From IMG/VR virus record IMGVR_UViG_3300005265_000001, positions 1 through 64,000 of that record: a DNA stretch of 64,000 nucleotides; one strand, given 5' to 3'. The notes below the pieces were generated by a model, which worked only from the letters and a program-made list of their open reading frames with translations, had not been told where the DNA came from and did no database searches. Below are positions 1-64,000 of this stretch, one piece after another. Source of the DNA: a virus. Every line of letters starts with the position of its first letter. Position 1 is the stretch's first letter. A program made the position numbers and the translations under genes.

Positions 1-2
1 CA

Positions 3-536
3 TATACAACAACCATTTTTATGTTAGAAAAATATTTTGAAACAAAACTTATGCAAGGATATCCAGAACCCGATATGATTGTGGTGGATTATTTGGATTT
101 GATGAAGCCAATTAGGGAAAGCAAAAAACGTTTTGAACTCGCTGAAATTACATTACATTTGAAACGAATGGGTGTTGAAAAAAATTGTGTAATGGTAACC
201 CCAACACAATTAAATAAAGAAACATATCATGAAATTGATGGTATTCCTGATTTGGGAAATGTGGGGGAATCCTTTGCAAAAACACAAATTGCGGATGTTG
301 TAATGTTGATTAAAAATAATGATCCCGAAGAAGCCTTAGAAAAGGGGTGGAATTGGGGATTATTTATGGCTAAAAATAGGTCAGGAAAATCACGTCAAAT
401 GATACCATTTAATGTTGATTTTGAATATCTAACTTTTGATGAATTTATAGGGGGAATGGAATTAGAAAAACCAAAAGAGGAAATTATCGGAAAACCTGAT
501 TATGACGAAAATTTTTTAGAGGATATAAAATTTTAG
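3..536 (+). CDS. DnaB-like replicative helicase, C-terminal part (5' end outside the window)
   Basis: The frame is open to the left edge, so the gene begins before the window and only the last ~177 residues are seen. They fit the RecA-fold ATPase domain of DnaB/gp41-type hexameric helicases: a Walker B strand (IVVDYLDLM), the TPTQLNKE segment where DnaB has its glutamine sensor, and AKNRSGKS, the usual arginine-finger region. The Walker A loop would lie upstream. The family unwinds duplex DNA at the replication fork and works with the primase (a candidate lies at 15657-16730). The tail after about residue 150 is acidic. The family call is fairly sure; the full length is unknown. Confidence 0.85.
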   Translation, partial: YTTTIFMLEKYFETKLMQGYPEPDMIVVDYLDLMKPIRESKKRFELAEITLHLKRMGVEKNCVMVTPTQLNKETYHEIDGIPDLGNVGESFAKTQIADVVMLIKNNDPEEALEKGWNWGLFMAKNRSGKSRQMIPFNVDFEYLTFDEFIGGMELEKPKEEIIGKPDYDENFLEDIKF

Positions 537-550
537 AGGTGTAGTTGAAA

Positions 551-1339
551 ATGGCAAAAATAAAAAAAGATTATTATAAGTCAAGACAGATAAATAAGAA
601 GCCCAAGTGGTTGAATGTTTCAGAGAAAAGTCAATCAAGATTTGTTTCAAAATTAGTAATGGACTTATCTAAATATATTTCTAATGATGAAACTTTAACT
701 ATGGATAGATTGGCCGAAATGGTTTTATTATATCAAGATGTAAAATCAAATGAGATTTTAAACATCATTTATTCAAATATTTTTGGATGGTTGTTAATGT
801 ATTTGTTGAATGTGAAAAGAAAATATTCAATTTCCCAAAGACAATTTGAAGAATTTTTCGCAGATGCGTATATGCTTTTACAAAGATGTTGTGTAAATTA
901 TAAACACAATCCAAGCAATAATACTTTTTTATCCTATTATAGAATGTGTATTTATTGGATAATTGAGCATACAAAACTAAAACACAAAAATATTATGGAT
1001 TTGATGAGTTTGTCTTATATTGATGAAAAATTTAATGAATTGAATAATGTTGAATTTAATAATGAAAAACATAAGATAAAGAATATGATATTTTTGTCCG
1101 ATATTTTCAAATATATAGTTGAAAATTTTAATGATAAAGAAATTCGATATTTTATTGGTTATCTTGGAAAAAATGAGATATCGGAAAGTGTGGTGTATGA
1201 ATATCTAAAAGATGATAACCTAAAGAAAAAATTAGGAAAAATATTAGAAAAAAAGAGGAAATTTGTTAAAAATAAAGAGTTAGAAAAATCAATTTTTGAT
1301 AGAATAAACAAACATTTTGGAATAAAGGAAAATGAGTAA
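551..1339 (+). CDS. Sigma-70 region 2-like protein, possible phage sigma factor
   Basis: A 262-residue basic protein. Residues ~75-150 follow the layout of sigma-70 region 2: a helix like the LIxxNLRLV segment (NIIYSNIFGWLLMYLL), then FEEFFADAYMLLQRCCVNY where sigma factors have DLIQEGxxGLxxAxxxFD, then TFLSYYRMCIYWII where they have FSTYAxWWIRxAI. The C-terminal third is helical and basic and could be a short region 4. T4 gp55 is a comparably small late sigma factor. AGAGGTG at 535-541 is 9 nt before ATG 551; TTG 545 would be only 3 nt from it, so 551 is preferred. The similarity is read by eye and remote, and another helical DNA-binding protein remains possible. Confidence 0.5.
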   Translation: MAKIKKDYYKSRQINKKPKWLNVSEKSQSRFVSKLVMDLSKYISNDETLTMDRLAEMVLLYQDVKSNEILNIIYSNIFGWLLMYLLNVKRKYSISQRQFEEFFADAYMLLQRCCVNYKHNPSNNTFLSYYRMCIYWIIEHTKLKHKNIMDLMSLSYIDEKFNELNNVEFNNEKHKIKNMIFLSDIFKYIVENFNDKEIRYFIGYLGKNEISESVVYEYLKDDNLKKKLGKILEKKRKFVKNKELEKSIFDRINKHFGIKENE

Positions 1340-1802
1340 AGATAAAAAATCATTGGTTAATCCAAAGGATTTGATAGTTCGTGGGGCGGCTATTGGAATG
1401 ACCCGAAAAGAACTTTTAAGAACTTTTCGGATTTTTCCCAATGCTTTAGATCAAATTTTATCAGACCCACAAACATTATCTAAAATAGATGAGTATAGAA
1501 AACAACAATTTGAGATTTTAGATGTTAAAATTACTGATTTATATGAAGTTTCATTAGAAAAATTGTATGATTTACTTGAATCACCTAATCCAAATGTTCG
1601 ACTTAAAGCAATAAAAATGATTTTAGATAGTCGATTCCAATTCAAGCCAAGAGAACACAAATTAGAAGTAAGTAAGGGAAAAGATAAATCAACAGAAGAT
1701 GAATTTTTGGAGAGATTGAAAGAATTGAGAACAATTAAAGGTCTTACAGATGATAATGAGGCCATTGATGTTGAATTTGAAGAAAAAGATGGAGATAAAT
1801 AA
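1332..1802 (+). CDS. terS: Putative terminase small subunit
   Basis: A 156-residue protein overlapping the previous gene by 8 nt. The N-terminal ~50 residues resemble a helix-turn-helix (GAAIGMTRKELLRTFRIFP), followed by a helical middle and a charged tail. Small terminase subunits have this layout: they bind DNA, oligomerise and regulate the large subunit. The main argument is position, one gene before the large subunit at 2367. It ends with TAATG shared with the next start. No sequence motif proves the function. Confidence 0.5.
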   Translation: MSKDKKSLVNPKDLIVRGAAIGMTRKELLRTFRIFPNALDQILSDPQTLSKIDEYRKQQFEILDVKITDLYEVSLEKLYDLLESPNPNVRLKAIKMILDSRFQFKPREHKLEVSKGKDKSTEDEFLERLKELRTIKGLTDDNEAIDVEFEEKDGDK

Positions 1803-2365
1803 TGGATATTTATTTTGACACCGAATTTACAGGGCTACATAAAAATACGACGTTAATTTCAATAGGTTGTATTAGTGAAAATGACGATGTTTTTTATGCT
1901 GAATTTACTGATTTTGATGAATCACAAGTAGATGAATGGATTGAAGAAAATGTTCTAAAAAATCTAATTTTAGTTGATTATAATGAAAATGAAGAGCGAA
2001 TTATAAATCATAAAGAATACTATGTGAAGGGAAATAAGGATTTTATTTTTGAAAAATTTAGGATATGGCTATCAAACTTTGATAATGTTCAATTTGTTTC
2101 AGATGTTTGTCATTATGATATGGTTTTATTAATTGATTTATTTGGAAATGCTATTTTGTTACCTGATAATATTTCGCCATGTTGTAAAGATTTGAATGAT
2201 AAAATTGCAAGTTATTTGCGTATTTCTTTAAAAGAAGCCTTCGATATTTCTCGAATAGAGTTTTTGAAAGGATTTCATATTGAAATGGATGGAAATGAAC
2301 ACAATTCTTTATTTGATGCCAAAGTTATAAGACAGTGTTTTTATGCACTTAAAATGGGAGATTAA
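1802..2365 (+). CDS. DEDDh-type 3'-5' exonuclease
   Basis: A 187-residue protein with all DEDDh landmarks: D6 and E8 in FDTEFTG, D106 in SDVCHYDM (D101 is an alternative), and H167 with D172 in EHNSLFDAK. This is the RNase H-fold exonuclease family that includes RNase T, the proofreading domains and the Rv2179c-type exoribonucleases; the last is nearest in size. It would need two metal ions. It sits between the small and large terminase genes, overlapping both by 1 nt or a few nt, so it is co-transcribed with packaging genes. Whether it acts on RNA or DNA is not visible. Confidence 0.8.
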   Translation: MDIYFDTEFTGLHKNTTLISIGCISENDDVFYAEFTDFDESQVDEWIEENVLKNLILVDYNENEERIINHKEYYVKGNKDFIFEKFRIWLSNFDNVQFVSDVCHYDMVLLIDLFGNAILLPDNISPCCKDLNDKIASYLRISLKEAFDISRIEFLKGFHIEMDGNEHNSLFDAKVIRQCFYALKMGD

Positions 2366-2366
2366 A

Positions 2367-3986
2367 ATGTTGCCACGAAGAGAACAAAAGATATTTATTC
2401 AATTTAATAGAGATACAGATTTGTATCAAAGGTTGGTTGATGATGATAATTTTGCTTATGTATCTGAAACGTTTTTATTGATTAAGAATAAAAATAAAGA
2501 AATTGTTCCGTTTGTTTTGAATGATGCACAAAAAGATTTTTTAAAAAAGGAAACGGGACGGGATATTATTTTAAAAGCGAGGCAATTAGGATTTACAACA
2601 TTAAGGGTATTGAGGGATTTTTGGAGAACTATAATGATTCCAAACACAAATGCGGAAATTATAGCACATACCCTTGATGATACTATTGAAATTTTTAGAA
2701 TTATTACATTGGCTTATGAATTATTGCCTCCGTGGGTTAAACTTCCAACTAAATACCAAAATAAAAGAGAATTGTATTTTGAGGATATAAATTCAAAAAT
2801 ATCCGTTTCAACGGCGGGAAAGAGGTCGGGATTGGCAAGGGGTTCCACAAAAAACCATGTCCATTGTTCAGAAGTTGCATTTTGGCCGGATGGCGGGGCA
2901 AGTTTACCTGGTTTGATGGAAACTTTACCAAAAGAGGGGTCGATTTGTTTTGAATCAACTTCAAATGGTCCAGGTGATTTTTTTCATGAGCAATGTGTTC
3001 AAGCAAAAGAACACCAAACTGTTTTTGTTCTACATTTTTATTCATGGTGGTGGGAACCACAATATAGAGAAGAAATTGATTCAGTGGTGGGAGAAAGATT
3101 TGCAACTTTTGATGAAAACGGAAACTTTATATTTACAGAAGAGGAAAAGAAATTAGTAGAGGAACATGATTTATCAATAGAACAAATTTTATGGAGGCGA
3201 AATAAAATATCTATTTTAAAAGAAGATTTTCAAAGAGAGTATCCAGAAACATTCGAGCAAGCGTTTTTACCAAAAGGAAAAACAATTTTCAATAGAGAGT
3301 CTTTGGAAATTTATCATGAAAAATCTAAGACATTTATTTTTCCACCCAAACCGGGCAAATATGCAAATATTCCAGAAATAACACTTTTTAGACCTTATGA
3401 TGAGAAAAATCAATATTTACTTTCTATTGACCCGGCGGATAATGTGGGAAGGGATTTTTCAGTTGCATATATTATGCACAAGTATCCTCTTATTGGAATT
3501 AGCGCAAAAATACGAAGTAATACTATGGACATAAATACTTTTGCAAAGTGGGCGTATGAATTGGCGGAAGAGTATGATAGGCCATTGGGGGTTATTGAAA
3601 GAAATAAAGGCGGGGCGATTTTGAATTATTTTTTGAAAGGATTTGTTTATAATATGGGGCAAAAAGACGAAAAAACCTTTGAACCTTATGGTGAATTATA
3701 TTATGATACTGCTAAAAAGGCCGGAATACACATGACTAATTATTTGAAAACTACTATTATTCAAATGCTAAAAGATGGTATTTCCGAAATGTTATTTGAT
3801 ATAAATGATGAAACATTAGTGAGTGAGCTATATACATTTATGTCATTAAGAGATATAAATTCCCCATTGGGCGTTAAAACTGTTTACGGGGCGGCGTCGG
3901 GTTTTAATGATGACTGTGTAATGGCATTTGGTATCGGGGTTTTTGTTTTTAACACAAAATTTACAGAATTGCAAGTAATGTTTTAA
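2367..3986 (+). CDS. terL: Terminase large subunit (packaging ATPase/nuclease)
   Basis: 539 residues. The ATPase half shows the variant Walker A of many phage terminases (KARQLGFTT, lysine ahead of the loop instead of GKT) and a Walker B with catalytic glutamate (HCSEVAFWPDG). The nuclease half has an RNase H-like first aspartate in SIDPADNVGRDFS, a middle acidic strand in GVIERNKGG, and a last acidic pair in FNDDCVMA. The enzyme drives DNA into the prohead and cuts the concatemer. GGGAG at 2355-2359 sets ATG 2367 as the start; an in-frame ATG at 2343 lies inside the upstream gene and is less likely. Confidence 0.9.
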   Translation: MLPRREQKIFIQFNRDTDLYQRLVDDDNFAYVSETFLLIKNKNKEIVPFVLNDAQKDFLKKETGRDIILKARQLGFTTLRVLRDFWRTIMIPNTNAEIIAHTLDDTIEIFRIITLAYELLPPWVKLPTKYQNKRELYFEDINSKISVSTAGKRSGLARGSTKNHVHCSEVAFWPDGGASLPGLMETLPKEGSICFESTSNGPGDFFHEQCVQAKEHQTVFVLHFYSWWWEPQYREEIDSVVGERFATFDENGNFIFTEEEKKLVEEHDLSIEQILWRRNKISILKEDFQREYPETFEQAFLPKGKTIFNRESLEIYHEKSKTFIFPPKPGKYANIPEITLFRPYDEKNQYLLSIDPADNVGRDFSVAYIMHKYPLIGISAKIRSNTMDINTFAKWAYELAEEYDRPLGVIERNKGGAILNYFLKGFVYNMGQKDEKTFEPYGELYYDTAKKAGIHMTNYLKTTIIQMLKDGISEMLFDINDETLVSELYTFMSLRDINSPLGVKTVYGAASGFNDDCVMAFGIGVFVFNTKFTELQVMF

Positions 3987-3989
3987 AGT

Positions 3990-4017
3990 TTAGTTTTTGA
4001 ATAATTTGTGATATAAT
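3990..4017 (+). promoter_or_regulatory. Extended -10 promoter before uvsX
   Basis: TGA-TATAAT at 4009-4017 is a perfect extended -10. The -35 region 16-17 nt upstream is only T-rich (TTTAGT/TTAGTT). It lies in the only gap (3987-4051) between the terminase and recombinase genes, so it probably starts the recombination operon. Confidence 0.65.
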
Positions 4018-4051
4018 ACCAATAAATTTAAAAATAAGGGGAGCATTTATT

Positions 4052-5257
4052 ATGACGGTTGAAGAATTAAGTATAAATGAAGGGTTTAAGGGAATTGATG
4101 GATTTATCGAATCGAAATATAAATCAATGATATTTAGGGGGCATGATTATTCATTCCCAAGTGGCTATATGATTTTAGATGAGTTTTTGGGGGGTGGATT
4201 TGGGGCCTCTAAATTTATTTCAGTTGTTGGAAATGCGGGATCTGGTAAAACCACATTTTTGATAAACTTTCTTTTCAATTTAGTTTCAACAAATATGAAT
4301 GATTATTATATTGTTTATTTGGATGCGGAACGGTCGGCGGAAGAAAGATTTAAAGGTTTGGGGTTTGATATTGATGACGAAATGAATATTATTATTGGAA
4401 CACAAAAAGTTGGAAAGTATCTCAAACCTGTTTCAATTGAACAGACGGCAACATTTTTAAAAGAATTAACTGAATTAAATAGTGCCAATTCAAGTGATAA
4501 AAAAATACTTGCGGTAGTTGATTCTTTTGCGTCTTTACCTGCCAGTGCTGAATTAGATGCTAAAGTTATAGGGGATAATTCGGCGGGGCTTGGGATTAGA
4601 TCACGTCTTTTAAGCGAATTATTTAGAATTTTACCTGGGCAACTTGAAAGGTCAAATGTTACACTTTTTGGCGTAAATCAAATGAGACAAAAAATTGAAA
4701 TAAATCCAATGATGAAATCCCCGAATCCATTGGGATTTAAACGAAATGAAACAATGCCTGGGGGAAATGCAATGTTTCATTTTGCGTATCAAATGATTTA
4801 TTTACAACCTTCTACCCATATTAAGAATAATAAAACGGGCGTAAAATATGGTCGATTGGTCAATTTTTATATTATGAAAAATAAAATGGCTATGCCATTT
4901 ATTGAATTTCCTTTATTTTTAGGGTATTTGACTGGATTTCACAATATTTTCAGTTTATTTTACTTTTTGAAATCAAATAAATTGATAACTTCATCCGGTC
5001 CGTGGTGGAAATTTGCGGATGCTGATCCCACAATAAATCAAAATTTCAAGGCGGCTGAATTTATAAAATTGTATAAAACCGATAAAAATTTTGCTGAATT
5101 GGTTGAAACTACAATAAAAAGATTTATTCAAAGTCATTATTATGATTCGTCTAAAATTGAAAGTGATAGTGATATTATATTGGAAAAATTAGATGGTGGT
5201 GAATCAGTTGACGAATCTAAAGCAGATGAAGAACCTGAAATTGAGGAAATAGAATGA
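4052..5257 (+). CDS. uvsX: UvsX/RecA-like recombinase
   Basis: 401 residues with a RecA core: Walker A GNAGSGKTT at 60-68, Walker B KILAVVDSFASL, loop L1 region near GVNQMRQKIEINP, and MPGGNAMFHF matching the TxGGNALxFxxS block of RecA. It forms filaments on ssDNA for strand exchange and replication restart, as T4 UvsX does with gp32, both encoded here. The C-terminus is strongly acidic (DGGESVDESKADEEPEIEE), as in RecA. It is preceded by its own extended -10 promoter and overlaps the exonuclease gene by 4 nt. Confidence 0.88.
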   Translation: MTVEELSINEGFKGIDGFIESKYKSMIFRGHDYSFPSGYMILDEFLGGGFGASKFISVVGNAGSGKTTFLINFLFNLVSTNMNDYYIVYLDAERSAEERFKGLGFDIDDEMNIIIGTQKVGKYLKPVSIEQTATFLKELTELNSANSSDKKILAVVDSFASLPASAELDAKVIGDNSAGLGIRSRLLSELFRILPGQLERSNVTLFGVNQMRQKIEINPMMKSPNPLGFKRNETMPGGNAMFHFAYQMIYLQPSTHIKNNKTGVKYGRLVNFYIMKNKMAMPFIEFPLFLGYLTGFHNIFSLFYFLKSNKLITSSGPWWKFADADPTINQNFKAAEFIKLYKTDKNFAELVETTIKRFIQSHYYDSSKIESDSDIILEKLDGGESVDESKADEEPEIEEIE

Positions 5258-6357
5258 CAGTAAATAACATTATTTATAACAAACACAATAAAGAGATTTT
5301 TGAAAAATTGATAATGAAGCGTGAAGTTCATCTATTTATAGATGGGGCTAATTTGTTTGCTATCAATTTTTTTAAGAATAAAGATTTAACAAATAAACAT
5401 GGTGAGGTAACGGGGGGGCTTTTTGGTTTTATAAGAGCATTTATGAAAATGATGGATATGTTTTATCCCGATATTGATAATGTTCATGTTGTTTGGGATA
5501 AAGGAAGGTCCGCACGGGCATTGAGTCTTGATCCTGAATACAAAGCCAATAGAGATAAAATTGCCAAAAAGCATGAGGAACTTGATCCCGAAAAGGCGGA
5601 AAAAGAAAAGAAAGAATTTTCCACAAATAGACAGAAAACACGGGAATTTATTGAATCAATTGGGGTAAAACAGTATTTAATTGATAATGTAGAGGGGGAT
5701 ATAATTCTATCCTATTTGATAATGAGGTTTTTGAAAAACAAACCGAAAAATTCAATTTGTGTAATAATTTCAAATGATTCTGATTTTTTTCAGTTATTGC
5801 AACATTATCCCGATGTGATTATATGGTCTCCAATTAAAAAAGTGTTTATTACACCTGATTTAATAAGTGAGATTTATTTAAAAAAGAAAGTGGATTACAA
5901 AATAACACCGTTAAAATTTTTGCTTTCAAAGTGTTTAAGTGGGGATACAAGTGACAATATTAAAGGAATTGATGGAATCGGAAAGGTTAGAGCATTTAAT
6001 TTTGTAAAAAGCATACCTAATGATGTGATTACAATAGATGATTTGATTAAATCAATTGAGGAAAAGCCAATTAAAAACAACTATGAAAAATTAGTTTTGA
6101 ATCATGAACACCGATTAAGAACAAATTTTGAATTAATCAATTTAATGGAACCTGAAAAATACATAACTACTCCAATAAAAGCAATGATAAATGATGTGTT
6201 AGAGGGGGAAACAAGACAAGATTTTACAAAGTCATATCAATTATTAAGTTGGTGTGAATGTGGAACTATTATTCAGAAATTTCCAATTTTTATTCAACAA
6301 TATGGTAAAATGAAAATAGAGGAAATATTTGAACTGAATATCCAACTTTCAAAATAG
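5254..6357 (+). CDS. 5'-3' exonuclease / flap endonuclease (T4 RNase H-like)
   Basis: 367 residues. LFIDGANL near residue 28 and HVVWDKGRSAR carry the first metal-binding acids, VEGDIILSYL and ISNDSDFF the next, and GDTSDNIKGIDGIGKVRAF is the helix-3-turn-helix of FEN-type nucleases with its GxGxxxA DNA contact. The family removes RNA primers and flaps from Okazaki fragments. It begins in an ATGA overlap with uvsX. A second possible start is Met-21 (5314), close to the conserved core. Confidence 0.88.
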   Translation: MTVNNIIYNKHNKEIFEKLIMKREVHLFIDGANLFAINFFKNKDLTNKHGEVTGGLFGFIRAFMKMMDMFYPDIDNVHVVWDKGRSARALSLDPEYKANRDKIAKKHEELDPEKAEKEKKEFSTNRQKTREFIESIGVKQYLIDNVEGDIILSYLIMRFLKNKPKNSICVIISNDSDFFQLLQHYPDVIIWSPIKKVFITPDLISEIYLKKKVDYKITPLKFLLSKCLSGDTSDNIKGIDGIGKVRAFNFVKSIPNDVITIDDLIKSIEEKPIKNNYEKLVLNHEHRLRTNFELINLMEPEKYITTPIKAMINDVLEGETRQDFTKSYQLLSWCECGTIIQKFPIFIQQYGKMKIEEIFELNIQLSK

Positions 6358-6358
6358 T

Positions 6359-6367
6359 TATATTATT
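6359..6367 (+). promoter_or_regulatory. TATATTATT motif, putative phage promoter
   Basis: TATATTATT ends 20 nt before ATG 6388, with no -35-like hexamer upstream. The same 9-mer recurs at similar distances before other genes. It overlaps the stop codon area of the exonuclease gene. Confidence 0.35.
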
Positions 6368-6387
6368 TCAATAAAAAGGGGATTTAT

Positions 6388-6735
6388 ATGTTATTGGTAT
6401 ATTTTTTCAAGTTATTGATTGCCCATGCTTTCACTGATTTTAGTTTACAAAGTGAGATGATGAATAAATACAAAGCCATAGTAACAGATGAGGAAAAGTT
6501 TGTTGTGGCTAATTGGATACATTGGCTTTTGGCACATTCTTTAGTAAATGCGGGCGGGGTTTGGCTTGTAACAGGGAACTATATTTATGGATTTATAGAA
6601 TTTATTGTTCATTTTTTCGTCGATTTAATGAAAGTTAAAAATGTAATAAGTCCGGACGTGGATCAAATAATTCATATTTTTACTAAAGTTGGTATAGTTT
6701 TATTATTTCATTACAACATTTTTATGGTGAATTAA
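6388..6735 (+). CDS. DUF3307-like small membrane protein
   Basis: 115 residues, very hydrophobic, with about three membrane segments. IAHAFTDFSLQ near the N-terminus and HWLLAHSLVNAGG, then IEFIVHFFVDLMK, match the histidine/aspartate pattern of DUF3307 proteins (HxxxDFxLQ ... H ... H..D). The role is unknown; a second member is at 25195-25569. AAAAAGGGG lies 8 nt before the start. Confidence 0.6.
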   Translation: MLLVYFFKLLIAHAFTDFSLQSEMMNKYKAIVTDEEKFVVANWIHWLLAHSLVNAGGVWLVTGNYIYGFIEFIVHFFVDLMKVKNVISPDVDQIIHIFTKVGIVLLFHYNIFMVN

Positions 6736-6736
6736 A

Positions 6737-7279
6737 ATGGACATAACAAAAGAAATGTTTAATCATTTTATGATTAGAACAATTAAACATATTACACGTG
6801 TAATTAAAAATGCAGAAATATTACGTGATAATGGGTTTATAGACATAGTTGATAAAGCAAAATTACATGATTCGTCGAAATTTGAACCGCCAGAAGTCGT
6901 TCCGTATATTTATTTATCATGGCAAAAAGAAACAGGTGTTTATTTACCACCCGATATTTGGAATGAAATAAATAAGGCAACATTACACCATATAAAAAAT
7001 AATAAACACCACCCTGAATTTTGGGATAAAAACTTTAACGGAAGAAGAAATTTTAACAAAGAAAATAGGGATGGTATTCCACCCAAACCAGTTGACGGAA
7101 AATCCATGCCTCAGATATATTTGGCCGAAATGTGTTGTGATTGGCAAGCTATGTCACAAGAACTTGGAACGAATGTTTGGGATTGGTCAAAAAGTGTGAT
7201 AAATAGACGATGGTTATTTACTGATACACAAGTGAAATTTATAAATGATTGTTTGATGAGTTTGAATAAGGATAAATAG
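6737..7279 (+). CDS. DUF5662-like protein, HD-fold-like
   Basis: 180 residues. KLHDSSKFEPPE, TLHHIKNNKHHPEFW and YLAEMCCDWQAMS form a histidine/aspartate set like that of DUF5662 proteins found in many phages. The spacing of HD, HH and a later D suggests a metal-binding helical HD-like fold, possibly a nucleotide hydrolase. The substrate is unknown. It follows the membrane protein by 1 nt and precedes the gp47-like gene by 2 nt. Confidence 0.65.
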   Translation: MDITKEMFNHFMIRTIKHITRVIKNAEILRDNGFIDIVDKAKLHDSSKFEPPEVVPYIYLSWQKETGVYLPPDIWNEINKATLHHIKNNKHHPEFWDKNFNGRRNFNKENRDGIPPKPVDGKSMPQIYLAEMCCDWQAMSQELGTNVWDWSKSVINRRWLFTDTQVKFINDCLMSLNKDK

Positions 7280-7281
7280 AT

Positions 7282-8475
7282 TTGGGAAGAAAAATACTGC
7301 TACTTTCAGATAATCATTTTCAAAATATTTTTTATACTTCCGACAATTATATCAATATTTCCAATAAACAGATGGAAATAGATGGTATAAAGTGCGGTCA
7401 ATATTTTTATTCACAATATAAGTCTTTTGAATATCTTATAGACTATTGTAGAAAAGAAAGAATTGACTATGTTTTTGATTTGGGAGATGTTTTTGAAAAG
7501 CCTGAGATAAATACAATTACAACCAATTTGGTAAATAAATTGTTTACTCGATTGTATGAAACCATAAATGGTCGAATTATTATTTTAAGTGGGAATCATG
7601 ATAGTAAAAATTACAATAATCCAATGTTTTCAAAGGTTTTGAATATAAAACATTCCACGGCAGTATCGGGCAAAGTTTCCTATTTTGATTTTAGTGATGA
7701 TTTTATTTTTGTTTTTGTTCCATATTTTTTGAGTTATGAACTTAATAATGTTTATTCTGAACTATTTAATAGTCTTGACAACCCGAAAAACAAAAAACTT
7801 GTTTTATTTGCACACCATGATTTGATTGAAATAGATAAATTGTTAAACATAGATAATGATAATGATTTTACCATAACAAATTATGCTAATAAATTTTTTG
7901 AAATGTTTTTTGGTCATTATCATAAACGGATATTAACAGAATTGGGGGGGACCAAACTTACTATTATAGGAGCATATAATAAAACAGATGGAAAAGATGA
8001 GGAAAATAATCAAGATCACGGGTTTGCTGTTCTTGAATTTAATGATGATTTAAGTGATTTTGAAACTAATTTTTACAATTTGGGGTTTTTTCCTTATATA
8101 TATTTGGATTACGAAGATGTAAATGAAGAAAATTTACAAATTGCTTATAAATATAAACAAGATAATCCAGACTGTTTTATTACTTTGATAGTAAATACTC
8201 ATAGAAATTTATTGTTTACAGAAGAGTTTGAACTAAAGACATTTTTAAAACATTATGATGGTGTAATAAATAGATATAAGATAAAGACATTTTTTAAGGC
8301 TAAAGAACAAGATTTATCAAAGGTAAGGATGGATTCTCTTAAAAATTTGAGAGAATTTTTTGTAAAATCTGTGGTAGAATATTTAAAGGTAATTGTTCAA
8401 ATTCAAGATAAAGAGGAAATAAAAGAATACGTTGATTTTTTAAAGCGTCTTATGATAGAATCAACTAAAGAATGA
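7282..8475 (+). CDS. gp47/SbcD-like recombination nuclease (metallophosphoesterase subunit)
   Basis: 397 residues with the calcineurin-like phosphoesterase motifs in order: LLSDNHF, DYVFDLGDVFE, LSGNHDSKN, LFAHHDL, and FFGHYHKRI. With gp46 (8736-10637) the family forms the Mre11-Rad50-type complex that resects DNA ends for recombination-dependent replication. The start is TTG at 7282; no in-frame ATG precedes the first motif. The zinc-ribbon gene at 8485 separates it from its partner. Confidence 0.85.
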   Translation: MGRKILLLSDNHFQNIFYTSDNYINISNKQMEIDGIKCGQYFYSQYKSFEYLIDYCRKERIDYVFDLGDVFEKPEINTITTNLVNKLFTRLYETINGRIIILSGNHDSKNYNNPMFSKVLNIKHSTAVSGKVSYFDFSDDFIFVFVPYFLSYELNNVYSELFNSLDNPKNKKLVLFAHHDLIEIDKLLNIDNDNDFTITNYANKFFEMFFGHYHKRILTELGGTKLTIIGAYNKTDGKDEENNQDHGFAVLEFNDDLSDFETNFYNLGFFPYIYLDYEDVNEENLQIAYKYKQDNPDCFITLIVNTHRNLLFTEEFELKTFLKHYDGVINRYKIKTFFKAKEQDLSKVRMDSLKNLREFFVKSVVEYLKVIVQIQDKEEIKEYVDFLKRLMIESTKE

Positions 8476-8484
8476 GGTGTTTGA

Positions 8485-8736
8485 ATGAATCTAATAGAAA
8501 AGTGGAAAAAAATAAAAGAGAGGTTATTTTGTGTAATTTGTCGAAAAGTTTCCGATTTTAGAGAAACCGATGACAAAAAAGTTAGTTGTTTAAATTGTGG
8601 ACATTTAGATACCATTACAACAGAATTTCCTTATACTTACTTTTGCAAAAAACATAATAGTGTTTTTGGCGTTTTCTTTAATGAAATCAATTTCTTAACA
8701 ACTCATGTTTGTAATGAATGGAGTCGATATAAATAA
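8485..8736 (+). CDS. Small zinc-ribbon protein
   Basis: 83 residues with CVIC near residue 16 and CLNC near residue 35, a four-cysteine zinc-ribbon pattern, followed by a second Cys/His-rich part (YFCKKHNS, THVC). Such modules bind nucleic acid or protein. It lies between the gp47- and gp46-like genes and shares an ATG/TAA overlap with the latter, so it may be an accessory of that complex; this is inference. Confidence 0.55.
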   Translation: MNLIEKWKKIKERLFCVICRKVSDFRETDDKKVSCLNCGHLDTITTEFPYTYFCKKHNSVFGVFFNEINFLTTHVCNEWSRYK

Positions 8737-10637
8737 TGTTTCATTTGAGGAAATTATATATAGAGAATTTTTTGTCAATTGAACGGGTTACTATTGATTT
8801 TGAAATCAAAGAAAATTTGTTTATATTGATTAAGGGGTGGGATGTAAAAAAACAAGTATCAAATGGGGCGGGTAAATCGGCTATTATTGATGCCATTTTA
8901 TTTTGTTTATTTAAGACAACGATGAGGGGGAAGGTAAATGATAGAGAAAAATTAAAAATAGCACAATTGATAAAAAGGGGGAATAAGGGTGAGGCTGTAA
9001 TTGCTTGTGAATTAATTGATTATGAAGACAATCGAAAGTTAAAAATAGTCCGAAAAATTACAAACAAGGGGCTGAATAAAGTTGTATTATATGAAAATGA
9101 TGAGCAATTTAATGAAAAATCTACTGATATACAAAACCGCATAAACAGACTTTTACTGAATAATTTTACGATTTTTGATTACATACGAAATAATGTTTTT
9201 GTTTCAACTAATTATTATCAATTTTTTGCCTTATCACGGGAAAAGAAAATCCGAATTTTAGAAAGTTTGATTACACAATTTGATTTTGCACGTCTTCAAA
9301 AGTTTATTTCAGAAGAGCAAAAGAATAGAATTGATTTGGTATCAAAAAAGAAACAGGAAATAATAAAACACAATTTTGAAATAGATAAAAACAATCAGTT
9401 AATCGAAAAATACAAGGAATTTTTGGCCGAAGTGGATATGAAGGTTGAAAAAGAAAGTATCAAAAAAGAAATTAAAACAATTACCGGGGAATTGGATCGA
9501 AGCTATAAAATAAAAGAGATGTATGAAGCTGAGATAGAAAAAGAAACAAAAGAATATGAAAAAATGTTACTTGAAATTTTGAAAGTGGAAAAGACAAAAA
9601 AGAAATATGAGGTCGAAAAACGGGTATTGAATAAGTCTTTGAAAGATATGAAAACCTTAGATGGGGTAGCAATTTGCCCTTTATGTGGTAGTGAAATAAA
9701 TCCAGAAAATATAAAACAAGAATTTGAGAAAATATCAAAACAAGTAAAAAAACTGATTGAAAAAATAGGAAACGTAAAAGTTGAACTTAAAAGCAAAAGT
9801 ATAGAGGCAGAAGATAAAAAACAATCCATTGAAAATATTAAGGAAAAATTGAGTAAATTAGTCATGGAAATGGGTATAATTGAAAACAAAAAAATTATTA
9901 TCCAAAAACGTCTAAATGATATTGAAACACAAGAAAATAGCAGTAGTAATAAATTACAGAGTGATATAGATGAATTATTAAAGAGAAATAAAAAGGTGGA
10001 AAAAGATATTAAGAAAATTGAAAATGAAATAGGCGAAATTACAAAGGAAATTGATAAATTGGCTATTTTCAAAGATATGTTTCAAAATAAATCTCAATTT
10101 AAGGTTATGTTTTTGAGACATATTTTTGATGACTTAAATATATTAACTAATCAAGTTTTGAAGAAAATTTTTGATAAAAATGAAATGGAATTAAAATGGT
10201 ATTTTGATGATAGTAATGACATAAGCATTTATGATAAAGTTTCAAAGGTTTCGTATTTTGAAATGTCAAGTGGTGAGAAACGTATTGTTGACATTGTTAT
10301 TTTGTTTTTGTTTTTGGAAATATCAATGTTAAATAATAAAACAAATCTTAATTTGATACTTATGGATGAGCCTTTTGAGCATTTGGATAGATTGTTGACT
10401 ATTAAGTTGATCCAATTATTACGTGATTTTATTTATAATCATAATATCCAATTATTTTTTATTTCCCATTCAAACGAAATAGACGAAATTTTGGGAATTG
10501 ATAATGATGATTATGTGGCCTCCAAAATAGATAGGTTTCGATTTAAGATTAGCAATTATTTGAAAAATGATATTAGATTATTTGATAAAGTGTTATTTGC
10601 GTGGAAAAAAGAAAACACAAAAGTTGTAGAAATTTAG
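8736..10637 (+). CDS. gp46/SbcC-like recombination ATPase
   Basis: 633 residues. Walker A is SNGAGKSAI at 42-50; a long coiled coil runs from about 190 to 470, interrupted at 314-317 by CPLC, the zinc hook of Rad50/SbcC; the ABC signature EMSSGEKR and Walker B LILMDEPFEHLD follow, with HSN near the H-loop. It is the ATPase partner of the gp47-like nuclease. The length is close to T4 gp46. Confidence 0.9.
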   Translation: MFHLRKLYIENFLSIERVTIDFEIKENLFILIKGWDVKKQVSNGAGKSAIIDAILFCLFKTTMRGKVNDREKLKIAQLIKRGNKGEAVIACELIDYEDNRKLKIVRKITNKGLNKVVLYENDEQFNEKSTDIQNRINRLLLNNFTIFDYIRNNVFVSTNYYQFFALSREKKIRILESLITQFDFARLQKFISEEQKNRIDLVSKKKQEIIKHNFEIDKNNQLIEKYKEFLAEVDMKVEKESIKKEIKTITGELDRSYKIKEMYEAEIEKETKEYEKMLLEILKVEKTKKKYEVEKRVLNKSLKDMKTLDGVAICPLCGSEINPENIKQEFEKISKQVKKLIEKIGNVKVELKSKSIEAEDKKQSIENIKEKLSKLVMEMGIIENKKIIIQKRLNDIETQENSSSNKLQSDIDELLKRNKKVEKDIKKIENEIGEITKEIDKLAIFKDMFQNKSQFKVMFLRHIFDDLNILTNQVLKKIFDKNEMELKWYFDDSNDISIYDKVSKVSYFEMSSGEKRIVDIVILFLFLEISMLNNKTNLNLILMDEPFEHLDRLLTIKLIQLLRDFIYNHNIQLFFISHSNEIDEILGIDNDDYVASKIDRFRFKISNYLKNDIRLFDKVLFAWKKENTKVVEI

Positions 10638-10646
10638 ATAAAGAGG

Positions 10647-10675
10647 TTTAATTTTTTTCTTTTTTGTGATATATT
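10647..10675 (+). promoter_or_regulatory. Promoter for the tRNA-CAU gene
   Basis: TGA-TATATT at 10667-10675 is an extended -10, with a weak TTTAAT 17 nt upstream. Transcription would start about at the first base of the tRNA at 10685. Confidence 0.6.
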
Positions 10676-10684
10676 CATAAACAT

Positions 10685-10760
10685 AGCGGGGTTGAGAAGT
10701 GGTTGTCTCGCCTGTCTCATACGCAGGAATACGAGGGTTCAAATCCCTCCCCCGCTACCA
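10685..10760 (+). tRNA. tRNA with CAU anticodon (Met or Ile2)
   Basis: Acceptor AGCGGGG/CCCCGCT, D stem GAGA/TCTC, anticodon stem CCTGT/GCAGG with loop CTCATAC (anticodon CAT), T arm GAGGG-TTCAAAT-CCCTC, discriminator A and encoded CCA. Position 1-72 is an A-T pair, so it lacks the mismatch of bacterial initiators; elongator Met and lysidine-modified Ile2 cannot be separated by eye. Confidence 0.93.
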
Positions 10761-10775
10761 TTTTTTAAAAAATAG

Positions 10776-10803
10776 TTGACTTTTGATTATTCTATGTTAT
10801 AAT
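10776..10803 (+). promoter_or_regulatory. Sigma-70-type promoter
   Basis: TTGACT at 10776-10781, 16-nt spacer, TATAAT at 10798-10803 preceded by TGT (extended -10). It lies right after the tRNA and before the gene at 10831. Confidence 0.8.
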
Positions 10804-10830
10804 AGATGCAAAAATAAGGGGGCAAAAATA

Positions 10831-11007
10831 ATGACTTTGAGGGAATTGAAAGAGAAAATTGATAAAATGGTGGAAACGGCGGGAAATATGAATGTATTGG
10901 TGGAACATGCTGATAGCAACAAACTCTTTGAAATTGAATTGGATAGTGTTTTCGTGTGGAAAGATATAGTTATTATTGGAATATTGGATTGTAATGAATT
11001 AGAATAG
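10831..11007 (+). CDS. Small hypothetical protein
   Basis: 58 residues beginning MTLRELKEKIDKMVE. AAGGGGGC lies 8 nt before ATG 10831, and the promoter at 10776-10803 overlaps any longer upstream frame, which excludes the earlier ATG. A helical start is followed by beta-type sequence ending FVWKDIVIIGILD. No family recognised. Confidence 0.6.
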   Translation: MTLRELKEKIDKMVETAGNMNVLVEHADSNKLFEIELDSVFVWKDIVIIGILDCNELE

Positions 11008-11022
11008 GGGGTAGAGATAAAA

Positions 11023-11241
11023 ATGAAATATATTGAAGCCTTTAAATTTTTGATTATTTTTTTGGGGACTGTTATACTTTTATATTTACTAACAAATCAT
11101 AATTATGAAATTTTTGTAAGCGGTATTGAAATGGTAAGGATGGGAAACATTAGTCAGGGGGCGCATACAATTTTCAACAGTTTAATTTTGACATTTGTTG
11201 AATGGATTGCGGTTATTTATGTTGAATGGAAATTGATTTGA
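11023..11241 (+). CDS. Small membrane protein
   Basis: 72 residues with two hydrophobic segments: FKFLIIFLGTVILLYLL and IFNSLILTFVEWIAVIYV. No family recognised. It follows the previous gene by 15 nt with a GGGGG-type ribosome site and ends 8 nt before the tRNA-Ala gene, so both are probably on one transcript. Confidence 0.55.
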   Translation: MKYIEAFKFLIIFLGTVILLYLLTNHNYEIFVSGIEMVRMGNISQGAHTIFNSLILTFVEWIAVIYVEWKLI

Positions 11242-11249
11242 AGTCTTGG

Positions 11250-11324
11250 GGGTGTAGCTCATTTTGGGAGAGCATTTGGTTTGCAACCAAGGGGTAGGGG
11301 GTTCGAGCCCCCCCACTTCCACCA
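11250..11324 (+). tRNA. tRNA-Ala (TGC)
   Basis: Acceptor GGGGGTG/CACTTCC (two G-U pairs), D stem GCTC/GAGC, anticodon stem TTTGG/CCAAG with loop TTTGCAA (anticodon TGC), 5-nt variable region, T arm GGGGG-TTCGAGC-CCCCC, A73 and CCA encoded. Reading the loop one base later would give GCA but leaves a 4-nt variable loop and two unpaired bases before the stem, so Ala is preferred. Confidence 0.9.
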
Positions 11325-11337
11325 AAATAAGGGGGAT

Positions 11338-12042
11338 ATGATTTTGCTTTGTTTTATGGGAGATGTCCATAGAGAATGGTTTAATGTGTATGGATTATTA
11401 GATAGAATTGAGCGTAGAAAATTAACACATGCAAATATAATTCAGTGTGGGGATTGGGGTGTTGGTTTTGTTGAATATGATGTTGATATGAAAGATATGG
11501 AGGCATTGAATGAATGTTTAAAATCGGTTAATGTCAAAATATTTGTTATTAGAGGAAATCATGATGATCCAAAATATTTTAATGGAAATATTTCATTTTC
11601 TAATCTTAAATTGGTAAGAGACTATGAGGTTTTTTCTATTGATGGGTTTAATATTTTGCCAATAGGGGGGGCAACTTCTATTGATAAAGAATGGAGAAAA
11701 ATACACGGATATGGATGGTGGCCTAATGAAAAAGTTTTTTTAAATGAAAAAAGATTGAAAACATTTGAAAATGTTGATATAGTTGTGTCTCATACGGCAC
11801 CAATTTTTGTTAAACCTTTTGTTATTGATAAGGTTTTTGATATTAATGATGTATTAAAGAAAGAACTCGAAGATGAGCGCAAACTAATGGAAAAAATATT
11901 TAATATGTTACATGAAAAAAATAATATAAGATATTGGTTTTATGGACATTTTCATGGTAATTCTGAAATGGTAAGTGCATTTGAAACCTATGAATCAGTA
12001 GATTTTAGATTTTTAGATGAACATGAAATTTTTTGTCTTTAG
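11338..12042 (+). CDS. Calcineurin-like metallophosphoesterase
   Basis: 234 residues with FMGDVHREW, CGDWGVGF, IRGNHDDPKYF, VVSHTAP and WFYGHFHGN, i.e. the five metal-binding blocks of the family. GGGGG sits 3 nt before ATG 11338; the open frame upstream runs back through the tRNA-Ala and is not coding. The substrate cannot be told; relatives in phages are mostly unassigned phosphatases. It is the second of three such enzymes in the window. Confidence 0.8.
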   Translation: MILLCFMGDVHREWFNVYGLLDRIERRKLTHANIIQCGDWGVGFVEYDVDMKDMEALNECLKSVNVKIFVIRGNHDDPKYFNGNISFSNLKLVRDYEVFSIDGFNILPIGGATSIDKEWRKIHGYGWWPNEKVFLNEKRLKTFENVDIVVSHTAPIFVKPFVIDKVFDINDVLKKELEDERKLMEKIFNMLHEKNNIRYWFYGHFHGNSEMVSAFETYESVDFRFLDEHEIFCL

Positions 12043-12064
12043 TGGTTTATTTTTTGAGTTTTTG

Positions 12065-12073
12065 TGTTATAAT
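12065..12073 (+). promoter_or_regulatory. Extended -10 promoter
   Basis: TGT-TATAAT at 12065-12073 in the gap before the gene at 12098; no good -35 at 17 nt. Confidence 0.55.
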
Positions 12074-12097
12074 AACAACCAAAATGGGAGATGAAAA

Positions 12098-12292
12098 ATG
12101 CCTATTACAGATGTAAAGGTTAAATTAATTGGGGAAGATGGAAACGCATTTGCAATTTTGGGAAATGTTAGACGGGCAATGCGGGAAGCGGGAGTCCCGA
12201 ATGAAGTAATTTCCGAATATTTTGAAAAGGCCATGTCGGGAGATTACAATAATTTATTGAAGGTTACTTCTGAATATGTAAAAATTTATTAA
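12098..12292 (+). CDS. Small conserved phage/plasmid protein of unknown function
   Basis: 64 residues. The opening ITDVKVKLIGEDGNAFAILG followed by RRAMREAGVPNEVISEYF matches a small protein seen in many phages and plasmids, whose role is unknown to me. GGGAG precedes the start. It ends 6 nt before the tRNA-Asp gene. Confidence 0.7.
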   Translation: MPITDVKVKLIGEDGNAFAILGNVRRAMREAGVPNEVISEYFEKAMSGDYNNLLKVTSEYVKIY

Positions 12293-12298
12293 AAAATC

Positions 12299-12376
12299 GG
12301 TGTGGTAGTTCTAACTGGTTAGAACACCGGCCCGTCACGTCGGGGGTTGCGGGTTCGAGTCCCGTCCGCACCGCCA
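12299..12376 (+). tRNA. tRNA-Asp (GTC) with C33
   Basis: Acceptor GGTGTGG/CCGCACC, D arm GTTC/GAAC, anticodon stem CCGGC/GTCGG, loop CCGTCAC (anticodon GTC), T arm GCGGG-TTCGAGT-CCCGT, G73 and CCA encoded, as in bacterial tRNA-Asp. Position 33 is C instead of the near-universal U. Confidence 0.9.
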
Positions 12377-12387
12377 AGGGGTTAAAA

Positions 12388-12552
12388 ATGGATACAGTAA
12401 AATATGCAAAAATTATTTCAAGAAATACAATTGGTCGGATCAAATCAACGGTGGTGTTGGATGGAAAGGCTAAATTTTCAAAAAAACGATACAAAAGAGA
12501 AAAACAAAAGGTTAAATATAATTTGAAACGGGGCAATTACGATGATATTTGA
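12388..12552 (+). CDS. Small basic hypothetical protein
   Basis: 54 residues beginning MDTVKYAKIISRN and ending KRGNYDDI, with a lysine/arginine-rich middle (KFSKKRYKREKQKVKYN). AAGGGG lies 5 nt before ATG 12388. The next gene starts inside it at 12542. The basic charge suggests RNA or DNA binding; no family recognised. Confidence 0.6.
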   Translation: MDTVKYAKIISRNTIGRIKSTVVLDGKAKFSKKRYKREKQKVKYNLKRGNYDDI

Positions 12553-12784
12553 AAAACGAATAGCTGGTTTAATTCATTGGTTATGGTCGCATTGGATGGA
12601 ACATATTTTCTTTGTATCTGAAAAAAATAATGATGGGTCCATTACAATTGATAAATATTTAGTTAAACGATGGAAAAGGCAAATGAGAACACCATACAGA
12701 TTACTTTCAAAAATGGAACAGGAAAGTGATTTAAAATTAGCACGGAAATTTATTAAAATGTTTATGTTTAATTATAACAAATGA
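12542..12784 (+). CDS. Hypothetical protein
   Basis: 80 residues, rich in Trp, Lys and Arg (LIHWLWSHWMEHIFF; KRWKRQMRTPYRL). Overlaps the basic 54-aa gene by 11 nt, typical of translational coupling. No domain recognised. Confidence 0.6.
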   Translation: MIFEKRIAGLIHWLWSHWMEHIFFVSEKNNDGSITIDKYLVKRWKRQMRTPYRLLSKMEQESDLKLARKFIKMFMFNYNK

Positions 12785-12795
12785 TGTGGTATAAT
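12767..12795 (+). promoter_or_regulatory. Extended -10 promoter before the ssDNA-binding protein
   Basis: TGG-TATAAT at 12787-12795; TTTAAT 17 nt upstream is a weak -35. An independent promoter suits an abundant ssDNA-binding protein. Confidence 0.65.
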
Positions 12796-12817
12796 AAGGA
12801 AAAACGGGGGAAACAAT

Positions 12818-13834
12818 ATGGGAATTGACACAAATATTATTGATTTTTTGATTGAAAATAATAATGGACAACCAAAAATAAATGATGCACGTTTTCAAGA
12901 TTTGCCCATTGAAGTTGATTATTATAAATGGGAAAAGGGCACAAAACATTTAAGGGGAAAGTTAGTTCCATTTATTATCAATGATAGAAGTTTACCTATT
13001 ATTTCAATGGTTTATCATTATGGATTTAAACAAATTACAAATATAAATGAGAAGGTTGTTTGTATTGAACATTTTTCCAAAGTTTTTGAAGATTCTGTTA
13101 AAATTTGCCCAATTTGTGAATTTTTGAGAAGTTCGGATCATTATAAAATACTGAAATTGTTCAATTATATGTCTTGGAAATCCAAGTATCCATTTAACAA
13201 AACATATATTAAAAATCCAGCGGCACTTGCTAAATTGGATTATTATAGAAAAGCGGTATTTCAATTGAATCCTACTATTATTTATTATATGTTGTTTATT
13301 CCAAAACCATTTAAGGGGCAAATGGTTTTTATGCGAATTTATGACAAAAATATTGGGGAAATTCTAAAGGTTTTGAATAAATACAAAACAAATGGAAAAA
13401 TTGAAAAATGTTATGAAGTCTTTGATGGATACGATGCCGTATTTACCTTTAATAATAAGGGGTATATTACGTCATTAAAATTTGATGAGGAAGATTCTTT
13501 AGTTTCAAATAAGAAGGATGATGTCACAAAAATTAAAGAAACTATTGAAAAATTGGATGTATTTAGACGAATGGATATTGTTATTCAAGAACCTGAATAT
13601 TATGAAAATTTGATTCTTGATTTTTATACAACTTTGATGAGCATTTTGGAAAAACGGTATAAAATTATATATGATAAAGATGAGGAAACATTTACTCCAA
13701 TTGATTATATTGGTCAGGAAACAAATGATGAGTATATTCCTCCTCCAAACAATGAAAATATTCCGCCAATGCCAGAATCGGAAGAAGAGGAAGATGCTGA
13801 ATTTATTGATTTGGGGGATGATATACCATTCTAA
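12818..13834 (+). CDS. gp32-like single-stranded DNA-binding protein
   Basis: 338 residues. C82, H85, C97 and C100 (VCIEHF...ICPIC) reproduce the zinc site of T4 gp32 inside the OB-fold core. The last ~40 residues are acidic (SEEEEDAEFID) and end in LGDDIPF, the tip with which bacterial SSB recruits partners. It would coat ssDNA during replication and recombination with UvsX and gp46/47. It has its own promoter and a GGGGGAAA ribosome site. Confidence 0.8.
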   Translation: MGIDTNIIDFLIENNNGQPKINDARFQDLPIEVDYYKWEKGTKHLRGKLVPFIINDRSLPIISMVYHYGFKQITNINEKVVCIEHFSKVFEDSVKICPICEFLRSSDHYKILKLFNYMSWKSKYPFNKTYIKNPAALAKLDYYRKAVFQLNPTIIYYMLFIPKPFKGQMVFMRIYDKNIGEILKVLNKYKTNGKIEKCYEVFDGYDAVFTFNNKGYITSLKFDEEDSLVSNKKDDVTKIKETIEKLDVFRRMDIVIQEPEYYENLILDFYTTLMSILEKRYKIIYDKDEETFTPIDYIGQETNDEYIPPPNNENIPPMPESEEEEDAEFIDLGDDIPF

Positions 13835-13844
13835 GGGGTAAAAT

Positions 13845-14231
13845 ATGAGTGAAACAAAATACGATATTTTAGAATTGGGTATTCCGAATGTTTGTTTTTC
13901 ATGCGCTAATGAAGTAGAGGATGAAGAGCGTCGGAAAAAATACAAAGAACAAAGACTTGAGCGGGGTTTTGATGATACTGAAACATGGGATTTAGATTAC
14001 GTTTTTGCAAAATTTATGTTACCACGATTGAAACGATTAATGAAAGTGTCAAATGAAATAGTAGATTGGTCAGAAGATATTGAAGATATTAAAAAATTAG
14101 AAAAAGCACTTGAATTGATTATTTTGGAAATGGAGAGTGACGATGTTTGTTTGTTGACAAAAGAACAAAATGATGAAGTAAAAGAGGGATTGGAAGTTTT
14201 ACCTAAACTTTTTAGAAAATTATGGTGGTAA
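13845..14231 (+). CDS. Conserved phage protein of unknown function
   Basis: 128 residues. The segment ERGFDDTETWDLDYVFAKF followed by LPRLKRLMK resembles a motif I know from many unassigned phage proteins in which a DxxTWxLD box precedes LPRLKRF. The N-terminal part has CFSC. Function unknown. It follows the ssDNA-binding protein by 10 nt. Confidence 0.65.
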   Translation: MSETKYDILELGIPNVCFSCANEVEDEERRKKYKEQRLERGFDDTETWDLDYVFAKFMLPRLKRLMKVSNEIVDWSEDIEDIKKLEKALELIILEMESDDVCLLTKEQNDEVKEGLEVLPKLFRKLWW

Positions 14232-14234
14232 AAT

Positions 14235-15056
14235 ATGAAAAAAACTTATATTTTGAAAAAGTCATTGTATTTTTATCCCGACGTTTTTAGGTATTATGCT
14301 TATAAAAGGGCATGTTTTGAACCTGTGAATGTAATGGATTTTGAAAAAGAAATTGATTTAACAGAACCGATTACTTTCAATGAAGAGTTTTGTGTTGATA
14401 TTTCAATTGAAAAAATAGGTGGTTTTTATTCTGTTTTACTTTTACCAACTTACCAAACAGAATATTATAATCCTTTTATTCTTTTTAAAAGTGAAAAATT
14501 TTATGCTGATTTTTTTGATGAATGTTTGGAGTGGTGGTTTTTGAAAGAGAAAGATGGGGCACTATTTCCATATATGGAAAGTGTTTCAGTTGTTATTGAT
14601 GATGGGGAAATTGATAAATATTTTAAGGATTTGGTTGTTTATGAACATAAATATACAATAAAACGGTATAATAAATTTGAAGGGTTATCAATAGAGGAAA
14701 TAGAGGAAAAGTTTGGGAAAGAGGCGGCACAAGAGGCATATACAGATGCAATTATTACGGGCAAAAATCCGTCCCGTCATTTAGAACCGATTGAAGTTTT
14801 GGAAAAATGTATTGATTTTACATTTTTTATCAAGAGAGAGGAAAGAAATATAAAAATTCAGATGTTTGCAAATATTCCAGAAACAAATAAACTGAAATTA
14901 TTGGAAACAACTGTTTTAGATGGAAATCATTTTGATTTAAAAGATGTAAAAAATGTGTATTCAGAAATTACTAATACAATGTTCAAAAGAGTTAAATTGA
15001 GATATAATATAAAATGGGAATATACTAAAAAAGAGGATTCGAGTTTATTATTTTAG
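14235..15056 (+). CDS. Hypothetical protein
   Basis: 273 residues, rich in aromatic residues, mixed alpha/beta. An internal stretch (LSIEEIEEKFGKEAAQEAY) looks like a helical insert between two beta-rich halves. I recognise no family. It lies 3 nt downstream of its neighbour in the replication-gene operon. Confidence 0.65.
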   Translation: MKKTYILKKSLYFYPDVFRYYAYKRACFEPVNVMDFEKEIDLTEPITFNEEFCVDISIEKIGGFYSVLLLPTYQTEYYNPFILFKSEKFYADFFDECLEWWFLKEKDGALFPYMESVSVVIDDGEIDKYFKDLVVYEHKYTIKRYNKFEGLSIEEIEEKFGKEAAQEAYTDAIITGKNPSRHLEPIEVLEKCIDFTFFIKREERNIKIQMFANIPETNKLKLLETTVLDGNHFDLKDVKNVYSEITNTMFKRVKLRYNIKWEYTKKEDSSLLF

Positions 15057-15067
15057 AGGGGGAAATA

Positions 15068-15301
15068 ATGGCTATAAGAGCAAATAATGTCAAAATTTAT
15101 GTTTTGCGGATTATATGTGAAGATTGTATGAATGAAATGGAATTTTTTGGTATGAATCTTGATAGTGAGCCGCAAAAATATCAATATGTTTGTGGAAAAT
15201 GTGGTAAAATAGAAGAACTTTCTGAAAGATATCCAATTATTCAATATAGAACAGATGATGGAGAACTTCTTTTAGAAAAACATGGGGAGAATATAAAATG
15301 A
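15068..15301 (+). CDS. Small zinc-ribbon protein
   Basis: 77 residues with IICEDC near residue 18 and VCGKCGK near residue 43, a CxxC...CxxC zinc ribbon. GAGGGGG precedes the start. Overlaps the next gene in an ATGA arrangement. Function unknown. Confidence 0.65.
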   Translation: MAIRANNVKIYVLRIICEDCMNEMEFFGMNLDSEPQKYQYVCGKCGKIEELSERYPIIQYRTDDGELLLEKHGENIK

Positions 15302-15648
15302 AAAAAATTTTAATGATTGTGTTTTTTGTATTGTTAATGTCGAATGTTGTATTTGCCGATAGAATTGTTTTGTATTATCCACACGCTGAATATATTCCAG
15401 TTTTTGATACTTGTGAATCGGCCAATGTCTTTTTAAGAACTATGGTTATGAAAGATAAAGATGCGATCCATAAAATTATTGATGATTTGATTAAAAATAA
15501 ACATTTATCTGTTTTGCCAAGTGGAACGGAAGTTGTTATTTTGAATGTAAATAAAACAAATTGTGTTCAAGTTATGGCAATTGATAATAAAGGAAAACAA
15601 AAAGTAGTTATTACTTTGAAAACCTTTTTGAGAAAAACATTTAGGTAA
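15298..15648 (+). CDS. Putative exported protein
   Basis: 116 residues. The first 20 form a classical signal peptide: KK, then ILMIVFFVLLMSNVV, then a likely cleavage after VFA. The mature part is ~95 residues with two cysteines (DTCES, TNCVQ) that could form a disulphide. It would act in the periplasm or cell envelope; no family recognised. Confidence 0.6.
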   Translation: MKKILMIVFFVLLMSNVVFADRIVLYYPHAEYIPVFDTCESANVFLRTMVMKDKDAIHKIIDDLIKNKHLSVLPSGTEVVILNVNKTNCVQVMAIDNKGKQKVVITLKTFLRKTFR

Positions 15649-15656
15649 ATAAAATT

Positions 15657-16730
15657 ATGAGACTTGATAAAATTGAACTTATTGAATATTTATTAGAACA
15701 AAAGGGGTTTTATGTAAAACATTCCCCTGTAAATAGATTGAAAGGACATATAAATATAAGATGTCCTTATTGCGGTGATAGTAAGAAAAATCCCCACAAA
15801 ACCCATGCAAATATTGATGTAAATAATAAACTGTTTCATTGTTTTCGATGTGAACGGTCGGGTTTAGATCAATTATTAGAAGATTTTAATTTAACTGAAA
15901 TCAAAAATATTTTGTATGGTGATACGGGGCTGTCTTCACTTTTTTCTTTTGTGAAAATGTTTGAGCAAATTAACTTTAAAGATGAGAAATTTAATAAATC
16001 TAATGAATTTAAGTATAAGTTGATTAATTTTTTGAAAATGCGGGATTTGATGGAAAATAAAAATTCCATTTTGTTTAAAAAGAGTGTAGAATATCTTGAA
16101 AAACGGGGATTTGATGTTGATTTTCTGAGAGATGAATTTGATGTGTTTTTTGTGACTGAATATGTGGTATTTTTTGAAAGATATAAAGGACGTATTATTA
16201 TACCTTCTTTAAATCGAATTACTTTTCAAAGTAGGGCAATATTCCAACATATTAAACCAAAATATTTTAAACCAACAGGCAGACCCGATGATGTTTCAGG
16301 TAGAATAATTGGAAATGATAAATATCTATTTTTAACAGAGGGTCCTTTGGATGCCTTGAAATTATGTCAATTTGGATATGATGCTTTAAGTTTGAATGGA
16401 AAAGGCACGGCGTCAATGGAATTTTCACTATATAATATGATGTTAAGACAAAGAATACTATCAAAAGAAAAAATTATATACTTTCAAGATAAAGAAATTG
16501 TGAAAAATGAATTGCATGGAATTTTGAAAAAAATAATGAAAGTTTTTGATTATGAAAAAGAACTTCACTTTATTGATTATAGTATATTAGATGATGATAT
16601 TGGAGATGCGGGTGATTTGAAAGATAGAAAAATTGTTAAAGAATTGATTGAAACCGCTTTAATATATAAACCTGAAATTTTTAGAGTTTCTAATACTTTG
16701 GATGAAATTGTAAGTAGTTTAAAAAAGTAA
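15657..16730 (+). CDS. DnaG/gp61-like DNA primase
   Basis: 357 residues. A CHC2-type zinc domain at the N-terminus (C36, C39, C62, C65 in CPYCGDS and HCFRCERSG) is followed by a TOPRIM domain near 222-245 (LFLTEGPLDALKL then SLNGKG) and an acidic cluster (DDDIGDAGD) that could complete the metal site. It would make RNA primers beside the DnaB-like helicase. The ribosome site is weak. Confidence 0.82.
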   Translation: MRLDKIELIEYLLEQKGFYVKHSPVNRLKGHINIRCPYCGDSKKNPHKTHANIDVNNKLFHCFRCERSGLDQLLEDFNLTEIKNILYGDTGLSSLFSFVKMFEQINFKDEKFNKSNEFKYKLINFLKMRDLMENKNSILFKKSVEYLEKRGFDVDFLRDEFDVFFVTEYVVFFERYKGRIIIPSLNRITFQSRAIFQHIKPKYFKPTGRPDDVSGRIIGNDKYLFLTEGPLDALKLCQFGYDALSLNGKGTASMEFSLYNMMLRQRILSKEKIIYFQDKEIVKNELHGILKKIMKVFDYEKELHFIDYSILDDDIGDAGDLKDRKIVKELIETALIYKPEIFRVSNTLDEIVSSLKK

Positions 16731-16746
16731 TTTTTTATGATATAAT
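16718..16746 (+). promoter_or_regulatory. Extended -10 promoter
   Basis: TGA-TATAAT at 16738-16746, weak TTTAAA 17 nt upstream; it serves the small gene at 16771. Confidence 0.6.
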
Positions 16747-16770
16747 AACTAAAAAATGGGGGAATAAAAA

Positions 16771-16941
16771 GTGAGATATGATGATTATGTGAGAGAAATG
16801 GAAGATAGGCATTTAATGATTATTTGGAAATGTGATAAATGTGGCATGGAAAGGGAAGAACCTCCGGGCTATAATGAAGGCGGCTTTTGTGATTGTGGGG
16901 GAACCTTTTATAAAGCGGGTGAAAGTTATGATGCCTATTAG
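16771..16941 (+). CDS. Small zinc-binding protein
   Basis: 56 residues starting at GTG 16771 behind TGGGGGA. WKCDKCGME (C21, C24) and FCDCGG (C40, C42) form a zinc-ribbon-like set. A promoter lies immediately upstream. Function unknown. Confidence 0.6.
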   Translation: MRYDDYVREMEDRHLMIIWKCDKCGMEREEPPGYNEGGFCDCGGTFYKAGESYDAY

Positions 16942-16970
16942 TAAAAAACAAAGAAAGGGGTGATTTTGTT

Positions 16971-16979
16971 TATATTATT
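16971..16979 (+). promoter_or_regulatory. TATATTATT motif in a 143-nt gap, putative phage promoter
   Basis: Lies in the 16942-17084 gap, ~105 nt before the acidic-protein gene; no other function is seen in the gap. Confidence 0.3.
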
Positions 16980-17084
16980 AAAGTTTTTGCTAAAATTTTA
17001 ATGATGGGGTGATACTTATATTGTGTAAGTATTTGAATTTATTTAACAATTAAAATTATTAAACGATATTAAGGAGTTATGATT

Positions 17085-17579
17085 ATGGCTAAAACAGATG
17101 GAACTTTTACAACACCGAATCCAGACGATGATTTTCTGAGTGCTTTTAGAAAAGATTTGGAGCGGTTAAATGCTATTAAAGAAGGTAGATATGTAGAATG
17201 GGCGGCTGAGAATGAAGACAACCCAAAAATTAAAAATCTCATTGAGGAAAATGAGGATAAAATTAAAGAAATGTTGGAAAAGGAAGTAGATGAGGAAAAA
17301 GATGGGGAAGATCAGGATGAAACAGATGATGGGGGTGAGGAAGATTATGGGGAAGACCCCGAAGCCGTTGTGAGTGGATTATCAAAAGATGTAATTGAAA
17401 AATTGATTGAAACTCATGGTGAGGAAATCGTTGCACAATTAAATGAAGGTAAAGAAAATATTGAAATTGATTTACCAGCAGAAGAGTTTATTAAATTAGT
17501 AGAGGAAACGGTTGATGAAGTCATTGAGGATGAAGGTGGTGAAGTCGATGACGGCGGCGAAGTTGACGAAGGTGAATAA
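17085..17579 (+). CDS. Highly acidic hypothetical protein
   Basis: 164 residues; the middle (EVDEEKDGEDQDETDDGG) and C-terminus (GGEVDDGGEVDEGE) are almost wholly acidic, and the rest is helical. AAGGAG at 17071-17076 is 8 nt before ATG 17085 but only 2 nt before ATG 17079, so 17085 is chosen. Acidic helical phage proteins include scaffold and prohead-core components, but nothing here proves that. Confidence 0.65.
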   Translation: MAKTDGTFTTPNPDDDFLSAFRKDLERLNAIKEGRYVEWAAENEDNPKIKNLIEENEDKIKEMLEKEVDEEKDGEDQDETDDGGEEDYGEDPEAVVSGLSKDVIEKLIETHGEEIVAQLNEGKENIEIDLPAEEFIKLVEETVDEVIEDEGGEVDDGGEVDEGE

Positions 17580-17604
17580 TAAAATTTTATAATTATGTTT
17601 ATAG

Positions 17605-17640
17605 AATGGCATACAATAAAGTTAAACTGTATGCCATTTT
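17605..17640 (+). terminator. Rho-independent terminator
   Basis: A perfect 10-bp inverted repeat AATGGCATAC/GTATGCCATT with a 14-nt loop, followed by a short T run, directly after the acidic-protein gene. Confidence 0.75.
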
Positions 17641-17665
17641 GACTTTTGATTGGGGTGTGTATAAA

Positions 17666-17932
17666 ATGATTGAAGGTTTGAATGAAGACTTTGCCAAAAA
17701 GGTTGTGTATTATATTAACAAAGATGTTTATGGTAGTGTGATTGGAGTAAAATTTGAAAATATTACTGATTTTACATGGGGTATATTGATTTGTATTGAT
17801 GTATATGGTAAAAAAAGATATTTGGATGTTTCTCAGAGTGAATTTGATAATATGAAAGATAATATGAATTACTTTGTTGAAAAATTCAAAAATATTCAAT
17901 CTGAAATGGTTGACAAATTAAATGGAATGTGA
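17666..17932 (+). CDS. Hypothetical protein
   Basis: 88 residues beginning MIEGLNEDFAKKVVYY. The frame is open further upstream, but that part is the terminator hairpin at 17605-17640, so ATG 17666 with GGGGTG 9 nt upstream is taken. Mixed alpha/beta; no family recognised. Confidence 0.6.
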   Translation: MIEGLNEDFAKKVVYYINKDVYGSVIGVKFENITDFTWGILICIDVYGKKRYLDVSQSEFDNMKDNMNYFVEKFKNIQSEMVDKLNGM

Positions 17933-17938
17933 TATATT
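17910..17938 (+). promoter_or_regulatory. Consensus sigma-70-type promoter
   Basis: TTGACA at 17910-17915, 17-nt spacer, TGA-TATATT with the -10 at 17933-17938. It overlaps the end of the previous gene and starts the transcript carrying the 52-aa gene and tRNA-Leu(TAA). Confidence 0.85.
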
Positions 17939-17963
17939 AAATAAAAAACAGGGGGAAAGATAG

Positions 17964-18122
17964 ATGAGAATTTCGATTGAAGATATTGAAACGGGAAAAT
18001 GTAAAGTGTATGATGATATCAATAAGATTAAAAATGAATTGGATAAAAGCAATTGCAAAACTCTATTGAAAATCGGTGAAAAAGTAATTTGTGTTGGGAA
18101 AACAGTTTATCGAAGGGTTTAA
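17964..18122 (+). CDS. Small hypothetical protein
   Basis: 52 residues (MRISIEDIETGKCKVYDD...). GGGGGAAAG precedes ATG 17964. It ends 1 nt before the tRNA-Leu gene. No family recognised. Confidence 0.55.
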   Translation: MRISIEDIETGKCKVYDDINKIKNELDKSNCKTLLKIGEKVICVGKTVYRRV

Positions 18123-18123
18123 T

Positions 18124-18200
18124 GGGGGAGTAGCGCAATAGGCAGAGGCAAAGGACTTAAAATCCTTCCAGTGTGGGTTCGAGTCCCACCTTCCCTACCA
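18124..18200 (+). tRNA. tRNA-Leu (TAA) with short variable region
   Basis: Acceptor GGGGGAG/CTTCCCT, anticodon stem AAGGA/TCCTT, loop CTTAAAA (anticodon TAA), variable region only 5 nt (CCAGT), T arm GTGGG-TTCGAGT-CCCAC, A73 and CCA encoded. The D arm (GCGCAATAGGCAGAGGC) resembles bacterial Leu D arms, but the usual long variable arm is missing. Confidence 0.85.
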
Positions 18201-18216
18201 ATTTAAAGGAAATAAA

Positions 18217-18597
18217 ATGAATAAAATAGTTAGATATGGATTTACTCAGGCAATGGAAGGATTGACTTTATGGGTCAATACTCTTTCAGATGAAATAGTC
18301 AAGTTTGATATAAAAGATAGAGAAAAACGATGGGAATTGTATTGCAAACACGTTAAAATAACAATTGAAGAAATTGATGAAAATGATATACCAAAAGAGG
18401 GTGAAGAAATGAAAATAAATTTTGATGATGTTAAAGATTGGTATTTGAAACGTGTTAAACCAATTATTGAACACAAATTTTTGCATGAAGTAGATAAAAA
18501 GGTCTTGAAATCAATAGTTGATGACGTTTTTAAAGATTATGACAATGATATAATGGACGATATTGTAAATGCGTATGTTGAAGAGGTCGATCCGTAA
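18217..18597 (+). CDS. Hypothetical protein
   Basis: 126 residues, acidic and mostly helical (ITIEEIDENDIPKEGEEM; DDVFKDYDNDIMDDI). No family recognised. Follows tRNA-Leu by 16 nt. Confidence 0.6.
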   Translation: MNKIVRYGFTQAMEGLTLWVNTLSDEIVKFDIKDREKRWELYCKHVKITIEEIDENDIPKEGEEMKINFDDVKDWYLKRVKPIIEHKFLHEVDKKVLKSIVDDVFKDYDNDIMDDIVNAYVEEVDP

Positions 18598-18653
18598 ATC
18601 TCTAAAAAGTGGTGGGATAAATAATAAATTCTTAAATTTAAAGGAGAGTATTA

Positions 18654-18836
18654 ATGGATAATACCTATATTGATGAAAATTTGGATAAAATGGAAATGAT
18701 TGACTATATTAAAAATACAAACGATGACAAGAAATTGAGGATTTTAAATACTGTGGTTGAATATTTCAGGTTTATTTGTAAAGAAAATGTTGATATCTTT
18801 AAATCAAAAATTCCATTTGTTTGTGAAAAATGGTAA
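18654..18836 (+). CDS. Small hypothetical protein
   Basis: 60 residues, helical, acidic N-terminal half (NLDKMEMIDYIKNTNDDKK). AAAGGAGAG precedes ATG 18654. No family recognised. Confidence 0.5.
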   Translation: MDNTYIDENLDKMEMIDYIKNTNDDKKLRILNTVVEYFRFICKENVDIFKSKIPFVCEKW

Positions 18837-18896
18837 ATAAATAATTAAATTATAGCAAATATTCCACCGCTTTTTGGGGTTAGTCCCATGATTAAG

Positions 18897-18924
18897 GATG
18901 AATTGATTATAAAATAAAATTGGG
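18897..18924 (+). repeat. 28-bp direct repeat, copy 1 (orphan)
   Basis: Identical to 19737-19764. The second copy is the 3' end of the gene at 19521 plus the first 4 nt of tRNA-Leu(CAA); this copy stands alone, as if a gene end and tRNA junction had been duplicated or left after a deletion. Confidence 0.8.
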
Positions 18925-18933
18925 ATTGGGAGA

Positions 18934-19239
18934 ATGAATATAATAATTAATATTAAAAAGGAGATTGGACACAGATGTATTATAAAAGAAGATGGTCAAA
19001 AAATTTATAATAAAATTTATACCACTCTAAAGGAGGGAAAAGTTGTTACACTTGATTTTAATAATGTAACACAATTTAGTGGAAGTTTCTTTAATTATGC
19101 TATTGGTCAATTAATACGGAATATTAGTGCCGAGGATTTGCGATATTTACTTAAAATCGAAAATATTAATGAAAATGGAAAGTTAATTATACAGCGAGTC
19201 ATTGAAAACGCTATTGAACATTATAAAAAACGGAGGTAG
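18934..19239 (+). CDS. DUF4325/STAS-like protein
   Basis: 101 residues. GHRCIIKEDGQKIYNKI, then KVVTLDFNNVTQFSGSFFNYAIGQL, fits the DUF4325 layout (GxRxxxxxxxxxL ... VxLDFxxVxxxSxSFxxxxxxxL), which resembles STAS domains and often accompanies ATPase-like proteins. The role in the phage is unknown. GGGAG precedes the start. Confidence 0.55.
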   Translation: MNIIINIKKEIGHRCIIKEDGQKIYNKIYTTLKEGKVVTLDFNNVTQFSGSFFNYAIGQLIRNISAEDLRYLLKIENINENGKLIIQRVIENAIEHYKKRR

Positions 19240-19244
19240 TTATT

Positions 19245-19433
19245 ATGGTTGTTATGTGTCCTATACATAACGTAGTAATGGAAAAAATCGAAACAAATAT
19301 TAGTGGATGTAATTTATTACCAACTATGCCTCCCGGTTGGGTCAGAGAGGAATTAGAAGGGACAGTTAAATTTGTATGTCAATTTGGTTGTGAGTTAATT
19401 TGTAATTTAAAATATTACCAAGGGGAAGATTAA
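19245..19433 (+). CDS. Small cysteine-rich protein
   Basis: 62 residues with five cysteines (MCPIHN, SGCNLL, FVCQFGCE, LICN). The pattern CPxH...C...CxxxC suggests metal binding. CGGAGG precedes the start. No family recognised. Confidence 0.55.
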   Translation: MVVMCPIHNVVMEKIETNISGCNLLPTMPPGWVREELEGTVKFVCQFGCELICNLKYYQGED

Positions 19434-19520
19434 ATAATAATTAATATCAATCAATTTATAAACGTTATCAAGAAGGCGATAAAAAAGGTCAATTCATTTA
19501 ATGATAAGGAGTTTGGAGAA

Positions 19521-19757
19521 ATGAAAATTTCTGATGTTACAATGAAACTTGACCCATTTGATGAAGTGATATGGAATCACGAAAAAGAATTTTTGGAACG
19601 ATTTACTGTTAATGGTTGCGGTCAAGAATTAATAGAAACATGTTGGGGACCTAATCATTTACAATTTGTTTTTTTAGTTGATTCTGGTGCAACTCCAGTT
19701 GATTCCGTTTCAATTAATGTTTTACAAAATTGGTTTGATGAATTGATTATAAAATAA
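19521..19757 (+). CDS. Small hypothetical protein
   Basis: 78 residues from ATG 19521. The frame stays open for ~28 codons upstream with protein-like content (NQFINVIKKAIKKVNSF), but only ATA/ATT codons could start it. Ends FDELIIK; its last 24 nt and the tRNA start are duplicated at 18897-18924. Contains a cysteine pair around CGQELIETC. No family recognised. Confidence 0.5.
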   Translation: MKISDVTMKLDPFDEVIWNHEKEFLERFTVNGCGQELIETCWGPNHLQFVFLVDSGATPVDSVSINVLQNWFDELIIK

Positions 19758-19764
19758 AATTGGG
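19737..19764 (+). repeat. 28-bp direct repeat, copy 2
   Basis: Identical to 18897-18924; spans the stop codon of the 19521 gene and the first bases of tRNA-Leu(CAA). Confidence 0.8.
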
Positions 19765-19837
19765 GAGTAGCGCAATTGGCAGAGGCGACGGTCTCAAACA
19801 CCGTATGTTGGGGGTTCGAGTCCCCCCTTCCCAACCA
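19761..19837 (+). tRNA. tRNA-Leu (CAA) with short variable region
   Basis: Acceptor TGGGGAG/CTTCCCA, anticodon stem ACGGT/ACCGT, loop CTCAAAC (anticodon CAA), 5-nt variable region ATGTT, T arm GGGGG-TTCGAGT-CCCCC, A73, CCA encoded. Lacks the long variable arm of bacterial Leu tRNAs. Confidence 0.87.
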
Positions 19838-19860
19838 AAACAATAGAAGGGGAATATATA

Positions 19861-20133
19861 ATGACATTACAAGACACTATTAATTATGTGAAAAATTTAA
19901 AAAATGTTACAAGTAGAGTGGAAATTTTTGAAATTGATGGAAAAACCTATGAAATTACACTTTTTGAATTTGATATGCCTATGTATCACGATGATTGGCA
20001 TATTGCAGAAGATTTAGAATTAATTCATATATGGGATTATTGGGATTCTGATGATATGAGCATGTTTAATAAAATGGCTTTTTGTCATAAGGATGAATTG
20101 GAAAAATGGAATGAAATTGAAGAAATTTTGTAA
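19861..20133 (+). CDS. Hypothetical protein
   Basis: 90 residues, acidic, rich in Asp, Glu and Trp (YHDDWHIAEDLELIH; WDYWDSDDMS). AAGGGGA precedes ATG 19861. No family recognised. Confidence 0.6.
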   Translation: MTLQDTINYVKNLKNVTSRVEIFEIDGKTYEITLFEFDMPMYHDDWHIAEDLELIHIWDYWDSDDMSMFNKMAFCHKDELEKWNEIEEIL

Positions 20134-20167
20134 GGATATTTGTTAAGAATAAAAAGGAAATAGGAAA

Positions 20168-20314
20168 ATGATTGAAATTATAAAAAGTGTTTTAAAAAAG
20201 AACAATTTCAAAGTTGAAAAAATGGAGATAAATGAAAATATGATTGAATTGTATGTAAGAAAAGTAACACCGATAGAGCATATTAATGTAATGATTAAAA
20301 TGAATGGAAGTTAG
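20168..20314 (+). CDS. Small hypothetical protein
   Basis: 48 residues: a basic helix (MIEIIKSVLKKNNFKVEKME) and a beta-rich end (MIELYVRKVT). AAGGAAATAGGA lies upstream. No family recognised. Confidence 0.45.
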   Translation: MIEIIKSVLKKNNFKVEKMEINENMIELYVRKVTPIEHINVMIKMNGS

Positions 20315-20318
20315 TGGA

Positions 20319-20600
20319 ATGAAAAAATCGTCTAATAGAGTATTATTAGAGTTTGAACAAAAACGGATTAATCATATTGAAAAATTTATAGGTAAAGGAA
20401 ATGCAAAACCATATTTTTTGACAGAAAAAGATGAGGATTTTATTTTAAACAAATACCCATATCCAGAAATTTTAACAACGTTTCGTCGTCTTCTTTATCC
20501 TGATTATTGGACTTGGTTTAATGGTTTCAGTATTTGGTGTCCTATTTATGGAAATATTGACCATGTTTTGTTGCCATTGGGTAAAATGGTGGTTATATAA
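20319..20600 (+). CDS. Hypothetical protein, probably continued in another frame
   Basis: 93 residues from ATG 20319 (MKKSSNRVLLEFEQKR...). The reading stops at 20600, but from about 20580 the +1 frame reads on with protein-like sequence (YKQLKRYDILWLDYD) to a stop at 20715. A frameshift, natural, programmed or an error, would join them into a ~130-residue protein. Confidence 0.5.
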   Translation: MKKSSNRVLLEFEQKRINHIEKFIGKGNAKPYFLTEKDEDFILNKYPYPEILTTFRRLLYPDYWTWFNGFSIWCPIYGNIDHVLLPLGKMVVI

Positions 20601-20715
20601 ACAACTTAAACGTTATGATATATTATGGCTTGATTATGATAAACCCGATTGGCCTAATCCTATATTTTGGAAACTTGATTCCAGTATAACGGATAAGTAT
20701 GTTGTAGGGGAGTAG
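20521..20715 (+). CDS. +1-frame continuation of the 20319 gene
   Basis: This frame has normal codon choice for its last ~42 codons (KRYDILWLDYDKPDWP...DSSITDKYVV) but its only ATG lies deep inside the preceding gene with no ribosome site. It is best read as the C-terminus of the 20319 gene after a +1 shift. Its stop codon lies 10 nt inside tRNA-Leu(TAG). Confidence 0.35.
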   Translation: MVSVFGVLFMEILTMFCCHWVKWWLYKQLKRYDILWLDYDKPDWPNPIFWKLDSSITDKYVVGE

Positions 20716-20782
20716 CGCAATTGGCAGAGGCGACGGCCTTAGAAGCCGTATGTTGTGGGTTCGATCCCCACCTTCCCTACCA
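20706..20782 (+). tRNA. tRNA-Leu (TAG) with short variable region
   Basis: Acceptor AGGGGAG/CTTCCCT, anticodon stem ACGGC/GCCGT, loop CTTAGAA (anticodon TAG), variable ATGTT, T arm GTGGG-TTCGATC-CCCAC, A73, CCA encoded. The body is nearly the same as tRNA-Leu(CAA), pointing to duplication. Confidence 0.88.
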
Positions 20783-20906
20783 ATTAATTACAAACAGGAG
20801 AAAACATGGCAAATATTCAGAACATTAAATGAGGTGGCGGAAATTTCGGAAGTTGAAAAATGGATTAAAGAGGTGGAAAAGAAATAGATAAATAACATTA
20901 AAATTT

Positions 20907-20915
20907 TATATTATT
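20907..20915 (+). promoter_or_regulatory. TATATTATT motif, putative phage promoter
   Basis: Ends 24 nt before ATG 20940; no -35 hexamer upstream. Confidence 0.4.
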
Positions 20916-20939
20916 ATGTAAAACACCATTGGAAGGGCG

Positions 20940-21608
20940 ATGACAATAAATAGAACAGACAATAAACCAGAATTTAAAAATAGTATATTTAAACAGATTG
21001 AACTTGCATTGAAGGAATTATTAGCAATTCCCCACCCCACTGATACAAGTAGGAATTTAACTGTTTTGAATAGTATTCCTAATTTGGCATTTAAAAAAAT
21101 GGAAACAATGTCAATTCCAATGGGCGGAGATCAAACACGTCAAATTGATTTTCCTTTTGTTTCTTTTTACCGACAACGTGGGATAGAGATTGAAAAACCG
21201 GCGTTTTCGGGTCTTGAATTTAGAAAATCGAATTATTCAATGGATTTTAACACAACTGAATTAAGAAAATTATTAACACCGATTATTTTGGTGTATAATA
21301 TTGATACATGGTGTGAGGATTTATATCAACAAAATTATATTTTATCGTATTATTTCCCACTTTTACAAAAAGGTAGTTTGGGGCCTTTTGACATTATGGA
21401 AAATGTGGACCCAATTTATTGCCCATTTCACATGATAAATTCAGATGTTGAAGACAATTCAGATATTGAATTTAATGAAATGGTTGAAATATATAGAAAT
21501 ACATTTAGTTTGACTGTTCATGCCATGTTACCACCGATTTATACAAGATGGGTTAAAACGGTTAGAAGTGTTCAAGATGAAATTATAATTGAAGAGAGGT
21601 TGCAATAA
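20940..21608 (+). CDS. Hypothetical protein, possibly structural
   Basis: 222 residues, mixed alpha/beta, with a conserved-looking end (FSLTVHAMLPPIYTRWVK). It is preceded by the TATATTATT motif also found before the sheath gene, which hints at late expression. Neck or tail-completion proteins have this size, but I recognise no family. Confidence 0.6.
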   Translation: MTINRTDNKPEFKNSIFKQIELALKELLAIPHPTDTSRNLTVLNSIPNLAFKKMETMSIPMGGDQTRQIDFPFVSFYRQRGIEIEKPAFSGLEFRKSNYSMDFNTTELRKLLTPIILVYNIDTWCEDLYQQNYILSYYFPLLQKGSLGPFDIMENVDPIYCPFHMINSDVEDNSDIEFNEMVEIYRNTFSLTVHAMLPPIYTRWVKTVRSVQDEIIIEERLQ

Positions 21609-21612
21609 AAAT

Positions 21613-22275
21613 ATGTCACTACATGAATTTTTAAAAGATGCTGATAAAATTGGATTTGGTATAGTTGGGATGATGGCAGTGTATTTAGGGTTCAAATATT
21701 TTAAATCCAAAATTGGTGAATTGGGTAAAAAAACTAATCATTACAACCCTTTGAATCATGCTTTTTTTATCAGAATTAAATATATTTCAAAATACCAATT
21801 AAGAGCAATGGAGATTATATATATTCAAAAAGATGGGGTGGATAAATGTAAAACAGAATTGTTTCGAGATATGTTAAAGGTGAAATTTACAATTTGGGAA
21901 CGTGAAGTTAAAAATATGGTAAATAATATTGTAAATAAACAATTTAAAATTACCAATTTGGAAAAAGTTGTAATTGACAATTTGATTTATGTTGTTACAA
22001 GTTATGAGGATGAATGGCGGAAAATGGGTGTTCCAGAAATAGTAATTGAAAAATTTAATAAATGGCACAAACCGCATGTTGATTTGATTTTTGAAACAAT
22101 TAAATCAATTATTGCCGGAAAAATATATAATGATAAAATCCTTTTATTAAATGCTATTTTGGATTTGTATTTGGCTATGATTGTAATGACAATGGCTGAT
22201 GCAGAAGAAACATTAAAACGTTTGAATGGTGAACTGAATGGGATAAAATATAATGATTGTATAGTGGGGGATTAA
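21613..22275 (+). CDS. Hypothetical protein with an N-terminal membrane segment
   Basis: 220 residues from ATG 21613. IGFGIVGMMAVYLGFKYF near residue 12 is a likely membrane segment; the rest is helical and basic then acidic. GAGAGG lies 5' of the start. No family recognised. Confidence 0.6.
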   Translation: MSLHEFLKDADKIGFGIVGMMAVYLGFKYFKSKIGELGKKTNHYNPLNHAFFIRIKYISKYQLRAMEIIYIQKDGVDKCKTELFRDMLKVKFTIWEREVKNMVNNIVNKQFKITNLEKVVIDNLIYVVTSYEDEWRKMGVPEIVIEKFNKWHKPHVDLIFETIKSIIAGKIYNDKILLLNAILDLYLAMIVMTMADAEETLKRLNGELNGIKYNDCIVGD

Positions 22276-22293
22276 AAATAGGGGGCATTAAGA

Positions 22294-22473
22294 ATGAAAT
22301 TTGATAAAGTTTACAAAATGTTATTGGAGAAATCGAAAAAACGCAAAATAACAGTTGAAAAATTCTATTTTTATTTTGCTAATTTGATGGATGCCCAAAG
22401 AAGTGGCGATGAAAATACTATTGATAAAATTGGGGAACTGTTATTAAATGAAAACACACAAGTATCTTCGTAA
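22294..22473 (+). CDS. Small helical protein preceding a tagged gene
   Basis: 59 residues (MKFDKVYKMLLEKSKKRK... ANLMDAQRSGDENTIDKIGELL). The layout, a basic helix, a loop, then a helix with xxGDxxxIxxI, is shared with the small proteins at 31976, 33110 and 37353, each of which also directly precedes a tagged JAB-type gene. GGGGG precedes ATG 22294. Overlaps the next gene by 26 nt, implying coupled translation. Confidence 0.6.
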   Translation: MKFDKVYKMLLEKSKKRKITVEKFYFYFANLMDAQRSGDENTIDKIGELLLNENTQVSS

Positions 22474-23059
22474 ATTTAAAAGAGGGGATCATTGGGTTTA
22501 TATATATAAAAACTCAAAAAAAGATGGCGCACAAGATAAAAGGGGTTTATCAGAAAAAGAAATGGAAATTACAAATAAAATAAGAAATCATAAACGATTT
22601 AGTTATGTTATATTGGATAAAAATGGTAAGGCTATTGGGGGAAAATATGATAGAAATATTGCAAAAAATGATATAGCGGCCTTCAAAAAAATCAAAATAA
22701 AAAAGGGGGCGCATACAGTAATACTTAATAGGGCTGAAAATTTAAAGATTAGGCGAATTGAAAATGGAGATAAAAAAACTATAAATATTGATCCAACTCC
22801 TATTGATTGGGAAATTGAGTATTTTTTTAAAAAAGGAATAAGAAAAATAATAGTTTCAACCGAAAAATATGATAGAATTTTTAATATAAAAACTGATAAT
22901 ATTTCTGATATTATTGGTGATTATTATTCAATTTTGCTTGATAGAGAAAAAGAATTGAAGAAAAATAAATTAACATTTTTTGAGAATGTTTGGAAAATAA
23001 TCAATAAGGATTATCCTGAACTTATTACTTTTCAAAAAAGGGGTGTTAAAAATGGCTAA
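22448..23059 (+). CDS. HKYL-tagged protein with degenerate JAB-like domain
   Basis: 203 residues. The tag is THKYLRKFKRGDHWVYIYK at 3-21. The body follows the tagged JAB proteins (NKIRNHKRFSYVILDKNGK resembles NKIRNQKYETFVLFDNKGN at 37517), but the metal-site residues are gone: FS replaces the catalytic YE/FE glutamate and AHTVILNR stands where HNHP should be. It is probably a non-catalytic relative. It lies outside the main tagged cluster, next to the DUF6582-like gene. Confidence 0.55.
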   Translation: MKTHKYLRKFKRGDHWVYIYKNSKKDGAQDKRGLSEKEMEITNKIRNHKRFSYVILDKNGKAIGGKYDRNIAKNDIAAFKKIKIKKGAHTVILNRAENLKIRRIENGDKKTINIDPTPIDWEIEYFFKKGIRKIIVSTEKYDRIFNIKTDNISDIIGDYYSILLDREKELKKNKLTFFENVWKIINKDYPELITFQKRGVKNG

Positions 23060-23372
23060 ATGGACACGAAAATTTATTAATGATTTACCAGATTCATCAT
23101 TTGCTTTGATTTTACCTGGGGGCAAAAAAGATGAAGAAGGAAAAACCAAACCAAGAGATTTGCGGATGTTCCCATACAAAGATGTGAATGGAAATCTTGA
23201 TAAAGATCACATAAGAGCGGCACTTGTTTATTTGGATAGGGCAAAAATTTCCGAAAAAGATAAGAAAAAGGTCTTGAAAGTATTAAAAGCGGCTGAGAAA
23301 AAATTGGAAATGGGTGAATATAAAAAATCAACCATTTTAAGGGTCAATGATATTTATGTTCTGAATAAATAA
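23052..23372 (+). CDS. DUF6582-like phage protein
   Basis: 106 residues from ATG 23052. FINDLPDSSFALILPGGKKD, then GKTKPRDLRMFPYKD and HIRAALVYL, matches a module (LPDSxFAxxxPGGKKD...RxLRxxPxxD...HxRxAL) that I know from phage head proteases and minor head proteins, where it is usually part of a longer chain. Here it stands alone. Function unknown. Confidence 0.65.
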   Translation: MAKWTRKFINDLPDSSFALILPGGKKDEEGKTKPRDLRMFPYKDVNGNLDKDHIRAALVYLDRAKISEKDKKKVLKVLKAAEKKLEMGEYKKSTILRVNDIYVLNK

Positions 23373-23402
23373 ACTGTTTTTGGAAATAGTAAGGAAATAA
23401 AG

Positions 23403-23651
23403 ATGTTAAGGTTTCGTAATAAAACCGACAATGATTTTGAAAAAAAACTAAAGAATACGTGTTTACATTTAATGGATAATTTTAATGGTCTAAAGGATGA
23501 TGAAAAACTTTTATTATTATATGGATTAACAAGTGCAATAAAAGAAAACAACCATGTTAAACTTGATGCTTTAAATCAAATTAAACATTTGATTGATACA
23601 AATCAATGTAAAAATTGTGGGGACACCTTTGATGGAAACAATAGTCGATGA
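23403..23651 (+). CDS. Hypothetical protein with a C-terminal CxxC
   Basis: 82 residues, helical, ending QCKNCGDTFDGNNSR, half a zinc ribbon. Ribosome site AAGGAAA. Overlaps the next gene. No family recognised. Confidence 0.5.
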   Translation: MLRFRNKTDNDFEKKLKNTCLHLMDNFNGLKDDEKLLLLYGLTSAIKENNHVKLDALNQIKHLIDTNQCKNCGDTFDGNNSR

Positions 23652-23838
23652 TAAAAAAATGAAAAAAATCATTAAGAAATTGAGTGAATTACAAATTAAA
23701 ATGATAGAAAACAAAACACCTTATGCTTCTCAGTATGCACAATCTATTATTGAGGCGTTTAAAAATAACAATTATGATGAATTGGTATTAATTGCCAATA
23801 AAATGACAGAAATTTTGAAGCCCAAAAAGAAAAAGTAG
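23632..23838 (+). CDS. Small helical protein
   Basis: 68 residues from ATG 23632 (METIVDDKKMKKIIKKL...). Basic helix, short loop, helix with NNNYDELVLIANKM; similar in layout to the small proteins that precede tagged JAB genes, but the next gene is a phosphoesterase. Overlaps the previous gene by 20 nt. Confidence 0.5.
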   Translation: METIVDDKKMKKIIKKLSELQIKMIENKTPYASQYAQSIIEAFKNNNYDELVLIANKMTEILKPKKKK

Positions 23839-23873
23839 TTGAATTTTATAAATAAATATGATATATAATATTT

Positions 23874-24401
23874 ATGAATTTTACAAAGTATTGGACAATT
23901 GCGGACACACATTTTGGGCATGATAAAATAGTAGAATATCACCCGGTTCGATCCCAAAATTTTAGTGAAAAAATTTTAAAGTGTATTTCAAACACACCCT
24001 TTAGACAGGGGGATATTTTTATTCATTTGGGTGATGTTTGTTTTGGAAATGATAAAGAATGGCATGAAAAATTAATTCAATCAATTCCACCTTTTGTAAA
24101 TAAATGGCTAATATTAGGAAATCACGATAAAAAATCAATAAGTTGGTATTACAGAATGGGGTGGAATCTTGTTTGTGAAAATATAACTTTAAACATTTGG
24201 GGTAAAATTATAACATTTTCACATTATCCTCTATATGGGGTGTTTGATTTTGTGAATTATGATGTTAAAGATTTTGTGAATGTTCATGGGCACACACATG
24301 ATAATAGATATAATATAAAGTCTTATCATGTATGTATTTCAATTGAAAAAAATGGCTACTGTCCTGTAAATATGCGTAAAATAATAGAAAAACGGGGGTA
24401 A
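23874..24401 (+). CDS. Calcineurin-like metallophosphoesterase
   Basis: 175 residues with TIADTHFGHD, IHLGDVCFGND, LGNHDKKS, FSHYPL and NVHGHTHDN, the complete metal site of a small phosphoesterase. AADTHFGH-type proteins are common in phages and of unknown substrate. No clear ribosome site is seen; TGATATATAATA upstream (23859-23870) may be a promoter. Confidence 0.8.
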   Translation: MNFTKYWTIADTHFGHDKIVEYHPVRSQNFSEKILKCISNTPFRQGDIFIHLGDVCFGNDKEWHEKLIQSIPPFVNKWLILGNHDKKSISWYYRMGWNLVCENITLNIWGKIITFSHYPLYGVFDFVNYDVKDFVNVHGHTHDNRYNIKSYHVCISIEKNGYCPVNMRKIIEKRG

Positions 24402-24404
24402 ATT

Positions 24405-24695
24405 ATGAAGACAGTTGATATGCACATGGTTTTTAAAATAACAAATTTGATTTTGTGGACTTCTTTGTTTTTGGATTTTGTAACTGGTTGGTTGATTATA
24501 AATAATAGTGGGGGATCTGATAGTTTTATTGAATTGTTTAATTTTGCTTGGATTTTTTCTATTTTATTGTTTGTTGCATTTAGGGGGTTTGGGTGGATAA
24601 ATTATAATTATTGGTGGGCTATTGTTATTTATATTGTGTTTTATATAGTTGGATTGGTGTTTTGTGGGACACTTTATGCAATTTTTAGAGGGTAG
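24405..24695 (+). CDS. Small membrane protein
   Basis: 96 residues with three hydrophobic segments (LILWTSLFLDFVTGWLI, WIFSILLFVAF, WWAIVIYIVFYIVGLVFC). Holin-like in size and topology, but that is a guess. Follows the phosphoesterase by 3 nt. Confidence 0.6.
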   Translation: MKTVDMHMVFKITNLILWTSLFLDFVTGWLIINNSGGSDSFIELFNFAWIFSILLFVAFRGFGWINYNYWWAIVIYIVFYIVGLVFCGTLYAIFRG

Positions 24696-24696
24696 T

Positions 24697-24772
24697 GGGG
24701 CGTTAGCTCAGTTGGCAGAGCAACGGACTTTTAATCCGTAGGCCATAGGTTCGACCCCTATACGTCCCACCA
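24697..24772 (+). tRNA. tRNA-Lys (TTT)
   Basis: Acceptor GGGGCGT/ACGTCCC, D stem GCTC/GAGC, anticodon stem ACGGA/TCCGT, loop CTTTTAA (anticodon TTT), variable AGGCC, T arm ATAGG-TTCGACC-CCTAT, A73, CCA encoded. Confidence 0.94.
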
Positions 24773-24783
24773 TATAATATTAT

Positions 24784-24858
24784 TCCACGGTAGTTCAGGG
24801 GTAGAACAGGCGACCGATAATTGTCATGCCGAAGGTTCAAATCCTTCCCGTGGAACCA
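24784..24858 (+). tRNA. tRNA-Ile (GAT) with C33
   Basis: Acceptor TCCACGG/CCGTGGA, D stem GTTC/GAAC, anticodon stem GGCGA/TTGTC (two G-U pairs), loop CCGATAA (anticodon GAT), variable ATGCC, T arm GAAGG-TTCAAAT-CCTTC, A73, CCA encoded. Position 33 is C, not U. Confidence 0.85.
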
Positions 24859-24877
24859 AAAATTAAGGGGTTATAAA

Positions 24878-25192
24878 TTGACAAAAAGTGAAAGAGAAAT
24901 TTTTTTGAAAGCAATTGATGTTTTTGGGAGTGGAAATCAAGTTATTATGGTTATGGAAGAAATGAATGAATTGGGAAAGGAACTTTGCAAAACATTTAGG
25001 GAAAGTGGCGCACCGATAGATAACATTTGTGAAGAAATTGCGGATGTTGAAATTATGTTAGATCAACTAAAATTGATTGTTGGAGAAAAGAATGTAACAT
25101 ATTATCGTAAAAAGAAAATAAAAAGACTCAAAGAGCGGTTAGATACTTATGATAAATCAATGAAAATTGCAAAGAAAATGCAGGATATTTAA
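24878..25192 (+). CDS. MazG-like nucleotide pyrophosphohydrolase
   Basis: 104 residues from TTG 24878 with AAGGGG 7 nt upstream; the longer frame runs into tRNA-Ile. VMEEMNELGKELCK and CEEIADVEIMLDQLK give the EExxE...ExxD metal set of all-alpha NTP pyrophosphatases. These cleave (d)NTPs to monophosphates; phage members may purge unusual nucleotides or (p)ppGpp-linked signals. The substrate is unknown. Confidence 0.72.
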   Translation: MTKSEREIFLKAIDVFGSGNQVIMVMEEMNELGKELCKTFRESGAPIDNICEEIADVEIMLDQLKLIVGEKNVTYYRKKKIKRLKERLDTYDKSMKIAKKMQDI

Positions 25193-25194
25193 AA

Positions 25195-25569
25195 ATGAAT
25201 CTTGATTATTTGTTAATTATTATTTGGTTACATTTTTTTGCGGATTTTCTTTTTCAATATGATAGAATGGCAATTGAAAAAGGTCATAATTGGAAGTATC
25301 TATTTTTTCATGGTGAGATTTATACAGCAACTTTTTTACTTTTTAATCCCATTTATGCGGTTGTAAATGGAATTTTACATATTGTGGTCGATTTTGCAAC
25401 TTCAAAACTTATAACTTATTTTTCCACAAATAATCAAAGACATTGGTTTTTTGTGACAATTGGAATGGATCAAGCCATTCATTTCACTTGTTTAATTATG
25501 TCTTTTTTCATTTTGAATATAATTTATCCAAACATTCAATGGCTATTTTTTCTAAAATATTTTGGGTAG
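25195..25569 (+). CDS. DUF3307-like membrane protein
   Basis: 124 residues. IIWLHFFADFLFQYDRMAIEK, then FFHGEIYTA, ILHIVVDFATSK and MDQAIHFTC, carry the same His/Asp pattern as the protein at 6388. Three to four membrane segments. Role unknown. Confidence 0.65.
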   Translation: MNLDYLLIIIWLHFFADFLFQYDRMAIEKGHNWKYLFFHGEIYTATFLLFNPIYAVVNGILHIVVDFATSKLITYFSTNNQRHWFFVTIGMDQAIHFTCLIMSFFILNIIYPNIQWLFFLKYFG

Positions 25570-25572
25570 AGG

Positions 25573-25601
25573 TTGATTTTTTGAAAAAAGTGTGGTATAA
25601 C
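25573..25601 (+). promoter_or_regulatory. Sigma-70-type promoter of the structured leader
   Basis: TTGATT at 25573-25578, 17-nt spacer, TGG-TATAAC with -10 at 25596-25601. Transcription would begin near 25608, just before the first RNA unit. Confidence 0.8.
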
Positions 25602-25615
25602 ATATACATGATTAA

Positions 25616-25681
25616 TTGACAAAAGGAAAAGTTACTTAAACCAACAGGCCAACACCCTGTTTTTGATCACTTTTCCGTCAA
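25616..25681 (+). ncRNA. Structured leader RNA, unit 1
   Basis: P1 TTGAC/GTCAA, an AAAA bulge on the 5' strand only, P2 GGAAAAGT/ACTTTTCC, then TACTTAAA and an apical hairpin AACAGG/CCTGTT. The same architecture recurs in units 2 and 3 with different but still complementary bases. The 343-nt gap 25570-25912 contains only the promoter and these units. Confidence 0.7.
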
Positions 25682-25710
25682 TACTAAAAAATTGAAGAGG
25701 ATAAGAATTA

Positions 25711-25773
25711 ATGGCAAAAGAATGAGTTACTTAAAAAATGAATCTGTTAAATTCAAATTTACTCATTCGCCAT
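25711..25773 (+). ncRNA. Structured leader RNA, unit 2
   Basis: P1 ATGGC/GCCAT, bulge AAAA, P2 GAATGAGT/ACTCATTC, then TACTTAAA and an apical TGAAT/ATTCA hairpin. Both stems differ from unit 1 yet remain paired. A five-codon frame with ribosome site (ATG GCA AAA GAA TGA at 25711) begins on P1. Confidence 0.7.
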
Positions 25774-25819
25774 ATAAAAATGGAGGTGTTTAAAATGCAC
25801 TAAAACATAAAAGGGTTTC

Positions 25820-25882
25820 TTGACAGCAGGGGAAGTTACTTTTTTAAGATTATTTGGAAATCGCCTTTTACTTCCCCGTCAA
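25820..25882 (+). ncRNA. Structured leader RNA, unit 3
   Basis: P1 TTGAC/GTCAA, bulge AGCA, P2 GGGGAAGT/ACTTCCCC, then TACTT and a U-rich apical part. It ends 30 nt before the TerD-like gene start. Confidence 0.7.
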
Positions 25883-25912
25883 TTTCAACCTTAAACTCAA
25901 TGGAGTGTCAAA

Positions 25913-27994
25913 ATGACTTATGATGATTTTGTTGTTGAATTTGGTAGAACAAATAAAATTGGGGTTTTGTTATCTAACAAAAATATTAACAAAAATCCTG
26001 AAAAGTTTTTTATGTTTCTTTTGAAACTTGGTTTTATTCCTTCCAAACAGTTTTTAGAAAAAGCACCACGTATCAAAAATTTGAATAAAATTCTTGATTT
26101 TTTCATTGCATACAAAAAACAAGATAAAAATTGGCAAAATACACTTTTTGGGGATTACGAAAATGTAGTTGGTAAGGTTCCCGATGTTGTTTTGCGAATT
26201 GAAACTCTTTTACACTATTTTACAACTTATGGTGCTGAATTTCTTGAAATGGATATTCCAACTTATTTTCCTAATGAACAAACAAAAATTGGAAAAAGGG
26301 AAATCAAGAAATTTTTAAAAGAAATTGATGTTTCAAAAAATGATATGTCAAATTTTTTGATTGTGGATATTGAGGCACCACATATTTTACGTCAAATTGT
26401 GGTTGAAAAATTGGTTTACACTAATACTCCATTAACTGAAATGGAAATGGAATATTTGAAAAAAAGATTGATTGATGCAAAAGGTATTGAATTTGATGTT
26501 AATCGTATTAGATTTAGTGAGGTTAAGACTCTTGTTTTGGATAGTGGAAATCAGAATATCAAAAATTTGGAGTATTTTGATGTTCTGAGATGGGCATGTT
26601 ACAAAATTACTGATAAACCAATTCTATTAAATTCAAAAGATTTGGATAAAATGGCAGATTTTATTAGTGATGATATAAAAAACACTTTTTGGAAGTTATT
26701 GGGTGTAGTAAATTATGATAAAATTTCAAAGGGCTATAAACAAAAAAGAAAATTATCCAATAAAATTTTTCAAATAATGGCAATTAAAGAGTTTAAAAAT
26801 AAATATGATGCGGCTAAATTTGCCAAAACGTTGAAAAATGGAAATGCGGGTATTAAAAGGGTTCAAACAGATTATGCAATTTTTTCAAGGTTAATGAAAA
26901 AAGATAGAAAAAGAGCAATTGAATTGTATCCACATATTGCCTTGGAAAAATATAATCAATTTAATTGGACATTGAAAGATACAGTGTATCTAATGGAACA
27001 TTTATCAACAAAATTACAATTGAGACTTTTTAATGTTATTCGTATGAGTGAAGAAATGTATGATTTTGGTGTTTATAAATTACCTAATGGTAAAATCTAT
27101 GTAAGAGATGATATTTTAACAAAAACACCAAAATTCAAAACTTATGCAAATAAATTTTGGGATGTAATTTTGAAGAATAAACCAACTGTTAGAGTAAATA
27201 TTTCACCTGAATTGAGGGAATACGTTGAAAATGTTGTGAATATGAAAATTCCTTTGACTGTTAGGGATGTTGGCGATGGTTTGGAATTTGAAAGAGGGTC
27301 CTATATTACCTTGAAATATGGTGAACGTTACAATGTTGGGGTTTATTGGAAAAATCAAAAAGGACATAGAATTGACTTGGATTTGGCTTTTAGATATTAT
27401 GATAAGGATTTTTCAAGTTCTAATGTAATAGGTTGGAATGGGTCTTATGGAAGTGGTGATGGATTAGATATTAAATTTTCAGGTGATATTACGGATGCAC
27501 CCAAAGGGGCGGCGGAATTTATTAGTTTTACAAATGTAAATGAACCTTTGTTTGGTATTTTTGCGGTGAACTGGTTCAATAGTGGTTACAGTAATAAAAT
27601 GAAAGTTAGATTTGATTTGTTTATTAATGAAAAAAGAAATATGAGGGGCCATGTAAATCCAGCAACTTCACTATTTTTCAATACAAGGTTTTTGGATAGA
27701 GAAAATTCCTATGTTTCTTTGGGGATTATGGATTTTGAAAGGGGTTGGTTTTTTCCTGTGAGTGGCAATATGAATTTACGTCCCGGATCAAGTTTAAAGA
27801 ATATGAGTGGAACAAGTTTTATAATTCGCACAATGATTGAAAAAGAATATAGAAAAGTTGATTGTAATGAATTTTTTCAATCAGCGGTTAAACGTAAGAA
27901 AATTGAATTGGTAAATGATACTGAAAATGTTGATTATACGATTAAAGATATTAATCAATTCAAGAATTTTGTTGTAGAGTATTTGGGGTTGTAA
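25913..27994 (+). CDS. Large protein with C-terminal TerD-like domain
   Basis: 693 residues. The first ~440 are helical and could be repeats. From about 470 a beta-rich domain has ITLKYGERYNVGVYWKN, HRIDLDLAFRYYDKDF and FSGDITDAPKGAAEFISF; this fits TerD-type domains (DIDLSAxxYD...HSGDITxAPxGAxEFIDxD) as I know them from the MXAN_6230/SCO0854-like family, where such a domain follows a long helical part. TerD proteins bind calcium and belong to stress or phage-resistance networks. GGAGTG precedes ATG 25913, right after the RNA units. N-terminal role unknown; RNA binding is a guess from the leader. Confidence 0.6.
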   Translation: MTYDDFVVEFGRTNKIGVLLSNKNINKNPEKFFMFLLKLGFIPSKQFLEKAPRIKNLNKILDFFIAYKKQDKNWQNTLFGDYENVVGKVPDVVLRIETLLHYFTTYGAEFLEMDIPTYFPNEQTKIGKREIKKFLKEIDVSKNDMSNFLIVDIEAPHILRQIVVEKLVYTNTPLTEMEMEYLKKRLIDAKGIEFDVNRIRFSEVKTLVLDSGNQNIKNLEYFDVLRWACYKITDKPILLNSKDLDKMADFISDDIKNTFWKLLGVVNYDKISKGYKQKRKLSNKIFQIMAIKEFKNKYDAAKFAKTLKNGNAGIKRVQTDYAIFSRLMKKDRKRAIELYPHIALEKYNQFNWTLKDTVYLMEHLSTKLQLRLFNVIRMSEEMYDFGVYKLPNGKIYVRDDILTKTPKFKTYANKFWDVILKNKPTVRVNISPELREYVENVVNMKIPLTVRDVGDGLEFERGSYITLKYGERYNVGVYWKNQKGHRIDLDLAFRYYDKDFSSSNVIGWNGSYGSGDGLDIKFSGDITDAPKGAAEFISFTNVNEPLFGIFAVNWFNSGYSNKMKVRFDLFINEKRNMRGHVNPATSLFFNTRFLDRENSYVSLGIMDFERGWFFPVSGNMNLRPGSSLKNMSGTSFIIRTMIEKEYRKVDCNEFFQSAVKRKKIELVNDTENVDYTIKDINQFKNFVVEYLGL

Positions 27995-28005
27995 TTTGTG
28001 AATTT

Positions 28006-28033
28006 GGGGGGGCGTCGTTCCCCCCCTTTCCTT
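28006..28033 (+). terminator. Rho-independent terminator
   Basis: Seven G, 7-nt loop CGTCGTT, seven C, then TTTCCTTTA, directly after the TerD-like gene. Confidence 0.85.
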
Positions 28034-28042
28034 TATATTATT
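28034..28042 (+). promoter_or_regulatory. TATATTATT motif, putative phage promoter
   Basis: Immediately after the G/C hairpin terminator and ending 27 nt before ATG 28070; no -35 is possible inside the hairpin, which favours a promoter made of this element alone. Confidence 0.45.
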
Positions 28043-28069
28043 TTCAAAAAATAATGGGGCATTGATAAT

Positions 28070-28564
28070 ATGAAAGGAACTCACAAGTATTTATCCAAAA
28101 AACGTGTTGGGCATAGATGGATTTACAAATACAAAAAAGTCGAAGGCAAAAACAGAGATAATGATGATGATTTGTCTTCAAATTCTGTGAAAACTGAAAT
28201 AAACACTAAAATAAAAAATATAGTTAATTCCAAACTAATTGATAAAACTAAAAGAAAAAGGATAAAAGCACTTATTGATAATGTCAAACATGATATTAAA
28301 ATTGCGAGTGAAGCCATTCATAAATATAATGAACTTAAAGGTTATGGATATAATGATGGGGAAATTCAAAACAAATTAAAAGATTATTTTAAGAATTTTG
28401 AAACAGACCATTTTGCCGATTTGTATATGACACATTCAAATATAAATGAGGCCATAAAAAAATATGATAGTATGGTTGGGGAAATCAAAACCTATATAGG
28501 AAAATTAGATGATTTTATTGGGAATCCTACAAATAATCCTAATAGGATTTTGATATTCTTTTGA
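28070..28564 (+). CDS. HKYL-tagged helical protein
   Basis: 164 residues. Tag THKYLSKKRVGHRWIYKYK at 4-22, then an almost wholly helical basic body (KTEINTKIKNIVNSKLIDK; RIKALIDNVKHDIKIASE). No enzyme motif is seen. First gene of the main tagged cluster. Confidence 0.6.
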   Translation: MKGTHKYLSKKRVGHRWIYKYKKVEGKNRDNDDDLSSNSVKTEINTKIKNIVNSKLIDKTKRKRIKALIDNVKHDIKIASEAIHKYNELKGYGYNDGEIQNKLKDYFKNFETDHFADLYMTHSNINEAIKKYDSMVGEIKTYIGKLDDFIGNPTNNPNRILIFF

Positions 28565-28577
28565 GGGGAGTAGAAAA

Positions 28578-29015
28578 ATGGCTAAAAGTCACAAGTATTT
28601 ATCAAAAAAGAAGGTTGGAAATAAATGGGTTTACAAGTATAAGGAAACCACAAAAAAAGATAAGCGGACACCTTTTGAAAAAACGGGCACACCGTCACCA
28701 TTTTCAACATTCAAAAGAGATTTTTATAATGAATATGGTAAAACTAACATTGGAAAACATTTATATGATGACGATTTTTGGAAAGGACCAAAAGAATTAA
28801 TGGATTTATTAGATAAAGTTGCTCAAAAACATGGTTGGGTTTGGAACATTGAAGGCACAAAATATGAGCAAGATGAAAATATGAATCCAGTTAGAAAAAT
28901 TTGGAAAATAAAATTAACAAACGGAAAGACAGATCGTTATGGGTTTTTGACAGCGCACGGGGCGGGAACTGTGAGTGAGCCTCTAAAAAAATATGATATT
29001 ACACTAACTTTTTAA
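28578..29015 (+). CDS. HKYL-tagged protein of unknown function
   Basis: 145 residues. Tag SHKYLSKKKVGNKWVYKYK at 4-22. The C-terminal half has WVWNIEGTKYEQDE and WKIKLTNGKTDRYGFLTAHG, a beta-type domain I do not recognise. GGGGAG precedes ATG 28578. Confidence 0.6.
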   Translation: MAKSHKYLSKKKVGNKWVYKYKETTKKDKRTPFEKTGTPSPFSTFKRDFYNEYGKTNIGKHLYDDDFWKGPKELMDLLDKVAQKHGWVWNIEGTKYEQDENMNPVRKIWKIKLTNGKTDRYGFLTAHGAGTVSEPLKKYDITLTF

Positions 29016-29023
29016 AAAATAGG

Positions 29024-29052
29024 TTGATTTTTTGTTTGTTTTGTGGTATTAT
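29024..29052 (+). promoter_or_regulatory. Sigma-70-type promoter for tRNA-Pro
   Basis: TTGATT at 29024-29029, 17-nt spacer, TGG-TATTAT with -10 at 29047-29052. Confidence 0.75.
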
Positions 29053-29106
29053 AAGAAAAAATTGAAAGGGGGTAATAAATATGAGGTAAGAATAAATAAC
29101 AAATTT

Positions 29107-29182
29107 CGGGGTGTGGCGCAGTTGGTAGCGCACTTGGCCTGGGACCAAGATGTCGGAGGTTCGAGCCCTTCCACCCCGACCA
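29107..29182 (+). tRNA. tRNA-Pro (TGG) with C33
   Basis: Acceptor CGGGGTG/CACCCCG, D stem GCGC/GCGC, anticodon stem CTTGG/CCAAG, loop CCTGGGA (anticodon TGG), variable ATGTC, T arm GGAGG-TTCGAGC-CCTTC, A73, CCA encoded. Positions 32-33 are CC, so U33 is missing. Confidence 0.92.
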
Positions 29183-29240
29183 GCATGTTATTTCACATCA
29201 TGCAAATCTTCTTTTCATTCGTTTTGACTTCCTTTGGAAA

Positions 29241-29266
29241 AAAGTGGGAAAAATCCCACTTTTTTT
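29241..29266 (+). terminator. Rho-independent terminator after tRNA-Pro
   Basis: AAAGTGGGA, loop AAAA, TCCCACTTT, then a T run: a textbook hairpin that closes the tRNA-Pro transcript. Confidence 0.88.
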
Positions 29267-29278
29267 CTTTTAAATATG

Positions 29279-29307
29279 TTGACTTTTTAAATAAGGGGGT
29301 ATATAAT
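29279..29307 (+). promoter_or_regulatory. Sigma-70-type promoter for hicA
   Basis: TTGACT at 29279-29284, 17-nt spacer, TATAAT at 29302-29307. It isolates the hicA-like gene from the tRNA unit. Confidence 0.85.
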
Positions 29308-29340
29308 GGGGCCGAAAGAAAAAAGAAAAAGGGGGAAAAA

Positions 29341-29529
29341 ATGAAAAGAAAGAAAATGATAAAACTCCTGAAAAATTACGGCTTCCAAGAAAAAAGACAA
29401 GGAAGGGAACATACAATCCTTACAAACGGGGAAAGGTCAGTTTCAATTCCCCGTCATAAGGAAATCAAACGTAAAACCGCCATTAAGATTATTAAAGAGG
29501 CGGGATTAAGGGTTGCGGAGGTTATGTAA
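29341..29529 (+). CDS. hicA: HicA-like toxin (mRNA interferase fold)
   Basis: 62 residues from ATG 29341 behind AAGGGGG. KMIKLLKNYGFQEKRQGREH, with the catalytic-type histidine in REHTILTNGE, then VSIPRHKEIKRKTAIKIIKEAGL, fits the HicA/YcfA double-stranded-RNA-binding-like fold closely, including length. HicA cleaves mRNA and is held by HicB, but no HicB-like gene follows. It has its own promoter. Confidence 0.82.
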   Translation: MKRKKMIKLLKNYGFQEKRQGREHTILTNGERSVSIPRHKEIKRKTAIKIIKEAGLRVAEVM

Positions 29530-29530
29530 A

Positions 29531-29713
29531 ATGAAAAAGGTGGAATTACAAAATATAGTGGAAATTCTCAAAAAAAGAATTGAGGATTCCAGTTTGTCAA
29601 ATGAGCAAAAAGAAGGACTTACTAATTATTTGGTAAGTCTTGAAGATAAGAATAAATACAAATGGGAAAGGAAATTAAATCATTTCGATAGATTGTTGTG
29701 GGAAATTCTCTAA
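29531..29713 (+). CDS. Small helical protein downstream of hicA
   Basis: 60 residues (MKKVELQNIVEILKKRIEDS... NHFDRLLWEIL). It starts 1 nt after hicA and so could be its partner, but it has neither the HicB RNase H-like part nor a helix-turn-helix that I can see. Its size and helical layout also resemble the small proteins that precede tagged genes, and a tagged gene does follow at 29752. Confidence 0.55.
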   Translation: MKKVELQNIVEILKKRIEDSSLSNEQKEGLTNYLVSLEDKNKYKWERKLNHFDRLLWEIL

Positions 29714-29719
29714 ATTTAT

Positions 29720-29728
29720 TATATTATT
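29720..29728 (+). promoter_or_regulatory. TATATTATT motif, putative phage promoter
   Basis: Ends 23 nt before GTG 29752; no -35-like sequence. Confidence 0.4.
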
Positions 29729-29751
29729 TTAAAAATTTATCGGAATGAAGC

Positions 29752-30153
29752 GTGACACACAAATATTTCAAAAGGGTCTTAGTTGGCGGCAAATGGAGAT
29801 ACTTCTACCATGATCCCAACAAAAAGAAATTTAAACTTCATCCAATTGACGTAAAAGACAAAACAAAGGGTTACTACATTATAAAAATGGCGAGAAAAAA
29901 GGATGATTTGAATAAATTTAATCAAAAATTAAAAGAGATTAAAACAAAAGGGTTTACTGAAAATATAGATGATTTGCGAATTGCGGGAAAAGATGGTTGG
30001 ACTATTGCCCATGAGCAAGCCCTTAGAGGGTGGAAACCAAAAGATAAACGAATTTTGAATATGGAAGATAAATTTGGATATAGAGTAAAAGATGTTATGA
30101 AATATGGAAATTCTGTATTTCAATCAATTAAGGGGGTCATTAAAAATGCCTAA
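29752..30153 (+). CDS. HKYL-tagged protein with ankyrin-like repeats
   Basis: 133 residues from GTG 29752. A shorter divergent tag, THKYFKRVLVGGKWRYFY, begins at residue 2. IDDLRIAGKDGWTIAHEQAL followed by RILNMEDKFGYRVKDVMKYG reads as two ankyrin-type units (DGWTxxHxxxxxG...D..GxxxxD). Such repeats bind proteins. The ankyrin call is by eye. Confidence 0.5.
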   Translation: MTHKYFKRVLVGGKWRYFYHDPNKKKFKLHPIDVKDKTKGYYIIKMARKKDDLNKFNQKLKEIKTKGFTENIDDLRIAGKDGWTIAHEQALRGWKPKDKRILNMEDKFGYRVKDVMKYGNSVFQSIKGVIKNA

Positions 30154-30481
30154 ATATTTATCCAAAAAACGGGTAGGCAACCGATGGGTTTACAAATATA
30201 AATTACCACAAAAAAAGTATAATTTACATTCATACCGATTTTCAGAAGAAAATGATGAACATGCTGATAAAATTAGAAACAAGGTTATTGATTTAATTAA
30301 TGAGGTTAAATATTACAAAGACCCAAAAAATCATAAAGATAAACATTTATTGCCTGAGAATTACTATGAAAATATGTTAAATAAACGAAAAGATGAATTG
30401 AAAACAGTTGTAAGTTCAATTGATGCCAAAAAATATCCAATTTTGGTTAGGACAATCAAAAAAGAAATGAGAGGTTTATAA
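30146..30481 (+). CDS. HKYL-type tagged helical protein
   Basis: 111 residues from ATG 30146 with AGGGGG upstream; the longer frame is inside the previous gene. The tag starts directly with PKYLSKKRVGNRWVYKYK, lacking the histidine, then a helical charged body (ADKIRNKVIDLINEVKYY). No enzyme motif seen. Confidence 0.6.
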   Translation: MPKYLSKKRVGNRWVYKYKLPQKKYNLHSYRFSEENDEHADKIRNKVIDLINEVKYYKDPKNHKDKHLLPENYYENMLNKRKDELKTVVSSIDAKKYPILVRTIKKEMRGL

Positions 30482-30482
30482 A

Positions 30483-31508
30483 ATGCCAAGACCACATAAA
30501 TATTTACGAAAATACAAAAAAGGTAATACGTGGCTTTATGTTTATAAAAAAGAAGAAACACCAAAGTCAATTCACAAAAAAATGACCAAAAAATACAAGC
30601 AAAAAGTTAAAGATATTGCAGATGCTTTTGGAAAATTAGCACATAAAGATAAACCAGAAGCAAGCAAATATGAATTATATACAAAACTTTTGGATATTCA
30701 CGGTTATTTAGAAAGAGGCAGAGGACCCTTGGAGATCGGCAATTTACACCAAACTACAATTGATGTTTTTAAACAATTCTTGAAAAATAATAAAATGAAA
30801 TTGAATCGAAAAGTGGTAGATGACTTAAAAAATATTAATAAAATTGTTGGAACAGATGTTATGACTAAACTTGTAAGTGATATGGATAAAGAAGTTCCAG
30901 CAAAGAAAGAAAAGCCTAAACCCAAAACTGAAATCGAAGTTGAAAATTCTGCCAAATTGAGTGATATGAAAACAGTATTACCAAAAAAGGAAAAAATTAT
31001 AGATACTTACATTAGAAATTTTATTGTTAAAATGAAAGATGGAAAGTTTTATTATAAAAGAAATTCAAGAATGGGGTTTAATAGCAAAAAAGAGGTCGAA
31101 GATATTCTTAAAAAGAAATATGAAATGGTTAAAGACTATCCCAACAAGTTTTTCTTGGGCTATTTGGATATGAGACAGGAAGATTTTGCTAAATTGCCTG
31201 ATAAAGAAAAGAAAAAAGCCCTTGAACAATATTTTATTCACCAATTTGATATAGATGTTAATAATACAGTTGACTACAAACTTCAAGAAAAATTGGAAAA
31301 AGAAAAAAGTGCAAAAATTTATGAAAAAATCAGAAAGGATAAAGAAGCAGGCAAATTTATTGATTTAGGTTTTATCAATGCCTATGATGTTGACAAGTTA
31401 CCCTTTAAATTGGAAAATGATGAAATTAGAAAAAAAGTGGGTTCTCATGTTTATGAAGTGACTTCAAAAAAAGGAAATTACAGATATTTGGTTGATACAA
31501 GCGGATAA
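30483..31508 (+). CDS. HKYL-tagged protein of unknown function, multi-part
   Basis: 341 residues. Tag PHKYLRKYKKGNTWLYVYKK at 4-23. A helical part to about 135, a Lys/Pro linker (PAKKEKPKPKTE), then a C-terminal domain with RNFIVKMKDGKFYYKRNSR and a late VGSHVYEVTSKKGNYRYLVD. The linker and two-part body suggest an effector domain at the end, but I do not recognise it. Confidence 0.6.
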   Translation: MPRPHKYLRKYKKGNTWLYVYKKEETPKSIHKKMTKKYKQKVKDIADAFGKLAHKDKPEASKYELYTKLLDIHGYLERGRGPLEIGNLHQTTIDVFKQFLKNNKMKLNRKVVDDLKNINKIVGTDVMTKLVSDMDKEVPAKKEKPKPKTEIEVENSAKLSDMKTVLPKKEKIIDTYIRNFIVKMKDGKFYYKRNSRMGFNSKKEVEDILKKKYEMVKDYPNKFFLGYLDMRQEDFAKLPDKEKKKALEQYFIHQFDIDVNNTVDYKLQEKLEKEKSAKIYEKIRKDKEAGKFIDLGFINAYDVDKLPFKLENDEIRKKVGSHVYEVTSKKGNYRYLVDTSG

Positions 31509-31521
31509 AGGGGGATAAATT

Positions 31522-31776
31522 ATGAATCTTAAATCAAAATTTGACATTGGTGATTTGGTATTTGATAGAATTACTGGATTTGAGGGTATTGTTACGGGGA
31601 TTTTGATGGATGTTGCCAGAAGAATCCAATATGCAGTATCACCACAGGTTAATATTGATAGACTTGACATTGCACAATCAATTTGGATTGATGAAATCAG
31701 ATTGAAAATTAAAGAAAAAAATTCTATTGATTTTTATGGTGAAAATAATAGACCAAAACTTAAACCTATAAAATGA
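31522..31776 (+). CDS. Conserved small phage protein (beta-barrel-like)
   Basis: 84 residues. KFDIGDLVFDRITGFEGIVTG, then RIQYAVSPQVN and IWIDEIRLKI, matches a small phage protein family with a GDxVxDxxTGFxGIVTG opening and a WxDxxxL end, likely SH3-like. Role unknown. Confidence 0.65.
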   Translation: MNLKSKFDIGDLVFDRITGFEGIVTGILMDVARRIQYAVSPQVNIDRLDIAQSIWIDEIRLKIKEKNSIDFYGENNRPKLKPIK

Positions 31777-31785
31777 GGGGGTAAA

Positions 31786-31989
31786 ATGTTTAATAAAATT
31801 CTAAATCGAAAAACATATTGGGTTTTCCACCCAGACAGTCCGGGAGAAAAAATACTTGTAACCCGAAGTTGGTTGGGAAGACTGTTTAAACCGATTGCAT
31901 TTGCAACTTTAACAGAAACAATGAAATTTGGAGTAAATAAAATGAACAAAAGGGCGGTATTTGGGGAGTATCAAAATGAAGGAAATTGA
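31786..31989 (+). CDS. Small hypothetical protein
   Basis: 67 residues (YWVFHPDSPGEKILVTRSWL). GAGGGGG precedes ATG 31786. Overlaps the next start by 14 nt. No family recognised. Confidence 0.5.
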   Translation: MFNKILNRKTYWVFHPDSPGEKILVTRSWLGRLFKPIAFATLTETMKFGVNKMNKRAVFGEYQNEGN

Positions 31990-32158
31990 TAAAAAAATTA
32001 AGGAAGTTTTTAATAAAATACTCAAATTGGAATTGGAATCAGTAAAAAATGGAAACAAAATTGATGATAGTTTTCAACAGGTTCCAAAAATGGTTTACAA
32101 TAGAGACTATAATGGTTTGAAAGATTTTTATGGGAAAAAAGTAAAGGAATATAGATAA
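31976..32158 (+). CDS. Small helical protein paired with a tagged JAB gene
   Basis: 60 residues from ATG 31976 (MKEIDKKIKEVFNKILKLEL... KMVYNRDYNGLKDFYGKK). Helix, KIDDSF loop, helix. It resembles the small proteins at 33110 and 37353 and ends 2 nt before the tagged gene. GGGGAG lies upstream. Confidence 0.6.
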   Translation: MKEIDKKIKEVFNKILKLELESVKNGNKIDDSFQQVPKMVYNRDYNGLKDFYGKKVKEYR

Positions 32159-32160
32159 AT

Positions 32161-33108
32161 ATGCAAGGGATTGTGTTGAAGGGTCCGCATAAATATTTGC
32201 GAAAATATAAAGGTAAGAATGGGAAGTGGGTTTACATTTATAAGGAAAAAAGGGGCAAATCTCATTCAAAAACTCCAAAAACATTATTTTCAGATGTTCC
32301 GAATCTTGAGTTTGAAGCCAATTCACACCGATTTAATCCATTTGAAACTTTAATTTTATTTGATGAAAAAGGAAATGTTATTCATAGGGAGAAAGGAAAT
32401 TCTGAACGGGTATCAATAGAAAAAATAAGAGATAAACTTGATAATGCACCTATAACTTTTCATAATCACCCTTTGGTAGATGCGTCGTTTTCTCCTAATG
32501 ACGTTGGTGTGGCTATGAATCATAGAACAAAAAGAATGGTTGTAGCGTCACCTAATTATAATTATGAAATGACTTTTGATTGGGATAAAATTTATAAACA
32601 TTATGGCGGCTATAAAAAGTTTTCAAAGGAAATCAATAAATATTATGCCCATTACGCAACAATTATAAAATTAGAAATGGAATCTGAAATACAACATGGC
32701 AGTAAAATAACAGATAAAGAAATTGATAGAAGATTTTTTAGTGGGGTTTGGAGAAGTGTAGCAAGAGAGATTGTGGGAATGGAATATAAACAAGAAAAGA
32801 TAAAATTTGATATGGAAACACCCTATGATAATAAGAAGTTTAAAACAAATGTTAAGACTATAAATCCAGACGATTTATCCAAAGAATTTAAAAAATCAAA
32901 ATATGTCAAAAATGTTAGAATATTTCCAATGAATAAAATGTATGCTTTTAGCATAATAATGAAAAATGGAATGGTTTTGAATATGACTATTGATAAAAGC
33001 AAACCGCTTACTGAGGCCGTTTGGGGTTCAAAGGGTATATATGGGAAAATGAAAGAAGATGTTCAACGCATTTATTACAAATTCATAAAGGCAAAAGAGG
33101 TAAAATAA
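32161..33108 (+). CDS. HKYL-tagged JAB/JAMM metalloprotease-like protein
   Basis: 315 residues. Tag PHKYLRKYKGKNGKWVYIYK at 9-28. The body has the JAMM zinc site: E62 in FETLILFDEKG and H101-x-H103-x7-S111-x2-D114 in FHNHPLVDASFSPND. JAMM proteases remove ubiquitin-like modifiers or, in phages, process peptides and peptidoglycan-like bonds; domains of this kind occur in injected polyvalent proteins. The C-terminal ~150 residues are unrecognised. Confidence 0.72.
   Translation: MQGIVLKGPHKYLRKYKGKNGKWVYIYKEKRGKSHSKTPKTLFSDVPNLEFEANSHRFNPFETLILFDEKGNVIHREKGNSERVSIEKIRDKLDNAPITFHNHPLVDASFSPNDVGVAMNHRTKRMVVASPNYNYEMTFDWDKIYKHYGGYKKFSKEINKYYAHYATIIKLEMESEIQHGSKITDKEIDRRFFSGVWRSVAREIVGMEYKQEKIKFDMETPYDNKKFKTNVKTINPDDLSKEFKKSKYVKNVRIFPMNKMYAFSIIMKNGMVLNMTIDKSKPLTEAVWGSKGIYGKMKEDVQRIYYKFIKAKEVK
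32188..32247 (+). repeat. 60-bp tag DNA repeat, copy 1
   Basis: Encodes HKYL through YKE; nearly identical to the copies at 33309, 35549, 36409, 37535 and 38164, while flanking DNA differs. Confidence 0.9.
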
Positions 33109-33109
33109 A

Positions 33110-33274
33110 ATGGATAAAAAGGAAATTGAAAGACTTTTTAATTTACAGTTTAAAGCGGCTATGGAAGTAAAAGATAAAATTGATGATAAAATTCACTTAG
33201 ATTTTTCACGGGCAATGGTAAGGGGGGATCAAGAAAAAATAAAAGAGTTGGAAAAAGAATTTTCAAAAAAATAA
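33110..33274 (+). CDS. Small helical protein paired with a tagged JAB gene
   Basis: 54 residues (MDKKEIERLFNLQF... KIDDKIHLDFSRAMVRGDQEKIKELEKEF). Same helix-KIDD loop-helix layout as 31976 and as 37353, with the xRGDxxxIxxL end. Ends 13 nt before the tagged JAB gene. Confidence 0.62.
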   Translation: MDKKEIERLFNLQFKAAMEVKDKIDDKIHLDFSRAMVRGDQEKIKELEKEFSKK

Positions 33275-33287
33275 TTGGGGCAATAAA

Positions 33288-33932
33288 GTGAAATCGGAAC
33301 GGGCAAATCACAAATATTTACGAAAATATAGAGGCAAGAATGGGAAATGGGTTTACATTTATAAGGAAGGAAAAAAGAAAAGTGGTGATACACCTGAAAT
33401 TAATGCCTTACCCAAAATTGTAAAAGCTGATATGAATAGAATCAGAAATCATAAATATGAAATCGGCATTTTTTATAATAAATACAATGAAAAAATAGAT
33501 GAGATGACAGATGATGAACCCGATACACTTGAATATGATGACGATGATATCAAATACATAAGAGGTCAAAAACCTACAATTTTTATCCACAACCACCCCA
33601 ATTCGGCGTCATTTTCAATTAATGATATTGCAACGGCCTCCATTTTTAAAGTTCCAAAAATAATAGCAACATCTAAAAAAGCTGATTATTTAATGGTATT
33701 TAAGAAATCATTTATGAACAAATCTATTAAAACGAGAGAAAAAATAGTTAATAAATTGGCTAATCATTACATATTACTTAATGAAATGACAGTTGGAAAA
33801 TTCTTGGATGCTATTGATGCGGGTAAAATGACAGTGGAAGAAGCTGATTTTATCCATTTTCATAATCTAATTGAAAATCTTGTTAAGACATTTCCAGAAG
33901 TTTTTGAAAAATACGAAAGAAAATTAAAATAA
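33288..33932 (+). CDS. HKYL-tagged JAB/JAMM metalloprotease-like protein
   Basis: 214 residues from GTG 33288. Tag NHKYLRKYRGKNGKWVYIYK at 7-26. JAMM residues: E58 in KYEIGIFYN, H101 and H103, S110, D113 in HNHPNSASFSIND, with a 6-residue instead of 7-residue spacer. The C-terminus is helical. Confidence 0.7.
   Translation: MKSERANHKYLRKYRGKNGKWVYIYKEGKKKSGDTPEINALPKIVKADMNRIRNHKYEIGIFYNKYNEKIDEMTDDEPDTLEYDDDDIKYIRGQKPTIFIHNHPNSASFSINDIATASIFKVPKIIATSKKADYLMVFKKSFMNKSIKTREKIVNKLANHYILLNEMTVGKFLDAIDAGKMTVEEADFIHFHNLIENLVKTFPEVFEKYERKLK
33309..33368 (+). repeat. 60-bp tag DNA repeat, copy 2
   Basis: Tag-coding DNA, nearly identical to the other five copies. Confidence 0.9.
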
Positions 33933-33937
33933 AATAG

Positions 33938-33966
33938 TTGACTTTTTTCCCTTTTACTGTTATAAT
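33938..33966 (+). promoter_or_regulatory. Sigma-70-type promoter before the KH gene
   Basis: TTGACT at 33938-33943, 17-nt spacer, TGT-TATAAT with -10 at 33961-33966. Confidence 0.88.
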
Positions 33967-33992
33967 GTTTGTGAATTTAACAGAAGGGGGAA

Positions 33993-34721
33993 ATGATGGC
34001 GATTCATGTAACTATTAGTGATAAAGATGGAAAAAAGGTGGTTACTTTTGAACCATTTCAAATGCCCAAAATTAAGGTTGGAGAAAAAGTTGTATTTAAA
34101 ACTGGTGAAAGCAGAAAATATGGTGTTATTGCGAAAGTAAAAAACAATGCTATGTTTCATTATATTGAATGTGTAATGTTTGACACTTTTGTTAGGTCGG
34201 ATGTGGCAAATTCAATTAATTGGGATAGGGTTGCCGCAAAAATCTATAAGGTTAGAGGTGGAAAATCTTTTGAGGTTCCAACAATTAAAACCAAAGCAAT
34301 TGTTTTTGAATTTTCAAATGATAGTAAAAATTTTGGTTGGTTTGCCTTTCCAGAGTCTATGACTGAATATATTGATGAAAAAAATTATAAAGAAGTGGTG
34401 GCGGAAATTAATAGGGTAAGAAAAGAAATTGATACTCAAAAAGCAAAAGAAATTATTAAACTGAGAATGGGTGAATTTGATGCTTGTATTATTGATGAAT
34501 TTAATAAACCACCATTCAATCATGGGTTCCCGTGGGATGAATACAAGGCCGTTTTTCTCAAAATGACTTCTTGTCGGAATACAACGGTTGTGGTTTTCAA
34601 AGATAAAGATGTTCTGAATGTTCCCCAAAAAATTGCGGGTATTGTAATTGGGAAAGGGGGCAGAACTATTAAAGAAATACAAAAAGTTCTGGAACACAAA
34701 GTTTCAGTTAATGTTATTTAG
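33993..34721 (+). CDS. KH-domain protein
   Basis: 242 residues. The last ~45 form a KH domain: VFKDKDVLNVPQKIAGIVIG, then KGGRTIKEIQKVL with the GKGG loop, then VSVNVI. KH domains bind single-stranded RNA or DNA. The N-terminal 60 residues are beta-rich (KVGEKVVFKTGESRKYG). It has its own strong promoter and sits inside the tagged cluster. ATG 33996 is an equal alternative start. Confidence 0.7.
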   Translation: MMAIHVTISDKDGKKVVTFEPFQMPKIKVGEKVVFKTGESRKYGVIAKVKNNAMFHYIECVMFDTFVRSDVANSINWDRVAAKIYKVRGGKSFEVPTIKTKAIVFEFSNDSKNFGWFAFPESMTEYIDEKNYKEVVAEINRVRKEIDTQKAKEIIKLRMGEFDACIIDEFNKPPFNHGFPWDEYKAVFLKMTSCRNTTVVVFKDKDVLNVPQKIAGIVIGKGGRTIKEIQKVLEHKVSVNVI

Positions 34722-34724
34722 GAA

Positions 34725-34733
34725 TATATTATT
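34725..34733 (+). promoter_or_regulatory. TATATTATT motif, putative phage promoter
   Basis: Ends 70 nt before ATG 34804, between the KH gene and the next. Confidence 0.3.
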
Positions 34734-34803
34734 GTGAAAAAGGAAATTTTATACAAGGATTGTAATAAAAATATGCCGGCGTTTTTATGTGGATGGTTAA
34801 AAT

Positions 34804-35067
34804 ATGAATAAATATGGAGAAAAGAAGGAAAAGTTTGAATGGTTTTTAGCATGTTCAATAAGGCAGGCTAAAATTTATTGTAAATTAAACAAAATTCCAT
34901 TCAATCCCAATAAAATTATAACAAAATTTCAGGATGTGTTGGGTTTGTATGGAATAATTGTTAGAGCAATTGGAGAATGGTATAAAAATGATGATTTAGA
35001 TAAAATAATAGAATATATGAATAATCATAATATTGTATTGGTAACGGCAATTCAACAACTTGATTAA
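34804..35067 (+). CDS. Hypothetical protein
   Basis: 87 residues, helical (EWFLACSIRQAKIYCKLNK; LDKIIEYMNNHNIVLV). No family recognised. GGATGG upstream is a weak ribosome site. Confidence 0.5.
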   Translation: MNKYGEKKEKFEWFLACSIRQAKIYCKLNKIPFNPNKIITKFQDVLGLYGIIVRAIGEWYKNDDLDKIIEYMNNHNIVLVTAIQQLD

Positions 35068-35080
35068 AAGTGAGAGGAAA

Positions 35081-35233
35081 ATGAAAAAAATTGTAATTGA
35101 TTTTAGTGAAGATATTGAAAATTCTGATTGGCTTTATATTAGTAGATTAAAACGAAAAGCCAAACAGGGAGATAAAGAGGCTGAAAATGAATTAAAAAAA
35201 CTTGGAATTAAAATGGAGGAAGAAAATGATTAA
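35081..35233 (+). CDS. Small charged hypothetical protein
   Basis: 50 residues (MKKIVIDFSEDIENSDWLYI... LKKLGIKMEEEND). GAGAGGAAA precedes ATG 35081. Overlaps the next gene by 8 nt. Confidence 0.55.
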   Translation: MKKIVIDFSEDIENSDWLYISRLKRKAKQGDKEAENELKKLGIKMEEEND

Positions 35234-35513
35234 TTTGGATGCTTTTGATGATGAAATGAAAGAAAAAATGCAGAAAAAAAATGTTGATTTTATAATGGAG
35301 GTTGAAAGAATAATTAAAAAGTATAATTTGGATGAGGAAAAAGTTGCAACCATGATGAATTTTATGATGGGGGCGTCAGTTGCCACGATGTCAAAAGAAC
35401 AATTGAGAGTTGTAAAAGTTACAGTATGGTTGTTAATGAAATCATATTTGGGAATTGATATTGAAGAGTGGGGGAAAAACAATCTTATAGAAAAGGAAAC
35501 TTTTATAAATTGA
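35226..35513 (+). CDS. Helical hypothetical protein upstream of the tagged ART-like gene
   Basis: 95 residues from ATG 35226 with GGAGG upstream (MINLDAFDDEMKEKMQKK...). Helical; MMNFMMGASVATMSKEQLR is Met-rich. It overlaps the start region of the ART-like gene and could be its partner; this rests on position only. Confidence 0.5.
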   Translation: MINLDAFDDEMKEKMQKKNVDFIMEVERIIKKYNLDEEKVATMMNFMMGASVATMSKEQLRVVKVTVWLLMKSYLGIDIEEWGKNNLIEKETFIN

Positions 35514-36397
35514 AATTTGTGATATTGGTAAAATCGGAACAGACAAATCATAAATACCTAAGAAAATATAAAGGTAAGAATGGGAAATGGGTTTACATTT
35601 ATAAGGAAAGTAGCGTCAAAAAAGGAAAAGATGAGTTAGATATTCAGATTAAACCCCAATATAAAGCACAATATCAAAAATATTATAATCAATATGCTGA
35701 AATGTTTTCAAAAATTCCAGAAAAAGATGTCAAAGGATTTAAAAATTCCATAAACGGTTGGATGAATATGTTGGGAAATGATAAAACAATTCCACGGGGG
35801 TTTAAAGAAAATCCAGTTGGAAAAATTATCATAAACACAACAAATGAAAATAAAGATGTTAAAGATTTATTGATGATGTGGTGTCATTCTACATATAGTT
35901 GGGGTGGACATGATTTTAGAAAAGCAATTTATGAAATCGAAGATAATGTAGCTGAAAGAAAGAAAATAAAGAAAGAAAAAGATGATTATCACAATCCAAA
36001 AAATCTTGAAATAGTTTTGAAATTGAGGGCATTTGGGCAAGCATATTTTGACGTTATTAAAAATGATGTAAAAGAAATTCAATTATATAGAGCTATTGGG
36101 GGGGATACGGGAAAACAAATATTAAAAGGATTACAAGAAAACGCTGAAATTTCCTATCGTGATTTACCAATGTCTTCATGGACAATAAAAAGGAAAGAAT
36201 CAATTTTTAGAGGAATTGGTGATATAGCAATTAAACACACCTTTTCAACTAAAGACATATTTTTACCACGTGAAATTTTGTATTCAGTTTTTGATAATGG
36301 TGAATTTGCAGATGAACATGAATATATGGTAGTTGGGCGGAATGAAGAAAAACCGATAAATAAAAATGATGTGGTTTTTGTTGAAAGAGGTTATTAA
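35510..36397 (+). CDS. HKYL-tagged ADP-ribosyltransferase-like protein
   Basis: About 295 residues. The start is uncertain: TTG 35510 has AAGGAA 12 nt upstream, while TTG 35525 gives an N-terminus like that of the 33288 protein. The tag NHKYLRKYKGKNGKWVYIYK is followed by a helical part and then the R-S-E set of ART toxins: IQLYRAIGG (R), DLPMSSWTI (S-S-W where STS is usual), and ADEHEYMVVG (E-x-E). Such enzymes move ADP-ribose from NAD onto host proteins or nucleic acids; T4 Alt and ModA are phage precedents. Confidence 0.62.
   Translation: MKFVILVKSEQTNHKYLRKYKGKNGKWVYIYKESSVKKGKDELDIQIKPQYKAQYQKYYNQYAEMFSKIPEKDVKGFKNSINGWMNMLGNDKTIPRGFKENPVGKIIINTTNENKDVKDLLMMWCHSTYSWGGHDFRKAIYEIEDNVAERKKIKKEKDDYHNPKNLEIVLKLRAFGQAYFDVIKNDVKEIQLYRAIGGDTGKQILKGLQENAEISYRDLPMSSWTIKRKESIFRGIGDIAIKHTFSTKDIFLPREILYSVFDNGEFADEHEYMVVGRNEEKPINKNDVVFVERGY
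35549..35608 (+). repeat. 60-bp tag DNA repeat, copy 3
   Basis: Tag-coding DNA, nearly identical to the other five copies. Confidence 0.9.
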
Positions 36398-37212
36398 TGA
36401 ATAGAAATCACAAATACCTAAGAAAATATAGAGGCAAGGGGGGGAAGTGGATTTATATTTATAAGGAATCTACATTATCTCATGATCCTGGTTGGAAAAA
36501 AGATTTTCCAAAAGTTTTGAGTAATACAACTGTAAAATATTTAAAATCCAGAAAAGATTATGATAAGGCCAAAAAAGGTCTTGATGTTAAAGCGGCTGTA
36601 AATGTTATAAATGAAGTGGTGAATGAAAAAAAGATAAAACAAACTTTATCAAAATATAATCCAAAAGATACAATTGTTTGCGCTGTTCATGCAATTGAAG
36701 TTCAGGGTCATAATTATTTACCTACGGCGTATGCGGCTAAAATATCGAATTTAATGGGGTTCAAACTTGATGATAATATTGTTCAAGCTAATGTGGTTGG
36801 TAGAACAAAGAAAAATGCTTATGAAAGATTAGTAGCCAAACCAAAATTTTCAGGTAATGTTATCAAAGGTAAAAAATATATTTTAGTTGATGATGTTATA
36901 GGTCAAGGGGGAACAATAAATGAATTGAGAAAATATATAGAAAAACGTGGTGGTGAAGTAGTTCATGTTTCCAGTTTGGCGGTTGGGATTTTTGCCGCAA
37001 CTTTGCCAATTTCAGATAAAACTAAAGGTGAATTGATTAAAAAATATGGTAAAAAAGGATTGAGTGAATTTCTGAAAAAATATAATATAACTGATAATAT
37101 AGATTCAATGACTGAAAAAGATGGCCGGTTATTGCTTAATAATAAATCAATGACAATCGAAAAACTTTCAAAAAAACTTGACGAAATAGTTGACAAATTA
37201 AAAAAGGGATGA
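36397..37212 (+). CDS. HKYL-tagged phosphoribosyltransferase-like protein
   Basis: 271 residues. Tag NHKYLRKYRGKGGKWIYIYK at 4-23. ILVDDVIGQGGTINELRKYI is the PRPP-binding loop of type I phosphoribosyltransferases; VQGHNYLPTAYAAKIS and NIVQANVVGRTKK fit the variant known from phage and plasmid polyvalent proteins. The substrate is unknown. ATG overlaps the previous stop by 1 nt; the end overlaps the promoter at 37190. Confidence 0.75.
   Translation: MNRNHKYLRKYRGKGGKWIYIYKESTLSHDPGWKKDFPKVLSNTTVKYLKSRKDYDKAKKGLDVKAAVNVINEVVNEKKIKQTLSKYNPKDTIVCAVHAIEVQGHNYLPTAYAAKISNLMGFKLDDNIVQANVVGRTKKNAYERLVAKPKFSGNVIKGKKYILVDDVIGQGGTINELRKYIEKRGGEVVHVSSLAVGIFAATLPISDKTKGELIKKYGKKGLSEFLKKYNITDNIDSMTEKDGRLLLNNKSMTIEKLSKKLDEIVDKLKKG
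36409..36468 (+). repeat. 60-bp tag DNA repeat, copy 4
   Basis: Tag-coding DNA; with copy 6 it forms a G-richer subtype encoding KGGKWIYIY. Confidence 0.9.
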
Positions 37213-37218
37213 TATAAT
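37190..37218 (+). promoter_or_regulatory. Consensus sigma-70-type promoter
   Basis: TTGACA at 37190-37195, 17-nt spacer, TGA-TATAAT with -10 at 37213-37218: the best match in the window. It lies on the 3' end of the phosphoribosyltransferase gene and would drive the small genes and the JAB/DUF3626 pair downstream. Confidence 0.9.
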
Positions 37219-37237
37219 GATGGCGGAGGTGAATGGT

Positions 37238-37369
37238 GTGAAAAATCTTAAAAATGACGAAATTGCAAAATTGCAAAATGAAAAAAATCTTTTGCAAAAA
37301 ATCTTTTTGCAATTATTTGAACACCCCCAAAAAATGAATGAGGATAGTAAAAATGAGAAAAAAAATTGA
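37238..37369 (+). CDS. Very small coiled-coil-like protein
   Basis: 43 residues from GTG 37238 behind GGAGGTG (VKNLKNDEIAKLQNEKNLLQ...). The heptad-like leucines suggest a coiled coil. An upstream in-frame ATG (37217) lies on the -10 box and cannot be on the transcript. Overlaps the next gene by 17 nt. Confidence 0.5.
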   Translation: MKNLKNDEIAKLQNEKNLLQKIFLQLFEHPQKMNEDSKNEKKN

Positions 37370-37520
37370 TAAATTATTTGATGATGTAATGAGACTTATT
37401 GTGGAGAAGGCGGATAAATTACCTCTTGATAAATATTCAGTAGATGTAATTGAATCCGTGTATAGAGAAGATGCAAAACAGTTACAAAAAATAAAGAGAG
37501 AATTGGAAAAAATTGAATGA
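37353..37520 (+). CDS. Small helical protein paired with a tagged JAB gene
   Basis: 55 residues from ATG 37353 (MRKKIDKLFDDVMRLIVEKADKL... VIESVYREDAKQLQKIKREL). Same layout as 31976 and 33110 and overlapping the tagged gene by 4 nt. ATG 37338 is an alternative start. Confidence 0.6.
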   Translation: MRKKIDKLFDDVMRLIVEKADKLPLDKYSVDVIESVYREDAKQLQKIKRELEKIE

Positions 37521-38140
37521 AAGAGCGGACAACCCATAAATATTTACGAAAATACAAAGGTAAGAATGGGAAATGGGTTTACATTTATAAGGAAACAAGT
37601 TTAAAAGATTCCAAAAATTCTTTATTTGAATTTGAATCTATTGGAAAAATTGCCAATAAAATAAGAAATCAAAAATACGAAACCTTTGTGTTGTTTGACA
37701 ATAAAGGAAATGTTGTATTTCAAAAAGATGGTGGTGAAGATTACGTTAAATTGGACGGCTATTCTTTAAAAAAAGCCATTAAACGAAATAAAACAACTAT
37801 TCACAATCATCCCAAAGGTAGTTCATTTTCTTGGGAAGATATTAATATTGTTTTAAATGCGGGCCACGAATCAATGTATGTTTGCTCGAAAAAATATGAT
37901 TATAAAATTGAATTTGATTATGAAAAAATAAATGAAAAATATGGAGATATTGAAAGATTCAGAAAAGAATTGGCAAATGAAAATTTAAGAGCAAATGTAG
38001 AAGTGCGAAATAAACTTGAAGATATGATAGATGACGGAAAAATAACACCACAAGAAGCAGAAATATTACATGAAAATTTGGTTTGGAATAAAATTCAGGA
38101 TAGAATGGTAGGTATAAAATATATAAGGCGAGAGATATAA
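37517..38140 (+). CDS. HKYL-tagged JAB/JAMM metalloprotease-like protein
   Basis: 207 residues. Tag THKYLRKYKGKNGKWVYIYK at 6-25. JAMM residues E55 (KYETFVLFDNKG), H96, H98, S105, D108 (HNHPKGSSFSWED). The C-terminus is helical and charged. Starts inside the end of the small helical gene. Confidence 0.72.
   Translation: MKERTTHKYLRKYKGKNGKWVYIYKETSLKDSKNSLFEFESIGKIANKIRNQKYETFVLFDNKGNVVFQKDGGEDYVKLDGYSLKKAIKRNKTTIHNHPKGSSFSWEDINIVLNAGHESMYVCSKKYDYKIEFDYEKINEKYGDIERFRKELANENLRANVEVRNKLEDMIDDGKITPQEAEILHENLVWNKIQDRMVGIKYIRREI
37535..37594 (+). repeat. 60-bp tag DNA repeat, copy 5
   Basis: Tag-coding DNA, nearly identical to the other five copies. Confidence 0.9.
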
Positions 38141-38145
38141 ACAAA

Positions 38146-39291
38146 ATGAAAAAAAGAACAAATCATAAATATCTTAGAAAATATAGAGGCAAGGGTGGGA
38201 AGTGGATTTATATTTATAAGGAAGGAAAAAAGAAAGATAGGACTGTAAAGGTAAAATTAACAAAATATCAACAATTAGCTATTGATAGAGTTAATGAAAA
38301 TTCTCCCGAATTGACACTTGAAAATGTCAGGAAATTATTTTATAAATATTTTATAAAAAACAAAAGAATGGCAGATTATCTTAAAAATTATAAGAAAGAA
38401 CATGGTAAAGATTTGATTACAACTAAAGATTTCTATAAATTGGGCAAATTTTTCCAAAAAAATATAGGAACAGATATTTTACCTGTTTACATTTTGAGAA
38501 AATTTAAACGGGGGGATTTAGAAAAAAGTTCATCTTATAAAGATTTGGTAAAAACAAAAAGAATGAAAAATCAATTAGAATTGGGTAAAGCCGCAACATC
38601 CAATGGATCATTGATTCCCGCACCTGGGGATTTGAGGGATTATTGGGAACGTAGGTCTTTTTATGGTGCATTTCAGGAAAATCCAGAATATAAAAAATTA
38701 TTAAAAAGAGAATCAGAATATTTTACTAAAAAATTAGGAAGAGAGCGTCCTATTTATGGGTATATGTCTCTTCATAATTCTTCAATGGATTTTAGAACAC
38801 AATCACAATATGGATTTTTCAAATTTAGAGTGAAACCTGAAATTGTTGAAAAATATGTTACATTTACTCCAAACAATAGCAGTGATTCAGATGAATTAAA
38901 TAGAACATTTACAAAAAAGAATCCGTATTACTTGCTTGAATACATAATGGATAGTATATCAAATAGGAAAACTAAAATTGGTATAATGGAAAAGGATATA
39001 GAAATTATAAAAAACATAATAAAAACGGGTAAAATAGATGCCCCAAAAGAAACTTTTGATAATTTAGCAACATTTTTTAGAAGATATGTTGAATCACAAT
39101 TAATTGGAGATGCAACACTTGATAAATTTGAATATGTTGCCATTGAAGATTGGAAAAATAATGAAAATCTTAAAAGATATTATGGGTCTGATTATATTGA
39201 TAAAGAAATGCAACGATTTTCTCCGAAAATATTAAAACAAATTGCAAAAGAATTGGGTATTCCAGTTAAAATAGAGGGGGGCAATAAATGA
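38146..39291 (+). CDS. HKYL-tagged DUF3626/ART-like protein
   Basis: 381 residues. Tag NHKYLRKYRGKGGKWIYIYK at 6-25. After a helical part, RERPIYGYMSLHNSSMDFRT, then YGFFKFRVKPEIVEKYVTFT and NNSSDSDE, follows the DUF3626 pattern (RPxYGxLN...YGxxxFxLKPxVxxRxTFTxxDS), and LDKFEYVAIEDW near the end supplies a late acidic residue. DUF3626 is considered ART-like, so this may be a second ADP-ribosyltransferase-type effector. The match is by eye. Confidence 0.55.
   Translation: MKKRTNHKYLRKYRGKGGKWIYIYKEGKKKDRTVKVKLTKYQQLAIDRVNENSPELTLENVRKLFYKYFIKNKRMADYLKNYKKEHGKDLITTKDFYKLGKFFQKNIGTDILPVYILRKFKRGDLEKSSSYKDLVKTKRMKNQLELGKAATSNGSLIPAPGDLRDYWERRSFYGAFQENPEYKKLLKRESEYFTKKLGRERPIYGYMSLHNSSMDFRTQSQYGFFKFRVKPEIVEKYVTFTPNNSSDSDELNRTFTKKNPYYLLEYIMDSISNRKTKIGIMEKDIEIIKNIIKTGKIDAPKETFDNLATFFRRYVESQLIGDATLDKFEYVAIEDWKNNENLKRYYGSDYIDKEMQRFSPKILKQIAKELGIPVKIEGGNK
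38164..38223 (+). repeat. 60-bp tag DNA repeat, copy 6
   Basis: Tag-coding DNA, closest to copy 4. Confidence 0.9.
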
Positions 39292-39584
39292 AAGTTTTAA
39301 GTATTGACAAACATGAAAATGAATATAGGGTTTATATAGAAAAAAATGGCAAATATTATTTATATTCTATTACTCCAAAAAAACAAACCGAAATAGTAGA
39401 TTATCCCGATATCAAAAATTATGGGCATTTTGTAAATGTTATTTGGAAATTTGACAATTTTGTGTGGTTTACTAAAGAACCTTATGAAATTTCAAAATTG
39501 GATTATGATACAATTCAGAAAGTTCATTCATATTGGAGCAAAAAATATTGGAATGGAAAAGATGGACCTGAATGGGTAGAATAA
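39288..39584 (+). CDS. Hypothetical protein
   Basis: 98 residues, beta-rich and Trp/Tyr-rich (YRVYIEKNGKYYLYSITPKK; FDNFVWFTKEPYEIS). Overlaps the tagged gene by 4 nt and may be its partner. No family recognised. Confidence 0.55.
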   Translation: MKVLSIDKHENEYRVYIEKNGKYYLYSITPKKQTEIVDYPDIKNYGHFVNVIWKFDNFVWFTKEPYEISKLDYDTIQKVHSYWSKKYWNGKDGPEWVE

Positions 39585-39585
39585 G

Positions 39586-39614
39586 TTGACTTTTGCTTGA
39601 AATGGTGATATAAT
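39586..39614 (+). promoter_or_regulatory. Sigma-70-type promoter
   Basis: TTGACT at 39586-39591, 17-nt spacer, TGA-TATAAT with -10 at 39609-39614. Confidence 0.88.
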
Positions 39615-39639
39615 GGTTAAAATTTAATGGAGGAAAATA

Positions 39640-40158
39640 ATGATTATTGAAAGACAAGAAAAAGGGATTGTTCTAAAAAAAGAAGAAGAAAATTCCATTT
39701 CTGATTTTATCGAAAGTCCTGATTTAATCTCAAACTATTTAGAATTTTATTTTTCCAAACAAGACGGTTGGAGTTATCTTTATGATATTCAAAAAAATTG
39801 TGTTTATTGGTTGACTGATTATGGTTTTAGTGCCATAGATGAATTTTTGAATTGTGATAAAGTATTTCTTCCAAAACACCCAAACGATAATACATATAAA
39901 GGATATGAATGGAATGAAGGCCGGCCGTCATGGATACGGTATGAAGTTTTTTTGAGAACTGGTTATTATTTAAAAAAATACAAAGACAGGGATAGGGCAT
40001 TTAAAGAAACTTTGGAATCAATGAAAGAATTGATTGAGGCGAAAGATATTGAAAAAACTGAAATAATGAAAGCATTTAATTTAACATATATGTGGGAGGA
40101 ACCTAACAAAAGACAACAAATGGTAATTGGTATTTTGAAAATTTTATTGGGAGAATAA
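39640..40158 (+). CDS. Hypothetical protein
   Basis: 172 residues, acidic; WSYLYDIQKNCVYWLTDYGF in the middle, helical C-terminal half. ATGGAGG precedes ATG 39640. No family recognised. Confidence 0.6.
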   Translation: MIIERQEKGIVLKKEEENSISDFIESPDLISNYLEFYFSKQDGWSYLYDIQKNCVYWLTDYGFSAIDEFLNCDKVFLPKHPNDNTYKGYEWNEGRPSWIRYEVFLRTGYYLKKYKDRDRAFKETLESMKELIEAKDIEKTEIMKAFNLTYMWEEPNKRQQMVIGILKILLGE

Positions 40159-40161
40159 AAG

Positions 40162-40419
40162 ATGGATATATGTGGCGTTAAGATTCCACTTTGGAAATAT
40201 ATTGCTTTTAAAATGTGGGAATGGAAACATTGTTGGAGATACATAAATATAGAATACCAAGGCAAAATATATAATTGCAGATGTTGTGATTATTGTTGTG
40301 ATTTACAAATTAAAAATAGCAATGGAAAATGGAAAAAATTCAGGGGCGAAATAGCCGATAATATTTTAAAAACTTTGAAAGAAAAGCATAGAAGAATTAC
40401 AAATATTAAAATAAATTAA
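40162..40419 (+). CDS. Small cysteine-rich basic protein
   Basis: 85 residues; CRCCDYCCD near residue 39 is an unusual dense cysteine cluster, plus C4 and C24, so metal binding is likely. C-terminus basic. No family recognised. Confidence 0.5.
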   Translation: MDICGVKIPLWKYIAFKMWEWKHCWRYINIEYQGKIYNCRCCDYCCDLQIKNSNGKWKKFRGEIADNILKTLKEKHRRITNIKIN

Positions 40420-40431
40420 AGGAGTATTAAA

Positions 40432-40581
40432 ATGAGAGAATGGGGAACAGATGAATGGGAAAAAATGTATGAAGAAAAAGAACCCCCCAAAAAATCCAAG
40501 AAAGAACCAACTCGTGAAGAAATTGAAAGGGAATATGAGACGGTTGATTATATGTGGCGAAAATATTTGGTTGATGATTAA
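40432..40581 (+). CDS. Small charged hypothetical protein
   Basis: 49 residues (MREWGTDEWEKMYEEKEPPK... YMWRKYLVDD). AAGGAG precedes ATG 40432. No family recognised. Confidence 0.55.
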   Translation: MREWGTDEWEKMYEEKEPPKKSKKEPTREEIEREYETVDYMWRKYLVDD

Positions 40582-40589
40582 TTTTGATT

Positions 40590-40598
40590 TATATTATT
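40590..40598 (+). promoter_or_regulatory. TATATTATT motif, putative phage promoter
   Basis: Ends 28 nt before ATG 40627, the first gene of the tail-tip cluster; no -35 upstream. Confidence 0.45.
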
Positions 40599-40626
40599 AA
40601 CTAAAATATAAGAGGTGTAAGGTCTT

Positions 40627-40941
40627 ATGAAAGAAATAAAAGATGCCAGAAACGTTAAATCCTTTATAAATCTTGACAAAATTGCGCTAATTTACAAAGA
40701 AATGACGTTTTACGTCATTATTGCCAATGATGGAAGCGAATTGAAGGTAAATGACAAATATTTTTCAGAAATTTTCAAAGAAATAAAAAATAGAATGATT
40801 AGAATCAATGGGAAATATTCAACAGAAATGTGGGTGGACCCAAAATTTATTTCAATGTATCGAGAATACCCAAACGGGGATGCTGAAATTTATCTATCGG
40901 GGCAACAGTTTTTTGCAATTTCTCCAATTGAGTTAAAATAA
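40627..40941 (+). CDS. Hypothetical protein
   Basis: 104 residues, alpha/beta (YVIIANDGSELKVNDKYFSE). Preceded by GAGGTG and the TATATTATT motif. No family recognised. Confidence 0.55.
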   Translation: MKEIKDARNVKSFINLDKIALIYKEMTFYVIIANDGSELKVNDKYFSEIFKEIKNRMIRINGKYSTEMWVDPKFISMYREYPNGDAEIYLSGQQFFAISPIELK

Positions 40942-40942
40942 T

Positions 40943-41164
40943 ATGGCTATTCAAATAGAAAATTCAGTTGTAACATTAGAACATTTAAATTATTCAGATG
41001 ATATTACAATATCCAATTCAATTGCGGATATAAATAATTCAAATTGTAGTGGTCATGTGACTATAAGTGCCTCATTGGTTAATATAAACCTATCAACTAT
41101 AAATGCTGAATTATTGAATGTTTCAAATAACAGTGTTGTTAATGCTAATATAACAAATTTATAG
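40943..41164 (+). CDS. Short beta-helix-like protein
   Basis: 73 residues rich in Asn, Ser and Ile with a strand-like period (ITISNSIADINNSNCSGHVTISASLVNI). This is the look of a parallel beta-helix shaft piece, as in the 41168, 43916 and 54896 proteins. It may be a separate shaft subunit or a remnant of a longer fibre gene. Confidence 0.45.
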   Translation: MAIQIENSVVTLEHLNYSDDITISNSIADINNSNCSGHVTISASLVNINLSTINAELLNVSNNSVVNANITNL

Positions 41165-41167
41165 AAA

Positions 41168-42103
41168 ATGAAAGAAAATACTGATTTTGATGGATTGACA
41201 TTTTGTGACACTTCCGGTGGTAGTGTTGATGGTGGTAGTGTAATAAACCTAAATTCGTGTGTTATAAATCATGATTTGGCTGTGGTTGGATCAACTATTA
41301 GAGTAAATTCTACAAGCGGCGGTGGGGAAGTTCAATTAACAGGAAATTCAACCGCTTGGGTTAATACAACAACGCTTGGAAAATTGAAAATTTCTAATAA
41401 TGATGGGTCAAATGCAATTATTTCAAATGTAAAAAATGGCAATTTTCAGGTTAATTTACAAGATGCTTGTAATGGTGTTACAGATGTGGATCAAAATTCA
41501 GGTGATTTTAGGATTGCCTCTAAAAATTTTGATAATAGATTGATTGAAAAACTTCAAACAATTTCAGATATTTTACAACATTGTTACAATACTGATAATT
41601 CCGGGCCATGTTCAAATTGTGGGTCTCCCGCTTCTGGTGGAAGTATGGCGTTCGGTGGTGGTGAGACATTAGAACCCGAAGAAATCGGATTACCAGAACC
41701 AGGTCCAGGAAATTCACCCTTTTATAAATTTTCTAATTCAACTTGGACAGTTTCAAATGATTTGCCAGAATATATTTTATGTGCTCATGGAATAACTTGT
41801 AATGAAAAAGGATATATTTGTGGTGATATTTATAATTTTGAATATGTTTCAAATACATTTACTCAAAAATCATGGCCGGACACGTCATATAATTTTTCTA
41901 TTTCATCATTAAATAACAAAATTTACTATAATCATGGAAGATGGGATGCTCAAACTCCCCCTCATGATGATGGAAATAGAGAATACAACCCTCAAACAGA
42001 TACTTTCACAACTGATATGGACGGTTATCTTTCAGAAGGAAATGGTGCTTTTGTTGTAAATGAGAAAATTCATGTATTTGGTGGGGGCATAGTGCCCTAT
42101 TAA
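41168..42103 (+). CDS. Tail-fibre-like protein: beta-helix shaft plus Kelch-like tip
   Basis: 311 residues. DFDGLTFCDTSGG at the start, a beta-helix-like Asn/Ser-rich shaft to ~110, a linker DILQHCYNTDNSGPCSNCGS shared with the 43916 protein, then Kelch-like blades (NEKGYICGDIYNFEYV; NNKIYYNHGRWD; NEKIHVFGGG). Kelch propellers bind protein or sugar, so a receptor-binding role is plausible. Position before the sheath supports a virion role. Confidence 0.55.
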   Translation: MKENTDFDGLTFCDTSGGSVDGGSVINLNSCVINHDLAVVGSTIRVNSTSGGGEVQLTGNSTAWVNTTTLGKLKISNNDGSNAIISNVKNGNFQVNLQDACNGVTDVDQNSGDFRIASKNFDNRLIEKLQTISDILQHCYNTDNSGPCSNCGSPASGGSMAFGGGETLEPEEIGLPEPGPGNSPFYKFSNSTWTVSNDLPEYILCAHGITCNEKGYICGDIYNFEYVSNTFTQKSWPDTSYNFSISSLNNKIYYNHGRWDAQTPPHDDGNREYNPQTDTFTTDMDGYLSEGNGAFVVNEKIHVFGGGIVPY

Positions 42104-42116
42104 AGGAAAAGCAAAA

Positions 42117-42602
42117 ATGAAAAGTAATGATTTTGATGGACTAACATTTTCCAATGGGGCGGCTGGATGCGGATATAATTTAGCACGAAGAGAAGACACA
42201 AGTCATTATGAATATATTCCTTTCGTTTCAAAAACAACGAAAACTGATATGCCCTATGCCGTTTATTTTCACGCTTATACAGATTTAAATAATAAAGGAT
42301 ATTCTTTGTGTGGAAAAGATGATTATGATGATTATGCCACAACTGGATATGTTTTTGAATATTTACCCGATACTTGGGTATCTAAAACAGATTATTCACA
42401 TAATTTGTCCCAAATGGGCGCCACAATAGTCAATAATAAAGTCTATGCGTTAGGGGGATATGAAGTTTATGATGATGAATTTGGATATATGCAATATGCG
42501 TCTGTGAGTTGGGTTAATTATTTAGAAAATGACACTTGGACGACAGATGAGCAAATGCCCGATTCAGTAAATCACATGGGGGCATTTAATAATGTTTCTT
42601 AA
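42117..42602 (+). CDS. Kelch-repeat protein, possibly a truncated tail tip
   Basis: 161 residues. Opens with NDFDGLTFSNGAAG like the 41168 protein but lacks the shaft and goes straight to Kelch-type blades (LNNKGYSLCGKDDYDD; FEYLPDTWVSKTDY; NNKVYALGGYEVYDD). About three blades only, too few for a closed propeller. It may be a remnant or an exchange cassette. Confidence 0.5.
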   Translation: MKSNDFDGLTFSNGAAGCGYNLARREDTSHYEYIPFVSKTTKTDMPYAVYFHAYTDLNNKGYSLCGKDDYDDYATTGYVFEYLPDTWVSKTDYSHNLSQMGATIVNNKVYALGGYEVYDDEFGYMQYASVSWVNYLENDTWTTDEQMPDSVNHMGAFNNVS

Positions 42603-43481
42603 ATGAAATTTTTTCATGTTTCTCCAATAAAACCACAAGGTATTTTCAATTCAGTTAAAACACTATCGAATTATACAAAACAACCATTATATTTAATCAA
42701 TTTTCCTCTACATATCCCCAAAAATATTCCGATTCATTTAAATGTTCCGTGGTCTTTTTCTAAGGTTTATCCATATTTGGTTAATACCTTATCTATTTTT
42801 ACAATTCATCATTCGAGTAATTTAATTGGTATCAAAAGTTTTGAAAATGTTTTTTATGTTGTATTGACAAAATGGTTGTATAATAATTTGGTTGATAATT
42901 TGGAAAATGTTGTTTATATTCCTAATGGAATAGATTTGAATTTTTTCAAACCAAACAAATCATTTTTAGAATCCGAAAAGTTTACAATTCTAATAAATGC
43001 CAAGAATTTCAATATGTTGTATAATATTTTAGATAAGTTGAATGAAAATGATATTAGAGTAATGATATATGGAAATCATAAGAAAATAGAAAAATCATTT
43101 AATTTTGAAATAATAGATTGGGGTTGGGTGGAAAATAAAGTTTTGCTATTACATATTTTGAACGGTGTAGATGTTTTTATTCCTTTGTTTGGAAAATCAA
43201 TGTTACCTAATGTTATTTTAGAAAATATGGCTTGTCAGAATGTTCCAATTGTTTTAGATTATTATGGTGTAGATGAAATAATACGTAATAAAATTAATGG
43301 TTATGTTGTTAATAACATAGATGAGTTAATTGAACAAATTTTTGTTTTGAAAGATAACAAAAAGATTTTGAGAAAAATAGGTATAAATGCAAGGACTAAT
43401 GTTGATAAGTATTTTAATCCAATCATTCAAGCTAACAAATTTTTGAATTTTTATGACTCCATTTCCAAATACCATATATAA
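42603..43481 (+). CDS. GT4-like glycosyltransferase
   Basis: 292 residues. VVYIPNGIDLNFFKP and PNVILENMACQNVPIVLDYYG then IRNKINGYVVNNIDELIEQI are the acceptor/donor signatures of family 4 (GT-B fold) glycosyltransferases; the N-terminal half is shorter than usual. Between Kelch genes it could modify tail tips or the host surface; that is inference. It starts 1 nt after the upstream stop. Confidence 0.75.
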   Translation: MKFFHVSPIKPQGIFNSVKTLSNYTKQPLYLINFPLHIPKNIPIHLNVPWSFSKVYPYLVNTLSIFTIHHSSNLIGIKSFENVFYVVLTKWLYNNLVDNLENVVYIPNGIDLNFFKPNKSFLESEKFTILINAKNFNMLYNILDKLNENDIRVMIYGNHKKIEKSFNFEIIDWGWVENKVLLLHILNGVDVFIPLFGKSMLPNVILENMACQNVPIVLDYYGVDEIIRNKINGYVVNNIDELIEQIFVLKDNKKILRKIGINARTNVDKYFNPIIQANKFLNFYDSISKYHI

Positions 43482-43962
43482 AAATGCTGAAAATTTACAA
43501 CATATTCCTTTTGAATGTTTAATGCTATTTGATAAGCACGGCAATTTATCAGTTTTTTATACGTCTTTTTCAAAAACCAAAGTAAAATTAAAGAAAAAAG
43601 AAATCAAATATCCAATTGAATCTCGCCATTTTTCTATTCATAATCATTTGAAAGATAATTCCTTTTCTCTTGTGGATATTATTACAATTATGAATTTATT
43701 GATAAAATGGTCAATAGTTGTAACACCTAATAGATGGTTTTGCCTGGAATTGGATGTGAAAAATTTACTTTTATTGAATAGATGGGAAGAAATGCAAAAA
43801 ATTAAAATGGAATGGAATCAATTGAAACGATATACCCATACAACAAACCATTATAAAATGAAAGAAATAACAAAAAAGTATCCAAACATATTTAATAGTT
43901 ATATTATTTTACACAATGGAAAATTCAGTAATAAATCTAAATTCATGCTCAATAAACCATAA
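43453..43962 (+). CDS. JAB/JAMM-like protein without the HKYL tag
   Basis: 169 residues. E21 in FECLMLFDKHG and H63, H65, S72, D75 in SIHNHLKDNSFSLVD align with the tagged JAB proteins, but the chain begins at the domain with no tag. Overlaps the glycosyltransferase by 29 nt and the Kelch fibre gene by 47 nt. No clear ribosome site. It may have been inserted into the fibre locus. Confidence 0.55.
   Translation: MTPFPNTIYKNAENLQHIPFECLMLFDKHGNLSVFYTSFSKTKVKLKKKEIKYPIESRHFSIHNHLKDNSFSLVDIITIMNLLIKWSIVVTPNRWFCLELDVKNLLLLNRWEEMQKIKMEWNQLKRYTHTTNHYKMKEITKKYPNIFNSYIILHNGKFSNKSKFMLNKP
43900..43908 (+). promoter_or_regulatory. TATATTATT motif inside the untagged JAB gene
   Basis: Only 7 nt before ATG 43916, too close to serve that start; it may be chance, or the true start lies downstream. 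Confidence 0.2.
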
Positions 43963-45205
43963 AATTGAAGTATCAAATTCCACTTTAGAAATTAACTCAA
44001 GCAATGCTCAAAATGTTGATTTGAAGAATGGAAGTGCGGGTAAAATTAGTTCAAGTGATTTGTCTGAATTAAATATTGAAACGGATAATAATTCAACCGC
44101 AATAGTTTCAACTGTAAAATCAAGCAATTTTAATGTAAAAGCTAAAGATGGATGTAATATAAATGAAGTTCAGCAAAATAGCGGAGATGTTAAGTTTTTT
44201 TCAAAAAATTATGATGAGAGATTAATAGAAAAATTTCAATCACTTTCAGATATTTTACAACATTGTTATAATACTGATGTTTCTGGAATTTGTGGTGTCT
44301 GTGGAAGTGGTGGACCTTCGCATGTTCCAAAAGGTTATATTTTTGGGGGATTTAGTGGGTCTGATGGACAACCAAGTTATTCAATTATGGATGATATTGA
44401 TGAATATGATGAAAATGGTGATTTGTGGTCGTCTAAAAGCAATTTATTATCTCCCGCAAGGGATTATACGTCGGCTTTTTATATTTCCACAAAAGGGTAT
44501 ATAGTTGGGGGAAGGGGTGGATATCATACTTTGGATGATACCATTGAATATACACCCGAAATTGATAGTTGTATTTTACGTGGAAATATGGTTCATGATA
44601 GACAAGATGGCACGGCGTTTTCTATAAATAATAAAGGTTATTATAGTGGCGGATTTGGAAGTGATAGTTCCAATCAATCAAATACAAATTTTGAATATGA
44701 TGTAGCCGGGGATAGTTGGGTTACAAAACACACAATTCCCTATCCCGCAAGAAGGGAATTAAGGTCTTCTACTATAAATAATAAAGGATATTTGTTTTCT
44801 GGTTTTAATATGAGTCTTCATTATCTAAGAGATACAGAAGAGTATAATCCTTTGAATGATACATGGGTATCAAAAACAGATCATAATAGTCCAGGACGGG
44901 GACTAAATGCGGCGTCTCCATTTGATAATAAAAGTTATATAATAGGTGGGGATACTGGTAGTTCTTATATAAATGATGTTGATGAATATGAACCTGGTGG
45001 TGATACATGGGTATCAAAAACTAATTATCCTACAATTATAGGAAGACAAGTTAGTAATAATTTATCAAATGGTATATGTGTCTTTGGAGGAGAAAATTCA
45101 TCTACAATTGTTCGAGATGTATATGAATTTAATAACAATTCATGGACTTCAAAAGCAAGTTTACCATCGCCTTCAAGAGCAAATGCGTCAGGAACACCAA
45201 TTTAA
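43916..45205 (+). CDS. Tail-fibre-like protein: beta-helix shaft plus Kelch propeller
   Basis: 429 residues. The N-terminus (SVINLNSCSINHKIEV) matches an internal part of the 41168 protein, so the usual DFDGLTF opening is missing. The shaft, then DILQHCYNTDVSGICGVCGS, then about six Kelch blades (KGYIFGGFSGSDG; KGYIVGGRGGYH; KGYYSGGFGSDS; KGYLFSGFNMS; KSYIIGGDTGSS; GICVFGGENSS), enough for a closed propeller. Likely a receptor-binding or decoration protein of the tail. ATG 43916 has no ribosome site, so the true start is uncertain. Confidence 0.6.
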   Translation: MENSVINLNSCSINHKIEVSNSTLEINSSNAQNVDLKNGSAGKISSSDLSELNIETDNNSTAIVSTVKSSNFNVKAKDGCNINEVQQNSGDVKFFSKNYDERLIEKFQSLSDILQHCYNTDVSGICGVCGSGGPSHVPKGYIFGGFSGSDGQPSYSIMDDIDEYDENGDLWSSKSNLLSPARDYTSAFYISTKGYIVGGRGGYHTLDDTIEYTPEIDSCILRGNMVHDRQDGTAFSINNKGYYSGGFGSDSSNQSNTNFEYDVAGDSWVTKHTIPYPARRELRSSTINNKGYLFSGFNMSLHYLRDTEEYNPLNDTWVSKTDHNSPGRGLNAASPFDNKSYIIGGDTGSSYINDVDEYEPGGDTWVSKTNYPTIIGRQVSNNLSNGICVFGGENSSTIVRDVYEFNNNSWTSKASLPSPSRANASGTPI

Positions 45206-45209
45206 TTTT

Positions 45210-45218
45210 TATATTATT
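45210..45218 (+). promoter_or_regulatory. TATATTATT motif, distal copy before the sheath gene
   Basis: First of two copies 35 nt apart in the 77-nt gap upstream of the sheath gene. Confidence 0.45.
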
Positions 45219-45244
45219 TTTAAAAAATTGGGGAATAAAGTTTT

Positions 45245-45253
45245 TATATTATT
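45245..45253 (+). promoter_or_regulatory. TATATTATT motif, proximal copy before the sheath gene
   Basis: Ends 29 nt before ATG 45283. A doubled element before one of the most abundant virion proteins supports a late-promoter role. Confidence 0.5.
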
Positions 45254-45282
45254 AAAAGAGAAAATAAAAGGAGAGCTATATA

Positions 45283-47658
45283 ATGGGTAGTTATGTATCA
45301 CCGGGTGGTTACGTTAGAGAAATAGATTGGAGTCTATATGCACGGTCTTTATCTTCAACTTCGGTTGGATTTATTGGTGCATTTGATAAGGGGCCAATAA
45401 ATGAGGCAACTTTAATTACTAATGTGGATGAATTAGTAAATGTTTTTGGCACACCAAATTTAAATACTTATGCGTGGGATGCCATAAAGCAATATTTAAG
45501 AAGTGGTAGAAGGGCTTGGGTTGTAAGAGTAGCGGATGATGATGCGGCAAAAGCAAAAATTGATGTAAATTCTGAAAATCAATATGGATTTATTTTGTCG
45601 TCAAATAAAAATTTGTTTACTTTTGATCCACCTTATGCTGGAACACTAAAAGGAAGTGAGGTTGAAACATATATTATAAATTCTTATGATGCCTTAAAAT
45701 TTAAGGTTGATGGGAGTGATATAGTTGCTGTTAATTTAACTTCTGGAATTAAAAGCGCACAAGCAATTGTAAATGAAATCAATTCACAAACAACTGGAAT
45801 TACGGCGGTTTATAATAATGGGTATGTTTGGGTTAAATCAAACACAATTGGAAGTTCATCTTCAATTGAGGCAATGGCGGTTGATTGTGTGAGACTTGAT
45901 GTTGAAAGTGTTTCAGGGGATTTTACAATTGGAGAAACAATTACAGGCGGAACGTCTGGGGCAACAGGGGTTTTATATGCCACAGATAATTCAACTTATA
46001 TGGATTTACATAGTGTAACAGGAACATTTTCGCCTTCCGAAACGGTTACAGGTGGAACATCTTCTGAAACGGCTGATATTACGGCGGCGGGTGTTCATGA
46101 AAGAACAGATGCAAATTCAACATTGGGATTTACAACAGGAACAGTTTACACTGGAAGTGACGGAAATAATACATTAAATGTTTCAATTGATGGCGGTGGG
46201 ACACAAACATTTAAAATGATTCCCGATACGGCAAATGAAACAATTTCCAAAACGGCACAACAAGTTGTAAATACTATCAATGCGTCAATTTCAGGCGGAA
46301 AGGCATATAAAACTTATGATGGAAGTGTCAAAATAGTCACAGATACGATTGGAAGTTCAGGTTCGGTTCAAGTTTTGTCTTCTTCAACGGCTGATACTGT
46401 TTTGGGATTTGATAATAATGTTCATTCTGGAAACGATTCAGCGGCTAAATGCTTTTCAGTGGAAGCTATTAATGAAGGTGTTTGGGGGAACAAAATATCT
46501 TTAATGATATCAACTGGAACAAGAACAAATACTTTTAGATTGGCCGTGATTTATGATTCAAAAACAGTTGAAGTTTTTAATAATCTTTCAAAGGTTCAAA
46601 CTTCAAGTGACTATTTTGTTAATAAAATCAATGGAGTATCAAGATATATTACAGTCACAGATAATACAGTTGAAACAAATATGCCGGCATTTGATACTTA
46701 TACTTTGGTTGGTGGAAATTCAGGAATTTCTTCTTTGAATGATGCTGATTATATAGGTATTAATACAGGGTCCACAAAAACAGGATTACAAATTTTTAGA
46801 AATGCGGAAAAATTGCAAATTAATTTACTTGCAATTCCTGGTATTTCAAGTGCGGCTGTAATTTCTGAAATGTTATCTTTGTGTGAGGATAGAGCCGATT
46901 GTATGGCAGTGGTTGATCCACCAAGGGGCTTGACACCACAAACAGTAGTTGATTGGCATAATGGAGAAGGAATTTGGTCTGGAAGTCATACGGCTTTTAA
47001 TTCAAGTTATGGGGCTTTATATTGGCCTTGGGTTAAAGTTTATGACAGTTATAATGAAATTGAAAAATGGGTTCCACCTTCAGGGTTTGCCTTGGATAGA
47101 ATGGCATATACTGATAAAATTGCGGAAGAGTGGTATGCACCTGCTGGATTTACACGTGGACGTTTAACAAATGTTCTTGGATTGGAATATGATACGTCAC
47201 AAGGTGACAGGGATTATATGTATTCCGATGGAAATGCTGTCAATCCAATTGTTGACTTTACACAAGAAGGTGTTGTAATTTGGGGTCAAAGAACACTTCA
47301 AAGAAAACCAACGGCACTTGATAGAGTTAATGTTAGACGGTTGTTACTTTATATTAGAAAAGTTGTAGCAACTACTACAAAATATTTCGTCTTTGAACCT
47401 AATGATAAATTATCATGGGCAAGATTACGAAATGCCCTTATTCCATATTTTGATTGGTTGTATGATCCTGAAACTGGTAGAGCATTGTATTATTACAAAA
47501 TTCAATGCGATAAAACAACCAACACAGATTTGGATATTAACAATGGAGTAATGAGGGTTAAAATCTTCTTACAACCGGTCAAAGCGGCTGAAATTATTGT
47601 ATCAGATTTGATTCTGTTACCAACAGGCGTGACTGCGGAAGATTATGTTATTTCATAA
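45283..47658 (+). CDS. Contractile tail sheath protein
   Basis: 791 residues. SPGGYVREIDWSLYARSLSS, then VGFIGAFDKGPINEATLITN and VFGTPNLNTYAWDAIKQYL, is the conserved start of phage sheath proteins; the end has VRRLLLYIRKVV and VMRVKIFLQPVKAAEIIV. The middle (~200-400) is a beta-rich insertion with repeated GGTSSETAD/GGTSGATG motifs that would face outward. Strong AAGGAGAG ribosome site. Confidence 0.92.
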   Translation: MGSYVSPGGYVREIDWSLYARSLSSTSVGFIGAFDKGPINEATLITNVDELVNVFGTPNLNTYAWDAIKQYLRSGRRAWVVRVADDDAAKAKIDVNSENQYGFILSSNKNLFTFDPPYAGTLKGSEVETYIINSYDALKFKVDGSDIVAVNLTSGIKSAQAIVNEINSQTTGITAVYNNGYVWVKSNTIGSSSSIEAMAVDCVRLDVESVSGDFTIGETITGGTSGATGVLYATDNSTYMDLHSVTGTFSPSETVTGGTSSETADITAAGVHERTDANSTLGFTTGTVYTGSDGNNTLNVSIDGGGTQTFKMIPDTANETISKTAQQVVNTINASISGGKAYKTYDGSVKIVTDTIGSSGSVQVLSSSTADTVLGFDNNVHSGNDSAAKCFSVEAINEGVWGNKISLMISTGTRTNTFRLAVIYDSKTVEVFNNLSKVQTSSDYFVNKINGVSRYITVTDNTVETNMPAFDTYTLVGGNSGISSLNDADYIGINTGSTKTGLQIFRNAEKLQINLLAIPGISSAAVISEMLSLCEDRADCMAVVDPPRGLTPQTVVDWHNGEGIWSGSHTAFNSSYGALYWPWVKVYDSYNEIEKWVPPSGFALDRMAYTDKIAEEWYAPAGFTRGRLTNVLGLEYDTSQGDRDYMYSDGNAVNPIVDFTQEGVVIWGQRTLQRKPTALDRVNVRRLLLYIRKVVATTTKYFVFEPNDKLSWARLRNALIPYFDWLYDPETGRALYYYKIQCDKTTNTDLDINNGVMRVKIFLQPVKAAEIIVSDLILLPTGVTAEDYVIS

Positions 47659-47683
47659 ATGGATGAATTAAATCCATTTTTCT
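47657..47683 (+). terminator. Hairpin terminator between sheath and tube
   Basis: AAATGGAT, 7-nt loop, ATCCATTT, then TTCTCTT; probably partial, since the tube gene has no promoter of its own. Confidence 0.6.
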
Positions 47684-47712
47684 CTTAAAAAACAAAATGG
47701 AGGATATATTAA

Positions 47713-48192
47713 ATGTTAAGAGCAACACATTTAACTACTAATTTTGAACCTCAAAGGAAATTTGATTTTGAGATAGATTTTGGGGATGATATTTTGAGAC
47801 TATCCGTTTCAAAGGCGTCTCTACCTTCGGGTTCAAATGAAGAAATTGAGTTAAAATATGGAAATGAAAGGGTATGGATTGCGGGTCAAGCTAATTGGGA
47901 AGCCTCTACGCTTGAAATTCGTGATACTCTTGATGCTGGAACGGCGGAAATTTTGTGGAATTGGCGTCGGCAAGTATATGATGAAGAAACGGGGGCAATT
48001 GGACGGGCGGCAACTTATAAAAGAGTTGGGTCTTTGTTTTTACTTGCACCCGATGGGTCTGATTATAGAGAATGGCAGTTAATTGGATGTTGGCCTCAAT
48101 CACTTAAAATGGGTGATTTGGATATGAGCGACAATAATATTGTTTTAATTGAGGCAACTATTCGATATGATAGGGCTGTCTTTTTGGGATAA
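47713..48192 (+). CDS. Tail tube protein
   Basis: 159 residues. FDFEIDFGDDILRLSVSKAS, then LEIRDTLDAGTAEILWNWRRQVYD and ALKMGDLDMSDNN-like end (LKMGDLDMSDNNIVLIEATIR), fits gp19-type tail tube subunits in size, motif and place after the sheath. AATGGAGG precedes the start. Confidence 0.9.
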   Translation: MLRATHLTTNFEPQRKFDFEIDFGDDILRLSVSKASLPSGSNEEIELKYGNERVWIAGQANWEASTLEIRDTLDAGTAEILWNWRRQVYDEETGAIGRAATYKRVGSLFLLAPDGSDYREWQLIGCWPQSLKMGDLDMSDNNIVLIEATIRYDRAVFLG

Positions 48193-48232
48193 TCAAAAAA
48201 TATATTTTAAATCTTTAAAAGGAGATAAATAA

Positions 48233-48967
48233 ATGAGTGAAGTTATTAATCTGCCTTCAAATGGATGTTTTGGTTACGATAGTGAAATTTCAATTAAAGA
48301 AATGAGGGTTGGGGAAGAAAAATTACTTTCTAAAATTAACAAAGTCAATTTTACAAGAACAATGATGGACATTTTTGCACGGTTAATAGATGGAAAAGAC
48401 ATTGATTTTGTGAAAAATATGTTAATTTCAGATGGAAATTATTTGTATATGAAAATACGGGAATATACATACACCCCAAAATATGAATTTTCTGTAAAAT
48501 GTTCAAATTGTGGTGAAATTATCAAAAATGAAATTGATATTCCCGATGATTTAAACATTACAGTTGCAGAATGTGATAAAATAGAAGGTGATGGAGAAAT
48601 TACATTTACACTACCCAAATCTTCCGATGAAATTACATATCGGTTTATAAGATATGCAGATCAAATTAAAATTGAAAACAATATTAGACGATTAAAATCA
48701 AGTGACAGTGCTATTGATTATATTTTTTCAATAGCATACGCAATTAAAACAGTGAATGGCAATGAAATGAAAATTACTGAAAAACTGAAATATGTTGAAA
48801 ATCTATCAAGTTATGATTACTCATATTTACAAGAATATGTCAATTCCTTAACACCCGGTGTTGACCCATTTATAAATGTAGAATGTGGTGAATGTGGCTA
48901 TGAAGATAGATATTTGATGCCATTCAATGAACACTTTTTTCGTCCAAGAGTTATTCGGAAATCCTAA
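48233..48967 (+). CDS. gp26-like baseplate/tail assembly protein
   Basis: 244 residues. Opens INLPSNGCFGYDSEISIKEM and contains two zinc-ribbon halves, VKCSNCGEI and VECGECGYEDRYLMPF, as in T4 gp26-type proteins. Its place between tube and tape measure is that of tail assembly chaperones. The 3' end has TTT TTT CGT, a possible +1 slippery site leading into the frame at 48927-49124. Confidence 0.72.
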   Translation: MSEVINLPSNGCFGYDSEISIKEMRVGEEKLLSKINKVNFTRTMMDIFARLIDGKDIDFVKNMLISDGNYLYMKIREYTYTPKYEFSVKCSNCGEIIKNEIDIPDDLNITVAECDKIEGDGEITFTLPKSSDEITYRFIRYADQIKIENNIRRLKSSDSAIDYIFSIAYAIKTVNGNEMKITEKLKYVENLSSYDYSYLQEYVNSLTPGVDPFINVECGECGYEDRYLMPFNEHFFRPRVIRKS

Positions 48968-49124
48968 TTTAGCCGAAATACTTTCAATTCAATATTATTT
49001 ATCAAAATTCCTTCACCTTTCTATTAGTGAACAGGATATTTTAAATGTTTCAGAATTTCAATTCTTTTGGGAAAAGTTGAAAGAAGAAAATGAACAACAG
49101 GAATATGTAGAAGATGGCTACTAA
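48927..49124 (+). CDS. gp51/chaperone-extension-like frame, possibly translated by +1 frameshift
   Basis: 65 residues from ATG 48927, or more likely an extension of the 48233 protein: at TTT-TTT-C a +1 slip gives FFVQELFGNPNLAEILSIQ in this frame. KFLHLSISEQDILNVSEFQF followed by FWEKLKEE is typical of the second product of tail assembly chaperone pairs. There is no clear ribosome site for ATG 48927. Overlaps the tape measure start by 11 nt. Confidence 0.6.
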   Translation: MNTFFVQELFGNPNLAEILSIQYYLSKFLHLSISEQDILNVSEFQFFWEKLKEENEQQEYVEDGY

Positions 49125-51642
49125 AGACACAGAAAAAACAGAAGCATTAACCGGGGATTTTGAGCAAGATATTAAACGGCCAAAGGCTGTAATAAAAGAC
49201 ATTCTTTCAATGCTTGAATTACTTTCCCAACGGGGGGGTAAAACAGGCAAATCTTTTGAGGGAATGTATAATATTATAAAGGACGTTTCATCATTAAAAT
49301 TAAGTAAAGAACAAATTGAAAAGTTGACAGGTGTTTTATATGGATATGGTCAGACAATGGCTGACATATCTAATAAAGGTGAAACGTGGAACACTATTAA
49401 TAATGCTTTGGCATATACAATGAACATGCGGTTACGTGGTGTTCTTGAAAATTTGATGAGGGATTTTACGGAAGTTAGAAAAGAAGGTTCCAAAACAAAT
49501 GCTGTAATTAAGGCCATTATTGGAAACATTGTAAAATATGGTAGAATGTATTTAGGTATTCATACATTCAGAAAGTCTTTTTTAATGACGGCACATTTAC
49601 AAGATGAGGCAGTTGAACTTACTGAATTAACTGATAAATACAAAAATGTATTTGAAGCACGTCGGGCACTTATCAAATTTTTTAATCAAATTCCTATTTA
49701 TGCCGAAAATGCTGTGAAGGTTTTGGGGGAATTGTGGAAAAGTGGGTTTACAGGTGGAAAAGAGAAGGCGGAAGAATTTGCAATGGGAATTGCCAAAATA
49801 TTTCAAGCGGTCAAGTATTTAAATAATGAAGTTTTGGTTAAAGGTGCCGTTGGGTTTGAAAAAGTGGGCCTTTCAATCCATGCTTATCAAACCATAGTGG
49901 GAAACTTAATTCAATTAAAACGCCATGCACAAGCCACAACTGAACAAATCAATAGAGCTTTACAGGATGCAGTGGAAAATCATGCAACTTTAGCGTCAAT
50001 AGCAAAAGAACAACATAAAAATTTAGTAGAAGTTGTAAGTGATTATAATAGAGCGTCAATTGCGGCCAATAAACTTGGAAAGGGTGGTAATGAATTATTT
50101 CAACAAATGTTCAAAGCATATAGAACTAAAGATTATGCTGTTTTAATGGATTTATTTGGGCCAAAATTGGGAAAAATGGTCACTGTTACAATAGATCAAA
50201 TGAGAAAAGGTGGAAAAGGATTTACTGAAACTTTTGATGCAATGTTAAAAACAATAATGAGAAGTGGAAATTTTAATGAGGCACTTCTTAAACACTTAGG
50301 TTTTGATGTTTCAACGGAACAAATTAAAAGATTTAGATTGCAATATGATAGATTTATGAAATCCGCAAAACATATTGATTTTGAGGCGGGAGCTGAGCAT
50401 TTTGAAGAAGCTGTTCATAAATATGAAAAAACATGGGAAGCATTTAATAAAAATTTTGTAAATCAATTTAAAGGTGCATTTTTAACAGTTGGAACATATT
50501 TACTTGATTTTTTTAACAAACATAAAGAAACTATTAATAAATTTTTACATACAATTTCCGGGTTTATCAAAAATCACCCCATTGTTACAATGTTAGCGGG
50601 TGGGGCTTTAACATTTGGGTCCGGAAGTTTGATTAAAACATTATTTAGTAAGATTTTTGGGGGATTTTTTGGAAAAGGTGTGTCTGATAATACCAAAAAA
50701 ACCGCCACAAACACAGGTCGTATTTATAGACTTTTATTAAGAGGTGGTATGTTTGAAGGCGGGGCAATTACAAAATTAAGAGGGGCAATTTTATCAAGAT
50801 TGGGAATTGATAGTTTCAAATCAATGTTTACGGCAAGTTTGCCCGCTATGTTTTCAAATTTATTTGGTGGTGGAATGATAGGAAGTATTGCTGGAATAGT
50901 TGGTCCTATTGTAATGGTTATATTGGGATCAATTGCAGTTTATACAATTGTTTCCAAAATTTTCAAATTTTTTGGATGGGATAAAAAAATAGAAGAGGCA
51001 AGTGCAAAATTTTTCAATGATGTTGAAAGGGAACGTAAAAAAATTACAGGATTTTATGAAAAAGAAAGAGTGGCAAAACAAGAAAAAGTTTATCTTGATG
51101 TTCATAAAGGGGATATAATCAAGTGGAAAAATGAATTAGTAAAGGCCGGATTGATATCAAGTGGCGAAAAATATGGGCTTGGAGAAAGTTTATCAAAAAT
51201 TTGGCAAGCAAAACAAATGGGATTAAATGGAACAGAAAATTTAACAAATAAAGAAATGGTTATAATTGCACGCAAAATGGAAAATGAAAGATGGGGCGGA
51301 AAAACATATTCGGCTTGGGATAGGGGTATATTAACACTTTATCAACTTGAATCATATTTACCATTTTTGAAAAAATATAGTCAAAAACGGGCCGCTGAAT
51401 ATATAGAAAGAGAAAAACTTGTCACAACAGAAGGACGTGGACCTGTAACTTTAAATGATGTTAGACAAGTAATTGAAATCCCAGAAGCCAAAGAATTATC
51501 AAGTTCCGCACAAAATTTACAAATATCTTCTGATAATTTGAATAAAGCAACAGATAAATTATTAGCATTGGTAAATGGTATTCCAACATTAAACCATTCA
51601 ACTCAAAACCAAAGTCTTGCGAGATCATGGGGGGTTCCTTAA
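49114..51642 (+). CDS. Tail tape measure protein
   Basis: 842 residues, the longest gene of the tail block, mostly helical with hydrophobic segments (TMLAGGALTFGSGSLI near 495; MIGSIAGIVGPIVMVILGSI near 590). The place after the chaperone pair and before baseplate hub genes is diagnostic. It would set tail length. No lytic domain is recognised. Confidence 0.85.
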   Translation: MATKDTEKTEALTGDFEQDIKRPKAVIKDILSMLELLSQRGGKTGKSFEGMYNIIKDVSSLKLSKEQIEKLTGVLYGYGQTMADISNKGETWNTINNALAYTMNMRLRGVLENLMRDFTEVRKEGSKTNAVIKAIIGNIVKYGRMYLGIHTFRKSFLMTAHLQDEAVELTELTDKYKNVFEARRALIKFFNQIPIYAENAVKVLGELWKSGFTGGKEKAEEFAMGIAKIFQAVKYLNNEVLVKGAVGFEKVGLSIHAYQTIVGNLIQLKRHAQATTEQINRALQDAVENHATLASIAKEQHKNLVEVVSDYNRASIAANKLGKGGNELFQQMFKAYRTKDYAVLMDLFGPKLGKMVTVTIDQMRKGGKGFTETFDAMLKTIMRSGNFNEALLKHLGFDVSTEQIKRFRLQYDRFMKSAKHIDFEAGAEHFEEAVHKYEKTWEAFNKNFVNQFKGAFLTVGTYLLDFFNKHKETINKFLHTISGFIKNHPIVTMLAGGALTFGSGSLIKTLFSKIFGGFFGKGVSDNTKKTATNTGRIYRLLLRGGMFEGGAITKLRGAILSRLGIDSFKSMFTASLPAMFSNLFGGGMIGSIAGIVGPIVMVILGSIAVYTIVSKIFKFFGWDKKIEEASAKFFNDVERERKKITGFYEKERVAKQEKVYLDVHKGDIIKWKNELVKAGLISSGEKYGLGESLSKIWQAKQMGLNGTENLTNKEMVIIARKMENERWGGKTYSAWDRGILTLYQLESYLPFLKKYSQKRAAEYIEREKLVTTEGRGPVTLNDVRQVIEIPEAKELSSSAQNLQISSDNLNKATDKLLALVNGIPTLNHSTQNQSLARSWGVP

Positions 51643-51647
51643 AATAA

Positions 51648-52166
51648 ATGAATAGCACAGAATTTTTAAATCAATGTTACATAAAAGACCTGGTTGATGA
51701 ATGGATTTATAAATTTCAATTGATGCCAAATGAAATAACACTTGAAAAAGGAACTAATTGGGAAGATGTGGAAATTCCTGGGCGGTCTGTTCCACTAAAA
51801 TTTTATAGGTCGTCAAATTCTGAAAAATTATTATTAAATTTGCAATTAGTAACATCTATGTTTCAAGGGGATAATGCTGAGGCTATGGTTTATCAAGCTA
51901 TAAGAAATTTAAAATCAATGCCTTATCCTGATTATTCTGGAAGATATGTTAAACCACCGCATAAATATTTAATTGTGATTAGTAACACTTTTAATGACCC
52001 AACTTTTGATATGTATCAATATATTGCAGTTTGTCGAAATGTTAGAGTCACTTATAAATTACCTTATGATTTTACAAGCGGTCGATCAATGTATGTTGAA
52101 GTTCAAGCGGATTTTGAAGAGGTAAGAGATGAACCTTATGATTTGAATATAATTAGAGGTGTTTAA
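51648..52166 (+). CDS. Baseplate/tail hub structural protein
   Basis: 172 residues. FQLMPNEITLEKGTNWEDVE, then IPGRSVPLKFYRSSNSEKLL and YPDYSGRYVKPPHKYLIV, matches a conserved protein found between tape measure and LysM/gp53-like genes in contractile phages, probably a tail-tube initiator or hub connector. Note PPHKYL here is a chance likeness to the tag. Confidence 0.65.
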   Translation: MNSTEFLNQCYIKDLVDEWIYKFQLMPNEITLEKGTNWEDVEIPGRSVPLKFYRSSNSEKLLLNLQLVTSMFQGDNAEAMVYQAIRNLKSMPYPDYSGRYVKPPHKYLIVISNTFNDPTFDMYQYIAVCRNVRVTYKLPYDFTSGRSMYVEVQADFEEVRDEPYDLNIIRGV

Positions 52167-52168
52167 AA

Positions 52169-52528
52169 TTGTTAAATATCAGTAAAAAACAATCAAAACA
52201 TTTAAAATATGAGGTAAATACTGTTGATGATAAGTTACTTTCAGATGATAAATCAAGATATTATGGTTTGAAATTTTTAGAATCGGCGGTTGTTACGGAT
52301 TCCTTGTGGATTGAAAGTTTTGAAAGAAAAGAAATTCCTGAAAGTGATAATGATTTATACATAGAATTTCAAAAAGGTGACAGATTAGATTTATTATCAT
52401 TTCATTATTATGGAACTTCAAGGTTATGGTGGGCTATTGCAATAGCCAATAATATCCAAAACCCATTTAAAGAAATAAAACCGGGAACAATGATTCGGAT
52501 TCCCGATATAAATTTAATTAGAAGGTAG
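52169..52528 (+). CDS. LysM/gp53-like baseplate protein
   Basis: 119 residues from TTG 52169 with GAGGTG upstream. IEFQKGDRLDLLSFHYYGTS, then RLWWAIAIANNIQNPF and IKPGTMIRIPD, is a LysM-type fold as in gp53 baseplate wedge or hub proteins. Confidence 0.72.
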   Translation: MLNISKKQSKHLKYEVNTVDDKLLSDDKSRYYGLKFLESAVVTDSLWIESFERKEIPESDNDLYIEFQKGDRLDLLSFHYYGTSRLWWAIAIANNIQNPFKEIKPGTMIRIPDINLIRR

Positions 52529-52533
52529 GTTCC

Positions 52534-53928
52534 ATGTTCAATTATAATCAATACATACCCCAACCCGCTTTTGGGTTTGTTCATTTTGAATTGTTTAATA
52601 GAAATAAAAAAGTTGTATTGAAAACTCCAAGTATAAATGAAAAATTAAATTCAAGAATAATTGAAATGCAATACACACGGAACATGGCGAATAGAGCCAA
52701 TCAATTGACATTTAAATTGTTTGATGAAACATGGGGGGAACTTGAAGACGATATTATTGAAATTTATAGAGATGATGATTCAAGATTGTTGTTAAAATAT
52801 GGGTGGATAGGAAATGATGGCGAAATTTATGAATCTCAGTATTATTCTTTATCTTTGACACATATTCGACCTGAATTTAGAATTGATGGACTTATTTTAA
52901 CTTTTGATGCTATTTCAAATGTAGATGATTTTTTTCAAAACAAATTCAAATATAATACATTTGCTTTAAAGGAATTTGCGTGTAGGCATTTACCATATTT
53001 GAATCAATATCTTAAAATGGATCATAAAACATCTAAAGTAAATGCTGATTTAATAGAAAGGTCTCCCGTTTCCCCTTCGGATGTAGTAAAAGCCTTTGCA
53101 ATATTTAAAAAATTTGATTATGATATTGATGAAACTCATATTGTTTTGCACCATTGGTCCCATACAAAAACGATTAGACAACCTTGGGTTCCACCAATGA
53201 ATGATGTTACAATTGGGAGCTATATAAAAGATGAAATTCTACCAATTTCATGTGGTAGAAACAATAAACCTGGATATTATTTTTGGGTTGAAGACGGGGA
53301 AGAAAGGCCAAAAATAATTTTTAAACAAATGAAAGAAAGTGATGATGTTTTGAAATATATATATTTAAGAGAAGAAAATAGTGAAGTGATAAGTTTTAGT
53401 CCCGTTTTATTAGGAAAATTTGCAAGTTTAAAAACACCTTCTGAATCAATGCAATATGTAGATTTGCAAACAGGGCACAAAAAAATCATACTGAAACATG
53501 CGGAGAGGGTTAATTGTGGTGGAAATAATCATTTGCCAATTGATAAAATAGGCGGGAATTATGTTACTTTGAAAAAAAGAGATAATGACACAATACCAGA
53601 AAAAGAAAAAATTGCGAAAAACACACATAATATTAAAGATCAACATCACACCCTTGAAATGAGTGAAATTAAAACGGCGCATAGTATGATTTATGATATG
53701 AATACAACTTTTGAGGCGGAATTGCGTATAATTTGCAACCCTAAATTAAATCCATACGCAACAATTTATGTAGAAGTTCCAAAACCAAACGGGGAACTTC
53801 ATTATGCAAGTGGGCAATATAGAATAACCGAAATCACAGATAGATATGTTAATGGTGTTTTGGAATCAACTATAAAATTGATAAGAAATTCACTTTTAAC
53901 ACAATCACAACAAGTGGTGAAAGACTAA
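52534..53928 (+). CDS. gp27/gpD-like baseplate hub protein
   Basis: 464 residues. IIEMQYTRNMANRANQLTFK, then DIIEIYRDDDSRLLLKYGW, is the start of gp27/late-control-D-type hubs that form the ring holding the spike. Length and position before the gp5-like gene agree. It ends in a TAATG overlap. Confidence 0.75.
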   Translation: MFNYNQYIPQPAFGFVHFELFNRNKKVVLKTPSINEKLNSRIIEMQYTRNMANRANQLTFKLFDETWGELEDDIIEIYRDDDSRLLLKYGWIGNDGEIYESQYYSLSLTHIRPEFRIDGLILTFDAISNVDDFFQNKFKYNTFALKEFACRHLPYLNQYLKMDHKTSKVNADLIERSPVSPSDVVKAFAIFKKFDYDIDETHIVLHHWSHTKTIRQPWVPPMNDVTIGSYIKDEILPISCGRNNKPGYYFWVEDGEERPKIIFKQMKESDDVLKYIYLREENSEVISFSPVLLGKFASLKTPSESMQYVDLQTGHKKIILKHAERVNCGGNNHLPIDKIGGNYVTLKKRDNDTIPEKEKIAKNTHNIKDQHHTLEMSEIKTAHSMIYDMNTTFEAELRIICNPKLNPYATIYVEVPKPNGELHYASGQYRITEITDRYVNGVLESTIKLIRNSLLTQSQQVVKD

Positions 53929-54896
53929 TGATAACAGGAATTTTTTTAGCAACAGTTGAATATAATCTTGACCCATTACAAAGGGGGAGAATAAAGGTAA
54001 GAGTCAATGGAATTGATGATATGGATAAACCAGTTGATGATTTGAATTGGGCGGAAATTATTAATATTGGGGGGGCTGGAAATGATTTTGGAAATATAAA
54101 TATCCCTGAAGTGGGTTCAACTGTTTACGTTTCTTTTTTAAATGGTGATCCTAATAAACCTTTGGTTTTGGGGGGATATTATCAACATTCGGCAAATGAT
54201 AAAAATTATGTTTTTAATGAGGAAAGTGAAAAATTAAGAGAAAATATTTATGAAGATGTTGGAGAAATGTGGGCTGTTACTACAACTCCAATTATACCAA
54301 CACCGCATAATATTAATGAATATCCAATAGAAAGTCAAACATTATTGAATAATCAACCAACAAAAAGATTATCAAAAACTTTAAAAGGGCACACAATTTT
54401 AATTGATGATATGGATGGAGAAGAGTCTTTTGAAATTATAGACAGGGCGGGGCAACTTTTAAAATTCAGGGCGAATGTTATAAAGAATCACAATGCACTT
54501 AACAAAAACAGACGTGGTATAAAAAGAGCGGATGCAAAAAACACCTTTTCAAATGATATTTTTGAAGATAGTGGAACCGAAATTGATTTACTTGACATAA
54601 AAGGGCAAGGACTTAAAATCAAATCCAAAAAACACTTGGAAGAAATAAACATAAAATCTATTTCAAAAGATAGCACACAGGAAATTCAATTAAATTCAGG
54701 AAAAGATGATTTTAACATAACAATAAAAAACAAAAATTCTCAATCAACTATTAGAATAAATAATGGAGAAGTTTCTATATTTTCAAATGGCAACATAAAT
54801 ATCATATCGGACAAAAACATTGTAATGAGTGGCAAACAAATAATAACAAATGAAACAAATGAAATTGATGATGAATTTTTTACGGGAAAAGACTAA
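53928..54896 (+). CDS. gp5/VgrG-like baseplate spike protein
   Basis: 322 residues. The N-terminal OB fold has LDPLQRGRIKVRVNGIDD, then NIPEVGSTVYVSFLNGDPNK and LVLGGYYQ, as in gp5/gpV/VgrG. There is no lysozyme domain. The C-terminal part from ~170 is a repetitive beta structure (IKSKKHLEEINIKSISKD; INNGEVSIFSNGNINIISD), fitting a trimeric beta-helix needle. Confidence 0.8.
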   Translation: MITGIFLATVEYNLDPLQRGRIKVRVNGIDDMDKPVDDLNWAEIINIGGAGNDFGNINIPEVGSTVYVSFLNGDPNKPLVLGGYYQHSANDKNYVFNEESEKLRENIYEDVGEMWAVTTTPIIPTPHNINEYPIESQTLLNNQPTKRLSKTLKGHTILIDDMDGEESFEIIDRAGQLLKFRANVIKNHNALNKNRRGIKRADAKNTFSNDIFEDSGTEIDLLDIKGQGLKIKSKKHLEEINIKSISKDSTQEIQLNSGKDDFNITIKNKNSQSTIRINNGEVSIFSNGNINIISDKNIVMSGKQIITNETNEIDDEFFTGKD

Positions 54897-56848
54897 TGGG
54901 TGATATACAGAATCTTATTGATAAATCTTTAACTGAAAGTGAAAATTTTGTGTCTTCAATTAACTGTATTCGGTTAAATGATACAAATGTCAATTTACCA
55001 CGTGGAAATTCCATTAGATTTTATCATAGCAAAATTACAGGTATATTTAAAAATGTCGAAACATATAAGGGGCGGGGGGATATTTTCAATAAAAGGGAAC
55101 AAACTGAATTTATTGATGATAATAACAAATATTATAATGCAATAGTAACAGAATATTCCCTTTTTAATAAATTCCATGTGAAAGGATCGGAAATAATTGC
55201 AGTTTCAACAACATTTCAAGAAATTGAGCTTGATGGTTGCAATGCAAAAATTATTGGAAATCCCTATTATGGTGATATTATTGAGGATTATCATGGAGCC
55301 ATTAAAGATACTTATATAAATGTTACAAATGGGAAATTGATAATCAAACACATGATAATAAAAAATTTGGATGTTTTACTCAAAGATTGTGAAAATGCTG
55401 TAATTGAATTTATAAATTGTGATTTTGATGCTATTAAAGAATTTGGGAATGTTACAAATTGTGAGATATATTTTGCACAATGTAGGGGAGTATCATTTTT
55501 GAGAAAAGGGCTTGTAATGACCAAGTCAAAAATTACTATAAATAATCAAGAAATAAAAAGTAGAAATGATGTAATTTTTAGTGGCACAGAATCGGAAATA
55601 ATTATAAACAATTCTCCCAATATATACTCTTCGGTTGGAATTGTAAATGGAAATGGAACTGATATTAGTATTTATAATTCAAAAATAGATGGAAATCCTC
55701 AATGCGCTTTTGAATTGAGTAATAAAAGCAATTTGAAAATTTCAAAAATTTTTGATGATATAAATTCAGAAGTCTTTCTTAAAAGTAATGATTCGGCAAT
55801 TGATATAAATAATATTCAATCAATATATTCTGAATCAAGTTGTTTTAGTGTTAAAAATTCTTTTGTGAAATTGAATGGGTTTAATATTATTGAAAGTCAA
55901 GATGAAATAATCAATTCAAATCAATCAACCATTAATTATTTCGACGGGAACACAATAAAAGGAATTTCTTTGACTTCTAATAATGATAATTCAATTTTGT
56001 TTAAATCTATAAATACTATTGAAATAGAAACATCGTCATATACCAATTCAAATGTTAAATTTATTGATATAACAGATTTAGATAGTATTATAAATTATAG
56101 TAATTCCAATATATTGAAACTTAATGTTGATACAATAGATAAAGACATAACAACAAACAATTCTAATTTATCTATATATAATAATAGAATACTTAAAAAT
56201 GTCACAGCAAGCAATAAAAGCATTTTTAAGATTTTAACATTTAATGAAATGGGCAATTTTACTTCAAATGATAGTGTGGCAATTATAAAAAAAGGAACTA
56301 AAACAGGAAATATAAATTTGAATGGATCAAAGATAAAAATAGCAAATCTTAATGAAATTGGGTCAATCAACGCAAATAATGATAGTTATTTGGAGGTAAA
56401 ATATATTTCAAATGTTGATGATATAAATGTTTCAGATGGTAGATTCTTAAATCTTTATGATTTGGCTATAACAAGTGGATTGAACTTTGATGGATTTACT
56501 TGTATTTCTAAAGATATAAAAATGGGGTCTTTAAATATTGCCGCAAAAAAAGCGGATTTGTTAAAAATTTATTGTAAAGGAACAATGGAAATTTCGGGGG
56601 CATCTAATGTTGATATGGCCGATATTAGAACAAACGGTTTAAATATAGCAAATTCGTCTAATGTAATGGGAAAAACAGTAAATTCGGGAAGTTTAAATAT
56701 TAGTGGTGGAAGTGTAAATATAAACATTTCGGGTCTTAATGGATGCGGAACTATTTCTGTAAGTAGTTCTCATGATGTTAGCATTTCGCCTGTTACTGCC
56801 ACAAACATCACAATATCCAATTCTAAATGTAATTTGATAAATTATTAA
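54896..56848 (+). CDS. Large beta-helix protein of the baseplate region
   Basis: 650 residues, dominated by Asn/Ser/Ile repeats of strand length (NNSPNIYSSVGIVNGNGT; NNSNLSIYNNRILKNVTAS; SGGSVNINISGLNGCGTIS), the mark of a right-handed parallel beta-helix. It lies between spike and baseplate J and overlaps the spike stop by 1 nt. A spike, fibre shaft or sugar-binding role is likely; no catalytic motif is recognised. Confidence 0.6.
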   Translation: MGDIQNLIDKSLTESENFVSSINCIRLNDTNVNLPRGNSIRFYHSKITGIFKNVETYKGRGDIFNKREQTEFIDDNNKYYNAIVTEYSLFNKFHVKGSEIIAVSTTFQEIELDGCNAKIIGNPYYGDIIEDYHGAIKDTYINVTNGKLIIKHMIIKNLDVLLKDCENAVIEFINCDFDAIKEFGNVTNCEIYFAQCRGVSFLRKGLVMTKSKITINNQEIKSRNDVIFSGTESEIIINNSPNIYSSVGIVNGNGTDISIYNSKIDGNPQCAFELSNKSNLKISKIFDDINSEVFLKSNDSAIDINNIQSIYSESSCFSVKNSFVKLNGFNIIESQDEIINSNQSTINYFDGNTIKGISLTSNNDNSILFKSINTIEIETSSYTNSNVKFIDITDLDSIINYSNSNILKLNVDTIDKDITTNNSNLSIYNNRILKNVTASNKSIFKILTFNEMGNFTSNDSVAIIKKGTKTGNINLNGSKIKIANLNEIGSINANNDSYLEVKYISNVDDINVSDGRFLNLYDLAITSGLNFDGFTCISKDIKMGSLNIAAKKADLLKIYCKGTMEISGASNVDMADIRTNGLNIANSSNVMGKTVNSGSLNISGGSVNINISGLNGCGTISVSSSHDVSISPVTATNITISNSKCNLINY

Positions 56849-56871
56849 AATAAAAACAAAGGATAATAAAA

Positions 56872-58293
56872 ATGGATTTAGAACCAAGAATTTCATACAT
56901 AAATAAAACTTATGATGATATTAAAGAATATATTATAAGGTTAATTCCAAAAATAACTGATAAATGGACAAATTTCAATGAATCTGATATTGGGATTGTT
57001 ATTATTGAATTATTTGCGGCAATTGCAGATATGTTAAATTTTTATATTGATAATCAAGCCAATGAATCCTATCTCAAAACCGCACTTGAAAGAAAAAATA
57101 TCTATAAATTAGTTCAATTAATTGGTTATAAACCACACAATTATATATCCTCACAGGGAACGGCAATAATTTCAATTGATAGTCCAATTTCAAATGATAT
57201 TTTGATACCAAAATGGACACAAATATCCTCAAAATCTAATCTAAAATTTTATACAATGGAAGAGGCAATTATTCATGCGGGTGATGTTTCCACAAGTGTT
57301 AAAATAAAAGAAGGATTGTTGGCAATTGAAACAGTAAATTCACCTGGTATTCAAGATTGGGAATATAAATTAAACAATCCACAAATTGATATAACAACTA
57401 TTTCAGTTCGATTCAATAATATTGAATGGGAATGGAAAAAAACACTTATAAATTCCACAAAAGATGATACTCATTACACAACTTATTTGGATGCGGAGGG
57501 AAATGTGTATTTAATTTTTGGAGATGGTATAAATGGAAAAATGCCGGATTTAGAAGATGTTGGAGAAATTAAATACTTGTTATCAAATGGAGAAATTGGA
57601 AATGTTGGTAGTGATTTTTTGACAAATATAGACAATGTGATTTATGATTCGGCTGGAAATAAAATTGACAATATCAATGTTCAAAATAATGAAAATATTA
57701 CGGGGGGAACGGGGGTAGAAACACTTAATCATATCAAAAAGTATGCTGGAAAAGAATTACGGACACTTGATAGAATGGTGACAGTTGATGATTATAAAAC
57801 TATTATAGATTTACACCCCTCTATTTGTAAATCTGCGGTTTATGATATTTCAAATGCCGATAAAATTCCATTTCGATTTGCAAAGATTTATGCCATTCCT
57901 AATGGAGGTGGAAATTTAACAACATCTCAAAAGGCAGATTTGCTTGAATATGTCTCAAATTATGCTTTAATTGGAACAACTGCTATTATTGATGATGTGA
58001 AATACAAAAATATTGATTTTGAAATAAATGCCTATTATTATTCACAATATGATAAAAATGTGATTAAAAATACTTTGAATCAGATTATTACTGATTATTT
58101 TTCCGTGGAATCTGAATATATTGAATTTGGAACTAATATTGTAAATTTAACTGAATTATATTCAATGTTAAATGAGGTTGAAGGTGTAGCATACATTGAC
58201 AACATAAATCCAACTGAAAGTTTTATTGAATTGGAAGAGGGCGAATATCCTCTATTATCAACATATAAAATAAATATGGAAAAGGTGAATTAA
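56872..58293 (+). CDS. Baseplate J / gp6-like wedge protein
   Basis: 473 residues. FNESDIGIVIIELFAAIADM, then LNFYIDNQANESYLKTALER and LIGYKPHN, is the baseplate J opening; later GGTGVETLNHIKKYAGKELR and VTVDDYKTIIDLHP fit the same family. It forms the inner wedge ring. Confidence 0.88.
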   Translation: MDLEPRISYINKTYDDIKEYIIRLIPKITDKWTNFNESDIGIVIIELFAAIADMLNFYIDNQANESYLKTALERKNIYKLVQLIGYKPHNYISSQGTAIISIDSPISNDILIPKWTQISSKSNLKFYTMEEAIIHAGDVSTSVKIKEGLLAIETVNSPGIQDWEYKLNNPQIDITTISVRFNNIEWEWKKTLINSTKDDTHYTTYLDAEGNVYLIFGDGINGKMPDLEDVGEIKYLLSNGEIGNVGSDFLTNIDNVIYDSAGNKIDNINVQNNENITGGTGVETLNHIKKYAGKELRTLDRMVTVDDYKTIIDLHPSICKSAVYDISNADKIPFRFAKIYAIPNGGGNLTTSQKADLLEYVSNYALIGTTAIIDDVKYKNIDFEINAYYYSQYDKNVIKNTLNQIITDYFSVESEYIEFGTNIVNLTELYSMLNEVEGVAYIDNINPTESFIELEEGEYPLLSTYKINMEKVN

Positions 58294-58295
58294 CT

Positions 58296-59285
58296 ATGAA
58301 ATACATATTAGATAGAGTTATTTTGATGGTTATAATTGCGGGGATGCTTTTTGCTGGATTGTGGGCTTTTAAATCTTATTTGGAAACAAAAAAAGCAATT
58401 GCATACAAACAACTTGAACACCAAGATAAAGAATATTTGAAAGAATTTGTGAAATTGAAGGATGAAATAGTAAAATTAAAAAGTGAAAGTGTTTCTGAAA
58501 GAAAAATCAAAAAAATAATCAAAGAAGAAATGGGAAAGGTTGTAGTTGATGCAATTAAAAAACATAAAGAAAAACCACAACTTATAACTGTTTCAACCGT
58601 AAACACGAAACAAGAAGTCGAATTGGACCCAAAAATTTGGAAACATTATGAAAATAAAGATAATCCCCATGCTGAATACTATTTTATGAAATTATATAAA
58701 ACTGATTCAAGTGGAACGAAAATTCCTTGGGCATGGGTCATGTATTTTCCAAATAGAGATAAAAAATGGAAATATGGGTTTTATCCATTGAAGTTAAGGT
58801 CAAAAACAGTTGTAACTAAACAAGAAACGGGCGGATTAAATACCTATACTCAATTGACAGTCGAAAATGAAAAGGATAAAGATTCGGCGGGAAAAATTCA
58901 AAAATTAACAATTTCCCCAAAAGATTCTTATGTTAAATTTGTATATCCCCCAAAAAGAGAACGTTTTCATTGGTGGAATCCTAATTTGTCAATTGGTTAT
59001 GGGGTCTATTATAATATAGATGATGATAATTTTGTAAATGGTTTGGAATTTGGTTTTAACTTTTTGAATTATGGAGTTAAAGAACGTGTAAATTATAAAT
59101 TTTTAACATTTGGAATTGGGTCTAATTTTGGTGATGATAATTGGGGCTTTGTAAGTCCTGTGGAAATAAATTTGCAAAAATTTAGAATCCCTCTAATTCA
59201 CCATATTCATTTGATACCTGTAAAAGCGGGATATACAGATGGAAGTGATTGGTTAATTGGAAGCGGATTAAATATTGAATTTTAA
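58296..59285 (+). CDS. Membrane-anchored coiled-coil protein with beta-barrel-like end
   Basis: 329 residues. Residues 8-27 (VILMVIIAGMLFAGLWAF) form a signal anchor; 35-95 are a Lys/Glu coiled coil; the last ~100 are amphipathic strands (NPNLSIGYGVYYNIDDD; GLEFGFNFLNYG; LTFGIGSNFGDD; LIGSGLNIEF) ending in phenylalanine as outer-membrane barrels do. A two-membrane lysis role is possible but unproven. Confidence 0.5.
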   Translation: MKYILDRVILMVIIAGMLFAGLWAFKSYLETKKAIAYKQLEHQDKEYLKEFVKLKDEIVKLKSESVSERKIKKIIKEEMGKVVVDAIKKHKEKPQLITVSTVNTKQEVELDPKIWKHYENKDNPHAEYYFMKLYKTDSSGTKIPWAWVMYFPNRDKKWKYGFYPLKLRSKTVVTKQETGGLNTYTQLTVENEKDKDSAGKIQKLTISPKDSYVKFVYPPKRERFHWWNPNLSIGYGVYYNIDDDNFVNGLEFGFNFLNYGVKERVNYKFLTFGIGSNFGDDNWGFVSPVEINLQKFRIPLIHHIHLIPVKAGYTDGSDWLIGSGLNIEF

Positions 59286-59305
59286 TAAAAAAGGAGATTG
59301 TAAAA

Positions 59306-60316
59306 ATGGCAATTAAAAGAATACCTGGGTATTATGTTTTATATGATAGGTTGAGAAGTGATAAGTATTTTATGGGATATGATTATGGATTTAGAGTTCA
59401 ATTAATGCAGGCTGATTTTGTATTTGATCCTGTAAATCATAAGTCTTGGAATAATATTTCGTCACACGCTTTACCTTCTGGAAACGGTTATTCTCCAATA
59501 ACAGTAGATCATGGATATTTAAGAGACCCAACCAGAGCAGGTGCAATTTACACTAATTCAGAAGGAAATTATGTATCGTCAGCAAGATATAAATATAACA
59601 ATTCTACTGATTCTGTTTTGTGGACGGCTTCTGGGGGGGACATTGGTCCAACTTCGGGGGCCTGTATATGGCATACCTATGGGAATGCAAATGCGGGAGT
59701 TGCGTATGCTATTGTTGGTTATATTGATTTTGGGCAAAATATAACTATAACAGATGGTGACACTTTAAAATTGGATCATTGTTTTTGGTTCGATTTTGTA
59801 AATGATTCAGAATATATTTCCAACTCCATATTTAGGAATTTTGCCTATTATGATGTTTATAAAAATAGATGGGACGTTTTTTCGTCACAATATGAACTTC
59901 AAACATCTGAAAAAGTTCAAATGGCTTTGGTTAAACCAAGTTTTGTTTGGAGTAAAGGTATTAAAACAAAAGGGGATGTAAATTCGGCGGATCTTTTACC
60001 CGCTGGAAATGGTTATAGTGTAAAAAATTTAAAAAATCCCCACCAAACCATTGTGTATGAGAGTGATAAAGCCTATGTTCAATTTTCGTGGGACAATGTT
60101 ATTTGGATTGCGTCTGGGGGAGATATTGGACCAACGTCGGGAGCAATATTATATAGTTTAAATACAAATGTTAGATTGATAACATCTACTTCTAATTATG
60201 AAAGCGTAAATTACCCAATGTTAGGTTATATTGATTTTCTCAGTGATATTACTGTAACAGATGGTCAAACATTAACAGTTAAAAATATAAAAATTAAAAT
60301 AAATTCAATATATTAG
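59306..60316 (+). CDS. Adhesin-like structural protein with two repeats
   Basis: 336 residues with two copies of a ~150-residue unit: FVFDPVNHKSWNNISSHALP-SGNGYS...WTASGGDIGPTSGA and FVWSKGIKTKG...LPAGNGYS...WIASGGDIGPTSGA. The LPxGNGY...ASGGxIGPxxGA signature is common in phage virion surface proteins. Its paralogue is at 62594. Virion decoration or receptor contact is likely. Confidence 0.65.
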   Translation: MAIKRIPGYYVLYDRLRSDKYFMGYDYGFRVQLMQADFVFDPVNHKSWNNISSHALPSGNGYSPITVDHGYLRDPTRAGAIYTNSEGNYVSSARYKYNNSTDSVLWTASGGDIGPTSGACIWHTYGNANAGVAYAIVGYIDFGQNITITDGDTLKLDHCFWFDFVNDSEYISNSIFRNFAYYDVYKNRWDVFSSQYELQTSEKVQMALVKPSFVWSKGIKTKGDVNSADLLPAGNGYSVKNLKNPHQTIVYESDKAYVQFSWDNVIWIASGGDIGPTSGAILYSLNTNVRLITSTSNYESVNYPMLGYIDFLSDITVTDGQTLTVKNIKIKINSIY

Positions 60317-60328
60317 GACTAAAAACCT

Positions 60329-62575
60329 TTGGCGGCTATTGTAATTGAAAGCAAAATTGATTTTAAAGAAAACGATTTTCATCCATTATATGATGTGGAT
60401 GGAACCAATTTTGTTCATTCTAAAATTGATTTTCAGGGGATACCGTCAAAATTTTCAACTAATGAATTAACCTATGATGGGCATGTTATAGACAATTACA
60501 CACATGCCCAAAGTAACCTTTATTTACAAAGTGTTGATATTTCCCATGAAGAAGCAATAGGTTCCGCAACACGAGTTGATTCAAAACTTTATTTAATTTC
60601 AGAAATCAATGGTGATTATGATATTGACCATTATAGGTTTGTAGATACCTGGATACAATTTAAAGGTATTCCAAACAAATTTTCAACTAATGAATTAACC
60701 TATGATGGACACGTTATAGACAATCAAACAAACGCCAAGTCTAATTTGTTACTTGAAAGTTCGGGGCCAAGCGGTGAAACTGATATTAGAGATGCCATAA
60801 GAAAAACTTCTAATATTCAATTTAGTTCTGAGCATTTATTGGGATTTTATGATGTTGATGGTGTTGTTTTTGCCCATTCAAAAATTGATTTTGAAGGTAT
60901 TCCAAACAAATTTTCAACTAATGAATTAACCTATGATGGTTATACAATTGATAATCAAACAGATGCAAAGTCTAATTTATATTTTGAAAGTGATTATATA
61001 AGTAAAGAAGTTGAAGCTGGTAGGGGGGAAAGAATTGAAACTAAAAAGGTTTTTAATGTAACACTTGAATGTGAAATAGATGATAATGTTAGTATTTTTG
61101 ATATTTCTTTACCAACAGAAACATCATTATCATATTTTTTACAAGTTGATAGATATTTTTATAATTTAGGGTTAGATGGAATTGCGGAAATATCCGCCAC
61201 AGAACCGCATTTGGGAAAGGTTTTAGAAGCAATTCCAATTGAAAGTGATACTGAAATTAATGCTGTATTTGCGGAAGAATATTGGGCAACCCCCGGAAAT
61301 GTAGAATCTATTTCAGAAATTTCAAATGGATTATATGTAGATAAAATACTTTATGGCAATCTTTTTAATTCAGAAACTAACATTGGTTTTGATTATGTTG
61401 TAGATGTTTATATAAATGAAAATTTATTAAATATTTCTACTGAACTTATTTCAGAATTGGCAGTTGGTGTTTTGGTAGAACCAACTGAATTAAATGTTGA
61501 TTCTAATATAGATGCCACACAATTTTTGAATATAAATGCTTTTCCTGGGCCTATTGAATCTATAACTGAATTAATTGGATTTTATACACAAGACACTATT
61601 ATTATGAATCCCACCCTTATAAGTGAGGGTGAAAATAAATTTGATTCACTTATTTTAGAAGTATTTGGTGATTATTTCAATTCAATTGGAAGTTTTGATT
61701 TTAATATTGTTAAAGGTCTTGTAATTATTCCCAATTCTTTGAAACTTTCTACTGATATATCTTTTAATTTAGAGGTTGGGTGGATAAATATACATGCAAT
61801 TGTAATGTATTCTAATTTATCTCTTGGGGCACATGCGGCAACTGATACACTTATATATCCAAACCCATTAAATTCAATAAATTCTTTAAATTATTATCAA
61901 ATAACTGATCTCATAGTTAGGGATTTTGATTTAGAAAGTATTGCTAAATTAAAATATTTGCCCGATACAGTTGTAAATTTAAAAGACCCGATTCTATCAA
62001 ATTCGGAAGTATTATATTTATTAGGGGATTTAAAAGGGCCTCCATTACACACAAACACTGAAATTAAGTATAATTTTGAAATTTATTATACAAAAAAACC
62101 TGGACATGATTATTTAGTAAGTATAGAGCGGTTAGGGAAAAGAAGTCAAGAATTATTTTCCCAAAAAACTCAAAAAACAATAGGAAATGGGGTAGATTTT
62201 CCGTTTAAATATGATAAAGAGGGGCTTGATACAAATGCTGGACTTGAATTGATAAACGATTCGATTGAAATGATACTTTCAACTTGTAAGGGGTCGAGAT
62301 TTTTTGAACCTGAATTTGGGTCAAATTTATGTAAAATGGCCTTTGAGCCAATTGATGAATTGTTTTTTGAGAGATTAAAAATTGAAGTTGTTGATGCGTT
62401 AAGAAAATGGGAAAAAAGAATAAAAATTAAAAGGGTTGAATTATCAGATAAAGATGAAAACTTGATAAATAATGGAATAGTATATATTAAAATATTTTAT
62501 TCCATTAGAAACACACAAATAGAGGGTAACTATGTTTATCCATTTAGAACAAAAGAATTTTATGAAAGACAATAA
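60329..62575 (+). CDS. Repeat protein with C-terminal gp25-like baseplate wedge domain
   Basis: 748 residues from TTG 60329. Three repeats of ~76 residues start the chain (each with KFSTNELTYDG), followed by a long beta-type region. The last ~150 are gp25-like: NGVDFPFKYDKEGLDTNAGL, TCKGSRFFEPEFGSNLCKMA, and ALRKWEKRIKIKRVELSDK. gp25 is normally a small separate wedge protein, so a 600-residue N-terminal extension is odd. Confidence 0.7.
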   Translation: MAAIVIESKIDFKENDFHPLYDVDGTNFVHSKIDFQGIPSKFSTNELTYDGHVIDNYTHAQSNLYLQSVDISHEEAIGSATRVDSKLYLISEINGDYDIDHYRFVDTWIQFKGIPNKFSTNELTYDGHVIDNQTNAKSNLLLESSGPSGETDIRDAIRKTSNIQFSSEHLLGFYDVDGVVFAHSKIDFEGIPNKFSTNELTYDGYTIDNQTDAKSNLYFESDYISKEVEAGRGERIETKKVFNVTLECEIDDNVSIFDISLPTETSLSYFLQVDRYFYNLGLDGIAEISATEPHLGKVLEAIPIESDTEINAVFAEEYWATPGNVESISEISNGLYVDKILYGNLFNSETNIGFDYVVDVYINENLLNISTELISELAVGVLVEPTELNVDSNIDATQFLNINAFPGPIESITELIGFYTQDTIIMNPTLISEGENKFDSLILEVFGDYFNSIGSFDFNIVKGLVIIPNSLKLSTDISFNLEVGWINIHAIVMYSNLSLGAHAATDTLIYPNPLNSINSLNYYQITDLIVRDFDLESIAKLKYLPDTVVNLKDPILSNSEVLYLLGDLKGPPLHTNTEIKYNFEIYYTKKPGHDYLVSIERLGKRSQELFSQKTQKTIGNGVDFPFKYDKEGLDTNAGLELINDSIEMILSTCKGSRFFEPEFGSNLCKMAFEPIDELFFERLKIEVVDALRKWEKRIKIKRVELSDKDENLINNGIVYIKIFYSIRNTQIEGNYVYPFRTKEFYERQ
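60389..61012 (+). repeat. Three tandem 228-231-bp repeats within the gp25-fusion gene
   Basis: Units begin at about 60389, 60617 and 60848. The TTTTCAACTAATGAATTAAC block in each is nearly unchanged at DNA level while the rest has drifted, so the amplification is fairly recent or under gene conversion. Confidence 0.75.
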
Positions 62576-62593
62576 AAATAGGAGATTTTAAAA

Positions 62594-63526
62594 ATGGCAC
62601 ATAAAAAAATTATAACACCTGAAGTATTAAAGGAATTGTTATATAAAGGAAGTAGTTCTACGGGAATTTACAGCACAGGAAGAACGTTAAAAGTTTATTT
62701 AATGAATGATTCTTTTGTGTTTAATCCGGCCACTCATAAACAGTGGCCTAATGTTTCTTCTTATGTTCTACCTTCTGGAAATGGGTATTCTCCAAAGTCG
62801 CATTATTTTAATTCTCGGGCACATTGGGCGAATTATTCATATAATACCGCAAAATTATATTACTATCCTGGGGATAGTTGGGCGTCATGGACAGCAAGCG
62901 GGGGGAGTATAGGACCCACAAATGGGGCAATATTGTGGCTTGATTATTCAAGTCATGATTATATATGGGCGTATGTTGATTTTGGTGGAAGTATTACTAT
63001 TCCCGATGGAGAAAGTTTGGTAATAAAAAATATAGATGCTTTTTATTTTAATGATTTATCTACAAGTTGTATTTATAAAGATATTGTGGTTTCAGCACAA
63101 CAAAATTCATTATACATGACAGATATAAATGGTCATAATACACGATTATATTTAATGCAGTCTGGATTTACATGGAATCCTAATGTAAAAAAATGGGATG
63201 ATATTTCCTCACAAGCGTTAGCGTCTGGAAATGGTTATACGGCTGGAACAAAATTGAGTTATGTATCTTGTGGAGCTACAACTTCGGGAGAACTTTATAG
63301 TTATATAAAATATGGAGATTTAATATTTGCGGCAAATGGGGGACCTATTGGGCCGTCACCTGGGGCTATTATAATGGCATATAAAAGTGTTTATGTAGGT
63401 TCAACAACTATAAACAATCCAATTTTGGGGTATATAGATTTTGGTGGGGATAAAACCGCAAATGATGGAGACAATTTTGTTATTAACAATATAATGTTTA
63501 AACTATCTTCAAAAGATACTATTTAA
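62594..63526 (+). CDS. Adhesin-like structural protein with two repeats (paralogue of 59306)
   Basis: 310 residues. Two units: FVFNPATHKQWPNVSS...LPSGNGYS...WTASGGSIGPTNGA and FTWNPNVKKWDDISS...LASGNGYT...FAANGGPIGPSPGA. The N-terminal ~30 residues (ITPEVLKELLYKGSSSTG) differ from the paralogue and may attach it to the baseplate. GGAG precedes the start. Confidence 0.65.
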   Translation: MAHKKIITPEVLKELLYKGSSSTGIYSTGRTLKVYLMNDSFVFNPATHKQWPNVSSYVLPSGNGYSPKSHYFNSRAHWANYSYNTAKLYYYPGDSWASWTASGGSIGPTNGAILWLDYSSHDYIWAYVDFGGSITIPDGESLVIKNIDAFYFNDLSTSCIYKDIVVSAQQNSLYMTDINGHNTRLYLMQSGFTWNPNVKKWDDISSQALASGNGYTAGTKLSYVSCGATTSGELYSYIKYGDLIFAANGGPIGPSPGAIIMAYKSVYVGSTTINNPILGYIDFGGDKTANDGDNFVINNIMFKLSSKDTI

Positions 63527-63537
63527 AAAAGTGAATT

Positions 63538-64000
63538 ATGGAATTTGATGTTTTATATTCAACAGGATTTATAACAAACGGTGTTGGAAAAATTTCCAAT
63601 GATTCTGTTCTTGTAAATAGATACGATGTAACAGATTTTATAGTTCCTGCTAATGGTAAAATATCAAATGATTCTGTTCTTGTAAATAGATACGATGTAA
63701 CAGATTTTATCATTTCCGCTAATGGTAAAATATCAAATGATTCTGTTCTTGTAAATAGATACGATGTAACAGATTTTATAGTTCCCGCTAATGGAAAGGT
63801 TTCTAATGATTCCATTTTGGTAAACGCAAACCGTGGAATTGCTTTTAGATTGAGGGGTGCATATAATTATGAGCAATTAATTGATGAGCCTGAAAAAGTT
63901 ACTATTGATGGATATGCCGATTTAGATTTTAGTCATTTAGCAATTGATAAAATAATGACAAATTCAGAAGTTGATTCAACATCAGAATTGACTTCAATGG
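63538..64000 (+). CDS. Repeat protein, 3' end outside the window
   Basis: 154 codons visible. After MEFDVLYSTGFITNGV come three nearly identical 23-residue repeats (KISNDSVLVNRYDVTDFI-type) and a fourth partial, degenerate one (KVSNDSILVNANRG), then unique sequence. Probably another virion surface protein. No ribosome site of the usual strength is seen. Confidence 0.6.
   Translation, partial: MEFDVLYSTGFITNGVGKISNDSVLVNRYDVTDFIVPANGKISNDSVLVNRYDVTDFIISANGKISNDSVLVNRYDVTDFIVPANGKVSNDSILVNANRGIAFRLRGAYNYEQLIDEPEKVTIDGYADLDFSHLAIDKIMTNSEVDSTSELTSM
63586..63830 (+). repeat. 69-bp tandem repeats, 3.5 copies
   Basis: The GATTCTGTTCTTGTAAATAG block recurs at 63601, 63670 and 63739, exactly 69 bp apart, with very few differences; a fourth copy is diverged. 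Confidence 0.92.

What the first reader, a model, noticed from the sequence alone, without database searches (positions are those of the whole stretch)
25608..25912. Three tandem structured-RNA units with compensatory changes upstream of a TerD-like gene
Seen: units at 25616-25681, 25711-25773 and 25820-25882 each fold as a 5-bp P1, a 4-nt bulge on the 5' strand only, an 8-bp P2 and a conserved AGTTACTT at the apical side. P1 is TTGAC/GTCAA, ATGGC/GCCAT, TTGAC/GTCAA; P2 is GGAAAAGT/ACTTTTCC, GAATGAGT/ACTCATTC, GGGGAAGT/ACTTCCCC, so base identity changes but pairing holds. A consensus promoter starts just before unit 1. I know no named RNA with this layout. Inference: a cis-regulatory array or a small RNA bound by the downstream 693-aa protein, comparable in logic to type III antitoxin repeats or Ro-bound Y RNAs.
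Basis: partly seen in the sequence, partly recalled or inferred. Interest (0 to 1): 0.87.

Follow-up and report, generated by a model that had tools for sequence, protein, structure and literature searches.

The report
tRNA-mimicking RNAs with TerD-type protein partner
A phage carries three small hairpin RNAs that belong to a previously uncatalogued family found in other phages and in soil and marine bacteria, always with one protein and often next to RNA-repair genes, and many family members imitate pieces of transfer RNA, which suggests a new kind of tRNA-protecting or tRNA-repair particle.

Summary
The three units are real and structured. They are divergent members of an RNA family absent from Rfam: a P1/P2 stem with a 3-4-nt loop opposite a single C, then a conserved TTCCTA strand (TTACTT here). 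The pairing is supported by strong covariation. The family accompanies one helical-plus-TerD-like protein: 105 of 109 loci have units upstream of it, and in 297 Bacteroidota genomes units and protein occur in exactly the same six, side by side. In Chryseobacterium and relatives the locus sits beside rtcB (63 of 80 loci within 1.5 kb upstream) and often rlaP, an RNA-repair context; most phages here carry RNA ligases (this one a T4 Rnl1 type). Many units carry tRNA mimics: tRNA-like folds whose anticodon loop is replaced by the stem, circularly permuted tRNAs with closed acceptor stems, T-arms, or anticodon arms (Lys, Asn, Tyr, Gln loops). Window unit 2 has an Asn-type anticodon arm. The architecture resembles Ro60/Y RNA operons functionally, but the protein is not TROVE and the RNA matches no Y-RNA family. 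Best reading: a Y-RNA-like, tRNA-mimicking RNP of RNA-repair systems shared by bacteria and phages. Binding and the decoy/scaffold role are inferred. tRNA splicing, type III antitoxin and simple leader regulation fit worse.

The parts
25616..25681 (+). RNA unit 1: P1 TTGAC/GTCAA, bulge AAAA, P2 GGAAAAGT/ACTTTTCC, TACTT, apical hairpin
   Evidence: (z -3.8)
25644..25660 (+). apical hairpin of unit 1: ACAGG-[CCAACAC]-CCTGT (7-nt loop)
   Evidence: sequence; fold
25711..25773 (+). RNA unit 2: P1 ATGGC/GCCAT, bulge AAAA, P2 GAATGAGT/ACTCATTC, TACTT, apical hairpin
   Evidence: z -3.7; best window hit of model R2, which was trained without the window
25739..25755 (+). apical hairpin of unit 2: TGAAT-[CTGTTAA]-ATTCA, an anticodon-arm mimic with a tRNA-Asn(GUU)-type loop
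25820..25882 (+). RNA unit 3: P1 TTGAC/GTCAA, bulge AGCA, P2 GGGGAAGT/ACTTCCCC, TACTT, apical hairpin
   Evidence: (z -2.2)
25848..25862 (+). possible apical hairpin of unit 3: GATT-[ATTTGGA]-AATC (7-nt loop; not the MFE pairing)
   Evidence: sequence
25573..25601 (+). weak promoter candidate TTGATT-17-TATAAC, with expected start about 8 nt before unit 1
   Evidence: by eye; not listed by the scan, which was not significant
25913..27994 (+). 693-aa partner protein: helical N-terminal part plus TerD-like beta domain
27245..27529 (+). TerD-like segment (residues 445-539) of the partner protein
   Evidence: NF041916 match E 8.4e-8; relative's model matches SCP2 (9a6r_B), E 2e-4

Best explanation
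The units are small noncoding RNAs that form a ribonucleoprotein with the protein encoded beside them. The shared P1/P2 stem (asymmetric internal loop with a single C, and the TTCCTA or TTACTT strand) is the binding handle for the helical-TerD protein. The other end of each RNA is a variable effector module that often imitates tRNA or a part of it: an anticodon arm, a T-arm, or a whole tRNA-like fold. The particle works like Ro60 with Y RNA (YrlA) in RtcB operons, during attack on tRNA. It presents tRNA-like surfaces that decoy anticodon nucleases, or that recruit tRNA-handling enzymes and the repair ligase (RtcB in bacteria; Rnl1/Rnl2, sometimes with RlaP, in phages). Shown: structure, covariation, exclusive co-occurrence with the protein, rtcB/rlaP linkage in bacteria, tRNA mimicry. 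Inferred: binding, processing into separate RNAs, and the decoy or scaffold role.
For: Pairing: in 60 diverse units 98.2% of cells are paired, with 204 double-sided changes against 63.5 in shuffles, 0/500 (these units had been picked for good pairing). Test on arms picked by motif only: 223 of 331 have a perfect 6-bp partner against 26.7 when re-paired at random; C follows in 220 of 223. Co-occurrence: 105 of 109 loci; 6 of 297 genomes for the RNA and the same 6 for the protein, adjacent (G027 was the chosen centre); whole-genome hits fall essentially only at this locus; a DNA-pattern search blind to the protein gave 6 paired loci, all with the protein next to them. Context: RtcB immediately upstream in 63 of 80 bacterial loci, RlaP in 39; among 27 viral records 17 carry an RNA ligase (Rnl1, Rnl2 or RtcB) and 8 RlaP, and the window phage has Rnl1. 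Mimicry: 48 tRNA-likes with acceptor, D and T stems (Rfam tRNA hits); canonical anticodon arms in 33 of 224 apical loops against 1.0 in shuffles, T-arms in 20 against 0.1; S-CRM01 has a permuted tRNA-like whose acceptor stem is closed by TTCG.
Against: No binding, expression or processing data. The window's own relation to the family is distant: the protein is about 20% identical, TTACTT replaces TTCCTA, P2 is 8 bp instead of 6 with a 3x1 loop, and R2 finds only unit 2, at E 0.09. Only unit 2 has a canonical anticodon-type loop; the unit 3 hairpin is not the MFE pairing. Most phage members lack RtcB and RlaP. The RNA-ligase counts have no background set of unrelated phages. Many standalone apical loops mimic nothing obvious. 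18 of the 33 anticodon arms are homologous copies in Chryseobacterium (16 distinct hairpins in all).
Confidence: 0.68

Rival explanations
1. The units are cis-acting leader elements: binding sites in the 5'UTR by which the protein controls its own mRNA.
For: In most loci the units lie in tandem just upstream of the start codon, and the last unit ends close to it.
Against: Units also lie downstream of the gene (Phass-1, S-CRM01, L012) or about 2.4 kb away among tRNA genes (S-CBWM1). Tandem copies with tRNA-like, T-arm and anticodon-arm modules are not needed for a leader switch. Autoregulation can coexist with the main model.
Confidence: 0.15
2. The element is a tRNA-processing signal: tRNAs interrupted in the anticodon loop or circularly permuted are spliced at U33/N34 with help of the protein and RtcB.
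For: The interrupted and permuted tRNA-likes exist, several joined loops look plausible (for example L013, L030, L108, L053), and RtcB is a tRNA-splicing ligase.
Against: In L070, L112, L115, L120, L126 and L136 there is no room for an anticodon arm outside the element. Many lack U33. The permuted acceptor of S-CRM01 is capped by a TTCG tetraloop. Most units contain no tRNA exons, and the window has none.
Confidence: 0.08
3. Type III toxin-antitoxin: the repeats are RNA antitoxins and the protein is an endoribonuclease toxin.
For: Layout of promoter, RNA repeats and protein gene.
Against: No toxin-family match in Pfam or PADLOC; repeats are about 60 nt and far from identical; a TerD-like beta domain is not a ToxN fold; linkage is to repair genes.
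Confidence: 0.03
4. The three window units are a chance or lineage-specific hairpin array, unrelated to the wider family.
For: R2 detects only unit 2, at E 0.09; TTACTT instead of TTCCTA.
Against: Same layout, similar handle (A-rich 5' loop, 3' C before P1', AGT/ACT end of P2, TTNCT strand), same position beside the same protein family; folding z down to -3.8.
Confidence: 0.05

Closest known systems
Ro60 (Rsr)/Y RNA, especially the Salmonella rsr-yrlBA-rtcBA operon with the tRNA-mimic YrlA (PMC7790460)
   Same: RNA-binding-type scaffold protein, tRNA-mimicking small RNAs and RtcB in one locus; conserved stem as handle plus a variable effector module; tRNA-like module attached at the anticodon position (YrlA detail from memory).
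   Different: Protein is not TROVE (hhalign probability about 1%) and carries a TerD-like domain; RNA matches no Rfam Y-RNA model; several RNAs per locus, with T-arm-only and anticodon-arm-only types; TROVE genes occur separately, even in 3 of the same 6 genomes.
Band-7/SPFH scaffold with a tRNA-like RNA in RNA-repair operons (Burroughs and Aravind 2016, from memory; paper not held)
   Same: Repair operon with a scaffold protein and a tRNA-like RNA.
   Different: Different protein fold; the RNA could not be compared here.
TerD family (SCP2/YceC; NCBIfam NF041916 MXAN_6230/SCO0854 RING proteins)
   Same: C-terminal beta domain; some phage proteins with the same overall fold are annotated as tellurium-resistance-like or cytoplasmic protein.
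   Different: Long helical N-terminal part, no RING, constant RNA neighbour.
Type III TA antitoxin RNAs (ToxI)
   Same: Tandem structured RNAs before a protein gene.
   Different: No toxin, no near-identical pseudoknot repeats, different context.

Membership tests
Ro60/Y RNA RNP | protein contains a TROVE domain | tested here: not met
   No TROVE among 44 members in Pfam; hhalign against 12 Bacteroidota TROVE proteins gives probability about 1%; no Ro60 among the listed PDB fold matches
Ro60/Y RNA RNP | RNA matches a Y-RNA covariance model | tested here: not met
   Rfam 15 scans
Ro60/Y RNA RNP | tRNA-mimicking module (bacterial Yrl RNAs) | tested here: met
   48 tRNA-likes, T-arms and anticodon arms, permuted closed tRNA-like in S-CRM01; in the window only an anticodon-arm mimic
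Ro60/Y RNA RNP | gene linkage to RtcB (frequent) | tested here: met
   63 of 80 bacterial loci; not in the window phage
Ro60/Y RNA RNP | RNA physically bound by the protein | not testable with these tools
   only co-occurrence is available
TerD domain family | TerD-type beta-sandwich fold | tested here: met
   AF2 model of the Chryseobacterium relative, pLDDT 89, best PDB match SCP2, E 2e-4, probability 1.00; sequence match NF041916 8.4e-8 for the window protein, below its curated cut-off
Type III toxin-antitoxin | ToxN-type endoribonuclease gene after the repeats | tested here: not met
   no such match in Pfam or PADLOC
Intron-containing or permuted tRNA genes (splicing) | removing the element restores a 5-bp/7-nt anticodon arm with U33 | tested here: not met
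   only 21 of 48 have at least a 4-bp stem and U33; several have no anticodon arm at all
Known Rfam RNA family | score above gathering threshold | tested here: not met
   only tRNA and tmRNA models hit

The most novel reading that the evidence does not exclude
A new class of RNP, independent of Ro60/Y RNA: a helical-TerD protein loaded with a small library of tRNA-part decoys (anticodon arms of Lys, Asn, Tyr and Gln type, T-arms, whole permuted tRNAs) that protects tRNAs from anticodon nucleases or directs their repair. Bacteria use it with RtcB/RlaP, and phages have acquired it to survive tRNA-cutting defences.
Probability: 0.4. Interest if true: 0.93.

Novelty: new variant of a known kind. 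Interest (0 to 1): 0.85.

Why it matters
It adds an RNA family absent from Rfam and a protein family absent from Pfam to RNA-repair systems, present in both bacteria and viruses, and shows convergence on the Y-RNA design (protein-binding stem plus tRNA mimic) with an unrelated protein. It gives a first testable link between TerD-like domains and RNA. The different mimic modules (Lys-UUU, Asn-GUU, Tyr-GUA loops; T-arms) make concrete predictions about which tRNA-targeting enzymes the particle meets, a question still open for bacterial Y RNAs.

Tried and rejected
Single-sequence relative searches with the window protein gave nothing in viral or genome contigs; only a two-sequence profile with S-CBWM1 gp22 opened the family. 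BLASTN of the array found nothing in phages. A TTACTT-type pattern scan gave one chance locus without the protein. AF2 of the window protein itself was poor (pLDDT 58) and its fold search meaningless. tRNA splicing looked attractive at first (U33/N34 junctions) and was dropped. Homology to TROVE was tested and rejected. Promoter and terminator scans gave nothing significant near the units. L063, a pattern hit, shows no proper pairing and no protein. Burroughs and Aravind 2016 and two Y-RNA papers were not held, so prior mention of this protein or RNA cannot be excluded; full-text searches of the open library found none.

Full report
OBSERVATION. Each folds as P1 (5 bp), a 4-nt 5' bulge and P2 (8 bp), with z-scores of -3.8, -3.7 and -2.2 against dinucleotide shuffles. 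A model built from the three finds no convincing further copy in the 105.9-kb viral record. The first two are in the predicted folds; the third is not the minimum-energy pairing. The loop of unit 2 is a canonical anticodon loop of the tRNA-Asn(GUU) type. The promoter is weak: visible by eye, not listed by the scan.

FINDING THE FAMILY. The 693-aa protein has no Pfam or PHROG match; NCBIfam NF041916 (TerD-containing family) hits its C-terminal part at 8.4e-8, below that family's cut-off. tblastn linked it to gp22 of Synechococcus phage S-CBWM1. A profile of the two proteins found 18 viral relatives, a wider profile 35 viral loci and at least 80 bacterial ones, mostly Chryseobacterium and other Bacteroidota. 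Reading upstream of these genes showed the same RNA architecture nearly everywhere.

THE RNA FAMILY. Consensus: P1 of 4-7 bp (often GGC/GCC), a 3-nt 5' loop (AAA, ATA or ACA) opposite a single C, P2 of 6 bp ending in AGT/ACT, then TCCTA(T) and a variable apical part. Arms picked by the TTCCTW motif alone have a perfect 6-bp partner in 223 of 331 unique cases, against 26.7 when partners are exchanged; the following base is C in 220 of 223; 105 of 109 loci have at least one unit. In a 60-unit alignment, selected for pairing, 98.2% of cells pair and 204 carry double-sided changes against 63.5 in shuffles. A covariance model trained without the window (R2) ranks window unit 2 first in 64 kb, but only at E 0.09. 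The window array is therefore a divergent member: 8-bp P2, 4-nt bulge, TTACTT.

CO-OCCURRENCE. In 25 whole genomes or records, R2 hits lie essentially only at this locus, in genomes of up to 8 Mb. In 297 Bacteroidota genomes, R2 finds six genomes and the protein profile the same six, with adjacent coordinates (one of the six, G027, was the chosen centre). A DNA-pattern search that knows nothing of the protein returned seven loci; the six that pair all have the protein next to the units. In cultured phages, S-CRM01 has units on both sides of its homologue g174, and Phass-1 has six units 1.2 kb downstream, next to tmRNA-like sequence.

CONTEXT. In Chryseobacterium and relatives the gene directly upstream usually encodes RtcB (63 of 80 loci on the same strand within 1.5 kb; 69 loci in all) and RlaP lies nearby in 39 loci, with a WYL regulator next to rtcB in the two loci examined. 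Locus L108 has an RF-1-domain protein instead. Among 27 viral records, 14 carry an Rnl2-type ligase, 7 Rnl1-type, 2 RtcB and 8 RlaP; 17 have at least one ligase. There is no background set of unrelated phages, so this is suggestive only. The window phage has an Rnl1-type ligase at record position 100122-101186.

tRNA MIMICRY. Forty-eight tRNA-likes have 6-7-bp acceptor, D and T stems, with the anticodon loop replaced by the element in permuted order: P2', C, P1', loop, P1, AAA, P2, TTCCTA. Rfam's tRNA model recognises several as tRNAs with insertions. In L012, L040 and L053, and in cultured phage S-CRM01, the tRNA-like is circularly permuted inside the element; in S-CRM01 the acceptor stem is closed by TTCG. 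In further units the apical part is only a T-arm (20 of 224 apical loops hold a T-arm, against 0.1 in shuffles) or only an anticodon arm with a YUNNNRA loop (33 of 224 against 1.0; 16 distinct hairpins). The Lys-type loop CTTTTAA recurs with several different stems, and CTGTTAA (Asn), CTGTAAA (Tyr) and CTTTGAA (Gln) also occur.

PROTEIN. An AF2 model of the Chryseobacterium relative is confident (pLDDT 89): a helical N-terminal part followed by beta domains; the best PDB match is TerD-family SCP2, E 2e-4. Full-length fold matches exist in other phages, including Campylobacter IBB35 and Lactobacillus LpeD. It is not TROVE, and TROVE genes sit at separate loci, three of them in the same six genomes. 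The window protein's own model was poor.

MECHANISM. Best reading: a Y-RNA-like RNP. The common stem is the protein handle and the variable end is a tRNA mimic. In Salmonella, Ro60, YrlA and RtcB share an operon activated by damaged tRNAs, and a competitive-inhibitor role of the YrlA tRNA-like domain towards an anticodon nuclease has been suggested (PMC7790460). Phages are reported to use RNA ligases, RlaP and sometimes TROVE with a tRNA-like partner against RNA cleavage (PMC7824862). By analogy this particle acts as decoy, sensor or scaffold in tRNA protection or repair. Shown: structure, covariation, association, mimicry, repair context in bacteria. Inferred: binding, processing, decoy or scaffold action.

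RIVALS. A pure leader switch is weakened by units found downstream of or far from the gene and by the mimic modules. Splicing is weakened because several tRNA-likes have no room for an anticodon arm. Type III TA lacks a toxin and near-identical repeats.

NOVELTY. The RNA matches no Rfam family and the protein no Pfam family; the general kind (tRNA-mimic RNA plus scaffold protein in RtcB systems) is known. I therefore call it a new variant of a known kind. Burroughs and Aravind 2016 could not be read, so an earlier mention cannot be ruled out.

Noticed in passing
window 22448-39291: About ten ORFs of unrelated length (e.g. 22448, 28070, 28578, 30483, 32161, 33288, 35468, 36397, 37517, 38146) share an N-terminal motif like HKYLRKYKGKNGKWVYIYKE in front of different bodies, as if a common targeting or packaging tag.
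   Followed up: no
window 10685-29182: Nine tRNA genes are scattered singly or in pairs between protein genes; tRNA-Lys and tRNA-Ile lie about 750 nt upstream of the units.
   Followed up: no
window 33993-34721: 242-aa ORF with a C-terminal KH domain (Pfam E 1.4e-6): a phage-encoded putative RNA-binding protein.
   Followed up: no
L161 623-1687 (record 100122-101186, outside the window): The same phage encodes a T4 Rnl1-type RNA ligase.
   Followed up: partly
L101, L132, L139, L142, L146, about 170-270 nt upstream of the gene: Dyad CGCA-N7-to-9-CGCA (TGCGCA-like half sites), in several with a TAnnTTTG (Bacteroidetes-type) promoter just after it, before the first unit: possible operator of the neighbouring WYL regulator.
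   Followed up: partly
L164 6488-6952: Gut phage Phass-1 has six units in a row directly upstream of a tmRNA-like sequence; one carries a perfect tRNA-Lys anticodon arm (CTGA-CTTTTAA-TCAG).
   Followed up: partly
L069 about 3730-3790: The T-loop of this Chryseobacterium tRNA-like is interrupted by an extra stretch, suggesting decay or insertion into the mimic.
   Followed up: no
L123 1003-2694: Winogradskyella locus has an array of about twenty ordinary tRNA genes just upstream of two tRNA-mimic RNAs and the protein gene.
   Followed up: no
L108 1537-2229: RF-1-domain (possibly PrfH-like) gene near the protein gene in Tenacibaculum, where no RtcB was found nearby; PrfH is a known partner of RtcB repair systems (PMC6514570).
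   Followed up: no
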